DNA from: Herbaspirillum sp. ST 5-3 | Lineage (GTDB): Bacteria; Pseudomonadota; Gammaproteobacteria; Burkholderiales; Burkholderiaceae_D | NCBI RefSeq assembly: GCF_004804275.1 | Contig: NZ_STGI01000007.1 | Location: 1 to 64,000, forward strand | Direction of reading: 5' to 3' | DNA length: 64,000 nt | Part shown: positions 1-64,000 of the stretch, one piece after another | Numbering within the stretch: the first letter of the stretch is position 1 | Layout: the number at the start of each line of letters is the position of its first letter | Notes under the pieces: generated by a model | Told to the model about the DNA's origin: nothing | The model's database searches: none | What the model saw: only the letters and a program-made list of their open reading frames with translations | Translations under genes and position numbers: made by a program

Positions 1-26
1 ACCCGCATGAATCCTCAATTCTTTAA

Positions 27-76
27 TCAGCCTTCTAAGCTGAGGGTCGCAGGTTCGATTCCTGCTGGGCAGGCCA
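27..76 (+). tRNA. 3' fragment of tRNA-Arg(TCT), probable att site
   Basis: The fragment contains an anticodon stem (TCAGC 27-31 paired with GCTGA), a seven-base loop CTTCTAA with anticodon TCT, a T arm (GCAGG / CCTGC around loop TTCGATT) and a 3' acceptor strand ending in encoded CCA at 74-76. The bases before 27 do not form a D arm, and 1-7 do not pair with the acceptor strand (expected CTGCCCA). The gene is therefore only a 3' half. Such 3' duplications are typically left by integrases that insert into tRNA genes. On that reading the intact tRNA and the element lie to the left of this window. A degenerate tRNA remnant without an element is the alternative. Confidence 0.7.
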
Positions 77-306
77 CCCCTCGCCGATCATTGTTCTGTC
101 CTGCATGCACCTTCGCGGCGCACAGCCTCCCCGCACTTGTCGCAGGAACATTATGGAGCAAGGATTTGTGAAAAAATCATTTACGGAAGGCAATGCGCGG
201 GGCACAATAACTGCGTAATTTCCATTCAGCAATTTCTGATCGGAACTGCTGAGTGGGACCGCTGGCACCGTCTTTACCCTGGCTACCCCTGCTAAAGAAA
301 CGCCCG

Positions 307-1608
307 ATGTCCGACGAACTCCTGATCACTTCCGTCAACAAACACTATCTCGACAAGGTGATGAATCTTGCCGAGGAAAAGGACATCAAGGCGACGGAAG
401 ACATCTTTGATGCGCGCGGCATGAAACTGGTCGCCAAGGGCGCCAAGATTTCCCGCAGCTTGCAAGAGCGGCTGATCATGCGCCGGCTAAGCAAGCCGTT
501 CGAATCCAGCATTGCGGTGGATTCCGGTGTCGACGTCGACGTGATTTCCGCCGAAGCGCAGCGCATTGCCGATACATTTGAGCCGATTCGCGCCATGCTC
601 GGGCTGGCCAGCAGCGGCACTTCACCAGTACAACTGTTGTCCGAGATCCAGTTCGGCAGTGCGATGAGCACCATGCTCACCATTATCGAGCGCGGTGGCC
701 AGACTGCCTTGCAGCATAGCGTGATGGTCAGCCTGATATCGGTCTGTCTGGCGAGGAAATTCGGCCTGAGCAGCAAGGATCAGATGGTTGTCGCGCTGGC
801 CGGTCTGCTGCATGACATCGGTGAACTGTACATCGACCCGGAATACCTGCATTCGAACCGCCGTCTGTTTCCTCACGAGTGGCGGCATGTGGTGGTCCAT
901 CCGCGTATCGGCCAGATGCTGATCGAGGGACTGGAGAACTACCCCCCTTCCGTTGCACAGGCCGTGTTCGAGCATCATGAACGCTTTGACGGAGGAGGCT
1001 ATCCGCGCCAGATTTCCGGCTCCCAGATCAGTGCGGCAGGGCAGGTGATTTCGGTGGCGGAAATGATTTCCGGCATATTGACCAATCAGGACCAGCCGCT
1101 GAACCGTGCCGTGCTGGCCTTGAAGATCATTCCGGGCGAGCATGCGCACGAGCTGGTTTCAGCTGTCTCCGCGGCGATGCAAAAAGCGCGTGAAGAAAGC
1201 GGCCCGGCGGCGGCCGAAAGCGGCACGCCGACTGGCGAGGAACGACAGCAGGTGCAATCCTTGTACGAGCATATCAACGCCGTGCTGCAAGAGGAACAGA
1301 AGCTGGGGGAATCGTCCGGGTTGAAATCGAAAAAAGCGAGCCAATTGTTGAGCGATGTTATCCGGCGAACCAATAATATCCAGCGCGCCTTCAGTAGTAC
1401 CGGCCTGGACGTATGTCTCGCTGAATCGGTTTGCATATTTGAATCGCGCAGTCTCGACATCCTGTTTGAAACCAAGGTCGCGACAAGGGAGATCGAGTGG
1501 CGGCTTCGCGACGTGGCGCGCGATCTATCCCTGCAGGCTTCCACACTGGAGGCGCATGAGGCAGAAGCGTTTCAACCCTTGATTGCGCTGCTCGACGGAC
1601 AGCACTGA
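307..1608 (+). CDS. HD-GYP-like phosphohydrolase domain protein
   Basis: A 433-residue cytoplasmic protein with a central HD domain. The metal-binding residues H169-D170 lie in HDIGE, and a second motif, HHER at 223-226 followed by FDGGGYP, matches the HD-GYP signature for cyclic-di-GMP hydrolysis. Two positions are off consensus: the usual HDIGK lysine is E, and the later ADxxDA motif reads AEMIS, so activity may be weak or altered. An N-terminal region of about 100 residues and a C-terminal helical region have no assignment. I chose the ATG at 307 because residues encoded from 253 look non-conserved and proline-rich. A short purine run (289-300) precedes it. It is convergent with the DUF4124 gene, with one base between stops. 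Confidence 0.8.
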   Translation: MSDELLITSVNKHYLDKVMNLAEEKDIKATEDIFDARGMKLVAKGAKISRSLQERLIMRRLSKPFESSIAVDSGVDVDVISAEAQRIADTFEPIRAMLGLASSGTSPVQLLSEIQFGSAMSTMLTIIERGGQTALQHSVMVSLISVCLARKFGLSSKDQMVVALAGLLHDIGELYIDPEYLHSNRRLFPHEWRHVVVHPRIGQMLIEGLENYPPSVAQAVFEHHERFDGGGYPRQISGSQISAAGQVISVAEMISGILTNQDQPLNRAVLALKIIPGEHAHELVSAVSAAMQKAREESGPAAAESGTPTGEERQQVQSLYEHINAVLQEEQKLGESSGLKSKKASQLLSDVIRRTNNIQRAFSSTGLDVCLAESVCIFESRSLDILFETKVATREIEWRLRDVARDLSLQASTLEAHEAEAFQPLIALLDGQH

Positions 1609-1609
1609 T

Positions 1610-2053
1610 TCACGCACATTCCGTTTGAAAGTACTCTTCGGCGCGCCGTGCCTTGCGTCTGGCCTTGTCTGCCGATTTGCCAGTGGCGGAGGCGGCATCT
1701 TCATCCGCCCACTTCTTTCGCAGCGCCAGTCTTGCGCAGGCTTTTCGCGACGCGGCTTGCGCACGTGCGGCGCGCTGGCGATCCTTTTCGTCGATCCGTT
1801 CCGTCTTGTGGCGCGCATCCTCAAGCTGCTTCAGCGCCTTCTTCTCCTTCGCTGCCTGGCGACGCGCGTCGTCGGTGTCGGCAGGCCCCGCATTGTTGAT
1901 GTCGACTAGCTTGGCGTTGGGGCAGGGTGTGTCGCTGTACACGGTGCCGTGATCCGATTCACATTTGTAGATGGCAAAGGCCGGCGACGCCAGCAGGAAA
2001 CTGAAACCGAACAGCAAGGCCGGCTTCATGATGGACATGACGGACCTTCTCAT
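1610..2053 (-). CDS. DUF4124 domain exported protein
   Basis: A 147-residue protein with an N-terminal signal peptide (hydrophobic residues about 10-25, cleavage after SPAFA). The start of the mature part, IYKCESDHGTVYSDTPC, is typical of DUF4124 proteins, small periplasmic proteins of unknown function common in beta- and gammaproteobacteria. The C-terminal half is highly charged (Lys/Arg/Ala rich) and probably a coiled coil. Its ATG overlaps the TGA of the upstream FAD oxidase in an ATGA arrangement (2050-2053), so it is the last gene of the wrbA-led operon and is probably translationally coupled. Confidence 0.8.
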   Translation of the reverse strand: MRRSVMSIMKPALLFGFSFLLASPAFAIYKCESDHGTVYSDTPCPNAKLVDINNAGPADTDDARRQAAKEKKALKQLEDARHKTERIDEKDRQRAARAQAASRKACARLALRKKWADEDAASATGKSADKARRKARRAEEYFQTECA

Positions 2054-3452
2054 ACGACCTTGCCCGGGTTCATCAGGCCCAAGGGGTCGAGCGCTTGCTT
2101 GATCGTGCGCATCAGGCGCATTTCGACTTCGGATTTGTATTGAACGATTTCATTGCGTTTCAATGCGCCCAGTCCATGCTCGGCCGAGATCGAACCGCCG
2201 AAGCGGTGCACGCTGTCATGCACCACGCGATTGATTTCCGATTGATGCGCGATAAACGCGTCGGGAGAGCCATGCTCGGGCGGCGACACGTTGTAATGCA
2301 GGTTGCCGTCGCCGAGATGGCCGAAAGTCACCATGCGGCAGCCGGGGAAGCTTTTCTCCAGCTCCACGTCAGTCACGCGAATGAAGTCGCCGATGCGTGA
2401 AATCGGCACCGAAATATCATGCTTGATGTTCTTGCCTTCCTCGGCTTGTGCCAGCGGAATGTGTTCGCGCAGGCTCCACAATGCCTTCGACTGCGCGATC
2501 GACGCAGCAACGGCCGCATCCTGGATGATCGTCTGTTCCAGCGCATCCGTGATCAGGTCTTCCAGCATGGCATTCGCATGTTCTTCCGATTCGCTGTCGG
2601 AAAGTTCGAGCAAGACATATTGCGAGTAATTCTGCGGGAACGGCAGGCGTAGTTGCGAAAAGTGCTTGCTGACCAGGTGCAGGCAAAAGTCCGACATCAA
2701 TTCGAAGCCGGTCAGCATCGCTCCGCATTTTTCCTGCGCCATCGACAGCAGGCGCAGCGCATCGTCCGGGGACTGCATGGCGGCCAGCGCAGTCAACTGC
2801 GCCTTCGGTTGCGGGAACAGTTTCAGCACGGCGGCGGTAATGATGCCCAGCGTGCCCTCCGCGCCGATGAACAGGTCGCGCAAATCGTAGCCGGTATTAT
2901 CCTTGCGCAGCCCGCGCAGTCCGCTCCACACCTCGCCCTGCGGCGTGACGACTTCCAGCCCCAGGCACAGTTCGCGCGAGTTGCCATAGCGGAGCACGCC
3001 AGTGCCGCCGGCATTGGTCGACAGATTGCCGCCGATGGTGCAGCTGCCTTCCGCCGCCAGCGAAAGCGGAAACAATCGGTCGGCATCGGCGGCCGCATTC
3101 TGAACCTGCTCCAGGATGCAGCCCGATTCGACTGTCATGGTGTTATTGATCGTATCGACCGCGCGAATCTTGTTGAGGCGCGTCAGCGAAAGCACGATGG
3201 CACTGCCGCTCTCGTCCGGCACGCTGCCCAGTACCAGCCCGGTATTGCCGCCCTGCGGCACGATCGGCACCTGAAATTGCGTGCAGAGGCGGATCACGAT
3301 CGCTACTTCTTCCGTGGAGCCGGGCTTGATCACGGCCAGCGCCTTGCCGGTGAAGCGACGGCGCCAGTCGGTCAGATACCCGGCCATGTCGGCGGCATCG
3401 GTAAGCACGTAAGCGGCGCCGATGGCGTCGCGGCATTGTTGAAGGAAATCGT

Positions 3453-3456
<4 letters not shown>
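2050..3456 (-). CDS. FAD-binding oxidoreductase (GlcD/D-2-hydroxyacid dehydrogenase family)
   Basis: A 468-residue flavoprotein of the FAD-linked oxidase family that includes glycolate oxidase GlcD, D-lactate dehydrogenase and D-2-hydroxyglutarate dehydrogenase. The N-terminal PCMH FAD-binding domain shows VPQGGNTGL (near residue 70) and a GGNLSTNAGG motif. The C-terminal domain ends with HLGDGNLHYN and SAEHGLG motifs, which supply substrate and metal ligands in this family. The exact substrate cannot be read from sequence. I chose ATG 3456 because it overlaps the stop of the DUF2069 gene (ATGA). A longer reading frame from 3534 would run deep into that gene. Confidence 0.88.
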
Positions 3457-4495
<1,039 letters not shown>

Positions 4496-4498
4496 TCA

Positions 4499-5782
4499 AT
4501 GACGCAGCCGCAGCCTGTTCAGCGCATGTTTCCGTTCAACTTGGCGATCTTCCGCAACTTTCCGTTCGACGATGTGCGCGGCCTGTTCCAGTTTGCGCGC
4601 CGTCGCCTGGACGAGGAGCGCCTGCCGCAGGTGGCCGGCAGCCTGACCTTCACCACGGTGCTGGCGCTGGTGCCGATACTGACCATTGCCTTTGCGATCT
4701 TTACGACTTTTCCGCTTTTCAATACCTTTCGTGCCTCGCTGGAAGCGTATTTCATCAAGAGCCTGATGCCCAAGACGATCGCCAATACGATTTTCGGGTA
4801 TCTGAATCAGTTCTCCAGCAAGGCGACTCGCTTGTCGGCCATCGGCGCGATCGGCCTGATCCTGACAGCCATCGTCATGATGCTGACCATCGACCGCGCG
4901 TTCAATCATATTTGGCGTGTCAAGACGGCGCGGCCATTCATGCAGCGCCTGGTAATTTACTGGGCAGTCGTCACGCTCGGTCCGCTGCTGATCGGCGTGT
5001 CGCTCACATTCACCTCGGACCTGTTTTCGGTGACCAGCGGGCTGGGCATGAAATCCCCTGTCATTGGCGCGGTTTCATATACGCTGATCTCGGTGTTGCT
5101 GACGACGGGCGCGTTCACCCTGCTTTACCTGGCGGTGCCCAACCGCCTCATCGACTGGCGTGACGCGGCCTGCGGCGGCTTGCTGGCCGCCACGGCGTTT
5201 GAAATCGCCAAGCGCATTTTCGTCATCTTCCTGACCAAGTTTCCGACTTACACAGTTATTTACGGCGCGCTTGCGGCGATGCCTATTTTCCTGTTGTGGA
5301 TATACCTGTCCTGGCTGATTACGCTGATGGGCGCCGTACTTGCGGCAGCCTTGCCGGTAGTGAAGTACGAGCGCTGGTGGCACGTGGCCACGCCGGGCAG
5401 TGCCTTCGTCGACGCCATGGCGGTGCTGGAAGTGCTGTATATGGCCCGCAAGAACGGCGTCAATGCGGCCGTTGATGCAAGGACTCTCCGGGCGCTGACG
5501 CGGCTCGGTTTTGACGAGTCTGAAGCCTTGCTGCAGAAGATGCTCGATGCCGGCTGGGTGGGACGTATCAAGACGGAGTCGCCGAAGCGCGTTCAGTTCG
5601 GCAAGCACCTTACCGAAGGTCTTGACAGATGGGTGCTGCTTGCAAATCCGGAGCAACTGAAAATTGCAGATGTGTACCGGATGTTTGTATTCAATACCGG
5701 GAGCAACGCGGCGCTGGCCAAGCAAGTCGAAGGCGCGGTCGAGCAGGGTCTGGGCCAGACCCTTGCCTCCCATTTCACTTAG
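4499..5782 (+). CDS. YihY/UPF0761 family inner-membrane protein
   Basis: A 427-residue membrane protein. The first ~290 residues contain about six transmembrane segments with the YihY motifs (LPQVAGSLTFTTVLALVPILT; PNRLIDWRDAACGG; YGALAAMPIFLLWIYLSW). The family was once called ribonuclease BN, but that assignment was withdrawn and the function is unknown. The last ~130 residues form a soluble region that looks like a winged-helix-type tail. Divergent from wrbA. There is no clear Shine-Dalgarno before 4499. Confidence 0.88.
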   Translation: MTQPQPVQRMFPFNLAIFRNFPFDDVRGLFQFARRRLDEERLPQVAGSLTFTTVLALVPILTIAFAIFTTFPLFNTFRASLEAYFIKSLMPKTIANTIFGYLNQFSSKATRLSAIGAIGLILTAIVMMLTIDRAFNHIWRVKTARPFMQRLVIYWAVVTLGPLLIGVSLTFTSDLFSVTSGLGMKSPVIGAVSYTLISVLLTTGAFTLLYLAVPNRLIDWRDAACGGLLAATAFEIAKRIFVIFLTKFPTYTVIYGALAAMPIFLLWIYLSWLITLMGAVLAAALPVVKYERWWHVATPGSAFVDAMAVLEVLYMARKNGVNAAVDARTLRALTRLGFDESEALLQKMLDAGWVGRIKTESPKRVQFGKHLTEGLDRWVLLANPEQLKIADVYRMFVFNTGSNAALAKQVEGAVEQGLGQTLASHFT

Positions 5783-5930
5783 AACAACGCCTCTCCATTC
5801 AGCAAGCGTCTCGATATGATGGCCACCTTGGGCTTGCTTGATTTCAGGTAAGCCGGTTTTGTCGAGATGCAATCGGAATTCTTCCGGGCAAGCCGCAATG
5901 GCAGTCCGTTCCTCTCCTGAGGAATGGCTT

Positions 5931-6737
5931 TTACTCCTTCATGAAGCCGAACAATGCGTCCAGCACGGCATCCGGCTGCTCGGCCATGAGCGAATGGCCG
6001 CAGTTGTCGATTTGCACAACCCGGCATTGCGGGATGGTTTTGGTCAGTGTCGCCGTGGCTTTCGGCGGCGTCATCATGTCGCGTTTGCCGAGCACCAGCA
6101 GGGCAGGGCTGGCCAGCGACTTTGCTGCCACTTCGCCGTTTGCGTATGCATTGCAGGCAGAAAAATCCGTATAGAACACCTGTGCCGGGTTCTGACGGGA
6201 GATATGCTGCATCAGTCGCTGGCTGCCGTTCATCACATAAAAACCGGGGCCGGGGCAGGATGGCTTTTGTGCAATCGAGGTGTGCGACCAGATGTTGACC
6301 ATGTCAATCGCCATCTGCTCATTGTTTTTCGAGGCGTCGAGCAGCGCGTCGGAAACCTTCATCGGATAGGCGGTACCAACCAGTGCCAGCCGGCCGATGC
6401 GATCCGGCGCGCGGAATGCCGATTCCAGTGCAATCAGCGATCCCATGCTGTGTCCGATCAGCGCTGCCTTCTGCACTCCGGCAGCGTCCAGCAGGGCGAT
6501 CAGCCAATCGGCCATGGCTTCCACGCTGGCCAGGGGCGCACCCTTGCTGCGTCCATGGCCGGGCAAATCAAGCGCGAGCACGCCGAACCCGTGATGCGCG
6601 AAATAGCGCGTCTGCAGAATCCATACCGAATGATCATTCTGTGCACCGTGAATGAAGACCACCGTCGGCAGTTCCGGATTGAAGGGCTTTCCGCCGGTGT
6701 AGCAATAGGCTTCCTGTCCCTGAACATTGAGCAGCAT
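5931..6737 (-). CDS. alpha/beta hydrolase
   Basis: A 268-residue alpha/beta-hydrolase fold protein. It has the oxyanion region VFIHGAQNDHSVW, the LDLPGHGRS motif, the nucleophile elbow GHSMGS with S97, and a late histidine in CGHSLMAEQP. Substrate is unknown; esterase or lactonase activity is plausible. It starts one base after the stop of the upstream sulfhydrylase gene (6739), so the two are co-transcribed and this may act on a side product of sulfur or homoserine-ester metabolism (inference only). Confidence 0.87.
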   Translation of the reverse strand: MLLNVQGQEAYCYTGGKPFNPELPTVVFIHGAQNDHSVWILQTRYFAHHGFGVLALDLPGHGRSKGAPLASVEAMADWLIALLDAAGVQKAALIGHSMGSLIALESAFRAPDRIGRLALVGTAYPMKVSDALLDASKNNEQMAIDMVNIWSHTSIAQKPSCPGPGFYVMNGSQRLMQHISRQNPAQVFYTDFSACNAYANGEVAAKSLASPALLVLGKRDMMTPPKATATLTKTIPQCRVVQIDNCGHSLMAEQPDAVLDALFGFMKE

Positions 6738-6738
6738 G

Positions 6739-8049
6739 TCACGCTCCCTTCTGCGCAGCCTTCAGGCCGCGCGCCAGATCTTCGATCAAGTCGTCCGGAT
6801 CTTCCAGTCCGATCGACAGCCGCATGGTTCCTTCGGTAATGCCCGCGGCCGCGAGCTGGTCAGTGGGAACACGGAAATGCGTGGTCGATGCAGGATGGAT
6901 TACCAGCGACTTGGCATCGCCGACATTGGCCAGGTGCGAAAACAGCTTGAGCGCTTCGACAAAGCGTCGTCCCGCGGCGCGATCGCCTTTGATGCTGAAC
7001 GAAAACACCGCGCCGCAACCCTTGGGTAGCAGCGTCCGTGCCAGCGCATGGTCGGGGTGCGATTCCAATTCCGGATAAGCGATCGATTCGACCGCAGCGT
7101 GCGAAGCCAGGAATTCCACGATCTTGCGCGTGTTGGCAACATGCCGCTCCATGCGCAGGCTCAGTGTCTCGATGCCTTGAAGGATCGCGAATGCATTATG
7201 CGGACTCATGATGGCGCCGAAGTCGCGCAGGCCCTCGCGGCGCGCGCGCAGCGAAAACGGCGCGACCGTCGATTCCTCCGAAAACACCATGCCGTGAAAG
7301 CCGTCATACGGCTCGCACAATTCCGCGAAGTGTCCTGTCTTTTCATACGCAAGCTGCCAATCGAAGGTGCCGCCGTCCACCAGCAGGCCGCCCATCGCGG
7401 TGCCATGCCCGCACAGGAATTTGGTCGCCGAATGAAAAATCAAGTCCGCGCCATGATCGAAGGGACGCAGCAGATAGGGCGTAGTGAAGGTCGCATCCAC
7501 CATCAGTGGCAGATAGTGTTCGTGCGCAAGCGCGGCAAGCTTCGGAATGTCGAGCACGTCGAGTCCGGGATTGCCGAGCGTCTCGCCGAACAGCACCTTG
7601 GTATTCGGGCGAATCGCGTTGCGCCACGCATCCAGATCGCGCGGATCGACAAACGTGGTCTCGATGCCGAAGCGTTTCATCGTATATGCCAGCAGGTTTT
7701 GCGATCCGCCGTACAGGGCGCGCGAGGCAACCACATGCGAGCCGGCGCCGGCGATTGTCGCCAGGCCGAGATGCAGTGCCGCCTGACCGCTGGCCACCGC
7801 GATGCCGGCAACGCCGCCTTCCAGTGCAGCGATGCGCTCTTCGAGCACGGCATTGGTCGGATTCGAGATGCGTGAATACACATGACCTGCACGCTCCATG
7901 TTGAACAGCGACGCGGCGTGATCGGAATCCTTGAAGACGAACGAGGTCGTCAGATAAATCGGCGTGGCCCGCGCGCCTGTGGCGGGATCCGGTGCCGCGC
8001 CTGCGTGCAGGGACAGGGTATCGAACCCTGGGTATTTGGGGGCACTCAT
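6739..8049 (-). CDS. metY: O-acetylhomoserine aminocarboxypropyltransferase (MetY family)
   Basis: A 436-residue PLP enzyme of the Cys/Met metabolism family. It has YSRISNPT near residue 60, ASGQAA, and the PLP lysine K210 in HSATKFLCGHGT. The length, the N-terminus FDTLSLHAG and the central insertion match MetY-type O-acetylhomoserine sulfhydrylases, which make homocysteine from O-acetylhomoserine and sulfide. An O-succinylhomoserine preference cannot be excluded. A GGAG-type ribosome site precedes ATG 8049. The leader (8050-8190) was checked for a SAM riboswitch and none was seen, unlike the relative at 50502. Confidence 0.88.
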   Translation of the reverse strand: MSAPKYPGFDTLSLHAGAAPDPATGARATPIYLTTSFVFKDSDHAASLFNMERAGHVYSRISNPTNAVLEERIAALEGGVAGIAVASGQAALHLGLATIAGAGSHVVASRALYGGSQNLLAYTMKRFGIETTFVDPRDLDAWRNAIRPNTKVLFGETLGNPGLDVLDIPKLAALAHEHYLPLMVDATFTTPYLLRPFDHGADLIFHSATKFLCGHGTAMGGLLVDGGTFDWQLAYEKTGHFAELCEPYDGFHGMVFSEESTVAPFSLRARREGLRDFGAIMSPHNAFAILQGIETLSLRMERHVANTRKIVEFLASHAAVESIAYPELESHPDHALARTLLPKGCGAVFSFSIKGDRAAGRRFVEALKLFSHLANVGDAKSLVIHPASTTHFRVPTDQLAAAGITEGTMRLSIGLEDPDDLIEDLARGLKAAQKGA

Positions 8050-8230
8050 TCGCTTGTCTCCGAAACTTGTCCTGGATCAGTTTTTTGTACAGCCTCTTGA
8101 AGCTCTGCAATCCTAGCACCGAACGGCCCTTCGAGCTGTCATGCGAGCGACAGCGCTGCGCTGGATTTTTCGTGCGGCTTAGGCTACATTTCAAGTGCGA
8201 CAACAACAATTAACCTGCTGGGACGACCTC

Positions 8231-8677
8231 ATGAAAGTATCCGAAATCCTGAAAGTCAAAGGCGACATTCTTTACACCGTGACGCCGGACAAGCCGATGG
8301 CAGAGGCAGTCGAGATCATGGCCGAGAAGGACATCGGCTCGCTGGTCGTCATGGAGTTCGGCGAGCTGGTCGGCATGCTGACCTTCCGCGAAGTCATGAA
8401 AGCTTTGTACAAGAACAAGGGAACGATCGGCACAGAGACCGTGCGCAAGCACATGGACGATCATCCGATCACCATTACGCCGGATACCGAAGTCAACGAA
8501 GTGCGCCGCCTCATGCTGGAGCGTCATGCGCGCTACGTACCGGTGGTGAATGCAAAAACGCTGCTTGGCGTGATTTCGTTTTACGACGTCGCCAAGGCGG
8601 TATTCGAAGCACAGAGCTTCGAGAACAAGATGCTCAAGGCCTATATTCGCGACTGGCCGGCAGAAGGTGACGAATAA
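8231..8677 (+). CDS. tandem CBS domain protein
   Basis: A 148-residue cytoplasmic protein consisting of two CBS domains (about residues 1-60 and 72-135), each with the family's GSLVVME.GELVGMLTFREV / YVPVVNAKTLLGVISFYDV pattern. CBS pairs bind adenosine nucleotides and act as regulatory sensors. This stand-alone form is common in betaproteobacteria and its partner is unknown. The start at 8231 matches the family N-terminus (MKVSEIL). A reading frame from 8195 adds a non-conserved stretch. It is followed by a strong intrinsic terminator, so it forms a single-gene unit. Confidence 0.9.
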   Translation: MKVSEILKVKGDILYTVTPDKPMAEAVEIMAEKDIGSLVVMEFGELVGMLTFREVMKALYKNKGTIGTETVRKHMDDHPITITPDTEVNEVRRLMLERHARYVPVVNAKTLLGVISFYDVAKAVFEAQSFENKMLKAYIRDWPAEGDE

Positions 8678-8739
8678 TCGTAGCGAGCAGCGATTGCGCC
8701 TATTGCCTTTACGCCTTTGCGCCATGGCATTGACTGCAG

Positions 8740-8776
8740 GGCCGTTCATGGGACGAACCATGAACGGCCTTTTTTA
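8740..8776 (+). terminator. intrinsic terminator after the CBS gene
   Basis: A perfect 12-bp stem (8740-8751 with 8758-8769) closes a six-base loop and is followed directly by six T residues. It lies about 60 bases after the CBS stop. Confidence 0.92.
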
Positions 8777-8848
8777 TCGTATTTCCATTGAGTGAATCGC
8801 ATCGGATCCGAAGCCTCGAAAGCGTCGGATACGGAAAGGATATTCAAC

Positions 8849-9847
8849 ATGCATATCGCCATCGTCGGCGCCGGCCTGGCCGGCCTGATCTGCGCACAGC
8901 GCCTCCAGGAACAAGGACACAGCGTCATCGTTTATGAACGCAACAACCATGTCGGCGGCCGCATGGGGACGCGCCAGACGGAGCTCGGCGGCTTCGACCA
9001 TGGTACGCAGTACTTCACGGCTTCCAGCGAACGTTTCAAGAAGGAAGTCGCTCGGTGGCGCAAGGCCGGCTGGGTGCTGCCATGGCAAGGAAAACTGGTC
9101 AGGCTCGAAAACGGATCGGCGAAACCGGCCGGACGTTCCAATGCCAACCAGAGGCTGGTAGCGGTGCCGGGCATGGCGGCGCTGGGCGAGCAACTTGCGC
9201 ACGGCATCGAAGTACGCACGGAACAGAATGTCCATCGCATCGAACGCTATGGCGAGCAGTGGCTGCTTGCCGTCCAGTCCGATACGGTCGCGATCGATGC
9301 CAGCGCGGGCCCATTCGACGCGGTGATTGCTGCTGTTCCCGCCGATCTTGCGCAACCGCTGCTGCAGCCGGTATCTGCGCTTGCCGACCAGGTCGGCCAG
9401 GAACATCTCGCGCCATGCTGGGCATTGATCCTCGGCTTCCAACAGTCACTCGACCTCGATTACGACGGCGCATGGCTGCAGGGTTCGCGCCTGCGCTGGA
9501 TTGCACGTGATACCTCGAAGCCGATGCGCCGGCCGGGCGAGCATTGGATCGGACACGCATCGCCGGGATGGAGCGAGGAACATCTGCATGATGACCCTGA
9601 ACGGGTCAAGGAAAAACTGCTGAAGGCGTTTCACGAGGCAACCGGATCGCCGGTGCAACCGGTGTATGCCGACGTGCACTGCTGGCGCTATGCGCAGGCC
9701 ACCAGCACACTGCCGGGCGATTGCCTGTGGGACGGACAAGCACGCGTCGGCGTATGCGGCGACTGGTTCTCTGCCGGCCTGGATGGCAGCGGTCGCGTTG
9801 AGAACGCCTATCTGAGCGGCACGGCACTGGCGGAGATGATCGGCTAA
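8849..9847 (+). CDS. FAD-dependent amine-oxidase-like (renalase-type) oxidoreductase
   Basis: A 332-residue protein starting with a Rossmann dinucleotide motif ([15 protein letters not shown]), then [14 protein letters not shown], as in the flavin amine oxidase / renalase-like group. The C-terminal FAD contact is [28 protein letters not shown] 8849 is chosen because the nucleotide-binding strand begins three residues later and GGAAAGGA (8833-8840) provides a good ribosome site. Substrate is unknown. It lies between a terminator and the MFS/acyltransferase gene, with a weak inverted repeat after its stop near 9865. Confidence 0.85.
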
Positions 9848-9995
9848 CCGGCGGTATCATTCCGCGCGACTTTCCGCAAAGCGCGCACAATCCACCGGCT
9901 CTCCACTACACTTGCGCCATCGCGTATGGGCGCCGGTCTTCTGCGTCCATGCTGCGAGCAATTCGATCCGCTTTCACATTTTCTGAAGAAAAGAG

Positions 9996-11882
9996 ATGAG
10001 CCAATCCAGTCAATTTTCGCTGCTTGCGCAACGCCGCTTCGGACCGTTCTTCTGGACGCAGTTTTTCGGTGCGTTCAACGACAACGTGTTCAAGACCGCG
10101 CTGATGACCATCCTCACCTACGAGGCCCTGAACTGGACCACCCTTGAACCGGGGTTGCTGAACAATCTTATCCCGGGCTTGTTCATTCTTCCTTTCGTAT
10201 TGTTTTCCGCGACGGCGGGACAATTGGCGGACAAGTTTGAAAAGTCATCGTTGACGCGCTACGTCAAGCTGCTGGAAATCGCCATCATGGCGACCGCCGG
10301 ATTCGGCTGGATGATGCATAGTCTCTGGCTGCTTCTGGCCGCCGTGGTGGGGATGGGTTTGCACTCGACTTTATTCGGACCGGTCAAATATGCGTATCTT
10401 CCGCAGCACTTGCATCAGGATGAACTGGTCGGCGGCAACGGCGTGATCGAGATGGGCACTTTCGTCGGGATTCTGCTCGGCGAGGTGCTCGGCGCCATGC
10501 TGGTCGTGCACAAACCCTGGGGCATCGAACTGGTGGCGTTCGGCACGGTCATCATCGCCGTGATCGGCTGGCTCGTCAGTCGCCGCATTCCGCACTCGCC
10601 GGCACCGGAGCCCGAGCTGAAAATCAACTGGAACCCGCTCACCGAGATGGTCCGCAACATCCAATTTACGCGGCAAAATCGGCCGGTTTTCCTCTCGGTG
10701 CTCGGCAATTCCTGGTTCTGGTTCTATGGCGCACTGATCCTCGCGCAATTCCCGGTCTATGCGAAAGATTACCTGCATGGAGACCACAACGTCTTTGTCT
10801 TGTTGCTCACGGTGTTTTCGATCGGTATCGGCGCCGGCTCGCTGCTGTGTGAACGCCTGTCGGGGCACAAGGTTGAAATCGGACTGGTCCCGTTCGGCTC
10901 GATCGGCCTGTCGGTTTTCGGCATCGACCTTTATCTTGCCAGCCTGGCCTATTCCGGCACGACGCCAGTCGACATCGCGGGGTTCATCGCACAGCATGGC
11001 AGCATGCGCATCCTGTTCGATATCGTGATGATCGGCGTGTTCGGCGGCTTCTATATCGTGCCCTTGTTTGCGCTGATCCAGACACGCTGCGATCGCAAGC
11101 ATGTGTCGCGTACCATCGCCGGCATGAATATCATGAATGCGCTGTTCATGGTTGCGGCAGCGCTGTTTGCCATGGTCTTGCTGAAGATGGGTTACACCAT
11201 CCCGCAGATTTTCATGGCGACCGCACTCCTGAACGCAGTAGTTGCCATCTACATTTTCTCGCTGGTGCAGGAATTCCTGATGCGCTTCCTGGCCTGGTTG
11301 CTGATCCATACCATTCATCGTGTGCACACAGTGGCCGCCGAGCGCATTCCCGAGGAGGGGGCCGCTGTCCTGGTCTGTAACCACGTCAGCTACGTCGACG
11401 CCATCGTCATCATGGCGGCCAGCCCGCGGCCAATCCGTTTCGTGATGGACCACCGTATCTTCAAGATCCCGCTCCTGTCCTGGATCTTCAGGACCGCAAA
11501 GGCCATTCCGATCGCGCCCGCCAAGGAAGACCCGTGGCTGATGGAAAAGGCTTTTGTCGACATCGCGCAAGCGCTGTACGAGGGCGAGCTGGTCTGCATT
11601 TTCCCCGAAGGGAAGTTGACCACGACCGGCGAAATGAATGCGTTCAAGGGTGGAATCAGCAAGATCATCGACCGAACGCCGGTGCCGGTCATTCCGATGG
11701 CCTTGCGCGGCTTGTGGGGCAGCATGCTCACGCGCAGCCCCGGAAACCCCTTTGAACGTTCATTCAGGCGCGGGCCGTTCTCGCGCCTGTCCCTGGTGGT
11801 CGGTCAGCCGGTCGCACCGGCGATCGCGACGCCGGAAACGCTCTACGAACAAGTGCGTGAATTGCGCGGCGAGTGGAAATAA
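9996..11882 (+). CDS. MFS transporter fused to PlsC-type acyltransferase
   Basis: A 628-residue two-part protein. Residues ~1-420 form an MFS transporter with the LplT-like start FWTQFFGAFNDNVFKTAL, and residues ~430-628 form a glycerolphosphate acyltransferase domain with the catalytic NHVSYVDA and substrate-binding FPEGKLT motifs. This resembles the first two parts of the transporter-acyltransferase-ligase proteins related to LplT and Aas (lysophospholipid uptake and re-acylation), but the C-terminal acyl-ACP synthetase part is absent, so the acyl donor must come ready-made. The stop is followed after 20 bases by the vgrG leader hairpin. Confidence 0.88.
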   Translation: MSQSSQFSLLAQRRFGPFFWTQFFGAFNDNVFKTALMTILTYEALNWTTLEPGLLNNLIPGLFILPFVLFSATAGQLADKFEKSSLTRYVKLLEIAIMATAGFGWMMHSLWLLLAAVVGMGLHSTLFGPVKYAYLPQHLHQDELVGGNGVIEMGTFVGILLGEVLGAMLVVHKPWGIELVAFGTVIIAVIGWLVSRRIPHSPAPEPELKINWNPLTEMVRNIQFTRQNRPVFLSVLGNSWFWFYGALILAQFPVYAKDYLHGDHNVFVLLLTVFSIGIGAGSLLCERLSGHKVEIGLVPFGSIGLSVFGIDLYLASLAYSGTTPVDIAGFIAQHGSMRILFDIVMIGVFGGFYIVPLFALIQTRCDRKHVSRTIAGMNIMNALFMVAAALFAMVLLKMGYTIPQIFMATALLNAVVAIYIFSLVQEFLMRFLAWLLIHTIHRVHTVAAERIPEEGAAVLVCNHVSYVDAIVIMAASPRPIRFVMDHRIFKIPLLSWIFRTAKAIPIAPAKEDPWLMEKAFVDIAQALYEGELVCIFPEGKLTTTGEMNAFKGGISKIIDRTPVPVIPMALRGLWGSMLTRSPGNPFERSFRRGPFSRLSLVVGQPVAPAIATPETLYEQVRELRGEWK

Positions 11883-11902
11883 CCTTCGAGCGAAGAGGGG
11901 GC

Positions 11903-12035
11903 ATGGAATTGCTTGGCTACAGATAACCATGTAAGCCGGGCCGGCGGGCCGGATTAATGTTGCATCAATGACATCAAATGCAGTAATATTTGATGCATTT
12001 TTGATAATAATCCCGTAGCCAAGAAGAATTCCATG
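11903..12035 (+). promoter_or_regulatory. leader hairpin enclosing the vgrG start codon
   Basis: Positions 11903-11921 are complementary to 12015-12035 over two 9-bp blocks separated by a small internal loop. The 3' arm contains the presumed ribosome site AAGAAGAA and the vgrG ATG (12033). The ~93-base loop holds a GC palindrome near 11937-11955 and an AT-rich hairpin CATCAAAT / ATTTGATG followed by five T residues, which may be the terminator of the upstream gene. If both arms are on one RNA, vgrG translation would be blocked. A DNA-level reading (terminal repeats of a small element) is less likely because no flanking duplication is seen. Confidence 0.55.
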
Positions 12036-14810
12036 CATTTCTCCGAAGTGGCGGCCGGACCGCCTGGTTCAAGCACGTCTTCCGTCCTTACCCACCTCGC
12101 CGGTCAAGGCCGCCAAGCGTTTTTGAACAGCTTGTCGCAACATGCACGTCTGATCTCGATCGAGACACCGCTCGGAGCCGGCGCGCTGATTGTGGAGCGC
12201 TTCGCGGGACGGGAATCCATGTCCGGCCTGTTTCGGCTCGATGTCGACTGTCTCGCGAGCTCGGCCTACTTCGAACTCAAGGCCCTGATTGGAAAAGAAG
12301 TATCGCTGAGCGTGATGCTCGCTGACGGCCGTAGCCGTTCTTTCCACGGCATCGTCGGCGAGGCCTCACAACTCGGCAGCGACGGCAGCCTTGCAAGTTA
12401 TCGCCTTACGATTGTTCCATGGATGCATCAGCTCACACTGCGGCGCGACAGCTACGTCTTCCAGGACAAGACCGTACTGGAAATTCTCGAAGACATCTTC
12501 AAAGACTACCCGAACGCCAGCTACCGGTTTGACGTCAAGACCGCGCTGCCGCAACGTTCGATCGCAATCCAGTATCGCGAAAGCGACTACGAGTTCGTCG
12601 CCCGCCTGCTGGCGGAAGAAGGTCTGAACTTCTTTTTCGAGCATGAAGTTGAGCAAGCCGGTGCGAATCCCGACGACCACGGCGCAGACATGCGTCATCG
12701 TCTTGTCGTGTTCGACGATAGCGCCGCGCTGCACGCATGCTCGCAATCCGAGATCCGTTTCCACCGCACCGATGTTGCCGAAACCACCGACACCATCACG
12801 CATTTCGTGCAGCGCCGCCAGATCCAATCAAATGCCGTTGCGCTGGCAAGCTGGGACTACAAGAATCTCGTAGCGCACGCCGCAGAAGAATCCGTGCAGG
12901 CGCGACCCGACGCGATACCCACACTGGAAATCTACGAGGGCTCCGGCGCCTATCGCTACACCGACAATGACGAAAGCGCGCGCATTGCCCGGGCAAGGGC
13001 TGAATCGCTCGGCTTCGCCCAACATGTCATCAGTGGAGAAGGGGCGGCCCGAGCGCTGAGCGTCGGCACCTGGTTCTCCCTGATCGGACATCCGGACGCC
13101 GATGGCGACTACGCGGTGCTATCGATCGAACATCGTGGCGCCAACAACCTGGCGCACGGCGCGGCAGAACTGGCGCAGCGCGCGGATATCGAAGCCGGCA
13201 CCTACCACAACCAGTTCACCTGCGCGCCACGCGCCACACCGATTCGCCCCGGATATCATTTTCCCAAACCGGTCGCGCCTGGCGTACAGACTGCATTGGT
13301 GGTTGGTGTCGCCAGCGAGGAAATCACGACCGAACGCGACCATCGCATCAAGATCCAGTTTCTCTGGCAGCGTGGAGCGCGGGCGACACCGGGCCAACTG
13401 GAACACCCGATGTCATCGAACGCGCCGGGTGACAATACGTCCGGCACCTGGGTGCGCGTCGCAGAGCCGGCCGCCGGCGCCAATTGGGGGGCCTCATTCA
13501 TCCCGCGCGTCGGTCAGGAAGTGTGCATTGATTTCATCGACGGCGACATCGACCGCCCGGTCATCGTCGGCCAACTCTACAACGGTGCCGACCTGCCGCC
13601 CTTTCACGGCGGGGACAATCACCCTGGCGCCCTGGCTGGCATCAAGTCAAAAGAATATGGCGCGAGCGGTTTCAACCAGTGGGCGATCGACGACACACCC
13701 GGGCAATTGCGTCAAACAGTGGCGTCGACTTATGAAGCGAGCCAACTGAACATCGGCTACCTGATCCGTCAAAGCGGAAATATCCGGAGTGCTTACCGTG
13801 GCATCGGGTTCGAACTCGCTACCGATGCATGGGCCAGCTTGCGTGCCGGACGTGGCCTCTTTGTCTCCACCGCGCCAAGGGGCGGCGGGGCATCCACCCA
13901 ACTGGACACGCAGGAAGCGCAGGGCAAATTCAAGGCTTCCGGCGAACTCGCAAAAACCCTCTCGGACGCCGCAGCCCAGCACCGCGCATTGTCGCTTTCC
14001 ATCGCCGAAGGCGTGCAGCAATTGAATGCAACGCTCAACGGTAAGGAAAGTTTCGATGGGCAAGAAGCGCCACGAATCAAACACCCCATAGCACTACTCG
14101 ACAGCCAGTCCAGCATCAGCGCTGCCACCCCCGCCTCGTCCGTCCTGTTCGCCGGGCAGGACATCACCGTGACCACCGCATCCACGCTACGCATGACGGC
14201 AGGGCAGGCCGCGACGGTCGTCGCCGCGAAAACGGCATCGCTGTACACGCATGAAGGCGGCGCGAAAGTGTTCGCCGCAAAGGAAGCGGTATCGGTGCGC
14301 GCACACACCGGACCGATGGACGTGCTGGCCGATCAAGCCGCCACCGTCACATCGAGCAACGGCAGCATCAAGGTACAGGCGAAGCAGGAAATTCTGATTG
14401 CCTCCGGTGGCGGGTATATCCGCTTGAAAGGCGGCGATATCGACATCCATTGCCCGGCGTCGGTATCAGTGAAAGGGGTGACGCATGATTTTCTAGGGGC
14501 GGGGAGTAGGGATGCTGATTTGCCTGTGCTACCCAATGCCAAGTCCAGCATCAAGAACTGGATCGATATTGATTATCGCGATCCAGACGGCGAGCCGATG
14601 GCAGGTCTTGGTTACAAGATCAAGTTCGATGAAGGTTCCGTCCTCAGCGGCAAACTCGACGCCTGTGGGCATGCCCACCATGACAATGTTCCTGAATCGG
14701 CGGCGACCGTCACTTACGAAGCGCGCCTCCCTAAAAAGGATGCTCCATGGGATTCACTGCAAATGATGATCGCCAAGGCAAAGTGCCGTTTCGGTCAACC
14801 GTATGAATAA
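12033..14810 (+). CDS. vgrG: type VI secretion tip protein VgrG with DUF2345 and C-terminal extension
   Basis: A 925-residue VgrG (TssI). Residues ~40-430 are the gp27-like part (IQYRESDYEFVARLLAEEGLNFFFEH), ~430-560 the gp5 OB-fold part (GTWVRVAEPAAGANWGAS, then a QLYNGADLPPFHG region), and ~690-835 the repetitive DUF2345 beta-helix. A tail of ~90 residues (836-925) resembling a small beta-sandwich probably docks the effector encoded next. VgrG trimers form the spike tip that carries effectors into target cells. No other T6SS structural gene is in the window, so this is an orphan vgrG island. Nucleotides 13521 to about 13990 are repeated at 17640-18109. Confidence 0.95.
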   Translation: MHFSEVAAGPPGSSTSSVLTHLAGQGRQAFLNSLSQHARLISIETPLGAGALIVERFAGRESMSGLFRLDVDCLASSAYFELKALIGKEVSLSVMLADGRSRSFHGIVGEASQLGSDGSLASYRLTIVPWMHQLTLRRDSYVFQDKTVLEILEDIFKDYPNASYRFDVKTALPQRSIAIQYRESDYEFVARLLAEEGLNFFFEHEVEQAGANPDDHGADMRHRLVVFDDSAALHACSQSEIRFHRTDVAETTDTITHFVQRRQIQSNAVALASWDYKNLVAHAAEESVQARPDAIPTLEIYEGSGAYRYTDNDESARIARARAESLGFAQHVISGEGAARALSVGTWFSLIGHPDADGDYAVLSIEHRGANNLAHGAAELAQRADIEAGTYHNQFTCAPRATPIRPGYHFPKPVAPGVQTALVVGVASEEITTERDHRIKIQFLWQRGARATPGQLEHPMSSNAPGDNTSGTWVRVAEPAAGANWGASFIPRVGQEVCIDFIDGDIDRPVIVGQLYNGADLPPFHGGDNHPGALAGIKSKEYGASGFNQWAIDDTPGQLRQTVASTYEASQLNIGYLIRQSGNIRSAYRGIGFELATDAWASLRAGRGLFVSTAPRGGGASTQLDTQEAQGKFKASGELAKTLSDAAAQHRALSLSIAEGVQQLNATLNGKESFDGQEAPRIKHPIALLDSQSSISAATPASSVLFAGQDITVTTASTLRMTAGQAATVVAAKTASLYTHEGGAKVFAAKEAVSVRAHTGPMDVLADQAATVTSSNGSIKVQAKQEILIASGGGYIRLKGGDIDIHCPASVSVKGVTHDFLGAGSRDADLPVLPNAKSSIKNWIDIDYRDPDGEPMAGLGYKIKFDEGSVLSGKLDACGHAHHDNVPESAATVTYEARLPKKDAPWDSLQMMIAKAKCRFGQPYE

Positions 14811-14831
14811 CACGAAGAAATAGAGCATTTC

Positions 14832-16283
14832 ATGCAAGATGAGTTTGAAAATGCGCTGGCCTGGTTTCGGGCTGCCCCGGCACGCTGGGTGGACTCCGCT
14901 GAAAGAAATCTGGAGGCTGGTGCGGAGTGGGTTTGGGGTGTCATTCAGGGTGATTTCAATGAAGACGCCTCGACTGCCCAAACCATCACGGGAACCGTGA
15001 TCTCGATGATCCCGTTCGTCGATCAACTCTGCGACGTGCGCGACATGGTCGCTTGCTGCAAACGGATACATCGCGACGCGGACAATACCGGCAACTGGAT
15101 TGCACTCACCCTCACGCTGATCGGGCTGTTTCCAACCCTTGGCTCGCTCGTCAAAGGCTGCGGCAAAATTCTGTTTGCTTATGCCCGCAAGGCTGCTTTA
15201 AAGGGTGGAACGAAGGCGGCGGAAATCGCAGCCATCAAGGTTTTGAACGAGAATCTCGAAAAGGGCATCGCCAAGCTCAATGCCTTCCTCGATCGCCCCG
15301 AAGTGCGCAAAACGCTGAAAGCGCTGCATTGGGATAATCCCTATAAGCACCTCGCCGAACAAATACGGGCACTGCGCGCCCAGGTTACGGTAGGCAAACT
15401 GCTGTCAGCCTTTGACAAAGCAATTGCTGCGCTAAAGGAGTTGTTGGAAATTGTGCAGAAATGGGGCGGCACGGGACTTGGCAAACAAGCTGTCGCATTG
15501 TTCGAACTCGTCAACGGCGTGCGCAAGAAGGCCGACGCCATGCTCGGTAAGGTACTCAAACCAGTGCAGGATTGGCTGGACAGGATTGCGCGGCGGCTGG
15601 ATATCGAAGCGGACAACCAGTACCGCGCTTACACGAAAGCAGCCAATGTGCACCGTTTCACCAGGCCAAAAGCGGAAGCGGAAATCGCGGCGTTCGAGAA
15701 GGAAAAACCGAAGTGGGTAGATAAGACGAAGAGAGTGGCGCATGAACCCGCACAAAATGCACCGGTCAAGAATGGTTGGCCGGATCTTGATCCCAAGGTC
15801 AAGCCGGGAGAAAAGCACCCGTTGGCAGAAGCTTATAAAACCTTCGAAGAAGACACCATCAAGCCGGTGACAATTCCGCCGGGTGAGACGCTATACCGGG
15901 TGGTCGATCCCGGCAGCGGCGACAACAGCATCTGCTGGATGCGCAAGGCCGAGTTTGACAAACTGAAAAGCAAGGATGACTGGCGCAGGAAATTCGCGGT
16001 ATGGGCGAGCTGGAACAGCAATGGTGAGTTTGTAACCTATACCGTGCCGCCGGGCAAGGGGTTGAATGTCTGGGAGGGTGTCGTCGGAACACAAAGGCAT
16101 GAAGCTAATGATGCCTACAAACTTGAAGGCGGAGCTATTCAGCTCGTACTCGATCCAAGCGACCTCAAGAAAGAATTTTTGGGAAAGCGGCGGTCTACCA
16201 ACTGGGGCTACAGCAGCTTCGGTGAAACAATGGACTTAACAGGCGTGCCGGTCCTTACCAACAACTGGTTTGAAAAGAAATAA
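14832..16283 (+). CDS. putative VgrG-linked T6SS effector
   Basis: A 483-residue protein encoded 21 bases after vgrG. The N-terminal ~120 residues contain two hydrophobic segments (around TVISMIPFVDQLCDVRD and WIALTLTLIGLFPTLGSL), a pattern I know from N-terminal regions of VgrG/PAAR-linked toxins, where it may aid delivery or membrane passage. Residues ~150-340 are helical and charged. The C-terminal domain (348-483) starts with GETLYRVVD and includes VPPGKGLNVWEG, LEGGAIQLVLD and STNWGYS. The same domain is seen in the broken gene at 18181-18542. The order of R, S and E residues could fit an ADP-ribosyltransferase fold, but this is only a guess. The toxin call rests on position between vgrG and an immunity-like gene. 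Confidence 0.7.
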   Translation: MQDEFENALAWFRAAPARWVDSAERNLEAGAEWVWGVIQGDFNEDASTAQTITGTVISMIPFVDQLCDVRDMVACCKRIHRDADNTGNWIALTLTLIGLFPTLGSLVKGCGKILFAYARKAALKGGTKAAEIAAIKVLNENLEKGIAKLNAFLDRPEVRKTLKALHWDNPYKHLAEQIRALRAQVTVGKLLSAFDKAIAALKELLEIVQKWGGTGLGKQAVALFELVNGVRKKADAMLGKVLKPVQDWLDRIARRLDIEADNQYRAYTKAANVHRFTRPKAEAEIAAFEKEKPKWVDKTKRVAHEPAQNAPVKNGWPDLDPKVKPGEKHPLAEAYKTFEEDTIKPVTIPPGETLYRVVDPGSGDNSICWMRKAEFDKLKSKDDWRRKFAVWASWNSNGEFVTYTVPPGKGLNVWEGVVGTQRHEANDAYKLEGGAIQLVLDPSDLKKEFLGKRRSTNWGYSSFGETMDLTGVPVLTNNWFEKK

Positions 16284-16285
16284 TC

Positions 16286-17230
16286 ATGACAACACCGCTG
16301 ATACCGCAAGAAATTTACCTCCTCGAACGCTTCTGCTCGCTCGAGCGTTACGGCCAAATGCGTGACGCGTGGGAAGCGATGCTGAACCATGCGGAGAGCA
16401 TGCTCGACCGCTTCATGCACAATCTGCCGCCGCGTTACCGCAAACGCCCATTACCGGAACAGCCGGACATTGTCTGGGGAGAACGGGTGCTACCGAATTT
16501 CAGGTATACGATGCGTCTGCTCAATGATGGTTATATCAAACGGTCGCATGGCGATTATGAAGCGCTTGGTCGCGCTTGCGGCGTCACGGGCGGCATACGT
16601 GGTCAACGCGATTTCTGGTCCGGCTGGATGGACGAAGTCGAACCGGGGGCGGAAGCAAAGTATTATGAATTGCTGTATAAGGCTGGCGATTTGGCTTGGC
16701 CGGTTGACTTAACCTCTGGTGGAATTTGGAGCCCAGGCGCGCTGACAACACGCTATGACAAAGTGGTTAAAGAGCCTCTCAATCCCCCCCCCGCATGGCC
16801 GACCTACCGACTTAACTGGAAAGTCACCGTCAAAAGCGGCGACCGTGTTCCCCAAACCGGCATTTACCTTCCCGATGTCGATCACGGCTTTCCGACCCTG
16901 TTGATCAAGTCGGATGATCCACTTCTTGGAGAAGCCAATGAGGCCTCTGTCGTGCTAGACCCGTCCGTCAGCTCGAAAAAAGGCTACCGCCCCACTACCT
17001 GGACACTCGTCGAACGCATCGCCGACGAACGCGATCTCCTCGCCCAACCCTCCCTCATTGCGCCAATCCGCCTGCGTGCAGAAGGCGGCCAACCTTGCCC
17101 GCAAACTGGCTACTGGTACACACCGGCCAAGCTCAATTCCCGCCGTCATTTCAAAGAAGGTGAAGTCATGCCTGTCTTCCAGTCCGATTACGGCTCGACG
17201 ATCTGGCAGTGGGATTCGAATCAAGCCTAA
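16286..17230 (+). CDS. putative T6SS immunity protein (two-motif family, copy 1)
   Basis: A 314-residue predicted cytoplasmic protein with no signal peptide, starting two bases after the effector stop. It belongs to the same family as the protein at 18542. Both have a helical N-terminal half and two copies of a motif with the pattern G..xP..G.(Y/W): here GDRVPQTGIYLP (near residue 190) and GGQPCPQTGYWYTP (near 267), followed by YGSTIWQW at the end. Location directly after a VgrG-linked effector and the paralogue in the second cassette argue for immunity. The compartment of the target is unresolved because there is no export signal. I cannot assign a named immunity family with certainty. Confidence 0.62.
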   Translation: MTTPLIPQEIYLLERFCSLERYGQMRDAWEAMLNHAESMLDRFMHNLPPRYRKRPLPEQPDIVWGERVLPNFRYTMRLLNDGYIKRSHGDYEALGRACGVTGGIRGQRDFWSGWMDEVEPGAEAKYYELLYKAGDLAWPVDLTSGGIWSPGALTTRYDKVVKEPLNPPPAWPTYRLNWKVTVKSGDRVPQTGIYLPDVDHGFPTLLIKSDDPLLGEANEASVVLDPSVSSKKGYRPTTWTLVERIADERDLLAQPSLIAPIRLRAEGGQPCPQTGYWYTPAKLNSRRHFKEGEVMPVFQSDYGSTIWQWDSNQA

Positions 17231-17247
17231 GCAAGGAGAATCTCAGT

Positions 17248-17595
17248 ATGAGGAAATGTATCGTGAAAAAATTCATCCCACTCTCTCTGCTGTTTGCGAC
17301 GCTTCAGGCAAATGCTCTTGGTGATCTCTACATTGGCACTATCGAAGAAAAAAATGGGCAAGTCATCCTAAAGCGTTGCGACCTCGTCATGAATCAGTAC
17401 ACGCTACGCGATAAAAAAGGAAACTCCGAAGCTCCAGTTAAGCAAATGCTGACCATGCTCAAAAGCACGAAAGGGATCATTTATGGTGAAGTCACCGGCG
17501 AATACGAAGAAAAGAATGGGAAAAACTTTCTGATCGTGGATTTCATCGAGCATATTCAAAAGAACAAAAACTGCCACTTGCTTGACCTCCTATAG
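17248..17595 (+). CDS. small exported protein of unknown function in the VgrG island
   Basis: A 115-residue protein with a signal peptide (FIPLSLLFATLQANA, cleavage before LGDLY) and a mature part rich in Lys and Glu containing two cysteines (KRC, NCH). The start at 17248 is supported by AAGGAG at 17232-17237. A longer frame from 17209 would overlap the preceding gene. Base composition is AT-richer than the surrounding chromosome. It could be a periplasmic immunity or accessory factor for the island, but no family is recognised. Confidence 0.6.
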   Translation: MRKCIVKKFIPLSLLFATLQANALGDLYIGTIEEKNGQVILKRCDLVMNQYTLRDKKGNSEAPVKQMLTMLKSTKGIIYGEVTGEYEEKNGKNFLIVDFIEHIQKNKNCHLLDLL

Positions 17596-17639
17596 GAAGA
17601 GTATTTGCCGGGTAGTCATATAAAAGCACCAACAGCCCG

Positions 17640-18180
17640 GTGTGCATCGATTTCGTCGACGGAGACATCGACCGACCGGTCGTCGTCGGCCAACTCTACA
17701 ACGGTGCCGACCTGCCGCCCTTTCACGGCGCGGACAATCACCCTGGCGTCCTGACTGGCATCAAGTCAAACGAATATGGCGCGTGCGGTTTCAACCAGTG
17801 GGTGATCGACGACACACCCGGGCAATTGCGCCAAACAGTGGCGTCGACTTATGGCGCGAGCCAACTGAACATCGGCTATCTGATCCGTCAAAGTGGAAAT
17901 ATTCGAAGTGCTTACCGTGGCAACGGGTTCGAACTCGCCACCGATGCATGGAGTAGCTTGCGCAGCAAGCGCGGCATCTTCCTGTCGACCACGCAGAGAG
18001 CCTTTGCGACGTCGACACAACTCGACACGCAGGAAGCTCAGAACAGGTTCAAGGCAGCCAGCGAGCTCGCGCAAGCTTTGTCGAATACCGCGACCCAGCA
18101 TCAGGCAACGCCGGTCACCATCCAGGCTGGATTTGAAAATTTGAAGGTCAATGTCACCGGCAAGGAAAACGCCGACGGTC
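17640..18180 (+). pseudogene. vgrG fragment (second cassette)
   Basis: The encoded peptide matches residues ~497-677 of the intact VgrG, at about 75-80 percent identity by eye, from VCIDFVDGDIDRPV to the GKENADG region. There is no start region, needle base, most of DUF2345 or tail. The DNA copy (17640 to about 18109) aligns without gaps to 13521-13990 at first, with later divergence. The left edge is abrupt after the small exported gene. The right edge runs directly into toxin-like sequence. It is a remnant of a second vgrG, collapsed by deletion, and cannot make a spike protein. Confidence 0.85.
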
Positions 18181-18542
18181 CCTCCCAATGCTCAAGTCAG
18201 GCGCGTGGATCTCGCAGTTCTTGACAACATCAACCTCAACAATTTTTTCGTCAAATTTGAAATTCCGGCCGGACGAGAAATGAAAGTATGGAAAGGCAAG
18301 GCGGCAGAGCAGTTCAATAGCGAATCAGGGCAATTCCTGGCAGGGGGCGGCATGCAGGTTTACATTGATTGGCCCGCAGACCTGAAAGCCTTGATTGAAA
18401 AACTTCCAAGCCTGTCTAAAGGGGAAAGACCACCAATAGATATGGCTATGAAATCGCGGCCAATGCGAAAAATGGGGCTTCGGTCGACAAGCTCTTAAGT
18501 AATGAGTACGCGACGAAGCAAGCTAAAACAGGAACCAACTGA
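18181..18542 (+). pseudogene. effector C-terminal remnant, frameshifted
   Basis: In the frame of 18151 the peptide includes FFVKFEIPAGREMKVWKG and a GGGMQVYIDWPADLK stretch, which line up with the C-terminal domain of the effector at 14832 (FVTYTVPPGKGLNVWEG; EGGAIQLVLDPSDLK). Near the AAAGGGGAAA run (18418-18427) the coding frame shifts. The continuation TTNRYGYEIAANAKNG...TGTN then reaches a TGA at 18540-18542 and parallels STNWGYS in the intact effector. The 5' part of this effector gene is missing. Its stop overlaps the ATG of the next gene, so the toxin-immunity junction is original and the loss happened upstream. Confidence 0.75.
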
Positions 18543-19579
18543 TGATGACCGAAGACGACCGGAAAAGGGTGTTCTGGCTATTAAGGAAATATAGCTCCTA
18601 CACCGCATGGAAAGCATTGGGCGACGCGTTCCAAGCATTCACCGACGGCTGGGAATATGCCGTAAGCCATGTTCAACCGCCCCTTGATTCGGATGATTTC
18701 TGGGTAGAGGCGCTCAAGAGTTTTTGGAAGGGCCGTGAAGGCTTTGACAGAGGGTTGCCTCTCTTGAAACAAGGTGACCGCTATATCTTCAGGAACAAAG
18801 CGAATTGGCTGATTAGACACCAGATCAAATATGCGTTCCGATTAATGGACCCGGTGGAGTATGTGCACGATTGGATGGTTAACAAAGAGGAAATCTATAA
18901 CGCGCATTTGCGAGTTGAACAGTACAAGATTTTTTTCTGTATTACCGAAAGAGACAACGCGTCCACCAGCGCAACGTTTGATTCGGAAACGGTGTTCTGG
19001 ACCGATACATGGCCGCGTCACTTGGACTACTCCCAATTTAGTTTTCCGTATCAATTGCCTGACGTTCCTCAACCTACAAAGATAACAGTCGATACCGGAA
19101 AAGAAATTCCGGTTGACGGCATTTGGGAGCCGGAGTGGATTGATCCGGCTGTTAAAAAGAACAAGGTTGTCACCCTACGGAGTCTATTCACGTCCGTCGA
19201 ACCCGACAACCTGCAAAAAGGATGCATGAATTATCTAGTCGCTGGAACGATTGCGCCACCGTATCAGGACGGCATGCAGAAACCGGTGATGCCAGTACGC
19301 TGGCGCTTGATCTGGCAAGACACTCGCTATACGGACGGCACCATTCCCGACGAAGAAAAGGAGTACCTTGCCCCTGCGCCTGAGCGACGACCGAATGAAA
19401 TGGACGGCGTATTGCGTGCAACGGCAGGCGAGGAATGCCCGCGCGCGGGCTATTGGCAATCGCAAGACGGAAAGACCGAAACACGTTTCTACATGGAGCG
19501 CGAGAGTTTTGCCGATCTTGGTTCCGGTTACGGTCTTACGATATGGCAGTACGTGGGCAAAAGTCGGCGGACCGAGTAA
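18542..19579 (+). CDS. putative T6SS immunity protein (two-motif family, copy 2)
   Basis: A 345-residue protein related to the one at 16286. It has the motif GKEIPVDGIWEPE near residue 190 and GEECPRAGYWQ near residue 296, then YGLTIWQY at the end. There is no signal peptide. The ATG at 18542 overlaps the toxin-remnant TGA (TGATG), a coupling typical of effector/immunity pairs. The reading frame is intact although its cognate effector is broken, so it may be an orphan immunity gene protecting against siblings that still carry the effector. Confidence 0.62.
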   Translation: MMTEDDRKRVFWLLRKYSSYTAWKALGDAFQAFTDGWEYAVSHVQPPLDSDDFWVEALKSFWKGREGFDRGLPLLKQGDRYIFRNKANWLIRHQIKYAFRLMDPVEYVHDWMVNKEEIYNAHLRVEQYKIFFCITERDNASTSATFDSETVFWTDTWPRHLDYSQFSFPYQLPDVPQPTKITVDTGKEIPVDGIWEPEWIDPAVKKNKVVTLRSLFTSVEPDNLQKGCMNYLVAGTIAPPYQDGMQKPVMPVRWRLIWQDTRYTDGTIPDEEKEYLAPAPERRPNEMDGVLRATAGEECPRAGYWQSQDGKTETRFYMERESFADLGSGYGLTIWQYVGKSRRTE

Positions 19580-19794
19580 GTGTCTCGACTGGTCGCCACT
19601 TTTGTAAAAACGTGCTGAACGCGGCGTTCGCCTGCTTTAACGCAAAAAGAATCAGTCTTTACTGCGGCGAAAGGGTGATGTGTCTGTTTCTATTGCGGAA
19701 CGTCCTGGCATAATCGGCGGTGGCAGGAGCGCACCGCAAGTAGCGTCTCTCCTTCGCGCCCAGTCAATCCGCTTACCGATGATTTTCGGCGCTT

Positions 19795-22700
19795 CTATGC
19801 TGCGGAAGACTGCGGTCGCATGGTCTCATCATCGACCATCATCTGCGGTGCAACCAGCGGCAGTGTGAGGATGAAGGCGCTTCCGGCGCCCGGTTCGCTT
19901 TGGACGCGGATCCGACCGCCCAATATCCCTGTCACGATATTGTGAGTGATGTTCAGTCCCAGTCCTGACCCGCCTGCGCCAAGCTTGGTCGTGAAGAATG
20001 GATCAAAGATGCGGTTCAAATTCGGAGCAGGGATGCCGATGCCGTTGTCTCTTACCGTCAGTTCCAGCCAGCCGTCTTCGGCCGTGACTGCGGTGATGGA
20101 GACGACGCCAGCGTGGCGACCCTCGAATCCGTGCAGCAGCGCGTTGTTGACGAGGTTGGTGATCACCTGGCCGAGCGGGCCTGGGTAGCTGTCCATCGTC
20201 AAGGTTTCCGGAATACTTTGCTTCACGATGAATGATGTCTTCTTGAGCGTTGGCCACATGGTCAACATGATTTCGGATACTACTTCCGCGACCGAGAATT
20301 TGCGGCGCTGGGAGCTGGTCTGGTCCACCGCAACTTGCTTGAAGCTGTTGACGAGATTGGCAGCCCGCTGCAAATTACGCACGAGGATGTCTCCCGCCTT
20401 CCCTGCGTCACCGATATAGCCTTCCAGCGTCGATCGCTTCAATCCGGCGCTTGCATAACTGTTACTCAAGGTGCGTGTTTGATCGGCCAGGGTGCTGGCC
20501 ACCATCAGGCTGTTGCCGATGGGCGTGTTGAGCTCATGCGCGATGCCGGCGACGAGTGACCCCAGGGCTGCCAGTTTTTCGCTGCGTACCAGTTCTTCCT
20601 GCGCCTTGTTTAGCGTTTCCAGTGTGTAGGCAAGCTCCTCGTTTGCCTGTTGCAGTTCTTCGGTGCGTTCGATGACACGTTGCTCCAGGGTGGCATTCAG
20701 CTCGCGGATTTCATTTTCGATGCGACGCTTGTCCGTCACGTCCGTGCAGGCAAGAATGCCGAACTTGTCGCCAGCAAGGAAAAAGGTGTGGCCGGAAAAT
20801 TGCACCAGGACTTTGCTGCCGTCACCACGAAACATCCACACTTCGCGGCCGCTGTCCGTTGCACCTGTTTCCTTCAGTTCTTCGATGAGGGACTTGCGGT
20901 CTGTCATGTCGCAATACAATGACAAGTCCGCTGTGCTTTTTCCGATTACCGAATCGCGGTCTCGCAGGAAAAGTTTTTCAAACGCACGGTTGACATCCTT
21001 GACGATGTAATTGCCGCGTACCTGCGTGACGAACATCGCGATCGGCGACGACTGGAAGATCGTGGAAAAGCGTAGTTCACTGCTGCGCAATTCCTCTTCT
21101 GCGCGCTTGCGCTCCAGCTCAGCCGATGCGCGTTCGCTGAACACCTGCAGCAGCGATTTCACGAGGTCGGGATTGCTCAGTAATTCCGAGTGCATCACCG
21201 CCAGCAGGCCGATGGTATTTCCAGCGGTATCACGCAGAGGTGCGCCGGCGTAGCTGTCCCAAGCATGTCCCGGCAGTAGAAGGGTATCGGGGAATTCCGC
21301 TTGCAGACCGCTTGGGAAGACGCAGATATTTCCTTCCAGCGTGCGCTCACATGGCGTGCCCGGGATGGTGAATTCAAAGTCGTCGATGCTGCGTCCCTTG
21401 GCGTAAGCGGCAATCGTCCGTATCCCGCTTTGCGAGCCGTCTATGTACAAGCCGATGAATGCGCAATCGGTACGCAATGCCGAGGCAAGATCTGCCACCA
21501 AAAGCTCGAAGAAGGATTCTCCAGCGAGGTCGCGTGTATCTTGCGCCAGGCGCAACAGCGCGCGATCGGCTTCCGCTTTTTGCTCTTCGAGAATGCGCTG
21601 GTCGGTGACATCGCGGACGGCAGAGAGGATATAGCTTTCGTCGCCAGCACTGAAAATCGTCGCATTGCTCAGGCATTTGCGGATGTCGCCGTGCTTGGTG
21701 CGCATCTCCCATTCGAAGTTGCGCACGATGTTATTGCTGTTGAGCGCGTGCAGGAAAGCGTCTCGCCGCTCGGGGTCGTGCCAGATGCCGAGCTCGGTCG
21801 TCGTCCGACCGATTGACTCCTCGCGGCTGTAACCGGTAGTCGCTTCACATGTCTGGTTGACCTCGATCAGTTTGCCGTCGCTCATGCGGGTAATCGAAAT
21901 CGAGTCAGGGTTGCATTGGAATGCGCCGGCAAATTTTGCTTCAGACAGTGTCAGCGCATCCTCCGCGCGGCGCTTTTCGGTGATGTCTTCCGCGATCGAC
22001 AGCAGGCGATCGTACTTGCCCGCCTTGTCGGAAATAGTGGTATGACTCCATTGGCAGATGATGATTTCTCCATCGGCGCGCAGGTTTTGGCAGATATTGC
22101 GGCTGTCGCCCTTGCCGCCGGTCAGATTGCGAAACGTGGCGTTGACCGAGTCAGGGCTCGAGTCGGGCAGAATGAAGCCGGCATGCTGCCCGATCGCATG
22201 ATCGCGCGGGTGGCCGAAAATTCTCTCGGCCGCGGCATTCCATTCAATGACCTTGTAGGCGCTGTCCCACTCGACGATGGCAATCGGGCTTTGTTCGACG
22301 AGCGCACGGTAGCGTTCTTCGCGTTCGTACAACTCCTGCTCAATGTGTTTGCGCTTGTCGATGTCCTGCTCGAGCTCGCGATTCTTCCGATCCACCTCTT
22401 CGAACAGTTTGCGCAAGCCGATGCGGGTATCCTCCATGCGACGGCTGAGCATGCCGATTTCGTCCAGCCGGCTCCACGTGAATGGTACGTCGAGCTGCCT
22501 GCCCGCCAACCTGTCTGCGCCCGCGCCCAGTTTTTGCAAGGGCCTCACCAGGCGGCGGTCCAGCAGGATGAGGATCAGCACAATGGATAACACCGCTTGC
22601 GCCAACACCGCGGCCATGGAATCCAGCAATCCTTTGAGCATGACAGCACGCAGTCGTGTACTGCCGACTTCAATCCTGACCGAGCCTATCGCGTTACCGC

Positions 22701-23067
22701 GGTAGGTCACAGGTTTTTCGGCCGTGGCGGTATAGCCTGCCCGGCGTTCGGCGCGTTCGCCGGAAACGAAAATGCCGAGTTTGTTGTCGCGCACCTCGAT
22801 CCGTACAATGTCTTCGTTGCGCCCGATCATCGTATCGAGCAGGGCGCGCCCGCTTTCCTGATTGATGTTCCACAGTGGTTCCTGCATCCCGCTGGCGAGA
22901 ACGTCGGCATTGAGTTGCGACAAGTCTTCGGTCTGCTTGCGAATGTCGTCGTGATAGCGCTTGAACCATGAATACCCGCTGATCAGCCCGACCGGGATCA
23001 GCAGGCTCAGCACGACCACCAGCACGATGGCGCGCCGCAGCGTCAGGGTTCGTTCGCTCATGAACAT
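19795..23067 (-). CDS. multi-PAS/GAF membrane sensor histidine kinase
   Basis: A 1090-residue sensor kinase. A transmembrane helix (~12-34), a periplasmic region and a second helix (~152-170) are followed by a HAMP-like linker, PAS domains (~250-365, ~375-490 and ~670-790), a GAF-like domain (~505-660), a coiled coil, and a dimerisation/phosphoacceptor helix with H844 in AGIAHELNTPIGN. A HATPase_c domain (~950-1075) carries VNNALLHG, DNGIGIP and GLGLNI boxes. There is no receiver. The gene follows the REC-DUF3369-GGDEF-EAL gene after 66 bases in the same direction, so the two probably form a kinase/response-regulator pair linking an external signal to c-di-GMP turnover. Confidence 0.9.
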   Translation of the reverse strand: MFMSERTLTLRRAIVLVVVLSLLIPVGLISGYSWFKRYHDDIRKQTEDLSQLNADVLASGMQEPLWNINQESGRALLDTMIGRNEDIVRIEVRDNKLGIFVSGERAERRAGYTATAEKPVTYRGNAIGSVRIEVGSTRLRAVMLKGLLDSMAAVLAQAVLSIVLILILLDRRLVRPLQKLGAGADRLAGRQLDVPFTWSRLDEIGMLSRRMEDTRIGLRKLFEEVDRKNRELEQDIDKRKHIEQELYEREERYRALVEQSPIAIVEWDSAYKVIEWNAAAERIFGHPRDHAIGQHAGFILPDSSPDSVNATFRNLTGGKGDSRNICQNLRADGEIIICQWSHTTISDKAGKYDRLLSIAEDITEKRRAEDALTLSEAKFAGAFQCNPDSISITRMSDGKLIEVNQTCEATTGYSREESIGRTTTELGIWHDPERRDAFLHALNSNNIVRNFEWEMRTKHGDIRKCLSNATIFSAGDESYILSAVRDVTDQRILEEQKAEADRALLRLAQDTRDLAGESFFELLVADLASALRTDCAFIGLYIDGSQSGIRTIAAYAKGRSIDDFEFTIPGTPCERTLEGNICVFPSGLQAEFPDTLLLPGHAWDSYAGAPLRDTAGNTIGLLAVMHSELLSNPDLVKSLLQVFSERASAELERKRAEEELRSSELRFSTIFQSSPIAMFVTQVRGNYIVKDVNRAFEKLFLRDRDSVIGKSTADLSLYCDMTDRKSLIEELKETGATDSGREVWMFRGDGSKVLVQFSGHTFFLAGDKFGILACTDVTDKRRIENEIRELNATLEQRVIERTEELQQANEELAYTLETLNKAQEELVRSEKLAALGSLVAGIAHELNTPIGNSLMVASTLADQTRTLSNSYASAGLKRSTLEGYIGDAGKAGDILVRNLQRAANLVNSFKQVAVDQTSSQRRKFSVAEVVSEIMLTMWPTLKKTSFIVKQSIPETLTMDSYPGPLGQVITNLVNNALLHGFEGRHAGVVSITAVTAEDGWLELTVRDNGIGIPAPNLNRIFDPFFTTKLGAGGSGLGLNITHNIVTGILGGRIRVQSEPGAGSAFILTLPLVAPQMMVDDETMRPQSSAA

Positions 23068-23133
23068 GGATATTTCGCTCCGATCCGCGTGAAAGCCGGA
23101 TGAGGATGATTTGCGCGCGTCGCGCTCCGGCTC

Positions 23134-25377
23134 TTATTGGCGGCCATTGCCCTTCAACCAGCCCGCGAGTTGGTCGACGGTCATTGGACGTGCAAACAGG
23201 TAGCCTTGCGCCAGCGGGCAGCCGAGAGCGGTCAGGATGGCTGCCTGGCGGTCATCTTCCACGCCTTCGGCAATGACGGTGAGGCCAAGATTGCGGCCCA
23301 ACTGGATCACCATTTCGGCGATGCTGCTGCCGCGCATCGAGCTGGTAATTTCAGTAACGAAGCTGCGGTCGATCTTGAGGCGGTCCACGCGCAGCCTCTG
23401 CAAATAGCTCAATGACGAGAAGCCGGTGCCGAAATCGTCGATTGCGATGCTGACGCCGATCTTCTTGATCTGATCCAGCAATTCGATCAATGCATCCGGT
23501 TCTTCCATGGCGATCGACTCGGTGATTTCCAGCTCGATGCGCGAGGGAGGCGCCTGTGTTGCGGCAAGCGCCTCGCGCAACATGTCGAGGAAGCGGGGAT
23601 GGCGGAACTGCACTTGTGAAACGTTGATCGACATCGTGAAATCGCCGTAACCCATGCTTCTCAGTCGCACCAGCTCACGACAGGCTTCGTGCATCACGAA
23701 TTCGCCGATCTCGATGATCAATCCCGAATATTCGGCGATCGGTATGAAGCGATCCGGAGGAATAAACGTGCCGTCACTGGTCCGCCAGCGCAACAAGGCT
23801 TCTGCACCGACGGTTTTCCTGGTAACCAGATCGATTTGCGGCTGATAGGCCAGGAACAATTCCTTCTGCGCGAACGCATTGCGCAGTGCATGCATCATGC
23901 GCACGCGTTCGCGGATATCCACGCCCATGCTGCGCGAGAAATAGAAATGCCCGGCACGCTGCAAGAGCTTGGCGCGCTTGAGCGCGATATCGGCATCTTT
24001 CAATGCGTCGGCACCGGAGCCTTCGTATTCCGCCAGTCGCACCAGACCTGCGGTTGCCGAGAGCTGCACGTCCTGGCCATCGATGCTGAAGGGTTTGGCA
24101 AACAACTCCAGCAGCACGCCAGGACTGACGAGCGCAGGGTCGCCGAGTACGCCGAAAGTGTCGCCCGCCACGCGAGCGATGGCCAATTGATCGCCAAGCT
24201 GCGCCTCCAGGCGGGCGGCGACACCGAGCAGCAGCAAGTCGCCGAACTGGTGCCCGAACGCATCATTGGTTTCGGCAAAATGATCGATGTCGACCAGCGC
24301 CAGCGTTGCTTCTGCCCTTGGCGATTGCGTCAAGGCAGTCTCGATCAGTTCTTTCAAGCGCGCACGATTGGGCAGCTTGGTAAGCGGATCGTAAAACGCG
24401 AAGTTGTGCAAACGGTGGAGCAGCAGGACATTATCGAGGCCGACCGCAATGTTGCGGCAGAAGACTTCAAGCAGGCCTTGCTCAATCTCGTTGAGGGCGC
24501 GGGAGGTATTGATGAATGCCGTGAAGTGCCCGTTTGGACAGCCGCCGAAATACAGGGTCGTGAAATCCGGGCCGTAGATGTTGCGGCGTTCATTGAGCGA
24601 GCGCTTGAGCGTGTCTCTGACCACGACATCCCGCAGTGTGTGTGCGGAGGTCTTGAGCACGTTGGCATAGCGACCGGCCGCAGCGATCACGAACATCTCT
24701 TCGTTGTCGGCGGCGTGGAGTTCCCGCATGCAAAGCAAACCGTCGGCATCCATCTCCAGCAGTTCCGCGACCTGGTTGATAATGCCCGCGGCGAAGTTAT
24801 CCAGGCCGTGCAAGGCCATCAGAGCGGTGCTGGCGCGCACGATCTTGTCGAGGCCGCGCCGGCTCGCATTGATGGTCCGTATCTGCTCATACGAGCGGAT
24901 CGCTGCGGTTACCGTTGTATAGAGTTTGATGCGAGTGAGCTCGGACTTGGTCTTGTAGTCATTGATATCGAAATCACGGATCGCTTCGATTTCCGGCGCG
25001 TAGCCTGGCTGGCCTGTGCGCAGGATGATGCGCACTTCGGTGAGTTTGAGCGATTCGCGGATATGCCGGACCAGTTGCAGGCCGGAGTCGCCGTGTTCCA
25101 TCACTACGTCCAGCAGGATCACCGCGATGTCGCGCTGCCGAGCCAATAGATCCCGCGCTTGCGCAGCCGAGTAGGCGTGCACGAATTCCAGCGGTCGATG
25201 CTGCATTTCCAGATTGCTTAGGGCGAATGTGGTCGCGGAATGCACGTCCGCATCGTCGTCGACGATCATTACCCGCCAAACGCCGTTTGTCGAGGCGCGC
25301 AAAGGACCATCGGGCGGAGCAGATGCTTCGTCCAGAAATACGAGTTCGTCGCTCATCGACGCGCTCGATCTACTCAT
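23134..25377 (-). CDS. response regulator with DUF3369, degenerate GGDEF and EAL domains
   Basis: A 747-residue cytoplasmic protein. A receiver domain (~35-160) has phosphoacceptor D90 (VILLDVVM), followed by DUF3369 (~185-325), GGDEF (~330-485) and EAL (~500-740). The diguanylate cyclase signature is degenerate (AGDTF at ~404-408), so synthesis of c-di-GMP is not expected. The EAL signature is intact (E526-A-L in GAEALLRW), with later DDFGTGFSSL and E...GVE motifs, which indicates a c-di-GMP phosphodiesterase controlled by phosphorylation. An internal ATG at 25356 (MSDELVF) is an alternative start. It lies upstream of the kinase in one operon. Confidence 0.9.
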   Translation of the reverse strand: MSRSSASMSDELVFLDEASAPPDGPLRASTNGVWRVMIVDDDADVHSATTFALSNLEMQHRPLEFVHAYSAAQARDLLARQRDIAVILLDVVMEHGDSGLQLVRHIRESLKLTEVRIILRTGQPGYAPEIEAIRDFDINDYKTKSELTRIKLYTTVTAAIRSYEQIRTINASRRGLDKIVRASTALMALHGLDNFAAGIINQVAELLEMDADGLLCMRELHAADNEEMFVIAAAGRYANVLKTSAHTLRDVVVRDTLKRSLNERRNIYGPDFTTLYFGGCPNGHFTAFINTSRALNEIEQGLLEVFCRNIAVGLDNVLLLHRLHNFAFYDPLTKLPNRARLKELIETALTQSPRAEATLALVDIDHFAETNDAFGHQFGDLLLLGVAARLEAQLGDQLAIARVAGDTFGVLGDPALVSPGVLLELFAKPFSIDGQDVQLSATAGLVRLAEYEGSGADALKDADIALKRAKLLQRAGHFYFSRSMGVDIRERVRMMHALRNAFAQKELFLAYQPQIDLVTRKTVGAEALLRWRTSDGTFIPPDRFIPIAEYSGLIIEIGEFVMHEACRELVRLRSMGYGDFTMSINVSQVQFRHPRFLDMLREALAATQAPPSRIELEITESIAMEEPDALIELLDQIKKIGVSIAIDDFGTGFSSLSYLQRLRVDRLKIDRSFVTEITSSMRGSSIAEMVIQLGRNLGLTVIAEGVEDDRQAAILTALGCPLAQGYLFARPMTVDQLAGWLKGNGRQ

Positions 25378-25815
25378 TGTCCCCTCCAGATCCTCGGAAT
25401 GCCTTTCTGGAAATACGAATCGACAGCTCTAAATCCCACGGATCCGCCGCTGCCCGGCAGGCAGTTGATGGCTGTATTGCATCCATGATGTGAAGGTATC
25501 GACGCCTCAGACGTTGGTTGATGCAAGGTCCCCGTCTTGTTCTTTAATTGTTTTTCGGATGTTGCACCATATTTTCTGCTTATGCAATTGCCACCGATGG
25601 TTGGTAATACACGCTTTCCGCGCCGCAGCAATGCACATGCGCGTTGTGTTTTTTATATTCCGGCGGGCAATATCGGGGCTTTGGTTCTCGCGGACGCTTT
25701 CTTTTTCGGTGCCACGGTGGACTTCAATGAGCCCGGAGGCGAACGCCGGAACGATTAGCGGTTCGGCTGGACGATACGCTAAAATCGATCCTTTCCAGAT
25801 CAATTCAACATCATC
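25378..25815. other. 438-base intergenic region before aroC
   Basis: This holds the divergent start regions of the signalling operon (minus) and aroC (plus). The middle (about 25530-25600) is relatively AT-rich. A TAAAAT at 25780-25785, ~30 bases before the aroC ATG, is a possible -10 box without a convincing -35. Open frames here overlap aroC in antisense or lack any recognisable feature. I see no RNA gene or repeat. Confidence 0.5.
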
Positions 25816-26916
25816 ATGTCCGGCAACACCTTTGGCACGCTCTTTACCGTCACCACATTTGGCGAATCGCACGGACCGGCAATCGGTTGCGTGGTCGACG
25901 GTTGCCCTCCAGGCATGGATTTGTCGGAAGCGGACATCCAGCCGGAACTGGACCGCCGCAAACCGGGCACGTCGCGCCATGTCACCCAACGTCAGGAGTC
26001 GGACAAGGTGGAGATCCTTTCCGGTGTGTTCGAAGGAAAAACCACTGGCACTCCGATTGCCTTGCTGATCCGGAATGAAGACCAGCGCAGCAAGGACTAC
26101 GGCAATATCGTCGAGACCTTCCGCCCGGGCCATGCGGACTATACCTACTGGCACAAGTACGGCATTCGCGACCCACGCGGCGGCGGGCGTTCATCTGCGC
26201 GCCTGACCGCGCCTGTGGTGGGCGCGGCGGCGATCGCAAGAAAATGGTTGCATCAGCAATACGGCACCACATTCAAGGGCTGCATGAGCCAGCTCGGCGA
26301 AATCGCCATTCCGTTCGAGTCCTGGGACCATGTCCCGAACAATCCGTTTTTCGCAGCCAATACGTCTGTGTTGCCTCGGCTTGAGGAATACATGGACCAG
26401 TTGCGCAAGGACGGCGACTCCTGCGGTGCGCGCATCGATGTGATTGCGCAGAATGTCCCGGTTGGGCTGGGTGAACCGATCTACGACAAGCTCGACGCCG
26501 ACATCGCTTATGCCATGATGGGCATCAACGCGGTCAAAGGCGTTGAAATCGGTGCCGGCTTCAAATCCATTACCCAGAAGGGTACGGTGCATGGCGACGA
26601 ACTGACCCCTGAAGGTTTCGCGTCGAATAATGCAGGCGGTGTGTTGGGCGGCATCTCGACCGGACAGGACATTACGGTTTCGATCGCCATCAAACCGACT
26701 TCCAGCATCCGCACACCGCGCCGGTCGATCGACAAGAACGGCAACCCGATCAATGTCGAAACCTTTGGTCGCCATGATCCTTGCGTCGGCATTCGCGCCA
26801 CGCCGATTGCCGAGGCGATGCTCGCGCTGGTGCTGATGGATCACGCCCTGCGTCACCGCGCCCAATGTGCGGACGTTCGGGTAAACACGCCGAAGATTTC
26901 CGCGCAAATCAAGTAA
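25816..26916 (+). CDS. aroC: chorismate synthase
   Basis: A 366-residue enzyme of normal family length. It converts 5-enolpyruvylshikimate-3-phosphate to chorismate using reduced FMN, the last step of the shikimate pathway. Family signatures are visible: [20 protein letters not shown] at the N-terminus, [19 protein letters not shown] in the middle and [13 protein letters not shown] later. It supplies chorismate for the trp genes further right. A hairpin follows its stop. Confidence 0.97.
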
Positions 26917-26926
26917 CTTTCTGATT

Positions 26927-26979
26927 GGGCAGCCGGGCGGCATGAGCTGCTTGCCCGGCTGCCCGGTGGAAGTTCCACC
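26927..26979 (+). terminator. inverted repeats after aroC
   Basis: A perfect 12-bp stem, 26927-26938 with 26953-26964 (14-base loop), is followed by a second small hairpin (GGTGG / CCACC, about 26965-26979). There is no T run, so Rho-independent function is uncertain. The first possible ATG of the next gene (26942) lies inside the loop, which argues for the downstream GTG start. Confidence 0.45.
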
Positions 26980-27022
26980 CCAACCAGGCCACGTTAACTG
27001 CGCTGCCATCGGAAAACCTCTC

Positions 27023-28198
27023 GTGCATCACCCTTCCTGGCCAAAGCAATCCTTCAGTTTTGCCCTGTTCTTTTTCGCCTATTACGGCTATGTCGGCGTG
27101 TTTTCTCCCTACGCCAGCCTGTATTTTTCCGACAAGGGCATGACGGCAGCGGAGATCGGCGTACTGATGTCCCTGATGCAAGTGATGCGCATCTTTGGTC
27201 CCAACCTGTGGGGATGGGTCGCCGATCGCCATCAGCAACGCGTCAGCGTTCTGCGCATTACCGCGATTGCGGCAGTGATGACATTCACCGGGATGTTTTT
27301 CGGGCAGAGCTTCACCCAACTCTTGATTGTGATGGTGGCCGTCAATCTTTTCACCAGCGCGCAAGGTCCGTTGTCGGAAGCGCTGATGCTCTCGGAAATG
27401 CGGGGCGATCTGACCCACTACGGCCGGTTGCGCTTGTGGGGGTCGGTCGGCTTCATCCTGACCGTCACGCTGGCCGGCCCTCTGCTTGATCGCTACGGCA
27501 TTCGACTGATGCCGTGGATCGCGCTGGCCCTGCTAGCGCTGGTGCTGGTATCCACCTCGCGCATGCAGGAGACCGCCCACGGCGAACTGCATCAGGAAGT
27601 GCCATCGGTGCTCGCGCTGCTACGGCGGCGAGAGGTCAGTGCGTTTTTCGTATCGACCTTCCTGATGATCGCAGCGCATGCGTCGCTGTATGTGTTCTAT
27701 TCCTTGTACCTGGCGCAAATCGGCTACAGCAATACGGTGATAGGCTTGATGTGGTCTCTGGGCGTCGTGGTCGAGATCGTTTTCTTTTTCTACCAGACGC
27801 CGCTTTTTCGGCGCTTCGGCATCCGGAAGCTGATGATCGCCAGCCTGCTGATTGCGGTCGCCCGCTTCCTGATGATTGGCTTCGGCGCGCAGTCGCTGGT
27901 CCTGCTGCTGCTGGCTCAGGTGATGCACGCGGCGACCTTCGGCGTTCATCATTCCGCTTCGGTGGCAACTCTGCAGCGATGGTTTTCCGGCCCGCTCCAG
28001 GCGCGCGGCCAGGCTTTGTACACGAGTATTTCCTATGGGCTAGGAGGCACGCTGGGTGGCCTGATTTTAGGCGGGTTGTGGGATACATTTGGCCCCCGAA
28101 CAGTCTATTTAATGGCAGCAATGTTCGCGTTGGCAGGGGCCGGCGCAGCCGCATTGTCGTATCGCTGGCAGTCACAACATCTTGAGGAGAGAAAATGA
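27023..28198 (+). CDS. MFS transporter (HcaT/3-phenylpropionate-permease-like)
   Basis: A 391-residue, 12-helix major facilitator protein of the MFS_1-like group: the N-terminus FALFFFAYYGYVGVFSPYASLYF and the cytoplasmic loop GWVADRHQQR are characteristic of HcaT-type permeases. Substrate unknown. The GTG at 27023 is preferred: GGAAAA lies 8-12 bases upstream and the family begins close to this point. The ATG at 26942 would add 27 proline- and cysteine-rich residues encoded within a hairpin. Its TGA overlaps the M48 protease start as ATGA. Confidence 0.85.
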   Translation: MHHPSWPKQSFSFALFFFAYYGYVGVFSPYASLYFSDKGMTAAEIGVLMSLMQVMRIFGPNLWGWVADRHQQRVSVLRITAIAAVMTFTGMFFGQSFTQLLIVMVAVNLFTSAQGPLSEALMLSEMRGDLTHYGRLRLWGSVGFILTVTLAGPLLDRYGIRLMPWIALALLALVLVSTSRMQETAHGELHQEVPSVLALLRRREVSAFFVSTFLMIAAHASLYVFYSLYLAQIGYSNTVIGLMWSLGVVVEIVFFFYQTPLFRRFGIRKLMIASLLIAVARFLMIGFGAQSLVLLLLAQVMHAATFGVHHSASVATLQRWFSGPLQARGQALYTSISYGLGGTLGGLILGGLWDTFGPRTVYLMAAMFALAGAGAAALSYRWQSQHLEERK

Positions 28199-29028
28199 AG
28201 TCGAACGTCAGTAGCGCAATCGTGAGGCGGGTGTTGGCAGCGGCAGCCATCCTGGTGCTGGCGGCCTGCGAGACGGTGCAGACCACGCAGGGCGGCGTCG
28301 TCGGCGTCACACGCGAGCAGAAGATGGTCGTCCCGGCAGAAGCAATCGACCGGGCGGCGCGCGAGCAATATACGGCATTGATCGGCGAGGAGCGGCAGAA
28401 GGGCGAACTCAACCGAAATCCGGCCGAAGTCGCGCGCGTGCGCGCCATCGCCAACCGCCTCATTCCCCAGACCGTCAATTTTCGGCCGGATGCGCTGAGC
28501 TGGGGGTGGGAAGTGAATGTCATCTCCTCGCCCGAGGTGAACGCTTGGTGCATGCCCGGCGGAAAAATCGCCGTCTATACCGGCCTGATCGAAAAGCTGC
28601 ACATCACGGATGATGAACTGGCCGCCGTCATGGGGCATGAAATCGCGCACGCCCTGCGCGAGCATGCACGCGAACGGGCATCCGAGCAGGCGGTTGCAGG
28701 AACGGCCATTTCCGTTGGTGCTGCAATTCTTGGCGTTGGCGATCTCGGGCAAAAAACGGCGGAGTACGCGTACATGGGCCTGCTCGGCCTGCCGAATTCG
28801 CGTCGACATGAAACAGAAGCCGATCGTATCGGCATCGAGCTGGCTGCACGTGCCGGCTACAACCCGCGCGCCGCGATTTCGCTTTGGGAAAAAATGGCGC
28901 AGGTCGGCGGACCGGAAACCGTCAAGTTCCTGTCCACGCACCCGTCGCGCGAGGAACGCCTTAGCGATTTGACAAACTACTCGCAGCGTGTCATGCCGCT
29001 CTACGAGCAGGCCAGGAAGCGCCGCTGA
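28195..29028 (+). CDS. M48 family lipoprotein metalloprotease
   Basis: A 277-residue protein with a lipoprotein signal (lipobox LAAC near residue 22), so it is probably anchored in the periplasm. The zinc protease motif HEIAH is at H148-H152, with the third ligand in ETEADRIG. It resembles the LoiP/YcaL group of M48 envelope-quality-control proteases. The start overlaps the MFS stop (ATGA), an operon arrangement with no obvious functional link. An intrinsic terminator follows. Confidence 0.92.
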   Translation: MKSNVSSAIVRRVLAAAAILVLAACETVQTTQGGVVGVTREQKMVVPAEAIDRAAREQYTALIGEERQKGELNRNPAEVARVRAIANRLIPQTVNFRPDALSWGWEVNVISSPEVNAWCMPGGKIAVYTGLIEKLHITDDELAAVMGHEIAHALREHARERASEQAVAGTAISVGAAILGVGDLGQKTAEYAYMGLLGLPNSRRHETEADRIGIELAARAGYNPRAAISLWEKMAQVGGPETVKFLSTHPSREERLSDLTNYSQRVMPLYEQARKRR

Positions 29029-29056
29029 ATACGCTCATGATTGCAAAAGAATCAAT

Positions 29057-29089
29057 AAAACGCCCGCGCCATTGTCCGCGGGCGTTTTT
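29057..29089 (+). terminator. intrinsic terminator after the M48 protease gene
   Basis: A stem AAAACGCCCGCG (29057-29068) pairs with 29077-29088 around an eight-base loop and ends in a five-T run. It separates the protease from the leu genes. Confidence 0.9.
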
Positions 29090-29135
29090 CATTGGGCTGC
29101 GCCGCGTCGCTGTGCGGTATTGCGCCGCACAACTA

Positions 29136-29144
29136 TGGCATAAT
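29136..29144 (+). promoter_or_regulatory. candidate extended -10 promoter for leuC
   Basis: TGG followed by CATAAT (29136-29144) resembles an extended -10 element located 60 bases before the leuC ATG. The -35 region is poor. No leucine-codon leader peptide was found in the short leader. Confidence 0.4.
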
Positions 29145-29203
29145 CGAGAACTATTTTCTCCGTTTTGCGCTGCACGGCGCACATTTTTGGCACTCTTGGA
29201 AAC

Positions 29204-30607
29204 ATGGCTCAAACGCTCTACGACAAACTCTGGGAATCGCACGTCGTCCATACCGAGGAGGACGGCACTGCCATCCTCTACATCGACCGGCACCTGCTGC
29301 ATGAAGTCACCAGTCCGCAGGCATTCGAAGGCCTGAAACTCGCTGGCCGCAAGCCGTGGCGCGTTTCCGCCAACCTGGTCGTCGCCGATCACAATGTGCC
29401 GACCACCGATCGTGCCAACGGCATTACGGATCCGGTTTCACGCCTGCAGGTCGAGACGCTGGACGACAATGCCAAGGAGTATGGCCTGACCTACTTCGGC
29501 ATGCGCGACCTGCGTCAAGGCATTGTTCACGTGATCGGCCCGGAGCAGGGTGCGACCTTGCCGGGCATGACCGTGGTTTGCGGCGATTCGCATACTTCCA
29601 CGCATGGCGCGTTCGGCTGTCTCGCGCACGGCATCGGCACCTCTGAAGTGGAACACGTGCTGGCGACGCAGACACTGCTTGCCAAGAAGTCCAAGTCCAT
29701 GCTGGTGCAGGTCGACGGGCCACTGCCGTTCGGCGTGACGGCCAAGGACATCGTGCTCGCCGTGATCGGCAAGATCGGCACCGCCGGAGGCACTGGCTAT
29801 GCAATCGAGTTCGCCGGATCCACCATTCGTTCCCTCTCCATGGAAGGCCGCATGACGGTCTGCAACATGGCGATCGAAGCGGGTGCGCGCGCCGGCATGG
29901 TCGGCGTCGACGACACCACCATCAATTACGTCAAGGGACGCCCGTTCTCGCCGGTCGGCCCGCATTGGGACCGCGCGGTCGAATACTGGCGCACGCTGCA
30001 TTCCGAGCCGGGCGCGAAGTTCGACATGGTTGTCACCCTGAATGCCGCCGAAATCAAGCCGCAGGTCACTTGGGGCACCTCGCCGGAGATGGTAGTGTCC
30101 GTTGACGACCGCGTGCCCGATCCCGACAAGGAAAAGGATTCCGTCAAGCGTGACGCGATGGAAAAGGCGCTGGTCTACATGGACCTGAAACCCAACACCT
30201 CCATTGCCGACATCCGCATCGACAAGGTCTTCATCGGTTCCTGCACCAATTCGCGCATCGAGGACCTGCGTGCCGCGGCCGCTGTCGTTCGCGGCAAGTA
30301 CCGCGCTTCCAACGTGAAGCTCGCGATGGTGGTGCCGGGTTCGGGGCTGGTCAAGGCGCAGGCCGAGCGCGAAGGGCTCGACAAGATTTTCAAGGAGGCC
30401 GGTTTTGAATGGCGCGAGCCGGGCTGTTCGATGTGCCTCGCGATGAATGCCGACCGCCTTGAGCCGGGCGAGCGTTGCGCGTCGACGTCCAACCGCAATT
30501 TTGAAGGCCGCCAGGGGCAGGGTGGCCGCACCCACCTGGTTTCGCCTGCGATGGCTGCGGCTGCCGGCATCGCCGGGCATTTTGTCGACGTACGCGCATT
30601 GCGCTAG
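29204..30607 (+). CDS. leuC: 3-isopropylmalate dehydratase large subunit
   Basis: A 467-residue aconitase-family protein. The [4Fe-4S] ligands are C347 (GSCTNSR) and C408/C411 ([10 protein letters not shown]), and the N-terminal DHNVPTT and [12 protein letters not shown] motifs are intact. With LeuD it isomerises 2-isopropylmalate to 3-isopropylmalate in leucine synthesis. The ATG at 29204 matches the family start [11 protein letters not shown] frame from 29165 adds 13 non-conserved residues. It heads the leuC-entericidin-leuD-leuB-asd cluster. Confidence 0.97.
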
Positions 30608-30629
30608 CGCTTTTCGGGGGAGGATAAAA

Positions 30630-30752
30630 ATGAAAAAATTGTTCGCACTCATCGTTTCCTCGCTGGTCCTCTTGGGCTGCAACACCGTTCAAGGCATCGG
30701 CAAGGATGTGAAAAAAGCAGGTGAAGTCGTCGAGAACGCAGCAAAGAAATAA
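30630..30752 (+). CDS. entericidin-like small lipoprotein
   Basis: A 40-residue lipoprotein with signal [17 protein letters not shown] (lipobox LLGC, mature Cys17) and a short tail [23 protein letters not shown], which matches the entericidin A/B (EcnA/B) family. A strong GGGGGAGG sequence (30616-30623) precedes the ATG. The same insertion between leuC and leuD is frequent in Burkholderiales. Its role there is unknown; entericidins are linked to envelope stress and lysis in enterics. Confidence 0.88.
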
Positions 30753-30804
30753 ACGAAGTGCAGCCGTTCATTCCGGAAGAAGAACGGCTATTGAGATCAG
30801 GATC

Positions 30805-31452
30805 ATGGATAAATTTACCGTACACGATGGTTTGGTTGCGCCGCTGGATCGCGCAAATGTCGATACCGACGCCATCATTCCAAAGCAGTTTCTGAAGTCG
30901 ATCAAGCGTACCGGCTTCGGCCCCAATCTGTTCGATGAGTGGCGTTATCTCGATCACGGCGAACCGGGCATGGACAATGCGAAGCGTCCGCTCAATCCGG
31001 ACTTCGTGCTGAACCAGCCGCGCTATCAAGGCGCATCGATTCTGCTGGCGCGCAAGAATTTCGGCTGCGGTTCCTCGCGCGAGCACGCGCCCTGGGCGCT
31101 GCAGCAATACGGCTTTCGCGCAGTGATTGCGCCGAGCTTTGCCGACATCTTTTTCAACAACTGCTTCAAGAACGGCGTACTGCCGATCGTTTTGACGGAA
31201 GGTCAAGTCGATCAGTTGTTCAATGAAGTCAAGGCATTCCCGGGCTACCGACTGGTCATCGACCTCGACAAGCAGATCGTCGTCGGCGGCAACGGCAACA
31301 CGACCTTTCCCTTCGAAGTCGATTCCTTCCGCAAGTATTGCCTGCTGAACGGCCTTGACGACATTGGCCTGACACTGCGCCAATCGGACAAGATCCGTGC
31401 TTTCGAGGAGCGCCATCTCGCGACCCAGCCGTGGCTCGCCAACACGATTTAA
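30805..31452 (+). CDS. leuD: 3-isopropylmalate dehydratase small subunit
   Basis: A 215-residue LeuD swivel-domain subunit of usual length. Motifs include [14 protein letters not shown] near the N-terminus and the substrate-recognition segment [15 protein letters not shown]. It partners LeuC. ATG 30805 fits the family start MDKFTVHDG. Frames from further upstream would overlap the entericidin gene. Confidence 0.97.
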
Positions 31453-31471
31453 TTATTCATCCAGAAGACAA

Positions 31472-32545
31472 ATGAAAATCGCAATTCTGCCGGGCGACGG
31501 CATCGGTCCCGAAATCATTGAACAAGCAGTGCGGGTGCTGAACGCGCTTGACGAAAAATTTGAAATGGAAACCGCACCGGTCGGCGGCGCAGGCTACGAA
31601 GCGCACGGCCACCCGCTGCCGGAGGGGACTCTCAAGATCGCCAAGGAAGCCGATGCCATCCTGTTCGGCGCTGTCGGCGATTGGAAGTATGACAAGCTGG
31701 AGCGCGCGCTGCGCCCGGAGCAAGCGATCCTCGGCCTGCGCAAGAACCTTAATCTGTTCGCCAATCTGCGCCCGGCCATCCTGTATCCGGAACTGGCAGG
31801 CGCATCCACGCTCAAACCGGAAGTCGTTTCAGGACTGGATATCCTGATCATCCGCGAATTGACCGGTGACATTTACTTCGGCCAGCCGCGCGGCGTACGC
31901 GAATGCCCGGATGGTCCGTTCAAGGGCGAACGTGAAGGATTCGACACCATGCGTTATGCCGAGTCGGAAATCCGTCGCATCGCCCATGTCGCCTTCCAGG
32001 CTGCGCGCAAGCGCGGCAAGCGCCTGACCAGCGTTGACAAGGCCAACGTACTGGAGACCTTCCAGTTCTGGAAAGACATCGTGACCGACGTCCACAAGGA
32101 ATACCAGGATGTCGTGCTCGAACATATGTATGTCGACAATGCCGCGATGCAGCTGGTGCGCGCGCCGAAGAAGTTCGACGTCATCGTGACGGGCAACATG
32201 TTCGGCGATATCCTGTCGGATGAAGCGTCGATGCTGACCGGCTCGATCGGCATGCTGCCGTCCGCCTCGCTCGACGCGAACAACAAGGGTTTGTACGAGC
32301 CGTCGCACGGCTCGGCGCCGGACATCGCAGGCAAGGGCGTTGCCAATCCGCTGGCGACCATCCTGTCGGCTGCGATGATGCTTCGCTACTCGCTGAACAA
32401 GGCGGAGCAAGCGGATCGCGTGGAAGCCGCAGTCAAGAAAGTCTTGTCGCAAGGCCTGCGTACGCCGGACATCCATGAGGAAGGCACGACCAAGGTCGGG
32501 ACGAAGGAAATGGGTGATGCGGTCGTGAAGGCGCTAGCCTCGTAA
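31472..32545 (+). CDS. leuB: 3-isopropylmalate dehydrogenase
   Basis: A 357-residue NAD-dependent beta-decarboxylating dehydrogenase. It has the start [14 protein letters not shown], the substrate loop with [10 protein letters not shown], and the metal/NAD region [14 protein letters not shown]...[10 protein letters not shown]. It oxidises 3-isopropylmalate to 2-ketoisocaproate in the third leucine-specific step. It is separated from leuD by 19 bases, so it belongs to the same transcription unit. Confidence 0.97.
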
Positions 32546-32578
32546 TCAGTTTTTGAAGTGTACTTGAGGGAGAAAATC

Positions 32579-33715
32579 GTGAAGTTAGTCGGTCTGGTTG
32601 GTTGGCGTGGTATGGTGGGCTCGGTCCTGATGCAGCGCATGCAGGAAGAGGGCGATTTCGCTCATATCGAGCCGGTGTTTTTCTCGACATCCAACGCGGG
32701 CGGCAAGGCCCCTGCAATGGCGAAAAACGAAACCACACTCAAAGACGCGAGCAATATTGATGATCTCAAAAAGTGCGACATCATTATTACCTGCCAGGGC
32801 GGTGACTATACGACGGAAATCTTCCCGCAACTGCGTGCCGCAGGGTGGAATGGTTACTGGATCGACGCGGCATCCACGCTGCGCATGAAGGATGACGCGA
32901 TCATCATTCTCGACCCGGTCAACCTGAACGTGATCAAGGATGCGCTTGGCCGTGGCGTGAAGAACTACATCGGCGGCAACTGCACGGTGTCCTGCATGTT
33001 GATGGGCCTGGGCGGGCTGTTCCAGCACGACCTCGTCGACTGGATGACGTCGATGACCTATCAGGCGGCATCAGGCGGTGGCGCGCAGCACATGCGCGAA
33101 TTGCTCACGCAGTTCGGCTCCATCAATGCCGAAGTCAAGTCGCTGCTTGACGATCCGGCATCCGCGATCCTCGAAATCGACCGCAAGGTGCTCGCCAAAC
33201 AGCATGCATTGACCGCTGACGAAACGAAGCAGTTCGGTGTCCCGCTTGCCGGCAATTTGATTCCCTGGATCGACAAGGACCTTGGCAACGGCGTGTCGCG
33301 CGAAGAGTGGAAGGCTGGCGCGGAAACGAACAAGATCCTCGGCCGTGGTCCGGCATTCGGCACAAGCGCCAAGGCAGCAGTTCCGGTCGATGGCCTGTGT
33401 GTGCGCATCGGTGCAATGCGTTGCCATTCCCAGGCACTCACCATCAAGCTGAAGAAGGATGTTCCGCTCGACGAGATCGAAGGCATCATCGCCAACACCA
33501 ATCAGTGGGCCAAGGTCGTGCCGAACACACGCGAAGCATCGACGAAGGATCTGACGCCGGCAGCGGTCACCGGCAGCCTCAACATTCCGGTCGGCCGTCT
33601 GCGCAAGATGCAGATGGGCGGTGAATACCTGTCGGCATTCACGGTTGGCGACCAACTGCTGTGGGGCGCGGCTGAACCGTTGCGTCGCATGCTGCGCGTT
33701 GTTCTGGAAAACTGA
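32579..33715 (+). CDS. asd: aspartate-semialdehyde dehydrogenase
   Basis: A 378-residue enzyme that reduces aspartyl phosphate to aspartate semialdehyde for lysine, threonine, methionine and diaminopimelate synthesis. The NADP-binding start is [12 protein letters not shown] and the active-site cysteine sits in [15 protein letters not shown] (near residue 136). The GTG at 32579 is preceded by GAGGGAGA and places the dinucleotide-binding strand at the N-terminus. An upstream GTG at 32558 adds seven residues. The leuB-asd order is conserved in Burkholderiales. Confidence 0.95.
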
Positions 33716-33738
33716 ACCGACTGAGACGGTACTGAAAA

Positions 33739-33789
33739 CTGGGGCCTGCTGGTGGCCGGTTCATTGAACCGACCACCAGCAGGCCCCAG
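33739..33789 (+). terminator. very long perfect hairpin after asd
   Basis: A 17-bp perfect stem (33739-33755 with 33773-33789) continues after a single mismatch into a second 6-bp stem (33757-33762 with 33766-33771) closed by a three-base loop. No T run follows, so it is not a standard intrinsic terminator. It may end the leu-asd transcript with Rho, act in both directions, or protect the 3' end. Confidence 0.55.
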
Positions 33790-33888
33790 TCGCGTTGTCA
33801 ATCCACAACAGTGAATCGTCAGCATTCCTCTGCTATTAATGTATACGCGGCGATGCCAGTTTTGCACCAGTTAGCAAGTTAGTTACAC

Positions 33889-33917
33889 TTGCGCGCCTAA
33901 GTCCATGATGATATGGT
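33889..33917 (+). promoter_or_regulatory. candidate sigma70 promoter for fimV
   Basis: TTGCGC (33889-33894) and TATGGT (33912-33917) are separated by 17 bases and lie ~75 bases before the preferred fimV start. Only a moderate match to consensus. Confidence 0.35.
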
Positions 33918-33991
33918 GAAAGTTCCCTCGATCAATGTTAAATTGGCGCGGTGATTGTGCCTACTTCAGATATGCAAACGGAATGCCTCCT

Positions 33992-36838
33992 ATGCCATCA
34001 AAAATGCATTCAAATAAGTGCCCGACCTTCGGCACGTTCCACTTGAAGACAATTAGTGCAGCGATTGCGACTGCACTATTGTTTTCAAATGCGTCCGCCG
34101 CTGGCTTGGGAAAGCTGGCGGTCTTGTCGTCCCTCGGGCAGCCGTTGCGGGCGGAGATCGAACTCACTTCCGTTTCGAAAGACGAAGTCGGTGCGCTGAA
34201 CGCAAAGTTGGCGTCCTCCGACGCATTTCGTCAGGCAAACATCGAATTCAGCCCGGCATTGATGTCCTTGCGTTTCGCTGTAGAACAGCGCGGCGATCGG
34301 CAGTTCGTTCGCATTACTTCAGCGCAGCCGCTGAACGAACCGTTTGTCGACATGTTGATGGAATTGACCGGTCCAAATGGCCGGCTAATCCGCGAATACA
34401 CGTTCCTGCTTGATCCGCCCGATCTGCGCACCGCGCAGTCGGCACAGGTTGCTCCGGCTCCGGTTCCAAGCACCGCAAAGGCACCCCAGGCGGCAATCCG
34501 CTCCGAACAAGCCCCACAATCTGCTCCGGTACCACCAAGAAAAGCGCAGGAAGAAGCTGTGCCAAAGGCGCGACCCGTTCCGCAACATGCGGCTGAAGCA
34601 GGCAGCGAAGCGGCGTCTGGCGAATACCGTGTACGCAGCGGCGACACCCTTGCACGCATTGCAGGTCAGGTGAAGCCGAGCGGCGTGTCACTTGATCAAA
34701 TGCTGGTCGCACTTTACCAACAGAATCCGAACGCATTTGTCGGCCAAAACATGAATCGCCTGAGGGCGGGGCAGATTCTTAACGTGCCGAGTGCCGAAAC
34801 GGCTCGCGAGGTCACCAATACTGAAGCGCGCAACATCATCGTCGCGCAAGCAGCGGATTTCAATAACTATCGCAACAGATTGGCGGGTCAGGTCGCCAAG
34901 GCTGCACCGCCGAAATCGGCCGAAGGCAAGCAAAGTGCCGGCGGCAAGATTACTGCGAAGGTGGAAGAGAAACCGACACCTGCCTCCGAATCGAAGGACA
35001 AATTGAAACTGTCCAATGCGATGCCGGCGCCGGGAGCAAACGCCGCTAAGCCTGCCGGCGCAGTTACCGCAGAAGACAAAATCGCCAAGGACAAGGCAGT
35101 TGCTGAAGCAAACGCTCGGGTGAAGGAGCTGGAAAAGAACGTCACCGATTTGCAGAAGCTGCTCGAAGTCAAGAACAAGACCCTTGCCGAACAGCAAAAA
35201 CAGGCCAGCGCCGCAAAGGCGGAGCCTCAGCCTGCAGCTCCCCCGGCAGCAGTGCCCGCACCTGCGCCGGCAGCGGCCTCAGTACAGCCGGCGCCCGCCA
35301 AACCGGACGAAACCAAGGTCGAAAAACCGGTTGCTCCTCCTGCTCCGCCAGCAGCGAAGACGCCGCCGGCGGTCGCAAAACCGAAACCTGCCGCACCGCC
35401 GCCTCCACCGCCGGAGCCAAGCTTCTTTGAAAGTTTGATGGACAATCCGCTGGTGCTGCCCGGCGTTGGCGCGCTGCTCGTCGCATTGGGTGCCTTGGGT
35501 ATTTATCGCGCACGGCGCCAGAAGCAGAACAAGCCGTTCGAGGACAGCATCATTACCGATTCGAGCCTGAAGGCGAATTCGCTGTTCGGCTCCACCGGCG
35601 GCCAGAGTGTGGACACGAATAACAGTGTCTTCAATTCCAGCTTCGCTCCTTCTGCCAGCCAGCTCGATACCAACGAAGTCGATCCGGTCGCCGAAGCCGA
35701 CGTGTACATCGCCTACGGGCGCGATGCGCAGGCTGAGGAAATCCTGAAGGAAGCCTTGCGCACGCAGCCTGACCGTCACGCGGTGCGTGTGAAGCTGCTG
35801 GAGATTTATTCCAATCGCAAGGATCTGCGCGCATTCGAAGTATTGGCCACGGAATTGTATGGGCTGACCAAGGGGCAGGGTGAAGAATGGGCACAGGCAG
35901 CCGCGCTCGGCCTCGCGATCGACCCCAACAATCCGCTCTATGCAAGCGGCAAGGAAAAGCAGTCGTCGTCCGATATCCTCGTCGCGCCGACACAGCCTTT
36001 GGATGAGCAGGGTCTGGCAACGCTGCTGTCGTCAACGCAGTCCGATCTTTCTCCGCTGAACAGCGAGTCGCTCGAGAGCGAAACCGAATATTTCGGCAAC
36101 TCGTCGCTCGCGGAAGAGAAAACGCTGGAACCGACACCGGAGCCCGAAGCCGAGCCTGAGCGCAAGCCATCGTCGAATGACTTGGAGTTCGATCTTGACG
36201 GATTGGGGCTCGGTGATATGGCGGTTCCCAATACGATGCCGCGCCCTGCGCCTGCAGAACCGGCACCTGAACTGGCATCGATCGATTTCGACTTCCTTGA
36301 TGAGCCGAAAGTGGAACAGCCGGACGCCACATCCGAACCTGCTGCCGACGCGACTCCCGAAGCGGAGTCTGCAGCGCAGACGGAGCCGCTGCCGGCTGTT
36401 GCCGACCTGGAGTTCACAACCGAGGAAGCCGCGCCAATCCAGGAGCCGATTCCGGATATTTCCCTGGACATGGAAACGCCGCCGACGGATGTTGCCCCGC
36501 TGGAGATGGAGATTCCTGCCCTCGATGAAATACCTGCCTCGACTCCGGAGGAAACAAAAGCGGAAGTCGCCGACCCGATGGATTTCGACCTGTCCGGCAT
36601 CAGTCTTGAACTGAAACCGGATGGGGCGAATGAAGCGACTGACCTCGCGCTTGACTCACCTGAATCCTCAGACGACAGTTCCACGAGTGCGGAAATGGCC
36701 ACGAAGCTTGATCTGGCAATTGCCTATCAGGAAATCGGGGATAAGGAAGGCGCGCGTGAACTGCTGGATGAAGTGCTCAAGGGCGGCACGCCGGAGCAAA
36801 GCGAAAAAGCAAAATCCTTGTTGCTTGAACTCGCATAA
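33992..36838 (+). CDS. fimV: FimV/HubP-family cell-pole protein
   Basis: About 948 residues. A signal-like segment (TISAAIATALLFSNASA) is followed by the FimV N-terminal domain (GLGKLAVLSSLGQPLRAEIEL), a LysM peptidoglycan-binding domain (~210-265), an Ala/Pro/Lys-rich linker with a short coiled coil, and a transmembrane helix (~486-506). A long acidic cytoplasmic region follows, and it ends in the conserved TPR-like FimV C-terminal motif (~904-948, LDLAIAYQEIGDKEGARELL). FimV/HubP proteins organise the pole for type IV pili and chemotaxis, which fits the MSHA pilus genes further right. Start is uncertain: 33935, 33983, 33992 and 34004 are in-frame ATGs. 33992 has GGA at suitable spacing. Confidence 0.93.
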   Translation: MPSKMHSNKCPTFGTFHLKTISAAIATALLFSNASAAGLGKLAVLSSLGQPLRAEIELTSVSKDEVGALNAKLASSDAFRQANIEFSPALMSLRFAVEQRGDRQFVRITSAQPLNEPFVDMLMELTGPNGRLIREYTFLLDPPDLRTAQSAQVAPAPVPSTAKAPQAAIRSEQAPQSAPVPPRKAQEEAVPKARPVPQHAAEAGSEAASGEYRVRSGDTLARIAGQVKPSGVSLDQMLVALYQQNPNAFVGQNMNRLRAGQILNVPSAETAREVTNTEARNIIVAQAADFNNYRNRLAGQVAKAAPPKSAEGKQSAGGKITAKVEEKPTPASESKDKLKLSNAMPAPGANAAKPAGAVTAEDKIAKDKAVAEANARVKELEKNVTDLQKLLEVKNKTLAEQQKQASAAKAEPQPAAPPAAVPAPAPAAASVQPAPAKPDETKVEKPVAPPAPPAAKTPPAVAKPKPAAPPPPPPEPSFFESLMDNPLVLPGVGALLVALGALGIYRARRQKQNKPFEDSIITDSSLKANSLFGSTGGQSVDTNNSVFNSSFAPSASQLDTNEVDPVAEADVYIAYGRDAQAEEILKEALRTQPDRHAVRVKLLEIYSNRKDLRAFEVLATELYGLTKGQGEEWAQAAALGLAIDPNNPLYASGKEKQSSSDILVAPTQPLDEQGLATLLSSTQSDLSPLNSESLESETEYFGNSSLAEEKTLEPTPEPEAEPERKPSSNDLEFDLDGLGLGDMAVPNTMPRPAPAEPAPELASIDFDFLDEPKVEQPDATSEPAADATPEAESAAQTEPLPAVADLEFTTEEAAPIQEPIPDISLDMETPPTDVAPLEMEIPALDEIPASTPEETKAEVADPMDFDLSGISLELKPDGANEATDLALDSPESSDDSSTSAEMATKLDLAIAYQEIGDKEGARELLDEVLKGGTPEQSEKAKSLLLELA

Positions 36839-36855
36839 TCAGTGATTCGCTCAAG

Positions 36856-36892
36856 AACGGGCGCAGCGTAGAGCTTGCGCCCGTTTTGTTTT
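36856..36892 (+). terminator. intrinsic terminator after fimV
   Basis: AACGGGCGCA (36856-36865) pairs with TGCGCCCGTT (36876-36885), followed by a T-rich tail TTGTTTT. It closes the fimV unit before truA. Confidence 0.85.
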
Positions 36893-36918
36893 CAGGAATG
36901 TTTTAAGCGGGAGCAAAA

Positions 36919-37716
36919 TTGAAGCGCATAGTGCTGGGCGTCCAATACGACGGCATGCCGTGGCACGGCTGGCAGACGCAGCCCGCCGGCCATACCGTGC
37001 AGGACACGCTGGAAGCCGCGATGAAACGATTTGCATTGACCGAGATCGCAACAACCTGTGCCGGGCGGACCGATGCTGGTGTCCACGCATTGGAGCAAGT
37101 CGTGCATTTCGACACGGAACTGGAGCGGGAGATGTTTTCCTGGGTGCGCGGAGTGAATGCCTTTCTACCCTCGTCCATCGCAGTTCGCTGGGCGTGTGAA
37201 GTGCCGCATCAGCACGAGGATGAGTTTCATGCACGTTTCAGCGCAACATCCCGCACGTATCACTATGTCGTTTATAACCATCCGGTTCGCTCCCCGCTAT
37301 TGGCCGGAAAGGCGGGGTGGGTTTTTCGACCGCTCGATGTAGAATCAATGCGCGCTGCCGCCCAATATCTCCTGGGTACACATGATTTTTCCGCGTTTCG
37401 CGCTGCCGAATGCCAGGCAAAGTCGCCAGTCAAGACCATGCATGACATACGCATAGAGCGGCGCGGCGATATCATCGTATTCACCTTGACCGCTAGTGCC
37501 TTCCTGCATCACATGGTCCGTAACATCGTCGGTGCGCTGATTGTTGTTGGCAACGGCAATCAGGCGCCGCAATGGCTGAATGAAATACTCGTGGGACGCG
37601 ATCGCAGTCGCGCCGCGCCGACATTCATGCCGGATGGTCTGTATCTGGCGAGAATTAGCTATGACGCGAAATGGCGTCTGCCGCAAGAAAGCGTCAATCC
37701 CTTGCCGTGGGCTTGA
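36919..37716 (+). CDS. truA: tRNA pseudouridine(38-40) synthase TruA
   Basis: A 265-residue TruA. The catalytic aspartate is in GRTDAGVHA (near residue 54) and the family motifs YDGMPWHGWQ, FHARFSATSRTYHY and FLHHMVRNIVG are present. It modifies uridines 38-40 in the anticodon stem-loop of several tRNAs. It uses a TTG start at 36919, preceded by GCGGGAG. A truA gene ahead of trpF is a common betaproteobacterial arrangement. Confidence 0.96.
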   Translation: MKRIVLGVQYDGMPWHGWQTQPAGHTVQDTLEAAMKRFALTEIATTCAGRTDAGVHALEQVVHFDTELEREMFSWVRGVNAFLPSSIAVRWACEVPHQHEDEFHARFSATSRTYHYVVYNHPVRSPLLAGKAGWVFRPLDVESMRAAAQYLLGTHDFSAFRAAECQAKSPVKTMHDIRIERRGDIIVFTLTASAFLHHMVRNIVGALIVVGNGNQAPQWLNEILVGRDRSRAAPTFMPDGLYLARISYDAKWRLPQESVNPLPWA

Positions 37717-37756
37717 GACGCGGATAATAGATGTCTGCCCCAATTGAAATGAAGCG

Positions 37757-38431
37757 ATGAATCATCGTACCCGAATCAAGATATGCGGTCTGACAAGGAT
37801 CGAGGACGTGCAAGCGGCCGTTGCGGCAGGCGCCGACGCGATTGGCCTTGTGTTCTACCCGAAGAGTCCCCGCTACGTTTCACCAGATGTTGCGGCACAG
37901 CTGATCAAGGTCATCCCCCCGTTCGTGACGACGGTTGGCCTGTTTGTTAATGCTGATGTGCATGAGGTTGATTCCGTTGTCAGGCAGGCACCAGTTTCTT
38001 TGCTGCAATTCCATGGTGACGAAAGCATTGACCAATGTTGTGCCGTTGCAGGAAATCTGAATCGCCCATTCATGCGCGCCGCCAGGATTGGCACGGAAAT
38101 ATCTGGCGCCGATTTGTTAAAATGCGAGCATAGTTATCGCGCTGCCAGTCCGTTATTCGCAGGTTTGCTGCTCGACGCACTCGTCGACGGTTATGGTGGC
38201 GGTGGAAAGGTTTTCGATTGGTCTCTCATCCCAAAAGAGCTCGCGCCTCGGGTCGTTTTAAGTGGTGGCTTGAGCGTGCAAAACGCAACTGAGGCAGTGC
38301 TTCGGGTACGCCCTCATGCCGTCGATGTCAGCAGCGGCGTCGAACTGTCCAAGGGCATCAAGGATCCCTCCCGGATACGGGCCTTCATAGAGGCCGTGCT
38401 TCGGGCGGATGCAACACTGAGCACACCATAG
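37757..38431 (+). CDS. trpF: phosphoribosylanthranilate isomerase
   Basis: A 224-residue TIM-barrel enzyme for the third tryptophan-specific step. The catalytic cysteine is in KICGLTR and the late phosphate-binding and aspartate motifs are VVLSGGLS and AVDVSSGVE. Length is normal. It is six bases upstream of trpB and 40 bases downstream of truA, so truA-trpF-trpB form a unit. Confidence 0.96.
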
Positions 38432-38436
38432 AGAGA

Positions 38437-39711
38437 ATGACCATGAAAGAATTGAACGCGCTGGGAAACTACGCCGAGCGCCAGGCCGCGCCGAAGACCG
38501 CCGTCTACCAGGAAGCCCACTACAATTTGCCGGACGCCAGAGGCCATTTCGGGCCTTACGGTGGCACTTTCGTTTCCGAAACCCTGACGCATGCGTTGAC
38601 CGAGCTGAAGGAAGCGTATGCGCATTATCGCAACGATCCCGATTTTCTGGCCGAATTCGAAGACGAGCTGAAGCACTTCGTCGGCCGCCCGAGCCCGATT
38701 TATCACGCCAAGCGCTGGTCCGAGAAGATGGGCGGCGCGCAAATCTATTTCAAGCGCGAAGACCTTAACCATACCGGTGCGCACAAGATCAACAACGTGA
38801 TCGGACAAGCCTTGCTGGCCAAGCGCATGGGAAAACCGCGGGTGATCGCGGAGACCGGGGCCGGCCAGCACGGAGTGGCGACCGCGACGATCTGCGCGCG
38901 TTTCGGCCTCGAATGCGTGGTCTACATGGGCGCCGAAGACGTCAGGCGCCAGGTGCAGAATGTGTATCGGATGGAACTGCTTGGCGCCAAGGTGGTGCCC
39001 GTTGAATCCGGTTCGAAGACGCTCAAGGATGCACTCAACGAAGCGATGCGCGATTGGGTGACCAATGTGGAAAACACCTTCTACATCATCGGCACCGTGG
39101 CCGGACCGCATCCGTACCCGATGATGGTGCGCGATTTTCAATCCGTGATCGGCAAGGAGTGCCTCGAGCAGATGCCGGAGATGGCAGGACGGCAGCCGGA
39201 TTACGTGGTTGCCTGTATCGGCGGCGGTTCGAATGCGATGGGTATCTTTTATCCGTACATCGATTACAAGGATGTCCAGTTGATCGGGGTTGAAGCCGCT
39301 GGCGAGGGTTTGGAAACCGGCAAGCACTCGGCTTCCTTGATTGCGGGCTCGCCCGGCGTCCTGCATGGCAATCGGACCTATCTGCTGCAGGATGAAAACG
39401 GGCAGATCACGGAAACGCATTCGGTATCCGCAGGCCTGGATTATCCGGGTGTCGGCCCTGAACATGCCTACCTGAAGGACTCCGGCCGCGCAAAGTACGT
39501 ATCGATCAGTGATGACGAGGCGATCGAGGCATTTCATACTTGCTGCCGCATCGAAGGAATCATTCCGGCACTGGAGTCCAGTCACGCATTGGCCTATGCG
39601 GCAAAGCTCGCGGCCACACTGCCCAAGGACAAGATCATTCTGGTGAATTTGTCCGGTCGTGGTGACAAGGACATGCATACCGTGGCCGAGCGGACGAAGA
39701 AGAAATTCTGA
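38437..39711 (+). CDS. trpB: tryptophan synthase beta subunit
   Basis: A 424-residue PLP enzyme that condenses indole with serine. The PLP lysine is in HTGAHKINN (near residue 110), with the family motifs [22 protein letters not shown] and GGGSNAMG. The upstream spacer carries GAGAGA as ribosome site. An in-frame ATG two codons later (38443) is also possible. The classical trpC/D/E/G genes are not in this window, as is usual for betaproteobacteria, which split the pathway. Confidence 0.97.
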
Positions 39712-39817
39712 TCAAGACCCTTGCATACAACACAAGTCGCTCCGATGAAGCCGCGCCAGGCGAAGTGCCGAGACGCCGGCTCTCACGGCGTGGCGGGACA
39801 ATAACGAAACCATCATC

Positions 39818-40615
39818 ATGTCAAGAATTCAATCTACCTTGTCTGCGCTTGCAGAAAAGAACAAAAAGGGTCTGATTCCGTTTATCACCGCAGGCGATCC
39901 CGCACCGGAATTGACAGTGCCGCTCATGCATGCGCTGGTTGCAGGTGGCGCGGATATCATCGAACTCGGCGTGCCTTTCTCCGATCCAATGGCGGATGGA
40001 CCAGTCATTCAGCGTGCTTCTGAACGAGCGTTGGCCAATGGTGTTGGCCTGCGTCATGTATTGCAGTTCGTCAGTGAATTTCGAACCCGCAACCAATCCA
40101 CACCGGTCGTGCTGATGGGATATGCGAATCCGATCGAGCGCATGGGCGAGGCGGCTTTCATCCAGGCTTCCAGACAGGCGGGCGTCGACGGTGTGCTGGT
40201 CGTCGATTATCCGCCGGAGGAATGCGAGGAATTTGCCGCATCCCTGAAGGAAAACGGTCTTGACCCGATTTTTCTCCTGGCTCCGACCTCCACTGATGAG
40301 CGGATCGAGCAGGTCGGGAAAATTGCAACCGGTTATGTGTACTACGTGTCGTTGAAAGGTGTGACAGGTTCGGGGCATCTGGACTTGGAGGCAGTAGCCA
40401 CAAAAATTCCGAATATCAAGAGGCACGTGAAGGTTCCCGTGGGCGTGGGGTTCGGTATCCGTGACGCTGGCACGGCGAAGGCGATTGCCTCCGTGTCCGA
40501 TGCGGTCGTCATCGGCAGCCGGATCATTCAGGAACTCGAGAACACCCCCCGCGAAAACGCGGTGCAGGCAGTACAAACATTTATCTCCGGCATCCGCAAG
40601 GCGCTGGACGAATAA
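39818..40615 (+). CDS. trpA: tryptophan synthase alpha subunit
   Basis: A 265-residue TIM-barrel protein that cleaves indole-3-glycerol phosphate. Catalytic motifs are [18 protein letters not shown] (Glu near 50, Asp near 61), with the GVGFGI phosphate site. It is separated from trpB by 106 bases that hold only a small GC hairpin (39773-39791) and no inserted gene. Confidence 0.97.
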
Positions 40616-40655
40616 GATCCTTTAAACGTGGCAAATTTGCTATCAACCTCGCATA

Positions 40656-40684
40656 TTGGCGCGCGTCAAGTCGAGCGGTACAAT
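40656..40684 (+). promoter_or_regulatory. candidate sigma70 promoter for accD
   Basis: TTGGCG (40656-40661) and TACAAT (40679-40684) are 17 bases apart, 31 bases before the accD ATG, in an otherwise empty trpA-accD spacer. Confidence 0.5.
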
Positions 40685-40715
40685 GCGGAACCTAAAAAAT
40701 CGAGAAGAGGTCACG

Positions 40716-41588
40716 ATGAGCTGGCTTGAAAAACTGCTTCCTCCGCGCATTCAGCGCTCCGAATCCACCAATCGCAGGTCGGTTCCGGAAGGGCTCTGGG
40801 TCAAATGCCCGTCATGCGAGGCCGTGCTCTATCGTACCGATCTTGAATCCAACCTTCACGTCTGTCCGAAATGCGACCATCACATGCGCATCCGCGCACG
40901 CGAGCGCCTCGACACTTTGCTCGATGCAGGCGGCCGCTATGAGATCGGCCAGGAGACCCTGCCTGTCGATACGTTGAAATTCAAGGACAGCAAGAAATAT
41001 CCCGACCGCTTGAAGGACGCGATGGAAGCTACCGGCGAAACCGACGCCATGGTGGTCATGGGCGGTTCGATCATGACGCTGCCGGTTGTGGTCGCCTGTT
41101 TCGAATTCGAATTCATGGGCGGCTCCATGGGGTCGGTTGTTGGCGAGCGCTTTGTGCGTGGCGCGCAAACCGCGCTGGAGCAAAAGGTGCCATTCATCTG
41201 CATTACCGCCACCGGCGGTGCGCGCATGCAGGAAGGTCTGCTGTCGCTCATGCAAATGGCAAAGACGACAGCGATGCTGACCAAGCTGTCGGAGAAGAAG
41301 CTGCCGTTCATTTCGGTGCTGACTGATCCGACCATGGGTGGCGTATCGGCTTCCTTTGCGTTCATGGGCGACGTGGTGATTGCGGAACCCAAGGCATTGA
41401 TCGGCTTCGCCGGGCCGCGCGTGATCGAGAACACGGTACGCGAGAAACTGCCGGAGGGCTTCCAGCGTGCCGAATTCCTGGTGCAGAAGGGCGCGGTCGA
41501 TATGATCGTCGACCGCCGCAAGATGCGCGAAGAAATCGCCCATTTGCTGGCTTTGCTGCAGAATCAGCCGGCGGAAGTCCTGGCCTGA
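40716..41588 (+). CDS. accD: acetyl-CoA carboxylase carboxyltransferase subunit beta
   Basis: A 290-residue AccD. An N-terminal zinc ribbon with two CxxC pairs (KCPSC and VCPKC, residues ~27-50) is followed by the crotonase-like transferase domain ([20 protein letters not shown], then [12 protein letters not shown]). With AccA it transfers the carboxyl group from biotin to acetyl-CoA to make malonyl-CoA. ATG 40716 has AGAGG upstream and the family start [10 protein letters not shown]. An intrinsic terminator follows. Confidence 0.97.
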
Positions 41589-41607
41589 ATATTGAATGAA
41601 CATCCCG

Positions 41608-41637
41608 AGCCCGGACCGGCGCAGGTCCGGGCTTTTT
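41608..41637 (+). terminator. intrinsic terminator after accD
   Basis: AGCCCGGACC (41608-41617) pairs with GGTCCGGGCT (41624-41633), with a six-base loop and a T run to 41637. It lies 16 bases before the folC ATG, so folC transcription depends on read-through or a promoter inside accD. Confidence 0.92.
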
Positions 41638-41653
41638 ACTTTCGGCATCCCTT

Positions 41654-42958
41654 ATGCAAAACCTTTCCACCACACTGACTGACTGGCTTGCCCTGCTGGA
41701 GACGATGCATCCTAAAGCCATCGATATGGGGCTGGAGCGCGTCGCGCAGGTAAAGGATCGCCTGGATATCAGGTTTGACTGTCCCGTGATCATCGTCGGC
41801 GGCACGAACGGCAAAGGGTCGACTTGCGCAATGCTGGAGTCGATCCTGCTGCGGGCCGGGTATCGTGTCGGTTTGTACACCTCTCCGCATCTGCTGGACT
41901 TCAATGAGCGTGCTCGCATCGATGGCGAACCTGCCACGGATCAGGTGCTGGTCGAGCAGTTTGCCGCCGTGGAGGAGAAGCGTGGTGATGTGTCGCTTAC
42001 CTATTTCGAATTCACCACACTCGCGGTTCTGCGACTGTTCTCGCAGGCGAAACTGGATGCGGTAATCCTGGAAGTCGGCCTGGGCGGACGGCTGGATGCG
42101 GTCAATGTGCTCGACGCGGACGTCGCCATTGTTACCAGCGTGGACATCGATCATACGGAATACCTGGGGGAGACACGCGAGCAGATCGGTTTCGAGAAAG
42201 CCGGCATTTTCCGGTCCGGCAAGACAGCCATTTGCGGCGACCCGGTGCCGCCCCAATCCTTGATCGATCACGCGACGGCTATTGGCGCTGATCTCTGGCT
42301 CTTTGGTCGCGACTACAACTACGCAGGCGACAAGCAGCAGTGGAATTACGGTGGCCGCTCGCAACGCCGCAATTCGCTTGGCTATCCGTCCCTGCGAGGT
42401 GCGAACCAGTTGCTGAACGCATCCGCGGCGCTGGCTGCACTGGAGGCTTTGCGCCAGCGCTTGCCGGTCGGCGCGCAGGAAGTGCGCAATGGTCTCGTGA
42501 TGGTCGATTTGCCGGGCCGGTTCCAGGTGCTGCCCGGCCGCCCGACGGTCATCCTGGATGTCGCGCATAATCCGCATGCGGCAGCGACGCTCGCGCAAAA
42601 CCTCAAGCACATGGCCTTTCATCCGTATACCTATGCGGTGTTCGGCGCAATGCAGGACAAGGACATCAGCGGCGTCATCGCGCAACTGAAGGATCTGGTC
42701 GACCACTGGTGCGTCACGGACCTCCCTCTGCCGCGCGCCGCCACTGCGGAGCAGCTCAGGCAGAAACTGCTGGAAGCCGGTGTGGCGCCGCAGGCACAGA
42801 CCGGATCCGAGCGTACCATCCAGACCTTTTCCTCGCCCGCCGAGGCTTTTGCGAATGCTCGGAGCAGGGCGGGGGAGAATGATAGAATTGCGGTTTTCGG
42901 ATCCTTCCTGACTGTCGCCGGCGTGATGGAGGCCAGAAGGGCCGAAGGCTTGTCTTGA
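41654..42958 (+). CDS. folC: bifunctional folylpolyglutamate synthase/dihydrofolate synthase
   Basis: A 434-residue Mur-ligase-family enzyme. The ATP-binding P-loop is VGGTNGKGSTC (near residue 52), with LYTSPHLLDFNERARI, EVGLGGRLDAVN and the C-terminal DVAHNPHA. It joins glutamate to dihydropteroate and folates. It starts right after the accD terminator and is followed by the SPOR gene after 60 bases. Confidence 0.96.
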   Translation: MQNLSTTLTDWLALLETMHPKAIDMGLERVAQVKDRLDIRFDCPVIIVGGTNGKGSTCAMLESILLRAGYRVGLYTSPHLLDFNERARIDGEPATDQVLVEQFAAVEEKRGDVSLTYFEFTTLAVLRLFSQAKLDAVILEVGLGGRLDAVNVLDADVAIVTSVDIDHTEYLGETREQIGFEKAGIFRSGKTAICGDPVPPQSLIDHATAIGADLWLFGRDYNYAGDKQQWNYGGRSQRRNSLGYPSLRGANQLLNASAALAALEALRQRLPVGAQEVRNGLVMVDLPGRFQVLPGRPTVILDVAHNPHAAATLAQNLKHMAFHPYTYAVFGAMQDKDISGVIAQLKDLVDHWCVTDLPLPRAATAEQLRQKLLEAGVAPQAQTGSERTIQTFSSPAEAFANARSRAGENDRIAVFGSFLTVAGVMEARRAEGLS

Positions 42959-43018
42959 TTGACATGACGATGTATCAAGGCTGCTTCTGAATTTACTGAT
43001 GGACTTCATTTTTATCGC

Positions 43019-43930
43019 ATGAGCTTGTTCTCGTTCCTTCGCAAAAACAAGCAAGAATCCGCCTCCGACGACAGCGCGTTTTATTCGCGTGCGGAGGAAG
43101 AATCCAAGGCGGTCCGCGGCCGCGCCAAGCGCCGCAAGTCAGCCCAGGGCAGCCAGGGTGACGATCCGGTAGACCCAGTCCTGCCCGAGAAGAAGCGCGC
43201 ACGTCGACGCCTGATCGGCGCGGTCGCGCTGGTGCTTGCGGCCGTGATCGGTTTGCCAATGATTCTGGATTCGGAACCGAAACCGCTGGCAGACGACATC
43301 AGCATCCAGATACCTTCCAAGGACAAGCTGACAGCCTCGAACAACCCGCGGCCGGCCACGACGTCCCGAGTGGCTGCCTCGGATGCCCTCGATCCGAAGG
43401 AGGAAATGGTCGATACGGCGGTTGCTCCACCCGCCGCATCCGAAACGAAACCTGCGGACAAGAAGGTGGCCGTTACCGCAACTCCTGCGCAGCCGGCTGA
43501 AGCCAAGGCGAAAATCCTCTCCAAGCCGGAAGCCGAGATGGTCAAGACTGCCATCGTCGAAAAGCCGGCCAGCAGCACGCAGGCGCCAGCCAAGACCGAA
43601 GCCAAGGCCGAAGCCAAATCGACGGAAAAGTCCCAGGATGCTGCGCGCGCCAAGGCGCTGCTGGAAGGGAAACCGGATCCGAAGGCGGCCGAGAAAAAAT
43701 CCGGAAAGTTTGTCGTCCAGGTTGCTGCGCTCGCTTCGAAGGACAAGGTCGATGAGCTGCAGTCCAAGTTGAAAGGCGCTGGCATCAAGTCGTACACGCA
43801 AAAAGTTGCGACAAGCTCGGGTGATCGCACCCGCATTCGCGTCGGCCCCTTCGCCAGCAAGGAAGAAGCAGAAAAGGTGCGTGCCAAGATCGTTAAACTG
43901 GGATTGAACGGCACGCTGGTGCCCGCTTGA
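43019..43930 (+). CDS. SPOR domain cell-division protein (DedD-like)
   Basis: A 303-residue bitopic protein. A charged cytoplasmic N-terminus (~1-62) is followed by one transmembrane helix (~63-80, LIGAVALVLAAVIGLPMIL), a long Ala/Lys/Pro/Glu-rich periplasmic linker (~90-225), and a C-terminal SPOR domain (~228-303, FVVQVAALASKDKVDELQSKL...RVGPFASKEEAEKV). SPOR domains bind glycan strands lacking stem peptides at the septum. Position folC-SPOR-cvpA-purF is that of dedD in many proteobacteria. Confidence 0.92.
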   Translation: MSLFSFLRKNKQESASDDSAFYSRAEEESKAVRGRAKRRKSAQGSQGDDPVDPVLPEKKRARRRLIGAVALVLAAVIGLPMILDSEPKPLADDISIQIPSKDKLTASNNPRPATTSRVAASDALDPKEEMVDTAVAPPAASETKPADKKVAVTATPAQPAEAKAKILSKPEAEMVKTAIVEKPASSTQAPAKTEAKAEAKSTEKSQDAARAKALLEGKPDPKAAEKKSGKFVVQVAALASKDKVDELQSKLKGAGIKSYTQKVATSSGDRTRIRVGPFASKEEAEKVRAKIVKLGLNGTLVPA

Positions 43931-43943
43931 ATTTCACTCGACT

Positions 43944-44432
43944 GTGACGATATTCGATTACTTGGTCCTGTTCGTGCTGATTTGTTCGGTGGTGATCAGC
44001 ACTCTGCGCGGATTGGTAAAAGAAATATTGTCGTTGCTGGGCTGGATCGTGTCCTTCGTGGTTGCCAATGCCTACGGCGAGGACCTGGCGGCTTTGCTGC
44101 CTGACATGGTTCCGGGCAATGTAACGCGACTGATTGTGGCATTTATTGCATTGTTTATCGGCGTCAGGCTGTTGATGATGTTGTTGAACCTGGCTGTCGA
44201 TGCGGTAATAAAGGCGAGCGGACTGAGCTTGGCTGATCGGGGGCTCGGAGGTTTGTTCGGACTCGCGCGTGGCCTGCTCATCGTGCTGGCTGCCGTGCTG
44301 ATTTGCGGAATGACGGCCATTCCGCAGCAGCCATTCTGGAAAGACGCAGTGTTAAGTCCGCTGGCGGAAACCGCCGCGCGCACGGTCAAACCTTTCCTGC
44401 CAGGCGATTTCGCCCGGCACGTACAGTTTTAA
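43944..44432 (+). CDS. cvpA: CvpA family membrane protein
   Basis: A 162-residue inner-membrane protein with four predicted helices, starting MTIFDYLVLFVLICSVVISTLRGLVKEILSLLGW as in the CvpA/colicin V production family. It is required in enterics for colicin V export and has been linked to envelope tolerance. It uses a GTG start at 43944 without a clear Shine-Dalgarno. The cvpA-purF pair is conserved. Confidence 0.93.
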   Translation: MTIFDYLVLFVLICSVVISTLRGLVKEILSLLGWIVSFVVANAYGEDLAALLPDMVPGNVTRLIVAFIALFIGVRLLMMLLNLAVDAVIKASGLSLADRGLGGLFGLARGLLIVLAAVLICGMTAIPQQPFWKDAVLSPLAETAARTVKPFLPGDFARHVQF

Positions 44433-44456
44433 ATTGTCTTAGTTGAGGAGTCCACC

Positions 44457-45974
44457 ATGTGTGGCATTGTTGGCGTTGTTTCTCATGGCCCGGTTAACCA
44501 GCTGATCTACGATGCGTTGTTGCTCTTGCAGCATCGCGGGCAGGATGCTGCAGGCATCGCAACCAATCACGGCAATACATTCTCGATGCACAAGGCCAAC
44601 GGCCTCGTACGCGACGTCTTCCGTACGCGCAACATGCGGTCCTTGCCCGGCAACGCCGGCATCGGCCAGGTGCGTTATCCGACTGCGGGTTCCGACAGCG
44701 AGGAAGAGGCGCAGCCGTTCTATGTGAATGCGCCTTTCGGCATCATCCTCGCCCATAACGGCAACTTGACCAACTGGGAACAGCTCAAGATCGAGATGTT
44801 CAAGAATGATCGCCGCCACATCAATACCGACTCCGATTCCGAAGTCTTGCTGAATGTGCTGGCACATGAAATCCAGCAGGCGACCACCGGCTATTCACTC
44901 GACCCGACGGCCTTGTTCAAGGCAGTTTCCGCGCTGCATAAGCGTGTGCGCGGCTCCTATGCGGTGGTTGCGCAGATCGCAGGCTATGGCTTGCTGGCTT
45001 TCCGTGATCCGTTCGGCATCCGGCCACTCTGCATCGGCTTCAACGATAGCGAGAAAGGGCCGGAATACATGCTGGCCAGCGAATCTGTTGCTCTGGAAGG
45101 CCTGGGCTTCCGCTTCCTGCGCGACGTGATGCCCGGGGAAGCGATCTTCATCGATCTCGACGGCAAGCTCTACAACCAGCAATGCGCGGAAAATCCGGTC
45201 TTGAATCCCTGCGCATTTGAATTTGTTTATCTTGCACGTCCGGACTCAGTGATCGATGGCGCGTCGGTCTACGCAACGCGCCTGAAGATGGGCGAGTACC
45301 TGGCAGAGAAAATCAGGAAGCAGTTCTCCACTGGCGACATCGACGTCGTCATGCCGATTCCCGATTCTTCCCGTCCTGCAGCCATGGAATTGGCGTTGAA
45401 GCTGAACCTGGAATATCGCGAAGGCTTCATCAAGAACCGTTATATCGGCCGGACCTTCATCATGCCCGGCCAGGCGGAACGCAAGAAGTCCGTGCGCCAG
45501 AAGCTCAATGCCATCAGCAGCGAGTTCAAGGGCAAGAGCGTGTTGCTGGTCGATGATTCCATCGTGCGTGGCACGACCAGCCGCGAGATCGTGCAGATGG
45601 CGCGTGACTCCGGCGCCAAGCGCGTGATCTTTGCTTCTGCCGCACCACCGGTGAAATATCCGAACGTCTATGGCATCGATATGCCGACGCGCAATGAGTT
45701 GATTGCGCACGGCCGCACGGAAGAGGAAGTGTGCCGGGAAATCACTGCCGACGCGCTGGTTTATCAGGATGTTGAGGCGCTCAAACGCGCGATCTCCGAC
45801 GTCAATCCGATGCTCAAGCGCTTCGAGGCTTCTTGCTTCGATGGCATCTACGTGACGGGCGATATTTCGCGCGACTATCTTGATCGGATCGAATTCGCTC
45901 GCAATAATCCGAAGCCCTCCAACGAGGACGCGGTGCGCTCGCAATTGAATCTGAATCTCGCGCGCGTCGACTGA
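44457..45974 (+). CDS. purF: amidophosphoribosyltransferase
   Basis: A 505-residue PurF. The N-terminal nucleophile is Cys2 (MCGIVGVV), then the class II glutaminase motifs (RYPTAGSDSEEEAQPF; LAHNGNLTN), and a C-terminal phosphoribosyltransferase domain with the PRPP loop VLLVDDSIVRGTTS. It catalyses the first committed step of purine synthesis. GAGGAG lies 8-13 bases before the ATG. An intrinsic terminator follows. Confidence 0.97.
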   Translation: MCGIVGVVSHGPVNQLIYDALLLLQHRGQDAAGIATNHGNTFSMHKANGLVRDVFRTRNMRSLPGNAGIGQVRYPTAGSDSEEEAQPFYVNAPFGIILAHNGNLTNWEQLKIEMFKNDRRHINTDSDSEVLLNVLAHEIQQATTGYSLDPTALFKAVSALHKRVRGSYAVVAQIAGYGLLAFRDPFGIRPLCIGFNDSEKGPEYMLASESVALEGLGFRFLRDVMPGEAIFIDLDGKLYNQQCAENPVLNPCAFEFVYLARPDSVIDGASVYATRLKMGEYLAEKIRKQFSTGDIDVVMPIPDSSRPAAMELALKLNLEYREGFIKNRYIGRTFIMPGQAERKKSVRQKLNAISSEFKGKSVLLVDDSIVRGTTSREIVQMARDSGAKRVIFASAAPPVKYPNVYGIDMPTRNELIAHGRTEEEVCREITADALVYQDVEALKRAISDVNPMLKRFEASCFDGIYVTGDISRDYLDRIEFARNNPKPSNEDAVRSQLNLNLARVD

Positions 45975-45995
45975 CGCTGTTGCTGCCGAGGAAGC

Positions 45996-46030
45996 AAGCC
46001 CGCCGCCCGATGAAGGCTGCGGGCTTTTTT
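45996..46030 (+). terminator. intrinsic terminator after purF
   Basis: AAGCCCGC (45996-46003) pairs with GCGGGCTT (46019-46026), followed by a T run to 46030. It lies between the convergent purF and EAL-protein genes and closes the folC-SPOR-cvpA-purF unit. Confidence 0.82.
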
Positions 46031-46040
46031 GTTGTCCTCG

Positions 46041-49000
46041 CTAATGAAGCACGCGCCCCAGCAGCGACGCGAATTCCCGCGCGGGCAAGGGCTTGCTGAA
46101 ATAGTATCCCTGCATTTCGTCGCAATGATGATCGCGCAAAAATGCGACCTGTTCTTCGGTCTCTACACCTTCTGCGATGACCTTGAGATTGAGGCTGTGA
46201 CCCAGCGAGATAACGGTGCTGGTGATGATGGCGTCATCCGTGTCGGTTACGATATCGCGCACGAAGGACTGATCGATTTTCAAGTGATGCAGCGGGAAGC
46301 GCTTCAGGTAGCTGAGGCTTGAATAGCCGGTGCCGAAATCATCGATCGACAGCTGGACACCGAGATCCTTGAGTTCCTTCATTTTGGTGATGAACAGCTC
46401 GGCACTGTTCATCACGATGCTCTCCGTCAGTTCCAGCTCCAGATGCCTGGCCTCGAGTCCCATGTTTTCCAATGCATTGGAGACCGACTCCACCAGGTCT
46501 TCCTGGCGGAACTGACGCGCGGACAGATTCACCGAGACGCTGATCGTCGGTAATCCGGCGTTTTGCCATGCCTTGTTTTGCGCGCAGGCAGTGTGCAATA
46601 CCCACTCGCCGATCGGTATGATCAGGCCGATCTCTTCGGCCATCGGGATGAAAAGCGTGGGCGACACCAGGCCCATCTCGGGATGATGCCAGCGGATCAA
46701 GGCTTCGGCGCCGATGATGCGGCCGCTGTGCGCATCGACCTTGGGTTGATAGAACAGTTCGAACTCATCACGGTCGAGCGCCCTGCGCAGCGCGCTTTCC
46801 AGTTCGGCGCGTTCCAGCGCTCGTGCGCTCATCTCGTGCGAATAAAACTGAAGCGCGTTGCCGTGCTCCTCCTTGGCGCGATACATCGCGTTGTCGGCAT
46901 TGCGCAGAAGGGATTGCATATCGTCGCCGTCGTCGGGATACAGCGTCGCACCGATGCTCACCGTAACGAACAGTTCGTGCCCTTCAACCAGGAACGGCAT
47001 TGCAAAGGCGTCGAATATCTTGAATGCAACCGCGGTAACATCCTGCGGCCTCGGCAGATCCGGCAGGAGAATGATGAATTCATCGCCGCCCTGGCGTGCA
47101 ACCGTATCGCCGTCGCGCACGACCTGCCTGAGGCGTTTGGATACTTCAAGCAGCAAGGTGTCGCCGAGCTCATGTCCGAAGCTGTCGTTGATGCTCTTGA
47201 ACCGGTCCAGATCGAGAAACAGCACAGCCAGCAGCAAACCATTTCGACGCGCGTGCGCCATCGCCTGTCCGATGCGATCGCCGAGCAGGTTGCGGTTGGC
47301 CAGGCCGGTCAAGGCATCGTGATCGGCCAGATATTCGATGCGCGCTTCGTATTCCTTGCGCTCGCTGATGTCGATCGTGACGCCGTCGAAGCGCAGTAGT
47401 TCGTCTTTGTCGTTGCGGATGGCCCTGGCCCGCTCCTCGACCCAGCGGATTTCGCCGTCAGGGCGGACGATTCTGTATTCCTGCCTGCAACTGGCCGATT
47501 CGCGCAGCCTTTCATGCGCCGCCTGTACCGCCGCTTTGTCCTCGGGGTGCACGGCTTCAAACCAGAGATTCCGGTTCTCGTAAAACTGTCGCAGCGGTCG
47601 GCCATAGATTCTCTCGGCCATCGAATTCAGGTAGATGAATCCCGTCTCCGTAGCCGACCACACCACATTGTCGATGGAGTCCAGGATGCCGGAGAGTTTT
47701 TCCTCGGCGGCCCGCAGGTCTCGCTCCGCCTTCTCGTGCGCAGCCCTGGTACGCAGGCTCATCACACCGTAGGCGATGTCATCGGCGAGCGCCTCGAATG
47801 TAATGATCTGTTCTGCATCGAACGAATTGGGTTCTTCTTCGTAAATCGTGAGAACGCCGAAGACCTGTCCGTTGTATCTGAGCGGAAGCGAGACGGCAAG
47901 CGCGTGCTCGTACCAGCCGTTTGTCTTCAACGTATCCTGGTCGGCATAGGCAAGCGCCCAGGGGCGTAGCGGATCGAACAACGTCACCGTCGTTGGGGCT
48001 GGCATCCGATTCGCCACTTCCTTGCACGGCGATTCGATCTCTCCTGCGGGGGGCGAACCAGCCCATGCCATCGGTTTCATGCGGCCTTGCGTATCGCCAT
48101 ACATGATGCAAGCCGCGTGATAACCGCCTGCCTCGACAATGGTGCGGCACATTTCGTTGAGCAGGTTCGCTTCGTCGTTTGCGTGCACCATGACGTGGTT
48201 GCACTCCGCCATCACGGTTCGGGCGGAGAGCATTCGGCGCAATGCGTCCTGTGCCTGCTTGCGGTCGCTCACCTCGACGGTCAATTGCGAGTGCTTTTTC
48301 TGGATTTCGCTGTACAGTGCCAAGTTCTCATAGACGGTTGCCAATTGTGCGGCAACGGTTGCCGCTGCGCGTTCATCCGCTTCGCTGAATCCGTCCGCTC
48401 CGAGTTTGTCGACGAGGTAGAGCCATCCGAATACATTGTCTTGCGACGCCACCGGGACGGCGAGCAGGGAATGTACCGGCGGGTGCGTCGGCGGCAGGCC
48501 GACGCGCTGCGGATCGCCGTCCAGCCCGCTCAGACGCTTGGCAGAGCGATCGATGAGTACGGCACCGAGCAGGCCATCTCGCGACCGAGGCGTCTCCATC
48601 AAGTTAAGAGCGGGTTCATCCAGGCCACGTGTAATGAAGTGCTCGAGATGCTCGTCGTCGGAGCTCAATATCCCGATTACCACGTATTTGGCGAGACAGA
48701 TGTCTTGCACTACGCGGCAGCTGATTTCGAGCAAATGCGTGGGATCCCGCTCGGCGGCCAGTTCAATGCCGAGTTCGATCAAGGCCGTGAGGCGCAGGCT
48801 GACCGTCTGCAGGCTGGACAGCGCCTTGGAGAGGCGCTGCACCATGTGTTGCAAACTCTCGATGTCAGCGCGATCGGCACTTTTTTCATTTGCCAACGCT
48901 GACATCAAATCGCTGCTGCTTTTCAGGTCGGCGAGATATCTGGAGAGTTCATGGTCTAGCCCTGCCATGCGGGGCGTCTCCGTCAGTGGTGATGGTCGCG

Positions 49001-49391
49001 CCGGCGATGTCTCGTCGATTGAGGGTAAACCCAGGGCTTCCTGGACTGCCTTGAGAATCACCTGCGGATCGGATGGCTTGGGCAGGACCCAATGCACGCC
49101 GCATGCGAGCGCCATGGTGGCGGCTTCTCGCTCGTGATAGGCAGCAGTATGAAAAATGACCGGGGTATTGGCGGTATCCGAATTTGCGCGAAGACGCTTG
49201 ATGAATTCGTAGCCGTCCATATTAGGCATCAGTATGTCGGCAATGATGAGATCCGGTCGTTTGGCGCTGGCGATTTCAAGTGCTTGCGCGCCATTCGTCG
49301 CCTCGAACAAGCGGTGACCGCCATAACCAAGGAGAACCATCAGGAACTGGCGATTCAACGCGTGGTCGTCAACGATCAGGATCGTTGCCAT
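46041..49391 (-). CDS. REC-GAF-GAF-PAS-GGDEF-EAL cyclic-di-GMP protein
   Basis: A 1116-residue cytoplasmic protein. A receiver domain (~1-125, phospho-Asp in LIIADILMPNMDG) is followed by two GAF-like domains (~205-370, ~400-560), a PAS domain with PAC (~575-690), GGDEF (~700-860) with an intact signature G766-F770, and EAL (~870-1116) with E896-A-L and DDFGTGYSSL. Both catalytic signatures are intact, so synthesis, hydrolysis or switching between them is possible. ATG 49391 is preceded by AAGGAG and starts the receiver fold. It overlaps the upstream single-domain regulator gene by 23 bases. No histidine kinase is adjacent. Confidence 0.9.
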   Translation of the reverse strand: MATILIVDDHALNRQFLMVLLGYGGHRLFEATNGAQALEIASAKRPDLIIADILMPNMDGYEFIKRLRANSDTANTPVIFHTAAYHEREAATMALACGVHWVLPKPSDPQVILKAVQEALGLPSIDETSPARPSPLTETPRMAGLDHELSRYLADLKSSSDLMSALANEKSADRADIESLQHMVQRLSKALSSLQTVSLRLTALIELGIELAAERDPTHLLEISCRVVQDICLAKYVVIGILSSDDEHLEHFITRGLDEPALNLMETPRSRDGLLGAVLIDRSAKRLSGLDGDPQRVGLPPTHPPVHSLLAVPVASQDNVFGWLYLVDKLGADGFSEADERAAATVAAQLATVYENLALYSEIQKKHSQLTVEVSDRKQAQDALRRMLSARTVMAECNHVMVHANDEANLLNEMCRTIVEAGGYHAACIMYGDTQGRMKPMAWAGSPPAGEIESPCKEVANRMPAPTTVTLFDPLRPWALAYADQDTLKTNGWYEHALAVSLPLRYNGQVFGVLTIYEEEPNSFDAEQIITFEALADDIAYGVMSLRTRAAHEKAERDLRAAEEKLSGILDSIDNVVWSATETGFIYLNSMAERIYGRPLRQFYENRNLWFEAVHPEDKAAVQAAHERLRESASCRQEYRIVRPDGEIRWVEERARAIRNDKDELLRFDGVTIDISERKEYEARIEYLADHDALTGLANRNLLGDRIGQAMAHARRNGLLLAVLFLDLDRFKSINDSFGHELGDTLLLEVSKRLRQVVRDGDTVARQGGDEFIILLPDLPRPQDVTAVAFKIFDAFAMPFLVEGHELFVTVSIGATLYPDDGDDMQSLLRNADNAMYRAKEEHGNALQFYSHEMSARALERAELESALRRALDRDEFELFYQPKVDAHSGRIIGAEALIRWHHPEMGLVSPTLFIPMAEEIGLIIPIGEWVLHTACAQNKAWQNAGLPTISVSVNLSARQFRQEDLVESVSNALENMGLEARHLELELTESIVMNSAELFITKMKELKDLGVQLSIDDFGTGYSSLSYLKRFPLHHLKIDQSFVRDIVTDTDDAIITSTVISLGHSLNLKVIAEGVETEEQVAFLRDHHCDEMQGYYFSKPLPAREFASLLGRVLH

Positions 49392-49824
49392 CTTGGCTCC
49401 TTCCTTGCTGCAGGCGGTTTTTGATTTTGATTGGGCGCCCGGACATGTCATCGCCGCGCAAGAATGTCTCGATTGAACCGACAAATGTTTCGGGGTCGAG
49501 CGGTTTGCTGATGCATCCGTTAAAGCCGGCATCCAGGAATTCTTCGCCATCACCGGCTATTGACGGCGCAGTGATGGCAATGGCTGGGATGGAACGCATG
49601 GCAGGGTCGTCCCGGAGACGTCGCGCAATGGCATACCCGTCGAGATGCGGCAAATTCACGTCGCAAATGACCAGATCGGGTTGTTCCCGGGATGCCGAAG
49701 CGAGAGCTTCCTCTTCATTATGCGCATACAAGGCCACATGGCCGGATGACCCCAGCAGGTAAGCCATGAGCTCCATGTCTGCGGGATTGTCTTCGATCAA
49801 GAGAATGCGTGCGGTCATAGGCAC
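49369..49824 (-). CDS. single-domain response regulator
   Basis: A 151-residue protein made of one receiver domain with the acidic pair E11-D12, phosphoacceptor D55 (VICDVNLP) and the conserved lysine in ISKPLD. The last ~25 residues are a charged tail whose coding sequence overlaps the next gene's start. There is no output domain, so it probably works as a phosphate relay or by protein contact with the downstream REC-GGDEF-EAL protein. ATG 49818 is an alternative start two codons in. Confidence 0.88.
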   Translation of the reverse strand: MPMTARILLIEDNPADMELMAYLLGSSGHVALYAHNEEEALASASREQPDLVICDVNLPHLDGYAIARRLRDDPAMRSIPAIAITAPSIAGDGEEFLDAGFNGCISKPLDPETFVGSIETFLRGDDMSGRPIKIKNRLQQGRSQDGNDPDR

Positions 49825-50345
49825 GATCTCCGTTGCGACAGCGTCGGTTCGGCGCGTGCATGAGACAGGTTTTTCATGATTGGCAGGACAATGCTTCTTC
49901 CGCGAACGGAATTGCCCGGGAAAGACAATCTTGCGCTGATTGGACCGACGTGCTTTTGACAGAAATACAAGTCAAGTCCGGTTTCTTTGACCTCTCGGAT
50001 GGGCGGCGTAGTTGATCGAGAAAATGCCTGGAGTAATTTCGCCATGTCTACATTGCTGACGCATGTGCTGTCATTACGCGCACCGATCCGTCAGCGTAAG
50101 TGTTGTTGGAGTGTTTTCTTGTGCTTCCCGGAAGGCAAGCAATCAAAGTTCGGAATACGCTTTTTTATTCCCGGCGGCAGCGCATTGCAGGCAGCGGGCG
50201 CCAAGACGCGTTTCTTGTTTGACTATGATCACTATTCAATGAATAAGTGCAAAAATATTTGAGGAAATGCCTGACAGGCCCTAGGAATAAACCGGTTTTG
50301 CACAAGAGGAAGTTAATCGCAAGAAAGATAAGAGGCCTTGTCATT
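49825..50345. other. 521-base region without a confident gene
   Basis: This lies between the minus-strand regulator genes and the metabolic gene's riboswitch. It must contain the promoter for the regulator pair, but no strong box stands out. A 91-codon frame (49987-50262, plus) has no recognisable domain, no ribosome site and unusual cysteine/arginine content, so it is not called. Confidence 0.5.
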
Positions 50346-50373
50346 TTGCGTTATCTCCTTTTTGCGATACGAT
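50346..50373 (+). promoter_or_regulatory. candidate promoter of the SAM-II-controlled gene
   Basis: TTGCGT (50346-50351) and TACGAT (50368-50373) are 16 bases apart. The predicted start (~50380) coincides with the first base of the riboswitch P1 stem. Confidence 0.5.
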
Positions 50374-50380
50374 AAAGTCC

Positions 50381-50443
50381 GCGCCGATTTGATTCTGCTT
50401 GCGGGCGCTGGGGCCGAGCCCCGAACAAATTCTGCTAAAACGG
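50381..50443 (+). promoter_or_regulatory. SAM-II riboswitch aptamer
   Basis: P1 is GCGCC (50381-50385) with GGCGC (50404-50408). The loop carries GATTTG and GCTTGC, and the 3' strand carries GAACAAAT and GCTAAAA, which match SAM-II elements I know from alphaproteobacterial metA/metX leaders in order and spacing. The pseudoknot helix P2 forms between ATTTG (50387-50391) and CAAAT (50426-50430). A small extra hairpin GGGGC/GCCCC (50410-50422) is inserted in the linker between P1 and the 3' strand. It lies upstream of a Cys/Met-metabolism PLP gene, the expected target. Binding of S-adenosylmethionine should turn the gene off. Confidence 0.85.
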
Positions 50444-50494
50444 ATGTGAGATTCATCATCAACCCGTTTTAGCCTACGCTGAACGGGTTTTTTT
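50434..50494 (+). promoter_or_regulatory. antiterminator/terminator switch of the SAM-II leader
   Basis: GCTAAAACGG (50434-50443), part of the aptamer, is perfectly complementary to 50464-50473, forming an antiterminator. The competing terminator pairs 50461-50473 with 50478-50489 and ends in a T run (to 50494), eight bases before the ATG. With SAM bound, the aptamer holds GCTAAAA, the antiterminator cannot form and transcription stops. Confidence 0.82.
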
Positions 50495-50501
50495 ATTGAC
50501 C

Positions 50502-51743
50502 ATGACTGACACGAAAAAATACGGATTCACTACCACCATCCTGCACGGCGATCGTCAGAAGCCGATCGAGCATGGATCCTTGCACAAGCCGATTCATACT
50601 TCAGTGGCGTTCGGCTATCGCGATGCGCGCCAACTCGCGGAAGTATTCCAAGGAAAGCAACCTGGCTACCGCTACGGCCGTCAGGGCAATCCGACCGTCT
50701 CGGCGCTGGAGGAAAAGGTCACAAAAATGGAGCAGGGTCTGGCAACGATCTGCTTCTCGGCGGGTATGGCTGCCATCGCGGCACTTTCCCAAGCACTGCT
50801 GCGCGAGGGTGACCATGTGGTGTCTTCCTCGTTCTTGTTTGGCAACACCAACAGCTTGTGGCAAACCGTGAACGGGCAGGGTATCGACGTATCGATGGTC
50901 GATGCGACCGATGTGAAGAATGTCGAAGCCGCCTTGACGCCGGCGACCCGTATCGTGTTCGTCGAAACCATCGCCAACCCGCGCACCCAGATCGCCGACC
51001 TGAAGCGCATTGGCCAGCTATGCCGCGACCGCGGCATCGTGTATGTGGTCGATAACACGATGACCTCGCCCTATCTGTTCCGTCCGAGGATGGTCGGCGC
51101 CAGCCTGGTTGTCAATGCGCTGACCAAGTACATCGCCGGCCACGGCATAGCGCTCGGCGGCAGCTTGACCGACACGGGCCTGTACGACTGGACCAAATTT
51201 CCGAACATATTCGACAGCTACAAGCGCTACGCGCCGGCCCAATGGGGCATGGCCCAGATTCGCGCCAAGAGTCTGCGCGATTTTGGCGCCGCGCTCGGCC
51301 CCGAAGCTGCACACCACATCGCCGTTGGCGCCGAAACCATCGCGTTGCGAATGGAGCGGGAGTGCATCAATGCGCTCGCGCTTGCGCGCATGCTGGAGGC
51401 TGACGAGCGTGTGGCTGCCGTACATTATCCGGGCTTGGCTTCGCACCCGCAGCACAAGCTCGCCACCGATCTCTTCAGCGCGTACGGCAGCTTGTTCAGC
51501 TTTGAACTGAAGGACGGAATCGACTGCTTTGATTACCTGAATCGCCTGCGGCTGGGCATTCCCGCGAGCAACCTGGGCGACACCCGCACCCTCGTTATCC
51601 CGGTTTCGCATACGATTTTTTATGAGATGGGACCGGAACGACGTGCCAGTATGGGGATCGCGGAATCGCTCATCCGCGTTTCGGTCGGCATTGAGGATAC
51701 CGCTGATCTGGTCGAGGACTTCAGGCAGGCGCTTGAGGGTTGA
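50502..51743 (+). CDS. cystathionine gamma-synthase family PLP enzyme
   Basis: A 413-residue Cys/Met-metabolism PLP enzyme. It has YRYGRQGNPT, FSAGMAAI, the aspartate in VVDNTMTSP and PLP lysine K209 (NALTKYIAGHG). It is a relative of MetB/MetZ/MetY but distinct from the MetY-type protein at 6739. Exact reaction (sulfhydrylation or transsulfuration of an activated homoserine) cannot be read. Control by a SAM-II riboswitch places it in methionine synthesis. ATG 50502 is preferred; a TTG at 50496 is in frame. There is no clear Shine-Dalgarno, since the T run of the attenuator occupies that position. Confidence 0.9.
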   Translation: MTDTKKYGFTTTILHGDRQKPIEHGSLHKPIHTSVAFGYRDARQLAEVFQGKQPGYRYGRQGNPTVSALEEKVTKMEQGLATICFSAGMAAIAALSQALLREGDHVVSSSFLFGNTNSLWQTVNGQGIDVSMVDATDVKNVEAALTPATRIVFVETIANPRTQIADLKRIGQLCRDRGIVYVVDNTMTSPYLFRPRMVGASLVVNALTKYIAGHGIALGGSLTDTGLYDWTKFPNIFDSYKRYAPAQWGMAQIRAKSLRDFGAALGPEAAHHIAVGAETIALRMERECINALALARMLEADERVAAVHYPGLASHPQHKLATDLFSAYGSLFSFELKDGIDCFDYLNRLRLGIPASNLGDTRTLVIPVSHTIFYEMGPERRASMGIAESLIRVSVGIEDTADLVEDFRQALEG

Positions 51744-51843
51744 AAGGCGACAGCAAATCAAATTTCCCAATGAAAACAATTCACTACAGAAAGTGGATTG
51801 TGGCTAAAATACGCGAGTGAAATTCCCCTAGCAAGGAGCGCGT

Positions 51844-53547
51844 ATGGCACGGCCGGAGAAGGTCCGCCTCGGTGAGATTTTGGTGCAGCAGAAGTTGCTT
51901 TCCGAGGAGCAACTTCAGTTTGCGCTAGGTGAGCAGAAGCGGACCGGGCGCAAACTCGGACGTGTCTTCGTTGAGAATGGCTTCGTGACCGAAGAGCAGA
52001 TTTCCGGTGCGCTCGCCAGGCAGCTCAACATCCCCTACATCAATCTCAAGTTCTTCAACATCGATCCGGAAGTGGTACGCGCGCTTCCGGAGACGCAGGC
52101 CCGTCGCTTTCGTGCCATTGCGCTGGAGGGACGTGGCGGATCGATGCTGATCGGGATGGCCGATCCAACCGATCTTTTCGCCTATGACGAAATTTCGCGC
52201 ACCGTAAAGCGGCCGATCGAACTCGCCGTGGTCAACGAAGGCGAACTGCTGCAAACGATTGACCGCATCTACCGCCGCACGGAAGAGATCACCGATTTCG
52301 CGCGCGAGCTGGAAGAGGACCTGGGCGACAGCTATGTCGATTTCGGCAATCTCGGCGGCGCGCCGGGAATCGAAGAGGCGCCGGTCGTCAAGTTGCTGCA
52401 GTCCGTGTTCGACGATGCCACGCAGGTGAGGGCGTCCGATATCCATATCGAACCGCAGGAAGGGCGCCTGCAGATCCGCTTCCGTATCGACGGCGTGCTG
52501 CATCTGCAGACCGAAGCGGACATCAAGATCGCCCAGGCACTCGCTTTGCGCCTGAAGCTCATGTCGGGGCTCGATATTTCCGAGAAGCGTCTGCCGCAGG
52601 ATGGACGCTTTGCGATCAAGGTGAAACAGCAGCAGGTCGACGTCCGTATCTCGACCATGCCGACCCAATTCGGCGAATCGGTCGTCATGCGCTTGCTGAA
52701 TCAAAGCGGCGGCATTCTCAAGCTCGACTCGATCGGCATGCCGCCATCCATGGTGAAGAAATTCCGCGCCATCCTGCAGCGTCCGAACGGCCTCGTACTC
52801 GTCACTGGTCCGACCGGCAGCGGCAAGACGACGACCCTTTACGGCGCGTTGGCTGAATTGAACAGCATGGAACGCAAGCTGATCACCGTCGAGGACCCGG
52901 TCGAATATCGCCTGCCGGGCGTCAATCAGGTGCAGATCAACGAAAAGATCGACCTCACCTTTGCCCGCGTACTGCGTTCCGCATTGCGTCAGGATCCGGA
53001 CGTGGTGCTGGTCGGCGAAATGCGCGATCAGGAAACGGCGCAGATCGGCATGCGCGCCGCACTTACCGGCCACCTTGTGCTATCTACCCTGCATACCAAC
53101 GATGCCGTCAGCACCCCGATTCGCTTGCTCGACATGGGCGTCCCGCGGTACATGGTTGCGACCTCCTTGCAAGCTGTGCTGGCGCAGCGGCTGGTTCGGG
53201 TGATTTGCGAAAGCTGTGCCGAGCCCTACACATTGAAACCGACCGAACAGGAATGGCTGAAGTCGGAGCTGGGCGATACGGTCAATGCCCGGAAATACCT
53301 GCACGGGCGCGGCTGCACCCACTGCAACGGTACAGGCTATCGCGGTCGTACCGGCGTGTATGAAATGCTCGAAATGTCCGAAGCCGTCGCGACCGCCGCC
53401 AATCATCATGACCCGGCCCACTTCATGAAGGTGGCGCAGGAGCAGATGGCTGGCCAGACCCTGCGGCGACACGGCGTCGCATTGGTGGTGGCGGGCAGGA
53501 CTACGGTCAGCGAAGCCATGCGAATCAGCAACCAGTTCGATGATTAA
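51844..53547 (+). CDS. mshE: MSHA pilus assembly ATPase MshE (GspE/PilB family)
   Basis: A 567-residue secretion/assembly ATPase. The N-terminal domain has two MshEN-type motifs (RLGEILVQQKLLSEEQLQFAL and KLGRVFVENGFVTEEQISGAL, residues ~8-60), which in the characterised family bind cyclic di-GMP. A second N-domain follows, then the ATPase core with Walker A GPTGSGKTT at ~322, an Asp box, Walker B region DPDVVLVGEMRD, and a tetra-cysteine zinc element (CESC ... CTHC, ~455-500). It powers pilus extension. AAGGAG precedes the ATG. The metabolic gene upstream ends 100 bases earlier, and a TAAAAT at 51805-51810 is a possible -10. Confidence 0.93.
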   Translation: MARPEKVRLGEILVQQKLLSEEQLQFALGEQKRTGRKLGRVFVENGFVTEEQISGALARQLNIPYINLKFFNIDPEVVRALPETQARRFRAIALEGRGGSMLIGMADPTDLFAYDEISRTVKRPIELAVVNEGELLQTIDRIYRRTEEITDFARELEEDLGDSYVDFGNLGGAPGIEEAPVVKLLQSVFDDATQVRASDIHIEPQEGRLQIRFRIDGVLHLQTEADIKIAQALALRLKLMSGLDISEKRLPQDGRFAIKVKQQQVDVRISTMPTQFGESVVMRLLNQSGGILKLDSIGMPPSMVKKFRAILQRPNGLVLVTGPTGSGKTTTLYGALAELNSMERKLITVEDPVEYRLPGVNQVQINEKIDLTFARVLRSALRQDPDVVLVGEMRDQETAQIGMRAALTGHLVLSTLHTNDAVSTPIRLLDMGVPRYMVATSLQAVLAQRLVRVICESCAEPYTLKPTEQEWLKSELGDTVNARKYLHGRGCTHCNGTGYRGRTGVYEMLEMSEAVATAANHHDPAHFMKVAQEQMAGQTLRRHGVALVVAGRTTVSEAMRISNQFDD

Positions 53548-53582
53548 GACTGTCCCCGCTAACCGCGCTCATAGGAGCTAAC

Positions 53583-54812
53583 GTGCCGTTCTTTGCATAC
53601 AAAGGCCGCAACGCCCGTGGTGAACTGCTGCAAGGTGTGCTCGAGAGCCCCGACAGCGGAGCGGTTGCGGACCAGCTCTTCAGCACCGGTGTCACGCCGG
53701 TGGAAATTGTCGTGACGAGCAAGCCCGTTTCCGGCCTCGCCGAAGGTTGGTGGACGAAGCTGACAGAACAGAAGATCCGGCCGATCGACGTCCAGCTCTT
53801 CAGTCGTCAGCTCTATACCTTGCTGAAAGCCGGCGTGCCGATCATGCGTGGCCTGGCCGGACTGCAGGAGTCTGCCATCAATAAATCCTTCGCGCGCGTC
53901 GTGAAGGATTTGCGCGAATCTCTGGACTCCGGCCGGGAATTATCGGCCGCAATGCGCCGTCATCCGGACGTGTTCTCCTCCTTCTTCTTGAGCATGGTCC
54001 GCGTCGGCGAAACGACCGGACGCCTGGAGGAAATCTTCCTCCGCTTGTTCGATCATCTGGAATTCGAAAGAGACATGCGGGAGCGCGTCAAGACCGCGTT
54101 GCGTTACCCGATGTTTGTGGTCATGGCAATGGTCGCCGCGATCGCCGTCATCAACCTGTTCGTCATTCCTGCATTCGCTAAGGTATATGCGGGCTTCAAT
54201 GCCAAGCTGCCGCTCATGACGCAGCTGCTCATCAACGTCTCCAATTTCACGGTTCATTTCTGGCCGTTGCTGCTCGCCATGGCGGTCGCTGCGTTCGTCG
54301 CATTCAAAATGTATATCGCGACGCCAAAAGGCCGGTTCCAGTGGGACAAGCTCAAGCTGCGGTTTCCGATTATCGGCAAGATTATTCTGAAGGCGGCACT
54401 GGCGCGTTTCGCTCGCAGCTTCGCGCTCGCGAGCAAGAGCGGGGTGCCGATTGTGCAAGGGCTGAACGTCGTCGCGCAAACCGTGGATAACGTCTATATC
54501 TCAAGCCGCGTCGAACAGATGCGCGAAGGTGTGGAGCGTGGCGAAAGCATCTTGCGCACGGCAGTGACAACCGGCGTATTCACACCCGTGGTATTGCAGA
54601 TGATTGCGGTCGGCGAGGAAACCGGTGAAATCGACGATCTCATGGACGAGATTGCCGCCATGTACGAGCGTGAAGTTGACTACGAACTCAAGACGCTGTC
54701 ATCGCAGATCGAGCCGATCCTGATCGTCGGGCTGGGGATACTCGTGTTGATCCTTGCGCTAGGCGTGTTCCTGCCGATCTGGGATCTGGGCAAGGCAGCT
54801 TTGCAGAAATGA
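53583..54812 (+). CDS. mshG: MSHA platform protein MshG (GspF/PilC family)
   Basis: A 409-residue inner-membrane platform protein with two GspF domains (~70-195 and ~270-395) and three transmembrane helices (near 170, 220 and 380). Signatures include FSRQLYTLLKAGVPIMRGL and FARSFALASKSGVPIVQGL. It couples the ATPase to pilin assembly. The GTG start at 53583 follows TAGGAG. Its TGA overlaps the next gene's ATG (ATGA at 54809-54812). Confidence 0.92.
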   Translation: MPFFAYKGRNARGELLQGVLESPDSGAVADQLFSTGVTPVEIVVTSKPVSGLAEGWWTKLTEQKIRPIDVQLFSRQLYTLLKAGVPIMRGLAGLQESAINKSFARVVKDLRESLDSGRELSAAMRRHPDVFSSFFLSMVRVGETTGRLEEIFLRLFDHLEFERDMRERVKTALRYPMFVVMAMVAAIAVINLFVIPAFAKVYAGFNAKLPLMTQLLINVSNFTVHFWPLLLAMAVAAFVAFKMYIATPKGRFQWDKLKLRFPIIGKIILKAALARFARSFALASKSGVPIVQGLNVVAQTVDNVYISSRVEQMREGVERGESILRTAVTTGVFTPVVLQMIAVGEETGEIDDLMDEIAAMYEREVDYELKTLSSQIEPILIVGLGILVLILALGVFLPIWDLGKAALQK

Positions 54813-55393
54813 CGGGATACGGGCGAACATGCGTGTATGCCAAACAGGGCGGCAATCATCTGCGGGTGTGCAGTCTGCCAGTCGCGTCCGCGAGAAGATC
54901 CGGCGGGTTTTCAATGCTGGAGCTGCTGTCGGTATTCATCCTGATTGGAATATTCGCCACCTTCCTCCTGGACCGGCTCACTTTTTATCAAGAGGCCGCC
55001 GAGAAGGCGAATGTCGAGTACACCATCGCCAACCTGCGGAGTGCCCTGCGAATCCAGATGGCGGTGTTGATTTCCCAAGGGCGCATGCGCGACTTTGCGC
55101 TGCTGGAGCAACAGAATCCAATGGACTGGCTGGAGTACAAGCCCGCGAACTACAGGCTGGTGTCGCGAGACTCCAGTCACGAACCCGGTTATTGGCAATT
55201 CAGCACCGACGATCGGACGCTGACTTACTGGCTGGCGTACGGAAATCATTTTCAAACTGATAAGCCGGAAGGCAAGCGTATTCGACTCCGTGTCCGCTTG
55301 ATCCGTGATGCTTCCAGTCCGCAAGGCGAAACGGAAAGCCCGGTTTTGACCGTTCGCCTTGAACTGGTTGAGCCCTATACTTGGTTCAAATAA
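54809..55393 (+). CDS. prepilin-like MSHA protein (MshF position)
   Basis: A 194-residue protein with an unusually long leader (~33 residues) ending in SGG|FSMLELLSVFILIGIFATFL, a type IV prepilin cleavage and helix motif. It has Glu at position +5 of the mature protein and the helix is hydrophobic. The remainder is a polar globular domain (YWQFSTDDRTLTYWLAYG). By order (mshG, then this, then pilins) it corresponds to MshF. Translational coupling to mshG by ATGA overlap. About 150 bases of AT-rich spacer follow. Confidence 0.8.
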   Translation: MTGYGRTCVYAKQGGNHLRVCSLPVASARRSGGFSMLELLSVFILIGIFATFLLDRLTFYQEAAEKANVEYTIANLRSALRIQMAVLISQGRMRDFALLEQQNPMDWLEYKPANYRLVSRDSSHEPGYWQFSTDDRTLTYWLAYGNHFQTDKPEGKRIRLRVRLIRDASSPQGETESPVLTVRLELVEPYTWFK

Positions 55394-55464
55394 TTCCATG
55401 TGGAAATTATTTGTTGCGCGGAACGTCAAAAGTCGTAAAGACGCCGCAAAAATTTAACGTGAAG

Positions 55465-55494
55465 TGTCTTTTTTTTTCCATGTGTCTATATAAT
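55465..55494 (+). promoter_or_regulatory. candidate promoter for the pilin genes
   Basis: A perfect TATAAT (55489-55494) lies in an AT-rich spacer 50 bases before the pilin ATG at 55545. The -35 (TGTCTT, 55465-55470) is weak. A separate promoter for the major pilins would be expected. Confidence 0.5.
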
Positions 55495-55544
55495 TCCCGT
55501 TGACAATAGTGTTTCTGGATTGCACAACTAATCGAGCAGAATAC

Positions 55545-56030
55545 ATGCGAACGAGACAGACTGGTTTCACATTGATTGAACTGGTTGTGGTCATCAGCAT
55601 TCTTGCGCTTCTGGCGGCGATTGCTCTACCAAGGTTCGCTGCTTTGCAGACCGAAGCGCGCATGGCCAAGATGAACGGCGCGCTAGGTTCGATCAAGGCG
55701 GCTGCGACGCTGGCGCATGCGCTGCAATTGGCACAGAATCTTGCGCCGGGATCTGCGGTGACGATGGAAGGGCCGACGGGGAATATCGCCATGGCATTAG
55801 GCTACCCGACGACGGACCTAGCATCGATCGGACGCGCGGCCGGCCTTGTTGATGATTCGAGTAACGCAATTCCGGGCTACTTGCCCGTGAAGACCAGTGC
55901 AACGGTGTTCACGGTCACGCCGGACTTGTCGCACTCGAACTGTTCGGTGACCTACACGGTCCCGGACGGAATAACGACGTTTGCACCCGCCTACAGCAAC
56001 GCAAACATCACCACGGCAAATTGCCAATAG
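55545..56030 (+). CDS. type IV prepilin, MshA/MshB-like
   Basis: A 161-residue prepilin: leader MRTRQTG, cleavage before [24 protein letters not shown], then a globular domain with a C-terminal disulfide-type pair (NC...ANCQ). It closely resembles the adjacent mshA product in its helix and start of the head. ATG 55545 is chosen because it gives the standard short leader. A frame from 55500 adds 15 residues that would follow the promoter. Order suggests MshB or a second major pilin. Confidence 0.88.
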   Translation: MRTRQTGFTLIELVVVISILALLAAIALPRFAALQTEARMAKMNGALGSIKAAATLAHALQLAQNLAPGSAVTMEGPTGNIAMALGYPTTDLASIGRAAGLVDDSSNAIPGYLPVKTSATVFTVTPDLSHSNCSVTYTVPDGITTFAPAYSNANITTANCQ

Positions 56031-56087
56031 CCACACCATTCGATTTGTATAAAAGAAGTAAGTAAATCTTGTCCTGAGGAGGAAGGT

Positions 56088-56477
56088 ATGAACAAGCAAC
56101 AATCTGGTTTTACCCTGATCGAACTGGTCGTGGTAATTGTGATTCTCGGTATTTTGGCGGCGACGGCGTTGCCGAAGTTTGTTGATTTGAAGTCGGATGC
56201 AGAGGCGGCGGCGGTTAAGGGTGTTGCGGGTGCCGTTACGTCCGCGTTTGCGGTTAACTATGGCGCATACGCAGCGAATTCTGCGAAAGCAGTCGCAATT
56301 AGCGCGTCGGCCTTGGATGTGGCCGCTGCTGCTGGCAGCGTTATGGTCGGCGGCCTACCCAGCGGGTACAGCGTGAACCCGACTTCTGCGGCGTGTGGTA
56401 CAGCTGGTGCAACAGTAGCGATCACAGTTTCATCTGGCTCGTCGAGTGCAACTGCAACCTTGATCTGCACTGGCTAA
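56088..56477 (+). CDS. mshA: MSHA major pilin
   Basis: A 129-residue prepilin with leader [34 protein letters not shown] helix, and a small head rich in Ala, Ser, Thr and Val with a cysteine pair (AAC...LIC) near the end. A very strong ribosome site (GAGGAGGAA, 56075-56083) and a partial terminator after the gene fit a highly expressed structural subunit. The Ser/Thr-rich tail is a possible target for the glycosyltransferase encoded at 56968. Confidence 0.88.
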
Positions 56478-56500
56478 TCCTTTCTTGTTTTCGACTCCGT

Positions 56501-56540
56501 GAGGCGCCTCGCATTCCCATGCGATGCGCCTCGTGCTTTT
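56501..56540 (+). terminator. hairpin terminator after mshA
   Basis: GAGGCGC (56501-56507) pairs with GCGCCTC (56526-56532). An inner stem CGCAT/ATGCG (56510-56514, 56519-56523) stacks on top and TTTT ends at 56540. It would raise pilin mRNA relative to downstream genes. Confidence 0.7.
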
Positions 56541-56616
56541 ATGGAGATGGAGAACCGGGTTTTCCGGTTCTCGACTGACAGATCGATGTACGTTTTATCT
56601 TTGTTGGAAGTAGGTT

Positions 56617-56943
56617 ATGGTCAAGGTACCGGGGCGGATTGACGAGATTTGCGACAAGCTTTCTGAAGAATTTCGGCGCAGTGTTCCGCTCCAGACCGAT
56701 CGGGGCAAGCGAGGCAAGCGGCTGTCCGAGAGCGAGATCAAGGCCTCCTCGGAATTGGCGTTGAAGAAGTTCTATGAAACGGCCTATCAAGAACGGCAGA
56801 GTCATGGACTCGGGGTGATCGGACGTGCCCGCGTCGCGTTTGGTCTCCAGCAGCGGTTGTTGCAAGCCGGCTATCCCCCCCCGCTGGTAAAGCAAGTTCT
56901 TTTTGCCCTGCTGGCCACGGTTTTTGTCGGTGGTAAGCGCTAA
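56617..56943 (+). CDS. small protein of unknown function in the MSHA locus
   Basis: A 108-residue soluble, basic, helical protein without signal peptide. It lies between the mshA terminator and the TPR/glycosyltransferase gene, in the same direction and 24 bases before the latter, so it is probably co-expressed with it. The C-terminus (LVKQVLFALLATVF) is hydrophobic. The ATG at 56617 has weak upstream support (GGAAG at 56605-56609). I do not recognise a family. Confidence 0.6.
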   Translation: MVKVPGRIDEICDKLSEEFRRSVPLQTDRGKRGKRLSESEIKASSELALKKFYETAYQERQSHGLGVIGRARVAFGLQQRLLQAGYPPPLVKQVLFALLATVFVGGKR

Positions 56944-56967
56944 TTTTCATCAGACGAGACAGGCACG

Positions 56968-59811
56968 ATGAAAAGTCCGGTATCCGTCTTTCCCCGGTTC
57001 GGTGGTGCACTGTGGTTATACACGGGCCGCTGGCTTGATCGTAAGGGACTGACGACTCTGGCCGAGTCCTGCTATAGAAACGGCGCCTCCGGATTCGGAA
57101 GAGCTGCGGCGGAAGCAGGATTTCAATTAAGCCAGCGTCTCATGGCCAGGGATCTCAGCGAGGAAGCGGTCAATGCCTGCCACGAGGCGCTTCGTGCGGA
57201 TCCTGCGCATGCAAAGGCTTGGTGTGCCCTCGGTGCCGCACAACGACGCCTCGCAAGGATGGACGCCTCGCGCGAGGCTTACGAAAAAGCGGTCGAACTC
57301 GATCCGGATTATGCTCAGGCGTGGAGCAATCTGGGCGAATGGTGGCTGGTGAAGGGTGAAACTCATACTTCGCTGGAAAAGATCGAACGCGCGCTGAAAA
57401 TTGAGCCGAGATTGCTGCAGGCATTGAACAATCGTGTTGCGGCCCTGTACGAACTGGGGAAGTTCCAAGATGCGGAGACTGCTGCGCGAGAGGCAATCGA
57501 TTTGCATCCGAATGAGGCGGCGCTTTACGTCAATCTGGGCAACGTGCTGCACCATTCAGGGAAAAAGCACCCTGCTGTAAAGGCATTCCGTAAGGCGCTC
57601 GAATGTGACCCGAACTGCCCGGAAGCAAACCTTGCGCTTTCGGCTTTGCTGGGCGAGACCAAGCGCCTTGCAGAGACGTTGGCATACTTCGAACATGAAA
57701 TTGCCGTCAAGGGTGAGAGCGTACAACGTCTCGCGTCGCTGGCAACGGCGCAGCAGGTCAAGGGTGACCTGCCCGAAGCGGAAGTGACGTGCCAGAAAGT
57801 GCTCAGGATGCAGCCTAACAATGTTTCGGCACTCATTACACTGGCCGCATGCCTGAATGTGAGAGGGGATCATCAAGGTGCAATTCGCCTGTATGAAAGG
57901 GCATTAGCCGTGAACCCGAACATGCCGATGATCTATTCGAACATTGCTTTTGACGCCACCTATCTGCCGTATCTCTCTGCTGATGATGTGTTTGCCTACC
58001 ATCGCGAATGGGCTGATCTCTTCGAAGAACCCTGCGTGGCGAAGGCCTTCAGTTACGAACAATCCCGAGAGGCGGACCGTCCATTGAGAATAGGTTATGT
58101 GTCCGGAGATTTCGGCCTGCATCCTGTGGGTTTCCTGCTCAGGGATGTAATGCGTAACCATGACCGGCAGCAGTTTGCGATTTATTGCTATTCCATGATG
58201 CGCGCCGATGATGACATCACAGAGGCAATTCGATCCAACGCTGATGAATGGATCGATGCGCTGCTGATGAGCGACGACGAATTGGCGGTGCAGATACATC
58301 AGGACCGGATTGACATCCTGGTGGACCTTTCCGGCCATACCGCCTACAACCGCTTGCTCGCATTCGTGCGCAGACCTGCGCCGGTCCAGGCGACCTGGAT
58401 CGGCTACTTCCATTCGACCGGGTTGAAGAACATCGATTACTTCATCACCGATCCGGTAACGACCCCCGCCAATGCCGGACAGCTGTTTTCCGAGACGCCG
58501 GTGTGGCTGCCGCACTCCCGTTTTTGCTACTCGCCGCCTGAGTATGCGCCTGAAATCACGCCCACGCCGGTGCTGGACGTCGGCCATATCACATTCGGTT
58601 CATTCAATCGCGTCGAAAAGCTTGTTGATCCGGTGATCTCGGCCTGGATCAAGATTCTTGAAGCAGTTCCGGGCAGCAGGCTGCTGCTGAAGGCCGGCGT
58701 GCTGGAGAATGAGGGCGTGCGCGATTCCCTGCGCCGTCGTTTTGTCGAACTGGGCCTGAAAGGCGACCGGCTGGAATTGCGCGGGCCATCGCAACATTCG
58801 GAAATGCTGGCGCAGTACGGCGAGGTTGATATTGCCCTCGACCCGTTTCCTTTTAATGGCGGCATGACGACGCTGGAGGCGCTCTGGATGGGAGTGCCGG
58901 TCGTAACGCTGGCCGGCAATAGCGTGGTCTCGCGGCAATCTGCCTCTGCGCTGACCAATATCGGCCTGACCGAACTCATCTTCGATGACATCGACATGTA
59001 TGTTGACGGCGCGATCTCGCTGGCGGACAACATCGAACGTCTTTCCGGATTAAGGCAGCAGATCCGGCGGCGCATGGCAAACAGCCCGCTGTGCCAGTCG
59101 GAACAGTTCACTCACGACCTGGAAACGCTCTATCGTCGCATGTGGCACGCCTGGTTGCGCGGCGAGAGGCTGAGGACCGAGATCGTGCCGGGTACGCCGG
59201 TCGCAAAGAAAAAGGTTCTGCATGTCGGCTGCGGTGCTGCGAACAAGCGCTCGCTGCCCGCACATTTTCAAAATCACTGGCAGGAGATCCGTTTGGACAT
59301 CGAACCGGGCGTCAATCCGGATGTCCTGGCCAGTATGCTTGACATGGCAGCGGTTGAGAGTGGCAGCGTGGATGCAGTCTACTCGTCCCACAATATCGAA
59401 CACTTGTATCCACACGAAGTCGAGGCGGCGCTGAAGGAGTTCAGGCGTGTGCTGAAGCCAGACGGACTCTTGGTGCTGATCTGCACAGACCGGCAATCGG
59501 CGCGCGCGCTGGTCGCCAATGACAAACTCGAAGAGCCCGCCTATGTTGCTCTCGCCGGACCGATCGCATCGAGCGACATCCTGCACGGCCACCGGCCTGC
59601 GATGGCGACGGATAACCTCTTCATGGTACACAAGACTGGCTTTACCGCACGAAGCCTTGAACGAGCACTTCGCGAAAGCGGCTTTGAGACAGCGGTGGTG
59701 GAACGCGGGCCATCCCATGACCTGTGGGCGCTTGCCTATTCAGGGCCGGTGGAGGCGGAACGGATCGAGGGCGACAGGAAAGCCTGTTTTCCCGCATCGC
59801 TCAACCAATAA
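56968..59811 (+). CDS. TPR / SPINDLY-type O-GlcNAc transferase / SAM methyltransferase fusion
   Basis: A 947-residue three-part protein. Residues ~50-330 are TPR repeats (AHAKAWCALGAAQRRLARMDASREAYEKAVELDPDYAQAW). Residues ~365-725 are a GT41 glycosyltransferase (RIGYVSGDFGLHPVGF; DILVDLSGHTAYNRL; DPFPFNGGMTTLEALWMGVPVVTL; SRQSASAL), the fold of O-GlcNAc transferase. Residues ~745-935 are a class I methyltransferase (VLHVGCGAANK at 750; YSSHNIEHLYP; EFRRVLKPDGLLVLIC). Cytoplasmic, no signal peptide. GT41 enzymes transfer a sugar from a nucleotide donor to Ser/Thr (or Asn) of proteins. Placement inside the pilus locus suggests modification of pilin, with the methyltransferase capping the sugar or the protein. 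This is inference. Confidence 0.88.
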   Translation: MKSPVSVFPRFGGALWLYTGRWLDRKGLTTLAESCYRNGASGFGRAAAEAGFQLSQRLMARDLSEEAVNACHEALRADPAHAKAWCALGAAQRRLARMDASREAYEKAVELDPDYAQAWSNLGEWWLVKGETHTSLEKIERALKIEPRLLQALNNRVAALYELGKFQDAETAAREAIDLHPNEAALYVNLGNVLHHSGKKHPAVKAFRKALECDPNCPEANLALSALLGETKRLAETLAYFEHEIAVKGESVQRLASLATAQQVKGDLPEAEVTCQKVLRMQPNNVSALITLAACLNVRGDHQGAIRLYERALAVNPNMPMIYSNIAFDATYLPYLSADDVFAYHREWADLFEEPCVAKAFSYEQSREADRPLRIGYVSGDFGLHPVGFLLRDVMRNHDRQQFAIYCYSMMRADDDITEAIRSNADEWIDALLMSDDELAVQIHQDRIDILVDLSGHTAYNRLLAFVRRPAPVQATWIGYFHSTGLKNIDYFITDPVTTPANAGQLFSETPVWLPHSRFCYSPPEYAPEITPTPVLDVGHITFGSFNRVEKLVDPVISAWIKILEAVPGSRLLLKAGVLENEGVRDSLRRRFVELGLKGDRLELRGPSQHSEMLAQYGEVDIALDPFPFNGGMTTLEALWMGVPVVTLAGNSVVSRQSASALTNIGLTELIFDDIDMYVDGAISLADNIERLSGLRQQIRRRMANSPLCQSEQFTHDLETLYRRMWHAWLRGERLRTEIVPGTPVAKKKVLHVGCGAANKRSLPAHFQNHWQEIRLDIEPGVNPDVLASMLDMAAVESGSVDAVYSSHNIEHLYPHEVEAALKEFRRVLKPDGLLVLICTDRQSARALVANDKLEEPAYVALAGPIASSDILHGHRPAMATDNLFMVHKTGFTARSLERALRESGFETAVVERGPSHDLWALAYSGPVEAERIEGDRKACFPASLNQ

Positions 59812-59970
59812 GCTGAGCAGGGGCAGTATTCCTGGGAGCCTGATTTGGTTTCCGTGGGGCATAATAGGATCGCTGTTGACTCCATGCTTGGTTATCGGCA
59901 GGCCAGCGGGTTCATTCCAAGCCGGTATCAGGTGCCACATCGGCATCGCCGCTGCCATTCCTTGGATATT

Positions 59971-60456
59971 ATGAGACGTCGATCGCTGATGATACATACA
60001 AGAACAACCGGCTTCACGCTCGTCGAACTGATCAGTGTCATGATCATTGTCGGCATTCTTGCCGTGTTCGCGTTGCCGCGCTTTTTCGAACGGCAGACCT
60101 ACGACGCGCGCCGCTTTTATGAAGAAACTGTTTCTATCCTGCGTTATGCGCAGAAAGCGGCGATCGCACAGCGGCGGCTGGTTTGCGTGTCGTTTCCGAC
60201 CAATCATTCGGTACAGTTGAATATCGCATCGACCAATCCGGAGACTGTGGCCGGCGCCTGCGACAAGCCTTTGAGTGGCCCCCAGGGGACGCCTCCCTAC
60301 ACCGTGACGGCGGATGGCAGCGTGACATTTACGGGCACGCCGAACGCGTTCAATTTCGATGCACTGGGCAGACCCACATCCTCGCCGGGCACCATCCAGA
60401 TCACCGGCGCGGCCAATTCCATCGCCGTCGAGGCGGAGACCGGTTATGTCCATTAA
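59971..60456 (+). CDS. mshC: MSHA minor prepilin (MshC-like)
   Basis: A 161-residue prepilin with leader MRRRSLMIHTRTTG and helix FTLVELISVMIIVGILAVFALPRF, then a head containing Cys pairs (VCVSF, GACDK). ATG 59971 is preceded by GGA at fitting distance. An internal ATG at 59989 would leave an eight-residue leader. The frame from 59845 is too long. MshC is a minor pilin thought to prime assembly. Its end overlaps the start of mshD. Confidence 0.82.
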   Translation: MRRRSLMIHTRTTGFTLVELISVMIIVGILAVFALPRFFERQTYDARRFYEETVSILRYAQKAAIAQRRLVCVSFPTNHSVQLNIASTNPETVAGACDKPLSGPQGTPPYTVTADGSVTFTGTPNAFNFDALGRPTSSPGTIQITGAANSIAVEAETGYVH

Positions 60457-61039
60457 CCCACCGCTTCGCCGCATGAACGGCCTCACGATGGTCGAGCTGA
60501 TCATGTTCATCGTGGTCGTGAGCGTCGGCATCGCCGGCATCCTGATGGTGTTCAACGTCGCCGTGAAAGGCAGTGCCGATCCGATGCAGCGCAAGCAGGC
60601 CATCGCGATAGCCGAAGCATTGCTGACCGAGATCGAGCAGCATCCGTTCACCTATTGCGACCCGCAGGATGCGAATGTGTTGACGGCAACGGCCGGGAAT
60701 CAGTGCGCGAACGATGAGGACAAGGGCGGCGCGGCGCTGATCGCTCCGACGCCGGCAGGCGAAACCCGTTACAGCCTGAGCACGCCATTCAACAATGTTG
60801 CCGACTACGGGGGTTTCACCAAGTCGAATATCGACGACATTAGCGGCAACAACGCCATGAGCGGCTACAGCGCGAGCGTCACCATTACGCGCGCCGGAAA
60901 CGGCCTTCCGCAGTCGCCGTCGGCGGTGCCGGACGGTGCCGCGCTCAGGATTCAGGTCACGATTACATACAACAGCGGCAGGGATTCCGTCACCCTGACC
61001 GGCTACCGCCTGCGCTATGCGCCGAATTCTGCAGGATGA
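60446..61039 (+). CDS. mshD: MSHA minor prepilin (MshD-like)
   Basis: A 197-residue prepilin-like protein. The leader MSINPPLRRMNG is followed by LTMVELIMFIVVVSVGIAGILMVFN, a PilV/MshD-type helix where Leu replaces the usual Phe at +1. The head includes CDPQDANV and QCANDEDKGG. ATG 60446 lies inside the end of mshC (11-base overlap), so coupling is likely. The next gene begins five bases after its stop. Confidence 0.85.
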   Translation: MSINPPLRRMNGLTMVELIMFIVVVSVGIAGILMVFNVAVKGSADPMQRKQAIAIAEALLTEIEQHPFTYCDPQDANVLTATAGNQCANDEDKGGAALIAPTPAGETRYSLSTPFNNVADYGGFTKSNIDDISGNNAMSGYSASVTITRAGNGLPQSPSAVPDGAALRIQVTITYNSGRDSVTLTGYRLRYAPNSAG

Positions 61040-61043
61040 CGCC

Positions 61044-61901
61044 ATGCCGATAAGATACTCCTGCAGAAATCGCGGTTTTACGCTCGTGGAGGCGGTTATA
61101 GTCATCGTCCTCACCGGCGTAATCGGCGCGATCGTCGCAGTGTTCATCAGGGCGCCGGTGCAGGCCTATTTCGATACGGTGCGGCGCGCCGAGTTGACCG
61201 ATATTGCCGATACCGCTGTGCGTCGCATGGCGCGCGACATCCAGGCGGCGTTGCCGAACAGCGTGCGCGTGGATGCGACGAGCAGCTTCCTTGAATTCCT
61301 GCCTATCAAGACAGCTGGGCGCTACCGGGCCGCCGTCACGGATACGGGAACGGGGAATCCGCTCGACTTTGACCTGTCCACTCCTGACAGCAGCTTCAAT
61401 GTGCTGGGACCGAATGTGGACGTTCAGAATGGCGACCAGATTGTCATCTACAACCTCGGTATCCCGGGGGCGGATGGCTCGGATGCGTACCAAGGAACCA
61501 GCCGCCGTGCCGCATCCGCACCGTTCGGCAGCGTCAGCAGCATTTCTTTCAGCCCCGCCGGCACGGAGTTCCCTTTCGCCTCGCCCGGGAGCCGCTTCCA
61601 GGTGATCAGCACGCCAGTCAGCTATGTCTGCCAGCCCGATAGCAGCAACCCCGCCAACGGCGTCTTGTATCGCTATTCCGGTTATGCGATCCAGACAAGT
61701 CAGCCTGTCACGGTTGCGGCGCTGGATGGCTACGCCAATCACGTAAGGGCGACGCTGGCGACGAATGTCTCGGCTTGCTGGATGACCTACACTACCGTCG
61801 CGCAGCAGCATCTGGGCCTGGTATCGATTTATCTTGCCTTGACCAAGGATGGAGAAACCGTGCAGCTGCGCTATCAGGTCAACGTGGATAACACGCCATG
61901 A
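61044..61901 (+). CDS. mshO: MSHA minor prepilin (MshO-like)
   Basis: A 285-residue prepilin. The leader MPIRYSCRNRG is followed by FTLVEAVIVIVLTGVIGAIVAVF, and a large head domain characteristic of PilW/MshO-type minor pilins (YFDTVRRAELTDIADTAVRRMARDIQ). ATG 61044 gives the right leader length. Its TGA overlaps the mshP ATG (ATGA at 61898-61901). Confidence 0.86.
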   Translation: MPIRYSCRNRGFTLVEAVIVIVLTGVIGAIVAVFIRAPVQAYFDTVRRAELTDIADTAVRRMARDIQAALPNSVRVDATSSFLEFLPIKTAGRYRAAVTDTGTGNPLDFDLSTPDSSFNVLGPNVDVQNGDQIVIYNLGIPGADGSDAYQGTSRRAASAPFGSVSSISFSPAGTEFPFASPGSRFQVISTPVSYVCQPDSSNPANGVLYRYSGYAIQTSQPVTVAALDGYANHVRATLATNVSACWMTYTTVAQQHLGLVSIYLALTKDGETVQLRYQVNVDNTP

Positions 61902-62407
61902 AGACGCACATGTACGGTCTCTCAATACTGCGCAGGACCCGAGCGCAAGCAGTGATGTCCTTCCGGCAGCGCGGCTTTACGCTCGTCTCGGCCATCTTCT
62001 TGCTGGTGGCTCTGGCGGCGTTGGGAGCGGCAATCGTCAGCGTTTCGACGACCCAGCAACAGACTTCCGCCCAGGATTTGCAAGGGTCGCGCGCGTACCA
62101 TGCGGCGCGCGCCGGGGTCGAGTGGGGTGTGTACCAGGTGATGGATCCGGATAACGCGACTTATAGCCTGCCGGCCTGTTTCGGCAACACCGCGATAAAC
62201 CTGGAAGGCTTCGCCGTCGCGGTCAGCTGCACGAGCCAAACCTTTACCGAAGCGGCCACCCCGGTTCACACGATTGTGGTTTATCAACTGACGTCGACAG
62301 CAAGTGGCGGCGGGGCAGTAGGCGATGTCAATCGTGTCGAGCGGCAGATCAGGGTTTTGGTGAGCAAGTGCGGCGCCACGGTTGGCCCAACGGTTGTGCC
62401 CTGCTAA
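61898..62407 (+). CDS. mshP: MSHA protein MshP (PilX-like)
   Basis: A 169-residue protein with a ~26-residue basic leader ending RQRG and the helix FTLVSAIFLLVALAALGAAIVSV, which lacks the +5 glutamate as in PilX/MshP-type proteins, then AYHAARAGVEWGVYQV, a hallmark of that group, and a small head with cysteines. Start overlaps mshO. It follows the canonical order mshC-D-O-P. Confidence 0.85.
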   Translation: MKTHMYGLSILRRTRAQAVMSFRQRGFTLVSAIFLLVALAALGAAIVSVSTTQQQTSAQDLQGSRAYHAARAGVEWGVYQVMDPDNATYSLPACFGNTAINLEGFAVAVSCTSQTFTEAATPVHTIVVYQLTSTASGGGAVGDVNRVERQIRVLVSKCGATVGPTVVPC

Positions 62408-62495
62408 TAACGGATGAGCGGTACCCGGGCGGGTGCCCGAACGATGCAAGTGCTGCAGCGTGCGGATGCAGGGCGCATGGCGAGGAATGCTGGAT

Positions 62496-64000
62496 ATGAG
62501 AAAAAAACGAAATCTGTTTTCACTGTGGTTGCTGTGCATCGGCCTGATTTTCTTCGGGCCAGCGGCGTTCGCCGACACGATGCCTTCCCTGTATAACAGC
62601 TTCGCCGGTTACGTCAATTTCGTCGGCGCACAGCGCACGCTTCGTACGGGCGACAACACCAGTAATACGACTGCATCATCGCTCGTCAGCGGGGCGACCA
62701 CAGCCGCAGGCTCTGCACTGACAACGGTAACGCTTTCGGGACTTTCGGGCGCTACCATCCGCGCTGCTTATCTCTATTGGGCCGGATCCGGTGACACACC
62801 GGATTACAGCGTCAACTTTGAAGGTAATGCGATTACGGCCGACCGCCAGTACACTATTACGAACGCAGCCGGCGTCACCGGGATCAATTACTTCTCCGGT
62901 GTGGCCGACGTGACAGCGACCGTGACTGCGAAAGGCGACGGCACGTATACCTTTTCCGGATTGACTGTCGAGAATGGCGATCCCTGGTATAGCAGTCAGG
63001 CCGTGCTGGCCGGCTGGGCGCTGCTCGTGGTCTACGAAAACCCCGCTACCGAACGATTTCGCGTGCTTAACGTTTATGAGGGGTTCCAGCCCTTCTACGG
63101 ATCCAACATTCCGCTGACGATCTCGAATTTCCGCACGCCCGCAAGCAATATCGACGGCCGGCTCGGGCATTTGACTTGGGAAGGCGACGTCACGAACTCG
63201 ACATCGCAGAATGGCTTCAGCGAACAGCTTCGGTTCAATTCGACAACGCTCTCCGACACCAGTAACCCGATTGGTAATCAGTTCAATTCCGTGTCTACCA
63301 TCCGCGGGGCTGGCGCGGTGGATACGGCGTCTTATGGCGTCGACTTCGACGCGTATGATATCGGCCCATACCTGACTCCCGGCGCGACCTCGGCAACCTC
63401 GGTCTACAGCTCGGGCGCCGACCTCGTGCTGCTGTCCATGGAAGTCATCAGCGTCACCAACACCCCGGTGGCGGACCTGTCCATTACCAAGGTGCTCAAC
63501 GGTACGCTGAATCGCGGCCAGAACGCCAGCTACGCCATCAACGTCACCAACAATGGTCCGAGCAACGAAGCCGGACCGATCATCGTCAGAGATACTCTTC
63601 CTGCCGGGCTTAGCTTCGTGTCAGCTAGCGGCACGGGATGGTCGTGCAATTTTGCCTCGGGAACCGTCACTTGCACCTACAACAGTAGTCTCGCAAACGG
63701 AACAACGGCGCCAACCGTGACGCTGACAGTCGGCGTCAGCGCATCGGCATCGGGAACGATCAGCAACAGCGCTACCGTTACGGGGACGAATTTCGACAAC
63801 GATAGCGGTAATGACATGGCCACCGACAGCCATGGCGTCGCGAGCGCGGATTTGGCGTTGGCCATGGTGCGCAACGGCGCGCTCACACAAGGCCAGAGTA
63901 CGACCTATACGCTCACCGTGAACAATAATGGACCGCTCAATGAGCCCGGCCCGATTTCTCTGACCTACACCTTGCCATCGGGGCTTACCTTCGTCTCCGG
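62496..64000 (+). CDS. surface protein with DUF11 repeats in mshQ position (3' end outside window)
   Basis: At least 501 residues, still open at the window end. The signal peptide MRKKRNLFSLWLLCIGLIFFGPAAFA is followed by an N-terminal domain (~30-320) of beta-rich sequence (SLYNSFAGYVNFVGAQRTLRT; AAYLYWAGSGD; GWALLVVYEN) that I associate with archaeal/bacterial surface proteins but cannot name securely. From ~325 come tandem DUF11 domains (ADLSITKVLNGTLNRGQNASYAINVTNNGPSNEAGP; then ADLALAMVRNGALTQGQSTTYTLTVNNNGPLNEPGP), each ~115 residues. By position it replaces MshQ and is probably a pilus-associated adhesin. GAGG at 62481-62484 serves the ATG at 62496. Confidence 0.8.
   Translation, partial: MRKKRNLFSLWLLCIGLIFFGPAAFADTMPSLYNSFAGYVNFVGAQRTLRTGDNTSNTTASSLVSGATTAAGSALTTVTLSGLSGATIRAAYLYWAGSGDTPDYSVNFEGNAITADRQYTITNAAGVTGINYFSGVADVTATVTAKGDGTYTFSGLTVENGDPWYSSQAVLAGWALLVVYENPATERFRVLNVYEGFQPFYGSNIPLTISNFRTPASNIDGRLGHLTWEGDVTNSTSQNGFSEQLRFNSTTLSDTSNPIGNQFNSVSTIRGAGAVDTASYGVDFDAYDIGPYLTPGATSATSVYSSGADLVLLSMEVISVTNTPVADLSITKVLNGTLNRGQNASYAINVTNNGPSNEAGPIIVRDTLPAGLSFVSASGTGWSCNFASGTVTCTYNSSLANGTTAPTVTLTVGVSASASGTISNSATVTGTNFDNDSGNDMATDSHGVASADLALAMVRNGALTQGQSTTYTLTVNNNGPLNEPGPISLTYTLPSGLTFVS

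Follow-up and report, generated by a model that had tools for sequence, protein, structure and literature searches.

A TPR-GT41-methyltransferase gene and a small partner gene in an MSHA pilus locus form a candidate cytoplasmic pilin glycosylation cassette

In an MSHA pilus locus of Herbaspirillum sp. ST 5-3, we found that two genes, one for a 108-residue protein (orf108) and one for a fusion of TPRs, a GT41 glycosyltransferase and a methyltransferase, lie between the genes for the major pilin and the minor prepilins (56617-59811 of the window, the 64,000-nucleotide stretch that we analyzed). The reading that we favor, with a probability of roughly 0.6, is that this cassette is a dedicated device that glycosylates the MshA pilin in the cytoplasm and then methylates or extends the sugar. 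The presence of the three-part protein in the locus, as described in the initial annotation, is confirmed, and the interpretation given there is partly supported.

By profile search, the mshE-G side of the locus holds mshE with an MshEN domain, mshG, a prepilin-like gene that is kept at the same place in related loci, and mshB-like and mshA-like pilin genes. The mshA-like gene is followed, in order, by the 108-aa ORF, the GT41 ORF (OGT), mshC, D, O and P and an mshQ-like gene, downstream of which are PilM-, PilN- and PilO-like genes, a secretin, an AAA ATPase and a TPR gene (Table 1). With mshE carrying MshEN, mshG, pilins, minor prepilins and a secretin all present, we assign it as an MSHA pilus locus. 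The pilin gene, the GT41 ORF and the mshC/D/O/P-type genes are all on the + strand; Pfam and our reading of the locus agree with the initial annotation on the place and direction of the three-part ORF.

Table 1. Features of the MSHA locus and its cassette in the window.
Feature	Position	Strand	Basis
mshE-type assembly ATPase, MshEN domain	51844..53547	+	Pfam T2SSE 7.7e-134, MshEN 7.8e-18
mshG-type inner-membrane platform protein	53583..54812	+	Pfam T2SSF 5.5e-56
Prepilin-like, mshF position (named by position)	54809..55393	+	Weak GspG-type match 3.2e-4, below cut-off
MshB-like prepilin	55500..56030	+	N_methyl 1.4e-8
MshA-like major pilin, Ser/Thr-rich C-terminal part, proposed acceptor	56088..56477	+	N_methyl 5.5e-10
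Terminator-like hairpin 3' of mshA, then short T-rich stretch	56501..56532	+	Folding z -4.55
orf108, small protein, proposed transferase partner/adaptor	56617..56943	+	No Pfam/NCBIfam match; homologues in cassette loci
TPR-GT41-methyltransferase fusion, 947 aa, ATG start	56968..59811	+	ORF and Pfam
TPR region, ~residues 46-325, proposed pilin-binding part	57103..57942	+	Pfam TPRs, AF2 helical repeats
GT41 catalytic part, ~residues 359-733	58042..59166	+	Pfam PF13844; SPINDLY alignment
Class-I SAM methyltransferase module, ~residues 742-947	59191..59808	+	Methyltransf_11 751-837, SAM motif
mshC-like minor prepilin, start chosen by eye	59971..60456	+	GspH 1.6e-5; N_methyl 3e-4, just below cut-off
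mshD-like minor prepilin	60359..61039	+	PilV-type match 1.7e-5, below cut-off; conserved order
mshO-like minor prepilin	61017..61901	+	N_methyl 2.8e-6
mshP-like	61898..62407	+	Position and homologues
mshQ-like large adhesin, 1701 aa total, extends beyond window	62433..63998	+	DUF6701, DUF11, Laminin_G_3

To our knowledge, the classical mshE-Q order has no gene in the mshA-mshC interval, where the window has orf108 and the OGT-methyltransferase gene inserted. A survey of mshG in 148 genomes gave 65 loci, with the cassette present in 7, absent from 48 and unreadable in 10 that were cut off or had unrecognised downstream genes (L071, L072, L078, L079, L081, L098, L099, L102, L107 and L120). Both orf108 and the OGT are absent from 48 of the 55 readable loci (including L113, placed by its mshG-mshC interval, in which the pilin is unrecognised), in keeping with the statement in the initial annotation that the classical order has no such gene. 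Cassette presence and absence requires at least five changes on a quick mshG tree; because 7 of the 65 loci carry it, with this many changes, MSHA pili do not need the cassette, which counts against our favored reading. The same gene order recurs in other genomes, which excludes chance as the cause of the arrangement. By eye, an MshQ-like gene lies in the mshA-mshC interval of 3 of the 48 loci. We considered an insert of ~3.5 kb in that interval in the same-genus genomes G007, G009 and G010 as a glycosylation set and rejected it as an MshQ-like adhesin, also by eye.

By sequence criteria, the fusion is a GT41 enzyme joined to a class-I SAM methyltransferase, and it is predicted to transfer sugar to protein. 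Glyco_transf_41 (PF13844) matches at 1.6e-57 (195.5 bits against a cut-off of 25) in two stretches, the best at residues 359-519; the best TPR stretches in Pfam fall within ~53-325, and Methyltransf_11 matches residues 751-837 at 1e-11. The best solved match is SPINDLY, an O-fucosyltransferase, aligned over residues 62-733. His385 and Lys551 align with residues of SPINDLY and human OGT that we take to be catalytic and are invariant in 11 of 11 rows, and the LHxGCG motif for SAM with the acidic Asp that follows it is invariant in all seven methyltransferase modules aligned. The initial annotation had named loss of UDP- or SAM-binding residues as counter-evidence; the catalytic His and Lys and the SAM motif are intact. 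Its assignment to GT41 holds (PF13844, His and Lys kept), but the O-GlcNAc type is not established, with SPINDLY as the best solved match. Human OGT, SPINDLY and XcOGT, which are O-GlcNAc or O-fucose transferases, resemble the fusion in having TPRs and a GT41 catalytic part with this His and Lys; in contrast, the fusion has a C-terminal methyltransferase and sits in a pilus locus. In the AF2 model (4-row alignment, mean pLDDT 57), the TPR part forms helical repeats, mostly with high pLDDT, and the catalytic parts are poor, so the catalytic pockets cannot be judged from it.

The cassette is modular, and the fusion is one of its forms. Among 11 MSHA-type loci with a GT41 gene, three have the methyltransferase fused to it and three a GT2-like domain; a further three encode the methyltransferase separately, and two have neither module; PF13712 lies at the C-terminal end of three OGTs. 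The interval between OGT and mshC in relatives often holds glycan-type enzymes (GT2 plus GNAT, Methyltransf_23, FkbM, TylF), and other occupants are an extra pilin (G050), a large adhesin-like ORF (L038) and a 220-aa ORF with no Pfam match (G592). The initial annotation allowed methylation of either the sugar or a nearby residue; the sugar looks likelier and the residue less so, as the module is swapped with a GT2-like domain. That the module instead acts on protein, on a residue of the pilin or of the OGT itself, is unlikely: although class-I methyltransferases of the Methyltransf_11 type have many substrates and the fusion indicates only that both acts are coupled, the GT2-like domain replaces the module in 3 of 11 loci, and the remaining methyltransferases in the OGT-mshC interval belong to the FkbM, TylF and Methyltransf_23 types, which are known to act on sugars or small molecules.

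In a tree that also included 53 other GT41 rows, 10 of the 11 msh-linked OGTs group in a single clade (SH-aLRT 99) that contains none of those rows; the OGT of G098 falls outside it. All 10 members, three found via orf108 and seven via the GT41 protein itself, map to msh genes or have an mshA-type pilin next to them; in L150 and L151, pilin, orf108 and OGT occur with mshC-P absent from the fetched stretch. The pilus link therefore stands and the homologues of this clade are not mostly away from pilus genes, which the initial annotation would have counted against it, but the three-part form is not constant (3 of 11 loci). The fusion, for which a Burkholderiales survey had been suggested, extends to another order (G793), and a TPR-GT41-methyltransferase fusion also occurs in L047 (G102), a stretch without msh genes, so that the architecture alone is no proof of a pilus.

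The cassette probably moves between genomes, judging from sequence identities, because the OGT of the window is 68% identical to that of a Methylococcaceae MAG (L038) whose mshG is only 46% identical; orf108 is 62% identical in the same pair. The GC of the cassette (0.55-0.60) is not distinct from that of the locus, and it is the identities and the tree that argue for transfer. A rival reading is that the cassette is a passenger whose GT41-methyltransferase unit serves LPS, capsule or flagellin and lies in the msh locus by chance. Its patchiness and probable mobility would fit, as would the many GT41 genes of relatives: 61 of 148 genomes have them at 1e-60, and 28 of the 31 loci that were read lie away from pilins. 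We consider this quite improbable, since the cassette shows one clade, one position and a partner gene of its own across hosts that belong to different orders. Two Prochlorococcus loci (L040, L041) match at 24-26% identity.

The orf108 gene, which is absent from the initial annotation, encodes a protein with no Pfam or NCBIfam family match. Its predicted structure (2-row alignment) has four helices and no strand over 108 aa at pLDDT 68, and a Foldseek search of this model against the PDB gave no confident fold match (best E 0.25). An orf108 homologue precedes the OGT in all 10 cassette loci that could be read, of which 3 were found via orf108 and 7 without it (G001 is excluded, having a contig break between L062 and L046), and there is no orf108 match in the 48 msh loci that lack an OGT. 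Outside msh loci, PilA-type pilins are near distant orf108 relatives in 23 of 37 loci, as compared to 0 of 28 GT41 loci without orf108, with one motif rule used for both groups. For this comparison, L176 and L185, which hold orf108, and L061 (G097), in which orf108 lies ~5 kb further on in L206, were moved from the 31 GT41 controls to the orf108 group; L207 (orf108 match at E 1.3e-4, without TPR gene or pilin) and a 15-aa pilin leader at the edge of L192 were left out of the counts. The 14 of 37 loci without a pilin motif speak against our favored reading. The genome of the window has a second orf108, which is accompanied by TPR proteins and a GT25 gene and has a PilA-type pilin nearby.

It is somewhat unlikely that orf108 is unrelated to glycosylation and is a regulator or assembly factor that travels with the pilin. 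The lack of a domain or confident fold match would fit such a role, as would the absence of a GT41 catalytic domain (1e-10) from 16 of the 37 non-msh stretches, in which orf108 is paired with a TPR protein of some other or unrecognised kind. In contrast, OGT-less msh loci among those fetched have no orf108 match, and a gene matching TPR/GT41 profiles lies within ~2 kb in 33 of the 37 loci, with none in 4.

The Ser/Thr-rich tail that the initial annotation noted on the upstream pilin is borne out by 14 Ser/Thr among the last 35 residues. The Ser/Thr fraction of MshA tails is 0.36 with an OGT (n=10) and 0.27 without (n=42), a comparison that is uncorrected for kinship and in which some last pilins of OGT-less loci may be non-MshA. 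The cassette might instead glycosylate another surface protein of the locus, chiefly MshQ or a minor prepilin, rather than MshA. HMW1C-type enzymes modify their adhesin in the cytoplasm. A large MshQ-like protein is encoded downstream of the cassette, L038 has a large adhesin-like ORF directly 3' of the OGT, and HMW1C-type enzymes, also GT41, act on an exported adhesin (available part of PMC3012730); those enzymes are N-linked, however, and the fusion reaches only 37.8 bits on the UDP-glucose:protein N-glucosyltransferase model NF049992, whose cut-off is 1000 bits. We regard such a target as quite unlikely: the mshA-type pilin is the constant neighbor of the cassette, the fetched stretches of G804 and G592 contain pilin, orf108 and OGT but give no mshQ match, and orf108 relatives accompany PilA-type pilins.

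If MshA is the substrate, the TPR part, aided by the orf108 protein, would bind new prepilin before or during membrane entry, and the GT41 part would move one sugar from a nucleotide sugar onto Ser/Thr of the C-terminal loop of the pilin. The attached module would then complete the tag, with the methyltransferase capping the sugar here and the GT2-like domain extending it in relatives, and the glycosylated pilin would follow the ordinary MSHA assembly route. The hairpin after mshA may keep production of the enzymes below that of the pilin. Folding of post-mshA intervals gave z of -2.99 or lower in 6 of 9 (-4.55 for the window interval); a terminator scan, which missed this hairpin, gave 5 matches against 4.9 expected, and a promoter scan gave 1 against 2.1 expected. 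Against this mechanism, prepilins reach the membrane early, which leaves little time for a cytoplasmic enzyme, and most accounts of pilin glycosylation place it in the periplasm. The available part of a review likewise assigns pilin glycosylation to oligosaccharyltransferases (PMC12645811). The PglL_A profile had no match in the genome of the window, nor in any of 14 controls, and is uninformative here; three Wzy_C proteins in this genome may be ligases or OTases.

Our literature search found no description of this pilin glycosylation cassette. FlmG of Caulobacter crescentus binds flagellin through its TPR part and glycosylates it in the cytoplasm and, like the fusion, for which subunit binding is predicted, has an N-terminal TPR part and a C-terminal GT-B-type part; it differs in its flagellin substrate, its need for pseudaminic acid, its 596 residues without a third module and, as far as the available text goes, in having no orf108-like partner described (PMC7591256). 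The neighbor of the fusion, in contrast, is a type IV pilin. Elsewhere in the genome of the window, a second GT41 cluster includes a flagellin gene. TfpO/PilO, TfpM, PglS, PglL and TfpW have type IV pilins or pilin-like proteins as their substrates, and several are encoded near their pilins; however, the first four are periplasmic oligosaccharyltransferases that use lipid-linked glycans and are not GT41 (available parts of PMC12645811 and PMC11841053). TfpX/Y/Z resemble orf108 as accessory genes directly 3' of the pilin with a terminator between, but have three transmembrane helices and a periplasmic domain (PMC11841053, in part); orf108 has four helices predicted at low confidence.

Taken together, these data raise the possibility, which we put forward tentatively and hold as somewhat doubtful, of a second, cytoplasmic route of type IV pilin glycosylation, in which a TPR glycosyltransferase and an orf108-family adaptor recognise prepilin before translocation and interchangeable finishing modules (a methyltransferase or a second glycosyltransferase) complete the tag, at MSHA and PilA-type loci of Burkholderiales and other Gammaproteobacteria, as a mobile cassette that sometimes perhaps moves with its pilin. 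The orf108 family is a sequence marker for finding such systems. If true, a cytoplasmic GT41 route with a private partner would change searches for pilin modification, swappable finishing domains might account for the variable surfaces of MSHA-type pili, and the cassette would be a compact two-gene system for putting sugars on exported proteins.

The 947-aa open reading frame holds, in Pfam order, TPRs, a Glyco_transf_41 domain (1.6e-57) and a Methyltransf_11 domain (1e-11). On its 5' side are mshE with an MshEN domain, mshG, prepilin-type genes, an MshA-like pilin gene and a 108-aa ORF (orf108), and on its 3' side are minor prepilin genes at what we take, from position and the classical gene order, to be mshC, D, O and P. 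The ORF call, the domain order and the neighbours thus bear out the initial annotation, which placed a three-part ORF between the pilin and the minor prepilins of an MSHA locus. Past mshP, the genome continues with a 1701-aa MshQ-like protein containing DUF6701 and, beyond it, PilM-, PilN- and PilO-like genes, a secretin, an AAA ATPase and a TPR gene. We call the GT41 gene OGT and orf108 plus OGT the cassette.

Coordinates of features in the window, in fetched loci of relatives (L numbers; genomes, G numbers) and on contigs of the same genome (C numbers)
Feature	Sequence	Positions	Strand	Basis or remark
TPR-GT41-methyltransferase ORF, 947 aa	window	56968-59811	+	ORF reading and Pfam
orf108, 108 aa	window	56617-56943	+	no family match
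VgrG-like type VI secretion protein	window	12033-14810		by eye
483-aa ORF right after the VgrG-like gene	window	14832-16283		could be VgrG cargo
Four tandem mshA-type pilin genes, then orf108 and OGT	L150 (G804)	10073-12485		
MshQ-like adhesin between mshA and mshC	L074 (G009)	3561-6998		by eye
MshQ-like adhesin between mshA and mshC	L080 (G010)		reverse	by eye
MshQ-like adhesin between mshA and mshC	L083 (G007)		reverse	by eye
TPR-GT41-methyltransferase fusion	L047 (G102)	8422-10893		stretch without msh genes
PilB/MshE-like ATPase with extra GAF domain	L154	5601-7985		
Locus with orf108 paralogue (L189)	C8	8000-27900		
Locus with flagellin gene and GT41 cluster (L052)	C23	228000-247900		

Among 148 genomes (own included), a GT41 match at 1e-60 or lower was found in 61, with five candidates scored per genome, and mshG matched at 1e-100 in 65. 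When we read the stretch 3' of mshG in all 65, a GT41 gene lay between mshA and mshC in seven (own, G014, G050, G012, G001, G098 and G135; the G001 arrangement is joined from two contigs, one stopping after mshA and the other beginning within OGT), 48 loci had neither an OGT nor an orf108 match between these genes, and 10 were truncated or unreadable. A scan of genome contigs added L038, a Methylococcaceae MAG by its deposited contig name, and an orf108 profile search added G793, G804 and G592. These three belong to the same class but to other orders, and all have orf108 and a GT41 gene closely ordered with an mshA-type pilin; the cassette set is therefore 11 loci. The G804 locus has tandem pilin genes, and mshC-P genes were not found within its fetched stretch. 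In three genomes of the same genus, an MshQ-like adhesin of about 1130-1165 aa occupies the cassette's position.

A methyltransferase forms the OGT C-terminus in three of the 11 loci (window, G014 and G793), and a GT2-like domain (PF13712) does so in three (G050, G012 and G001, the last with a match of 9.7e-5, below the Pfam cut-off). In L038, G135 and G592, the same kind of methyltransferase is a separate gene immediately upstream of OGT; the OGTs of G804 and G098 have neither module. The three-part fusion first described is thus real in the window but is only one form of the cassette. The LHxGCG motif and the following Asp are invariant in all seven aligned methyltransferase modules. Between OGT and mshC, we found GT2 and GNAT (G012), Methyltransf_23 (G001), FkbM (G098) and TylF (G793) genes, which fit glycan finishing; other genes of the cassette slot, an extra pilin (G050), a large adhesin-like ORF (L038) and a 220-aa ORF with no Pfam match (G592), do not. 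The methyltransferase had been proposed to modify the sugar or a nearby residue; because of the fitting genes, we favour the sugar as its predicted target. The fusion of G102 has a GT41 part that groups with a gene of the C23 cluster, and therefore this fusion probably has more than one origin.

In a tree of GT41 catalytic parts (64 rows, quick method, SH-aLRT support), 10 of the 11 msh-linked proteins fall in one clade (SH-aLRT 99) and G098 is separate. G793 and L038, from other orders, branch within the sequences from the window's family with support of 82-94, below the starred level. L038 is 68% identical to the window in OGT, 62% in orf108 and 60% in MshA, as compared to 46% in mshG and 55% in mshE, and G098, from the same order, is 67% identical in mshG and 38% in OGT. 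On a quick mshG tree, cassette presence (8 plus, 48 minus) takes at least five changes. From these tree positions, identity contrasts and changes, we conclude that the cassette has probably moved between hosts; its GC content gave no added support for transfer.

We found no match to orf108 in Pfam or NCBIfam. A homologue precedes OGT, or the methyltransferase where that is a separate gene, in all ten readable cassette loci (divergent, at 22%, in G135; followed by the intervening 220-aa ORF in G592), and since three of these pairings were discovered via orf108, the independent count is 7/7. The orf108 profile had no match at E 1 in 59 other fetched msh loci (L062-L120), of which L062 is the G001 pilin-side fragment ending at mshA. 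Own genome included, orf108 searches matched 23 of 399 order-level and 5 of 369 class-level genomes, and a wider profile, built with some of these matches, matched 22 of the 148 relatives and 3 of 349 phylum-level genomes.

We also fetched 37 non-msh orf108 loci (L152-L168, L176, L185 and L189-L206). Of the 37, 33 have a TPR/GT41-profile gene no more than about 2 kb away, but only 21 show a catalytic GT41 domain at 1e-10; the neighbouring TPR protein in the others is therefore of a different or unassigned kind. Pilin leader motifs, most of them of PilA type, occur in 23 of the 37 as compared to 0 of 28 GT41 loci without orf108 under the same rule (Fisher p 3e-8, which ignores kinship, some loci such as L155 and L156 being close kin; mean stretch lengths are alike, 17.1 and 17.5 kb). 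Pilin motif and GT41 domain occur together in 16 of the 37, and a flagellin motif is found in two of the 28. The ATPase of L154 lies near a PilA-type pilin and an orf108 relative, and MshE-like matches are also present in similar loci. In the window's own genome, L189 contains a PilA-type pilin, a GT25 gene and three TPR proteins, of which one matches Glyco_transf_9 weakly, and is likely a second pilin-modification locus. The GT41 cluster of L052, where several GT41 matches fall in a single open frame of about 2100 aa, probably serves flagellin glycosylation.

The Ser/Thr fraction of the last 35 pilin residues is 0.36 in 10 cassette loci and 0.27 in 42 without the cassette (Mann-Whitney p 0.0007); because the sequences compared are kin and the 42 may include pilins other than MshA, the association of Ser/Thr-richer MshA tails with the cassette is only suggestive. 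A hairpin lies between mshA and orf108 in the window, and six of nine such intervals folded at z –2.99 or lower, those of G050, G098 and G804 being the exceptions. A passage in PMC11841053 describes a terminator separating pilin from accessory gene in P. aeruginosa.

The closest precedent is FlmG, which binds flagellin through its TPR part, modifies it in the cytoplasm and needs pseudaminic acid (PMC7591256). A similar division of labour here would have the TPR part and orf108 bind the prepilin, the GT41 part attach the first sugar and the third module, after the GT41 part, finish the tag. His385 and Lys551 of the fusion align with SPINDLY and human OGT and are invariant in all 11 cassette proteins; the best solved-structure match is SPINDLY, an O-fucosyltransferase. 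Most members of the clade share a W..G.W..RKG-like pattern in the N-terminal helices (about residues 9-40), and our guess is that these helices could position the enzyme at the membrane.

Among the open-licence PMC papers searched, no title or abstract opening describes this system, and a section of a 2025 review groups pilin glycosylation with oligosaccharyltransferases and the cytoplasmic kind with flagellins (PMC12645811). Taken together, these sequence data indicate that this is a real, conserved, probably mobile, modular and pilin-linked putative glycosylation cassette, of known GT41/FlmG kind, at a site for which we found no description in the literature, as is probably true of its substrate. 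We slightly temper the two readings that follow because GT41 domains turn up in only 21 of the 37 non-msh partner loci and because three of the ten orf108 pairings came from orf108 searches. With a probability of roughly 0.6, the cassette is a cytoplasmic glycosylation device for the MshA pilin, as initially proposed for the prepilin. More tentatively, and at rather less than even odds, a TPR glycosyltransferase, an orf108 adaptor and interchangeable modules may constitute a second, cytoplasmic route of type IV pilin glycosylation.
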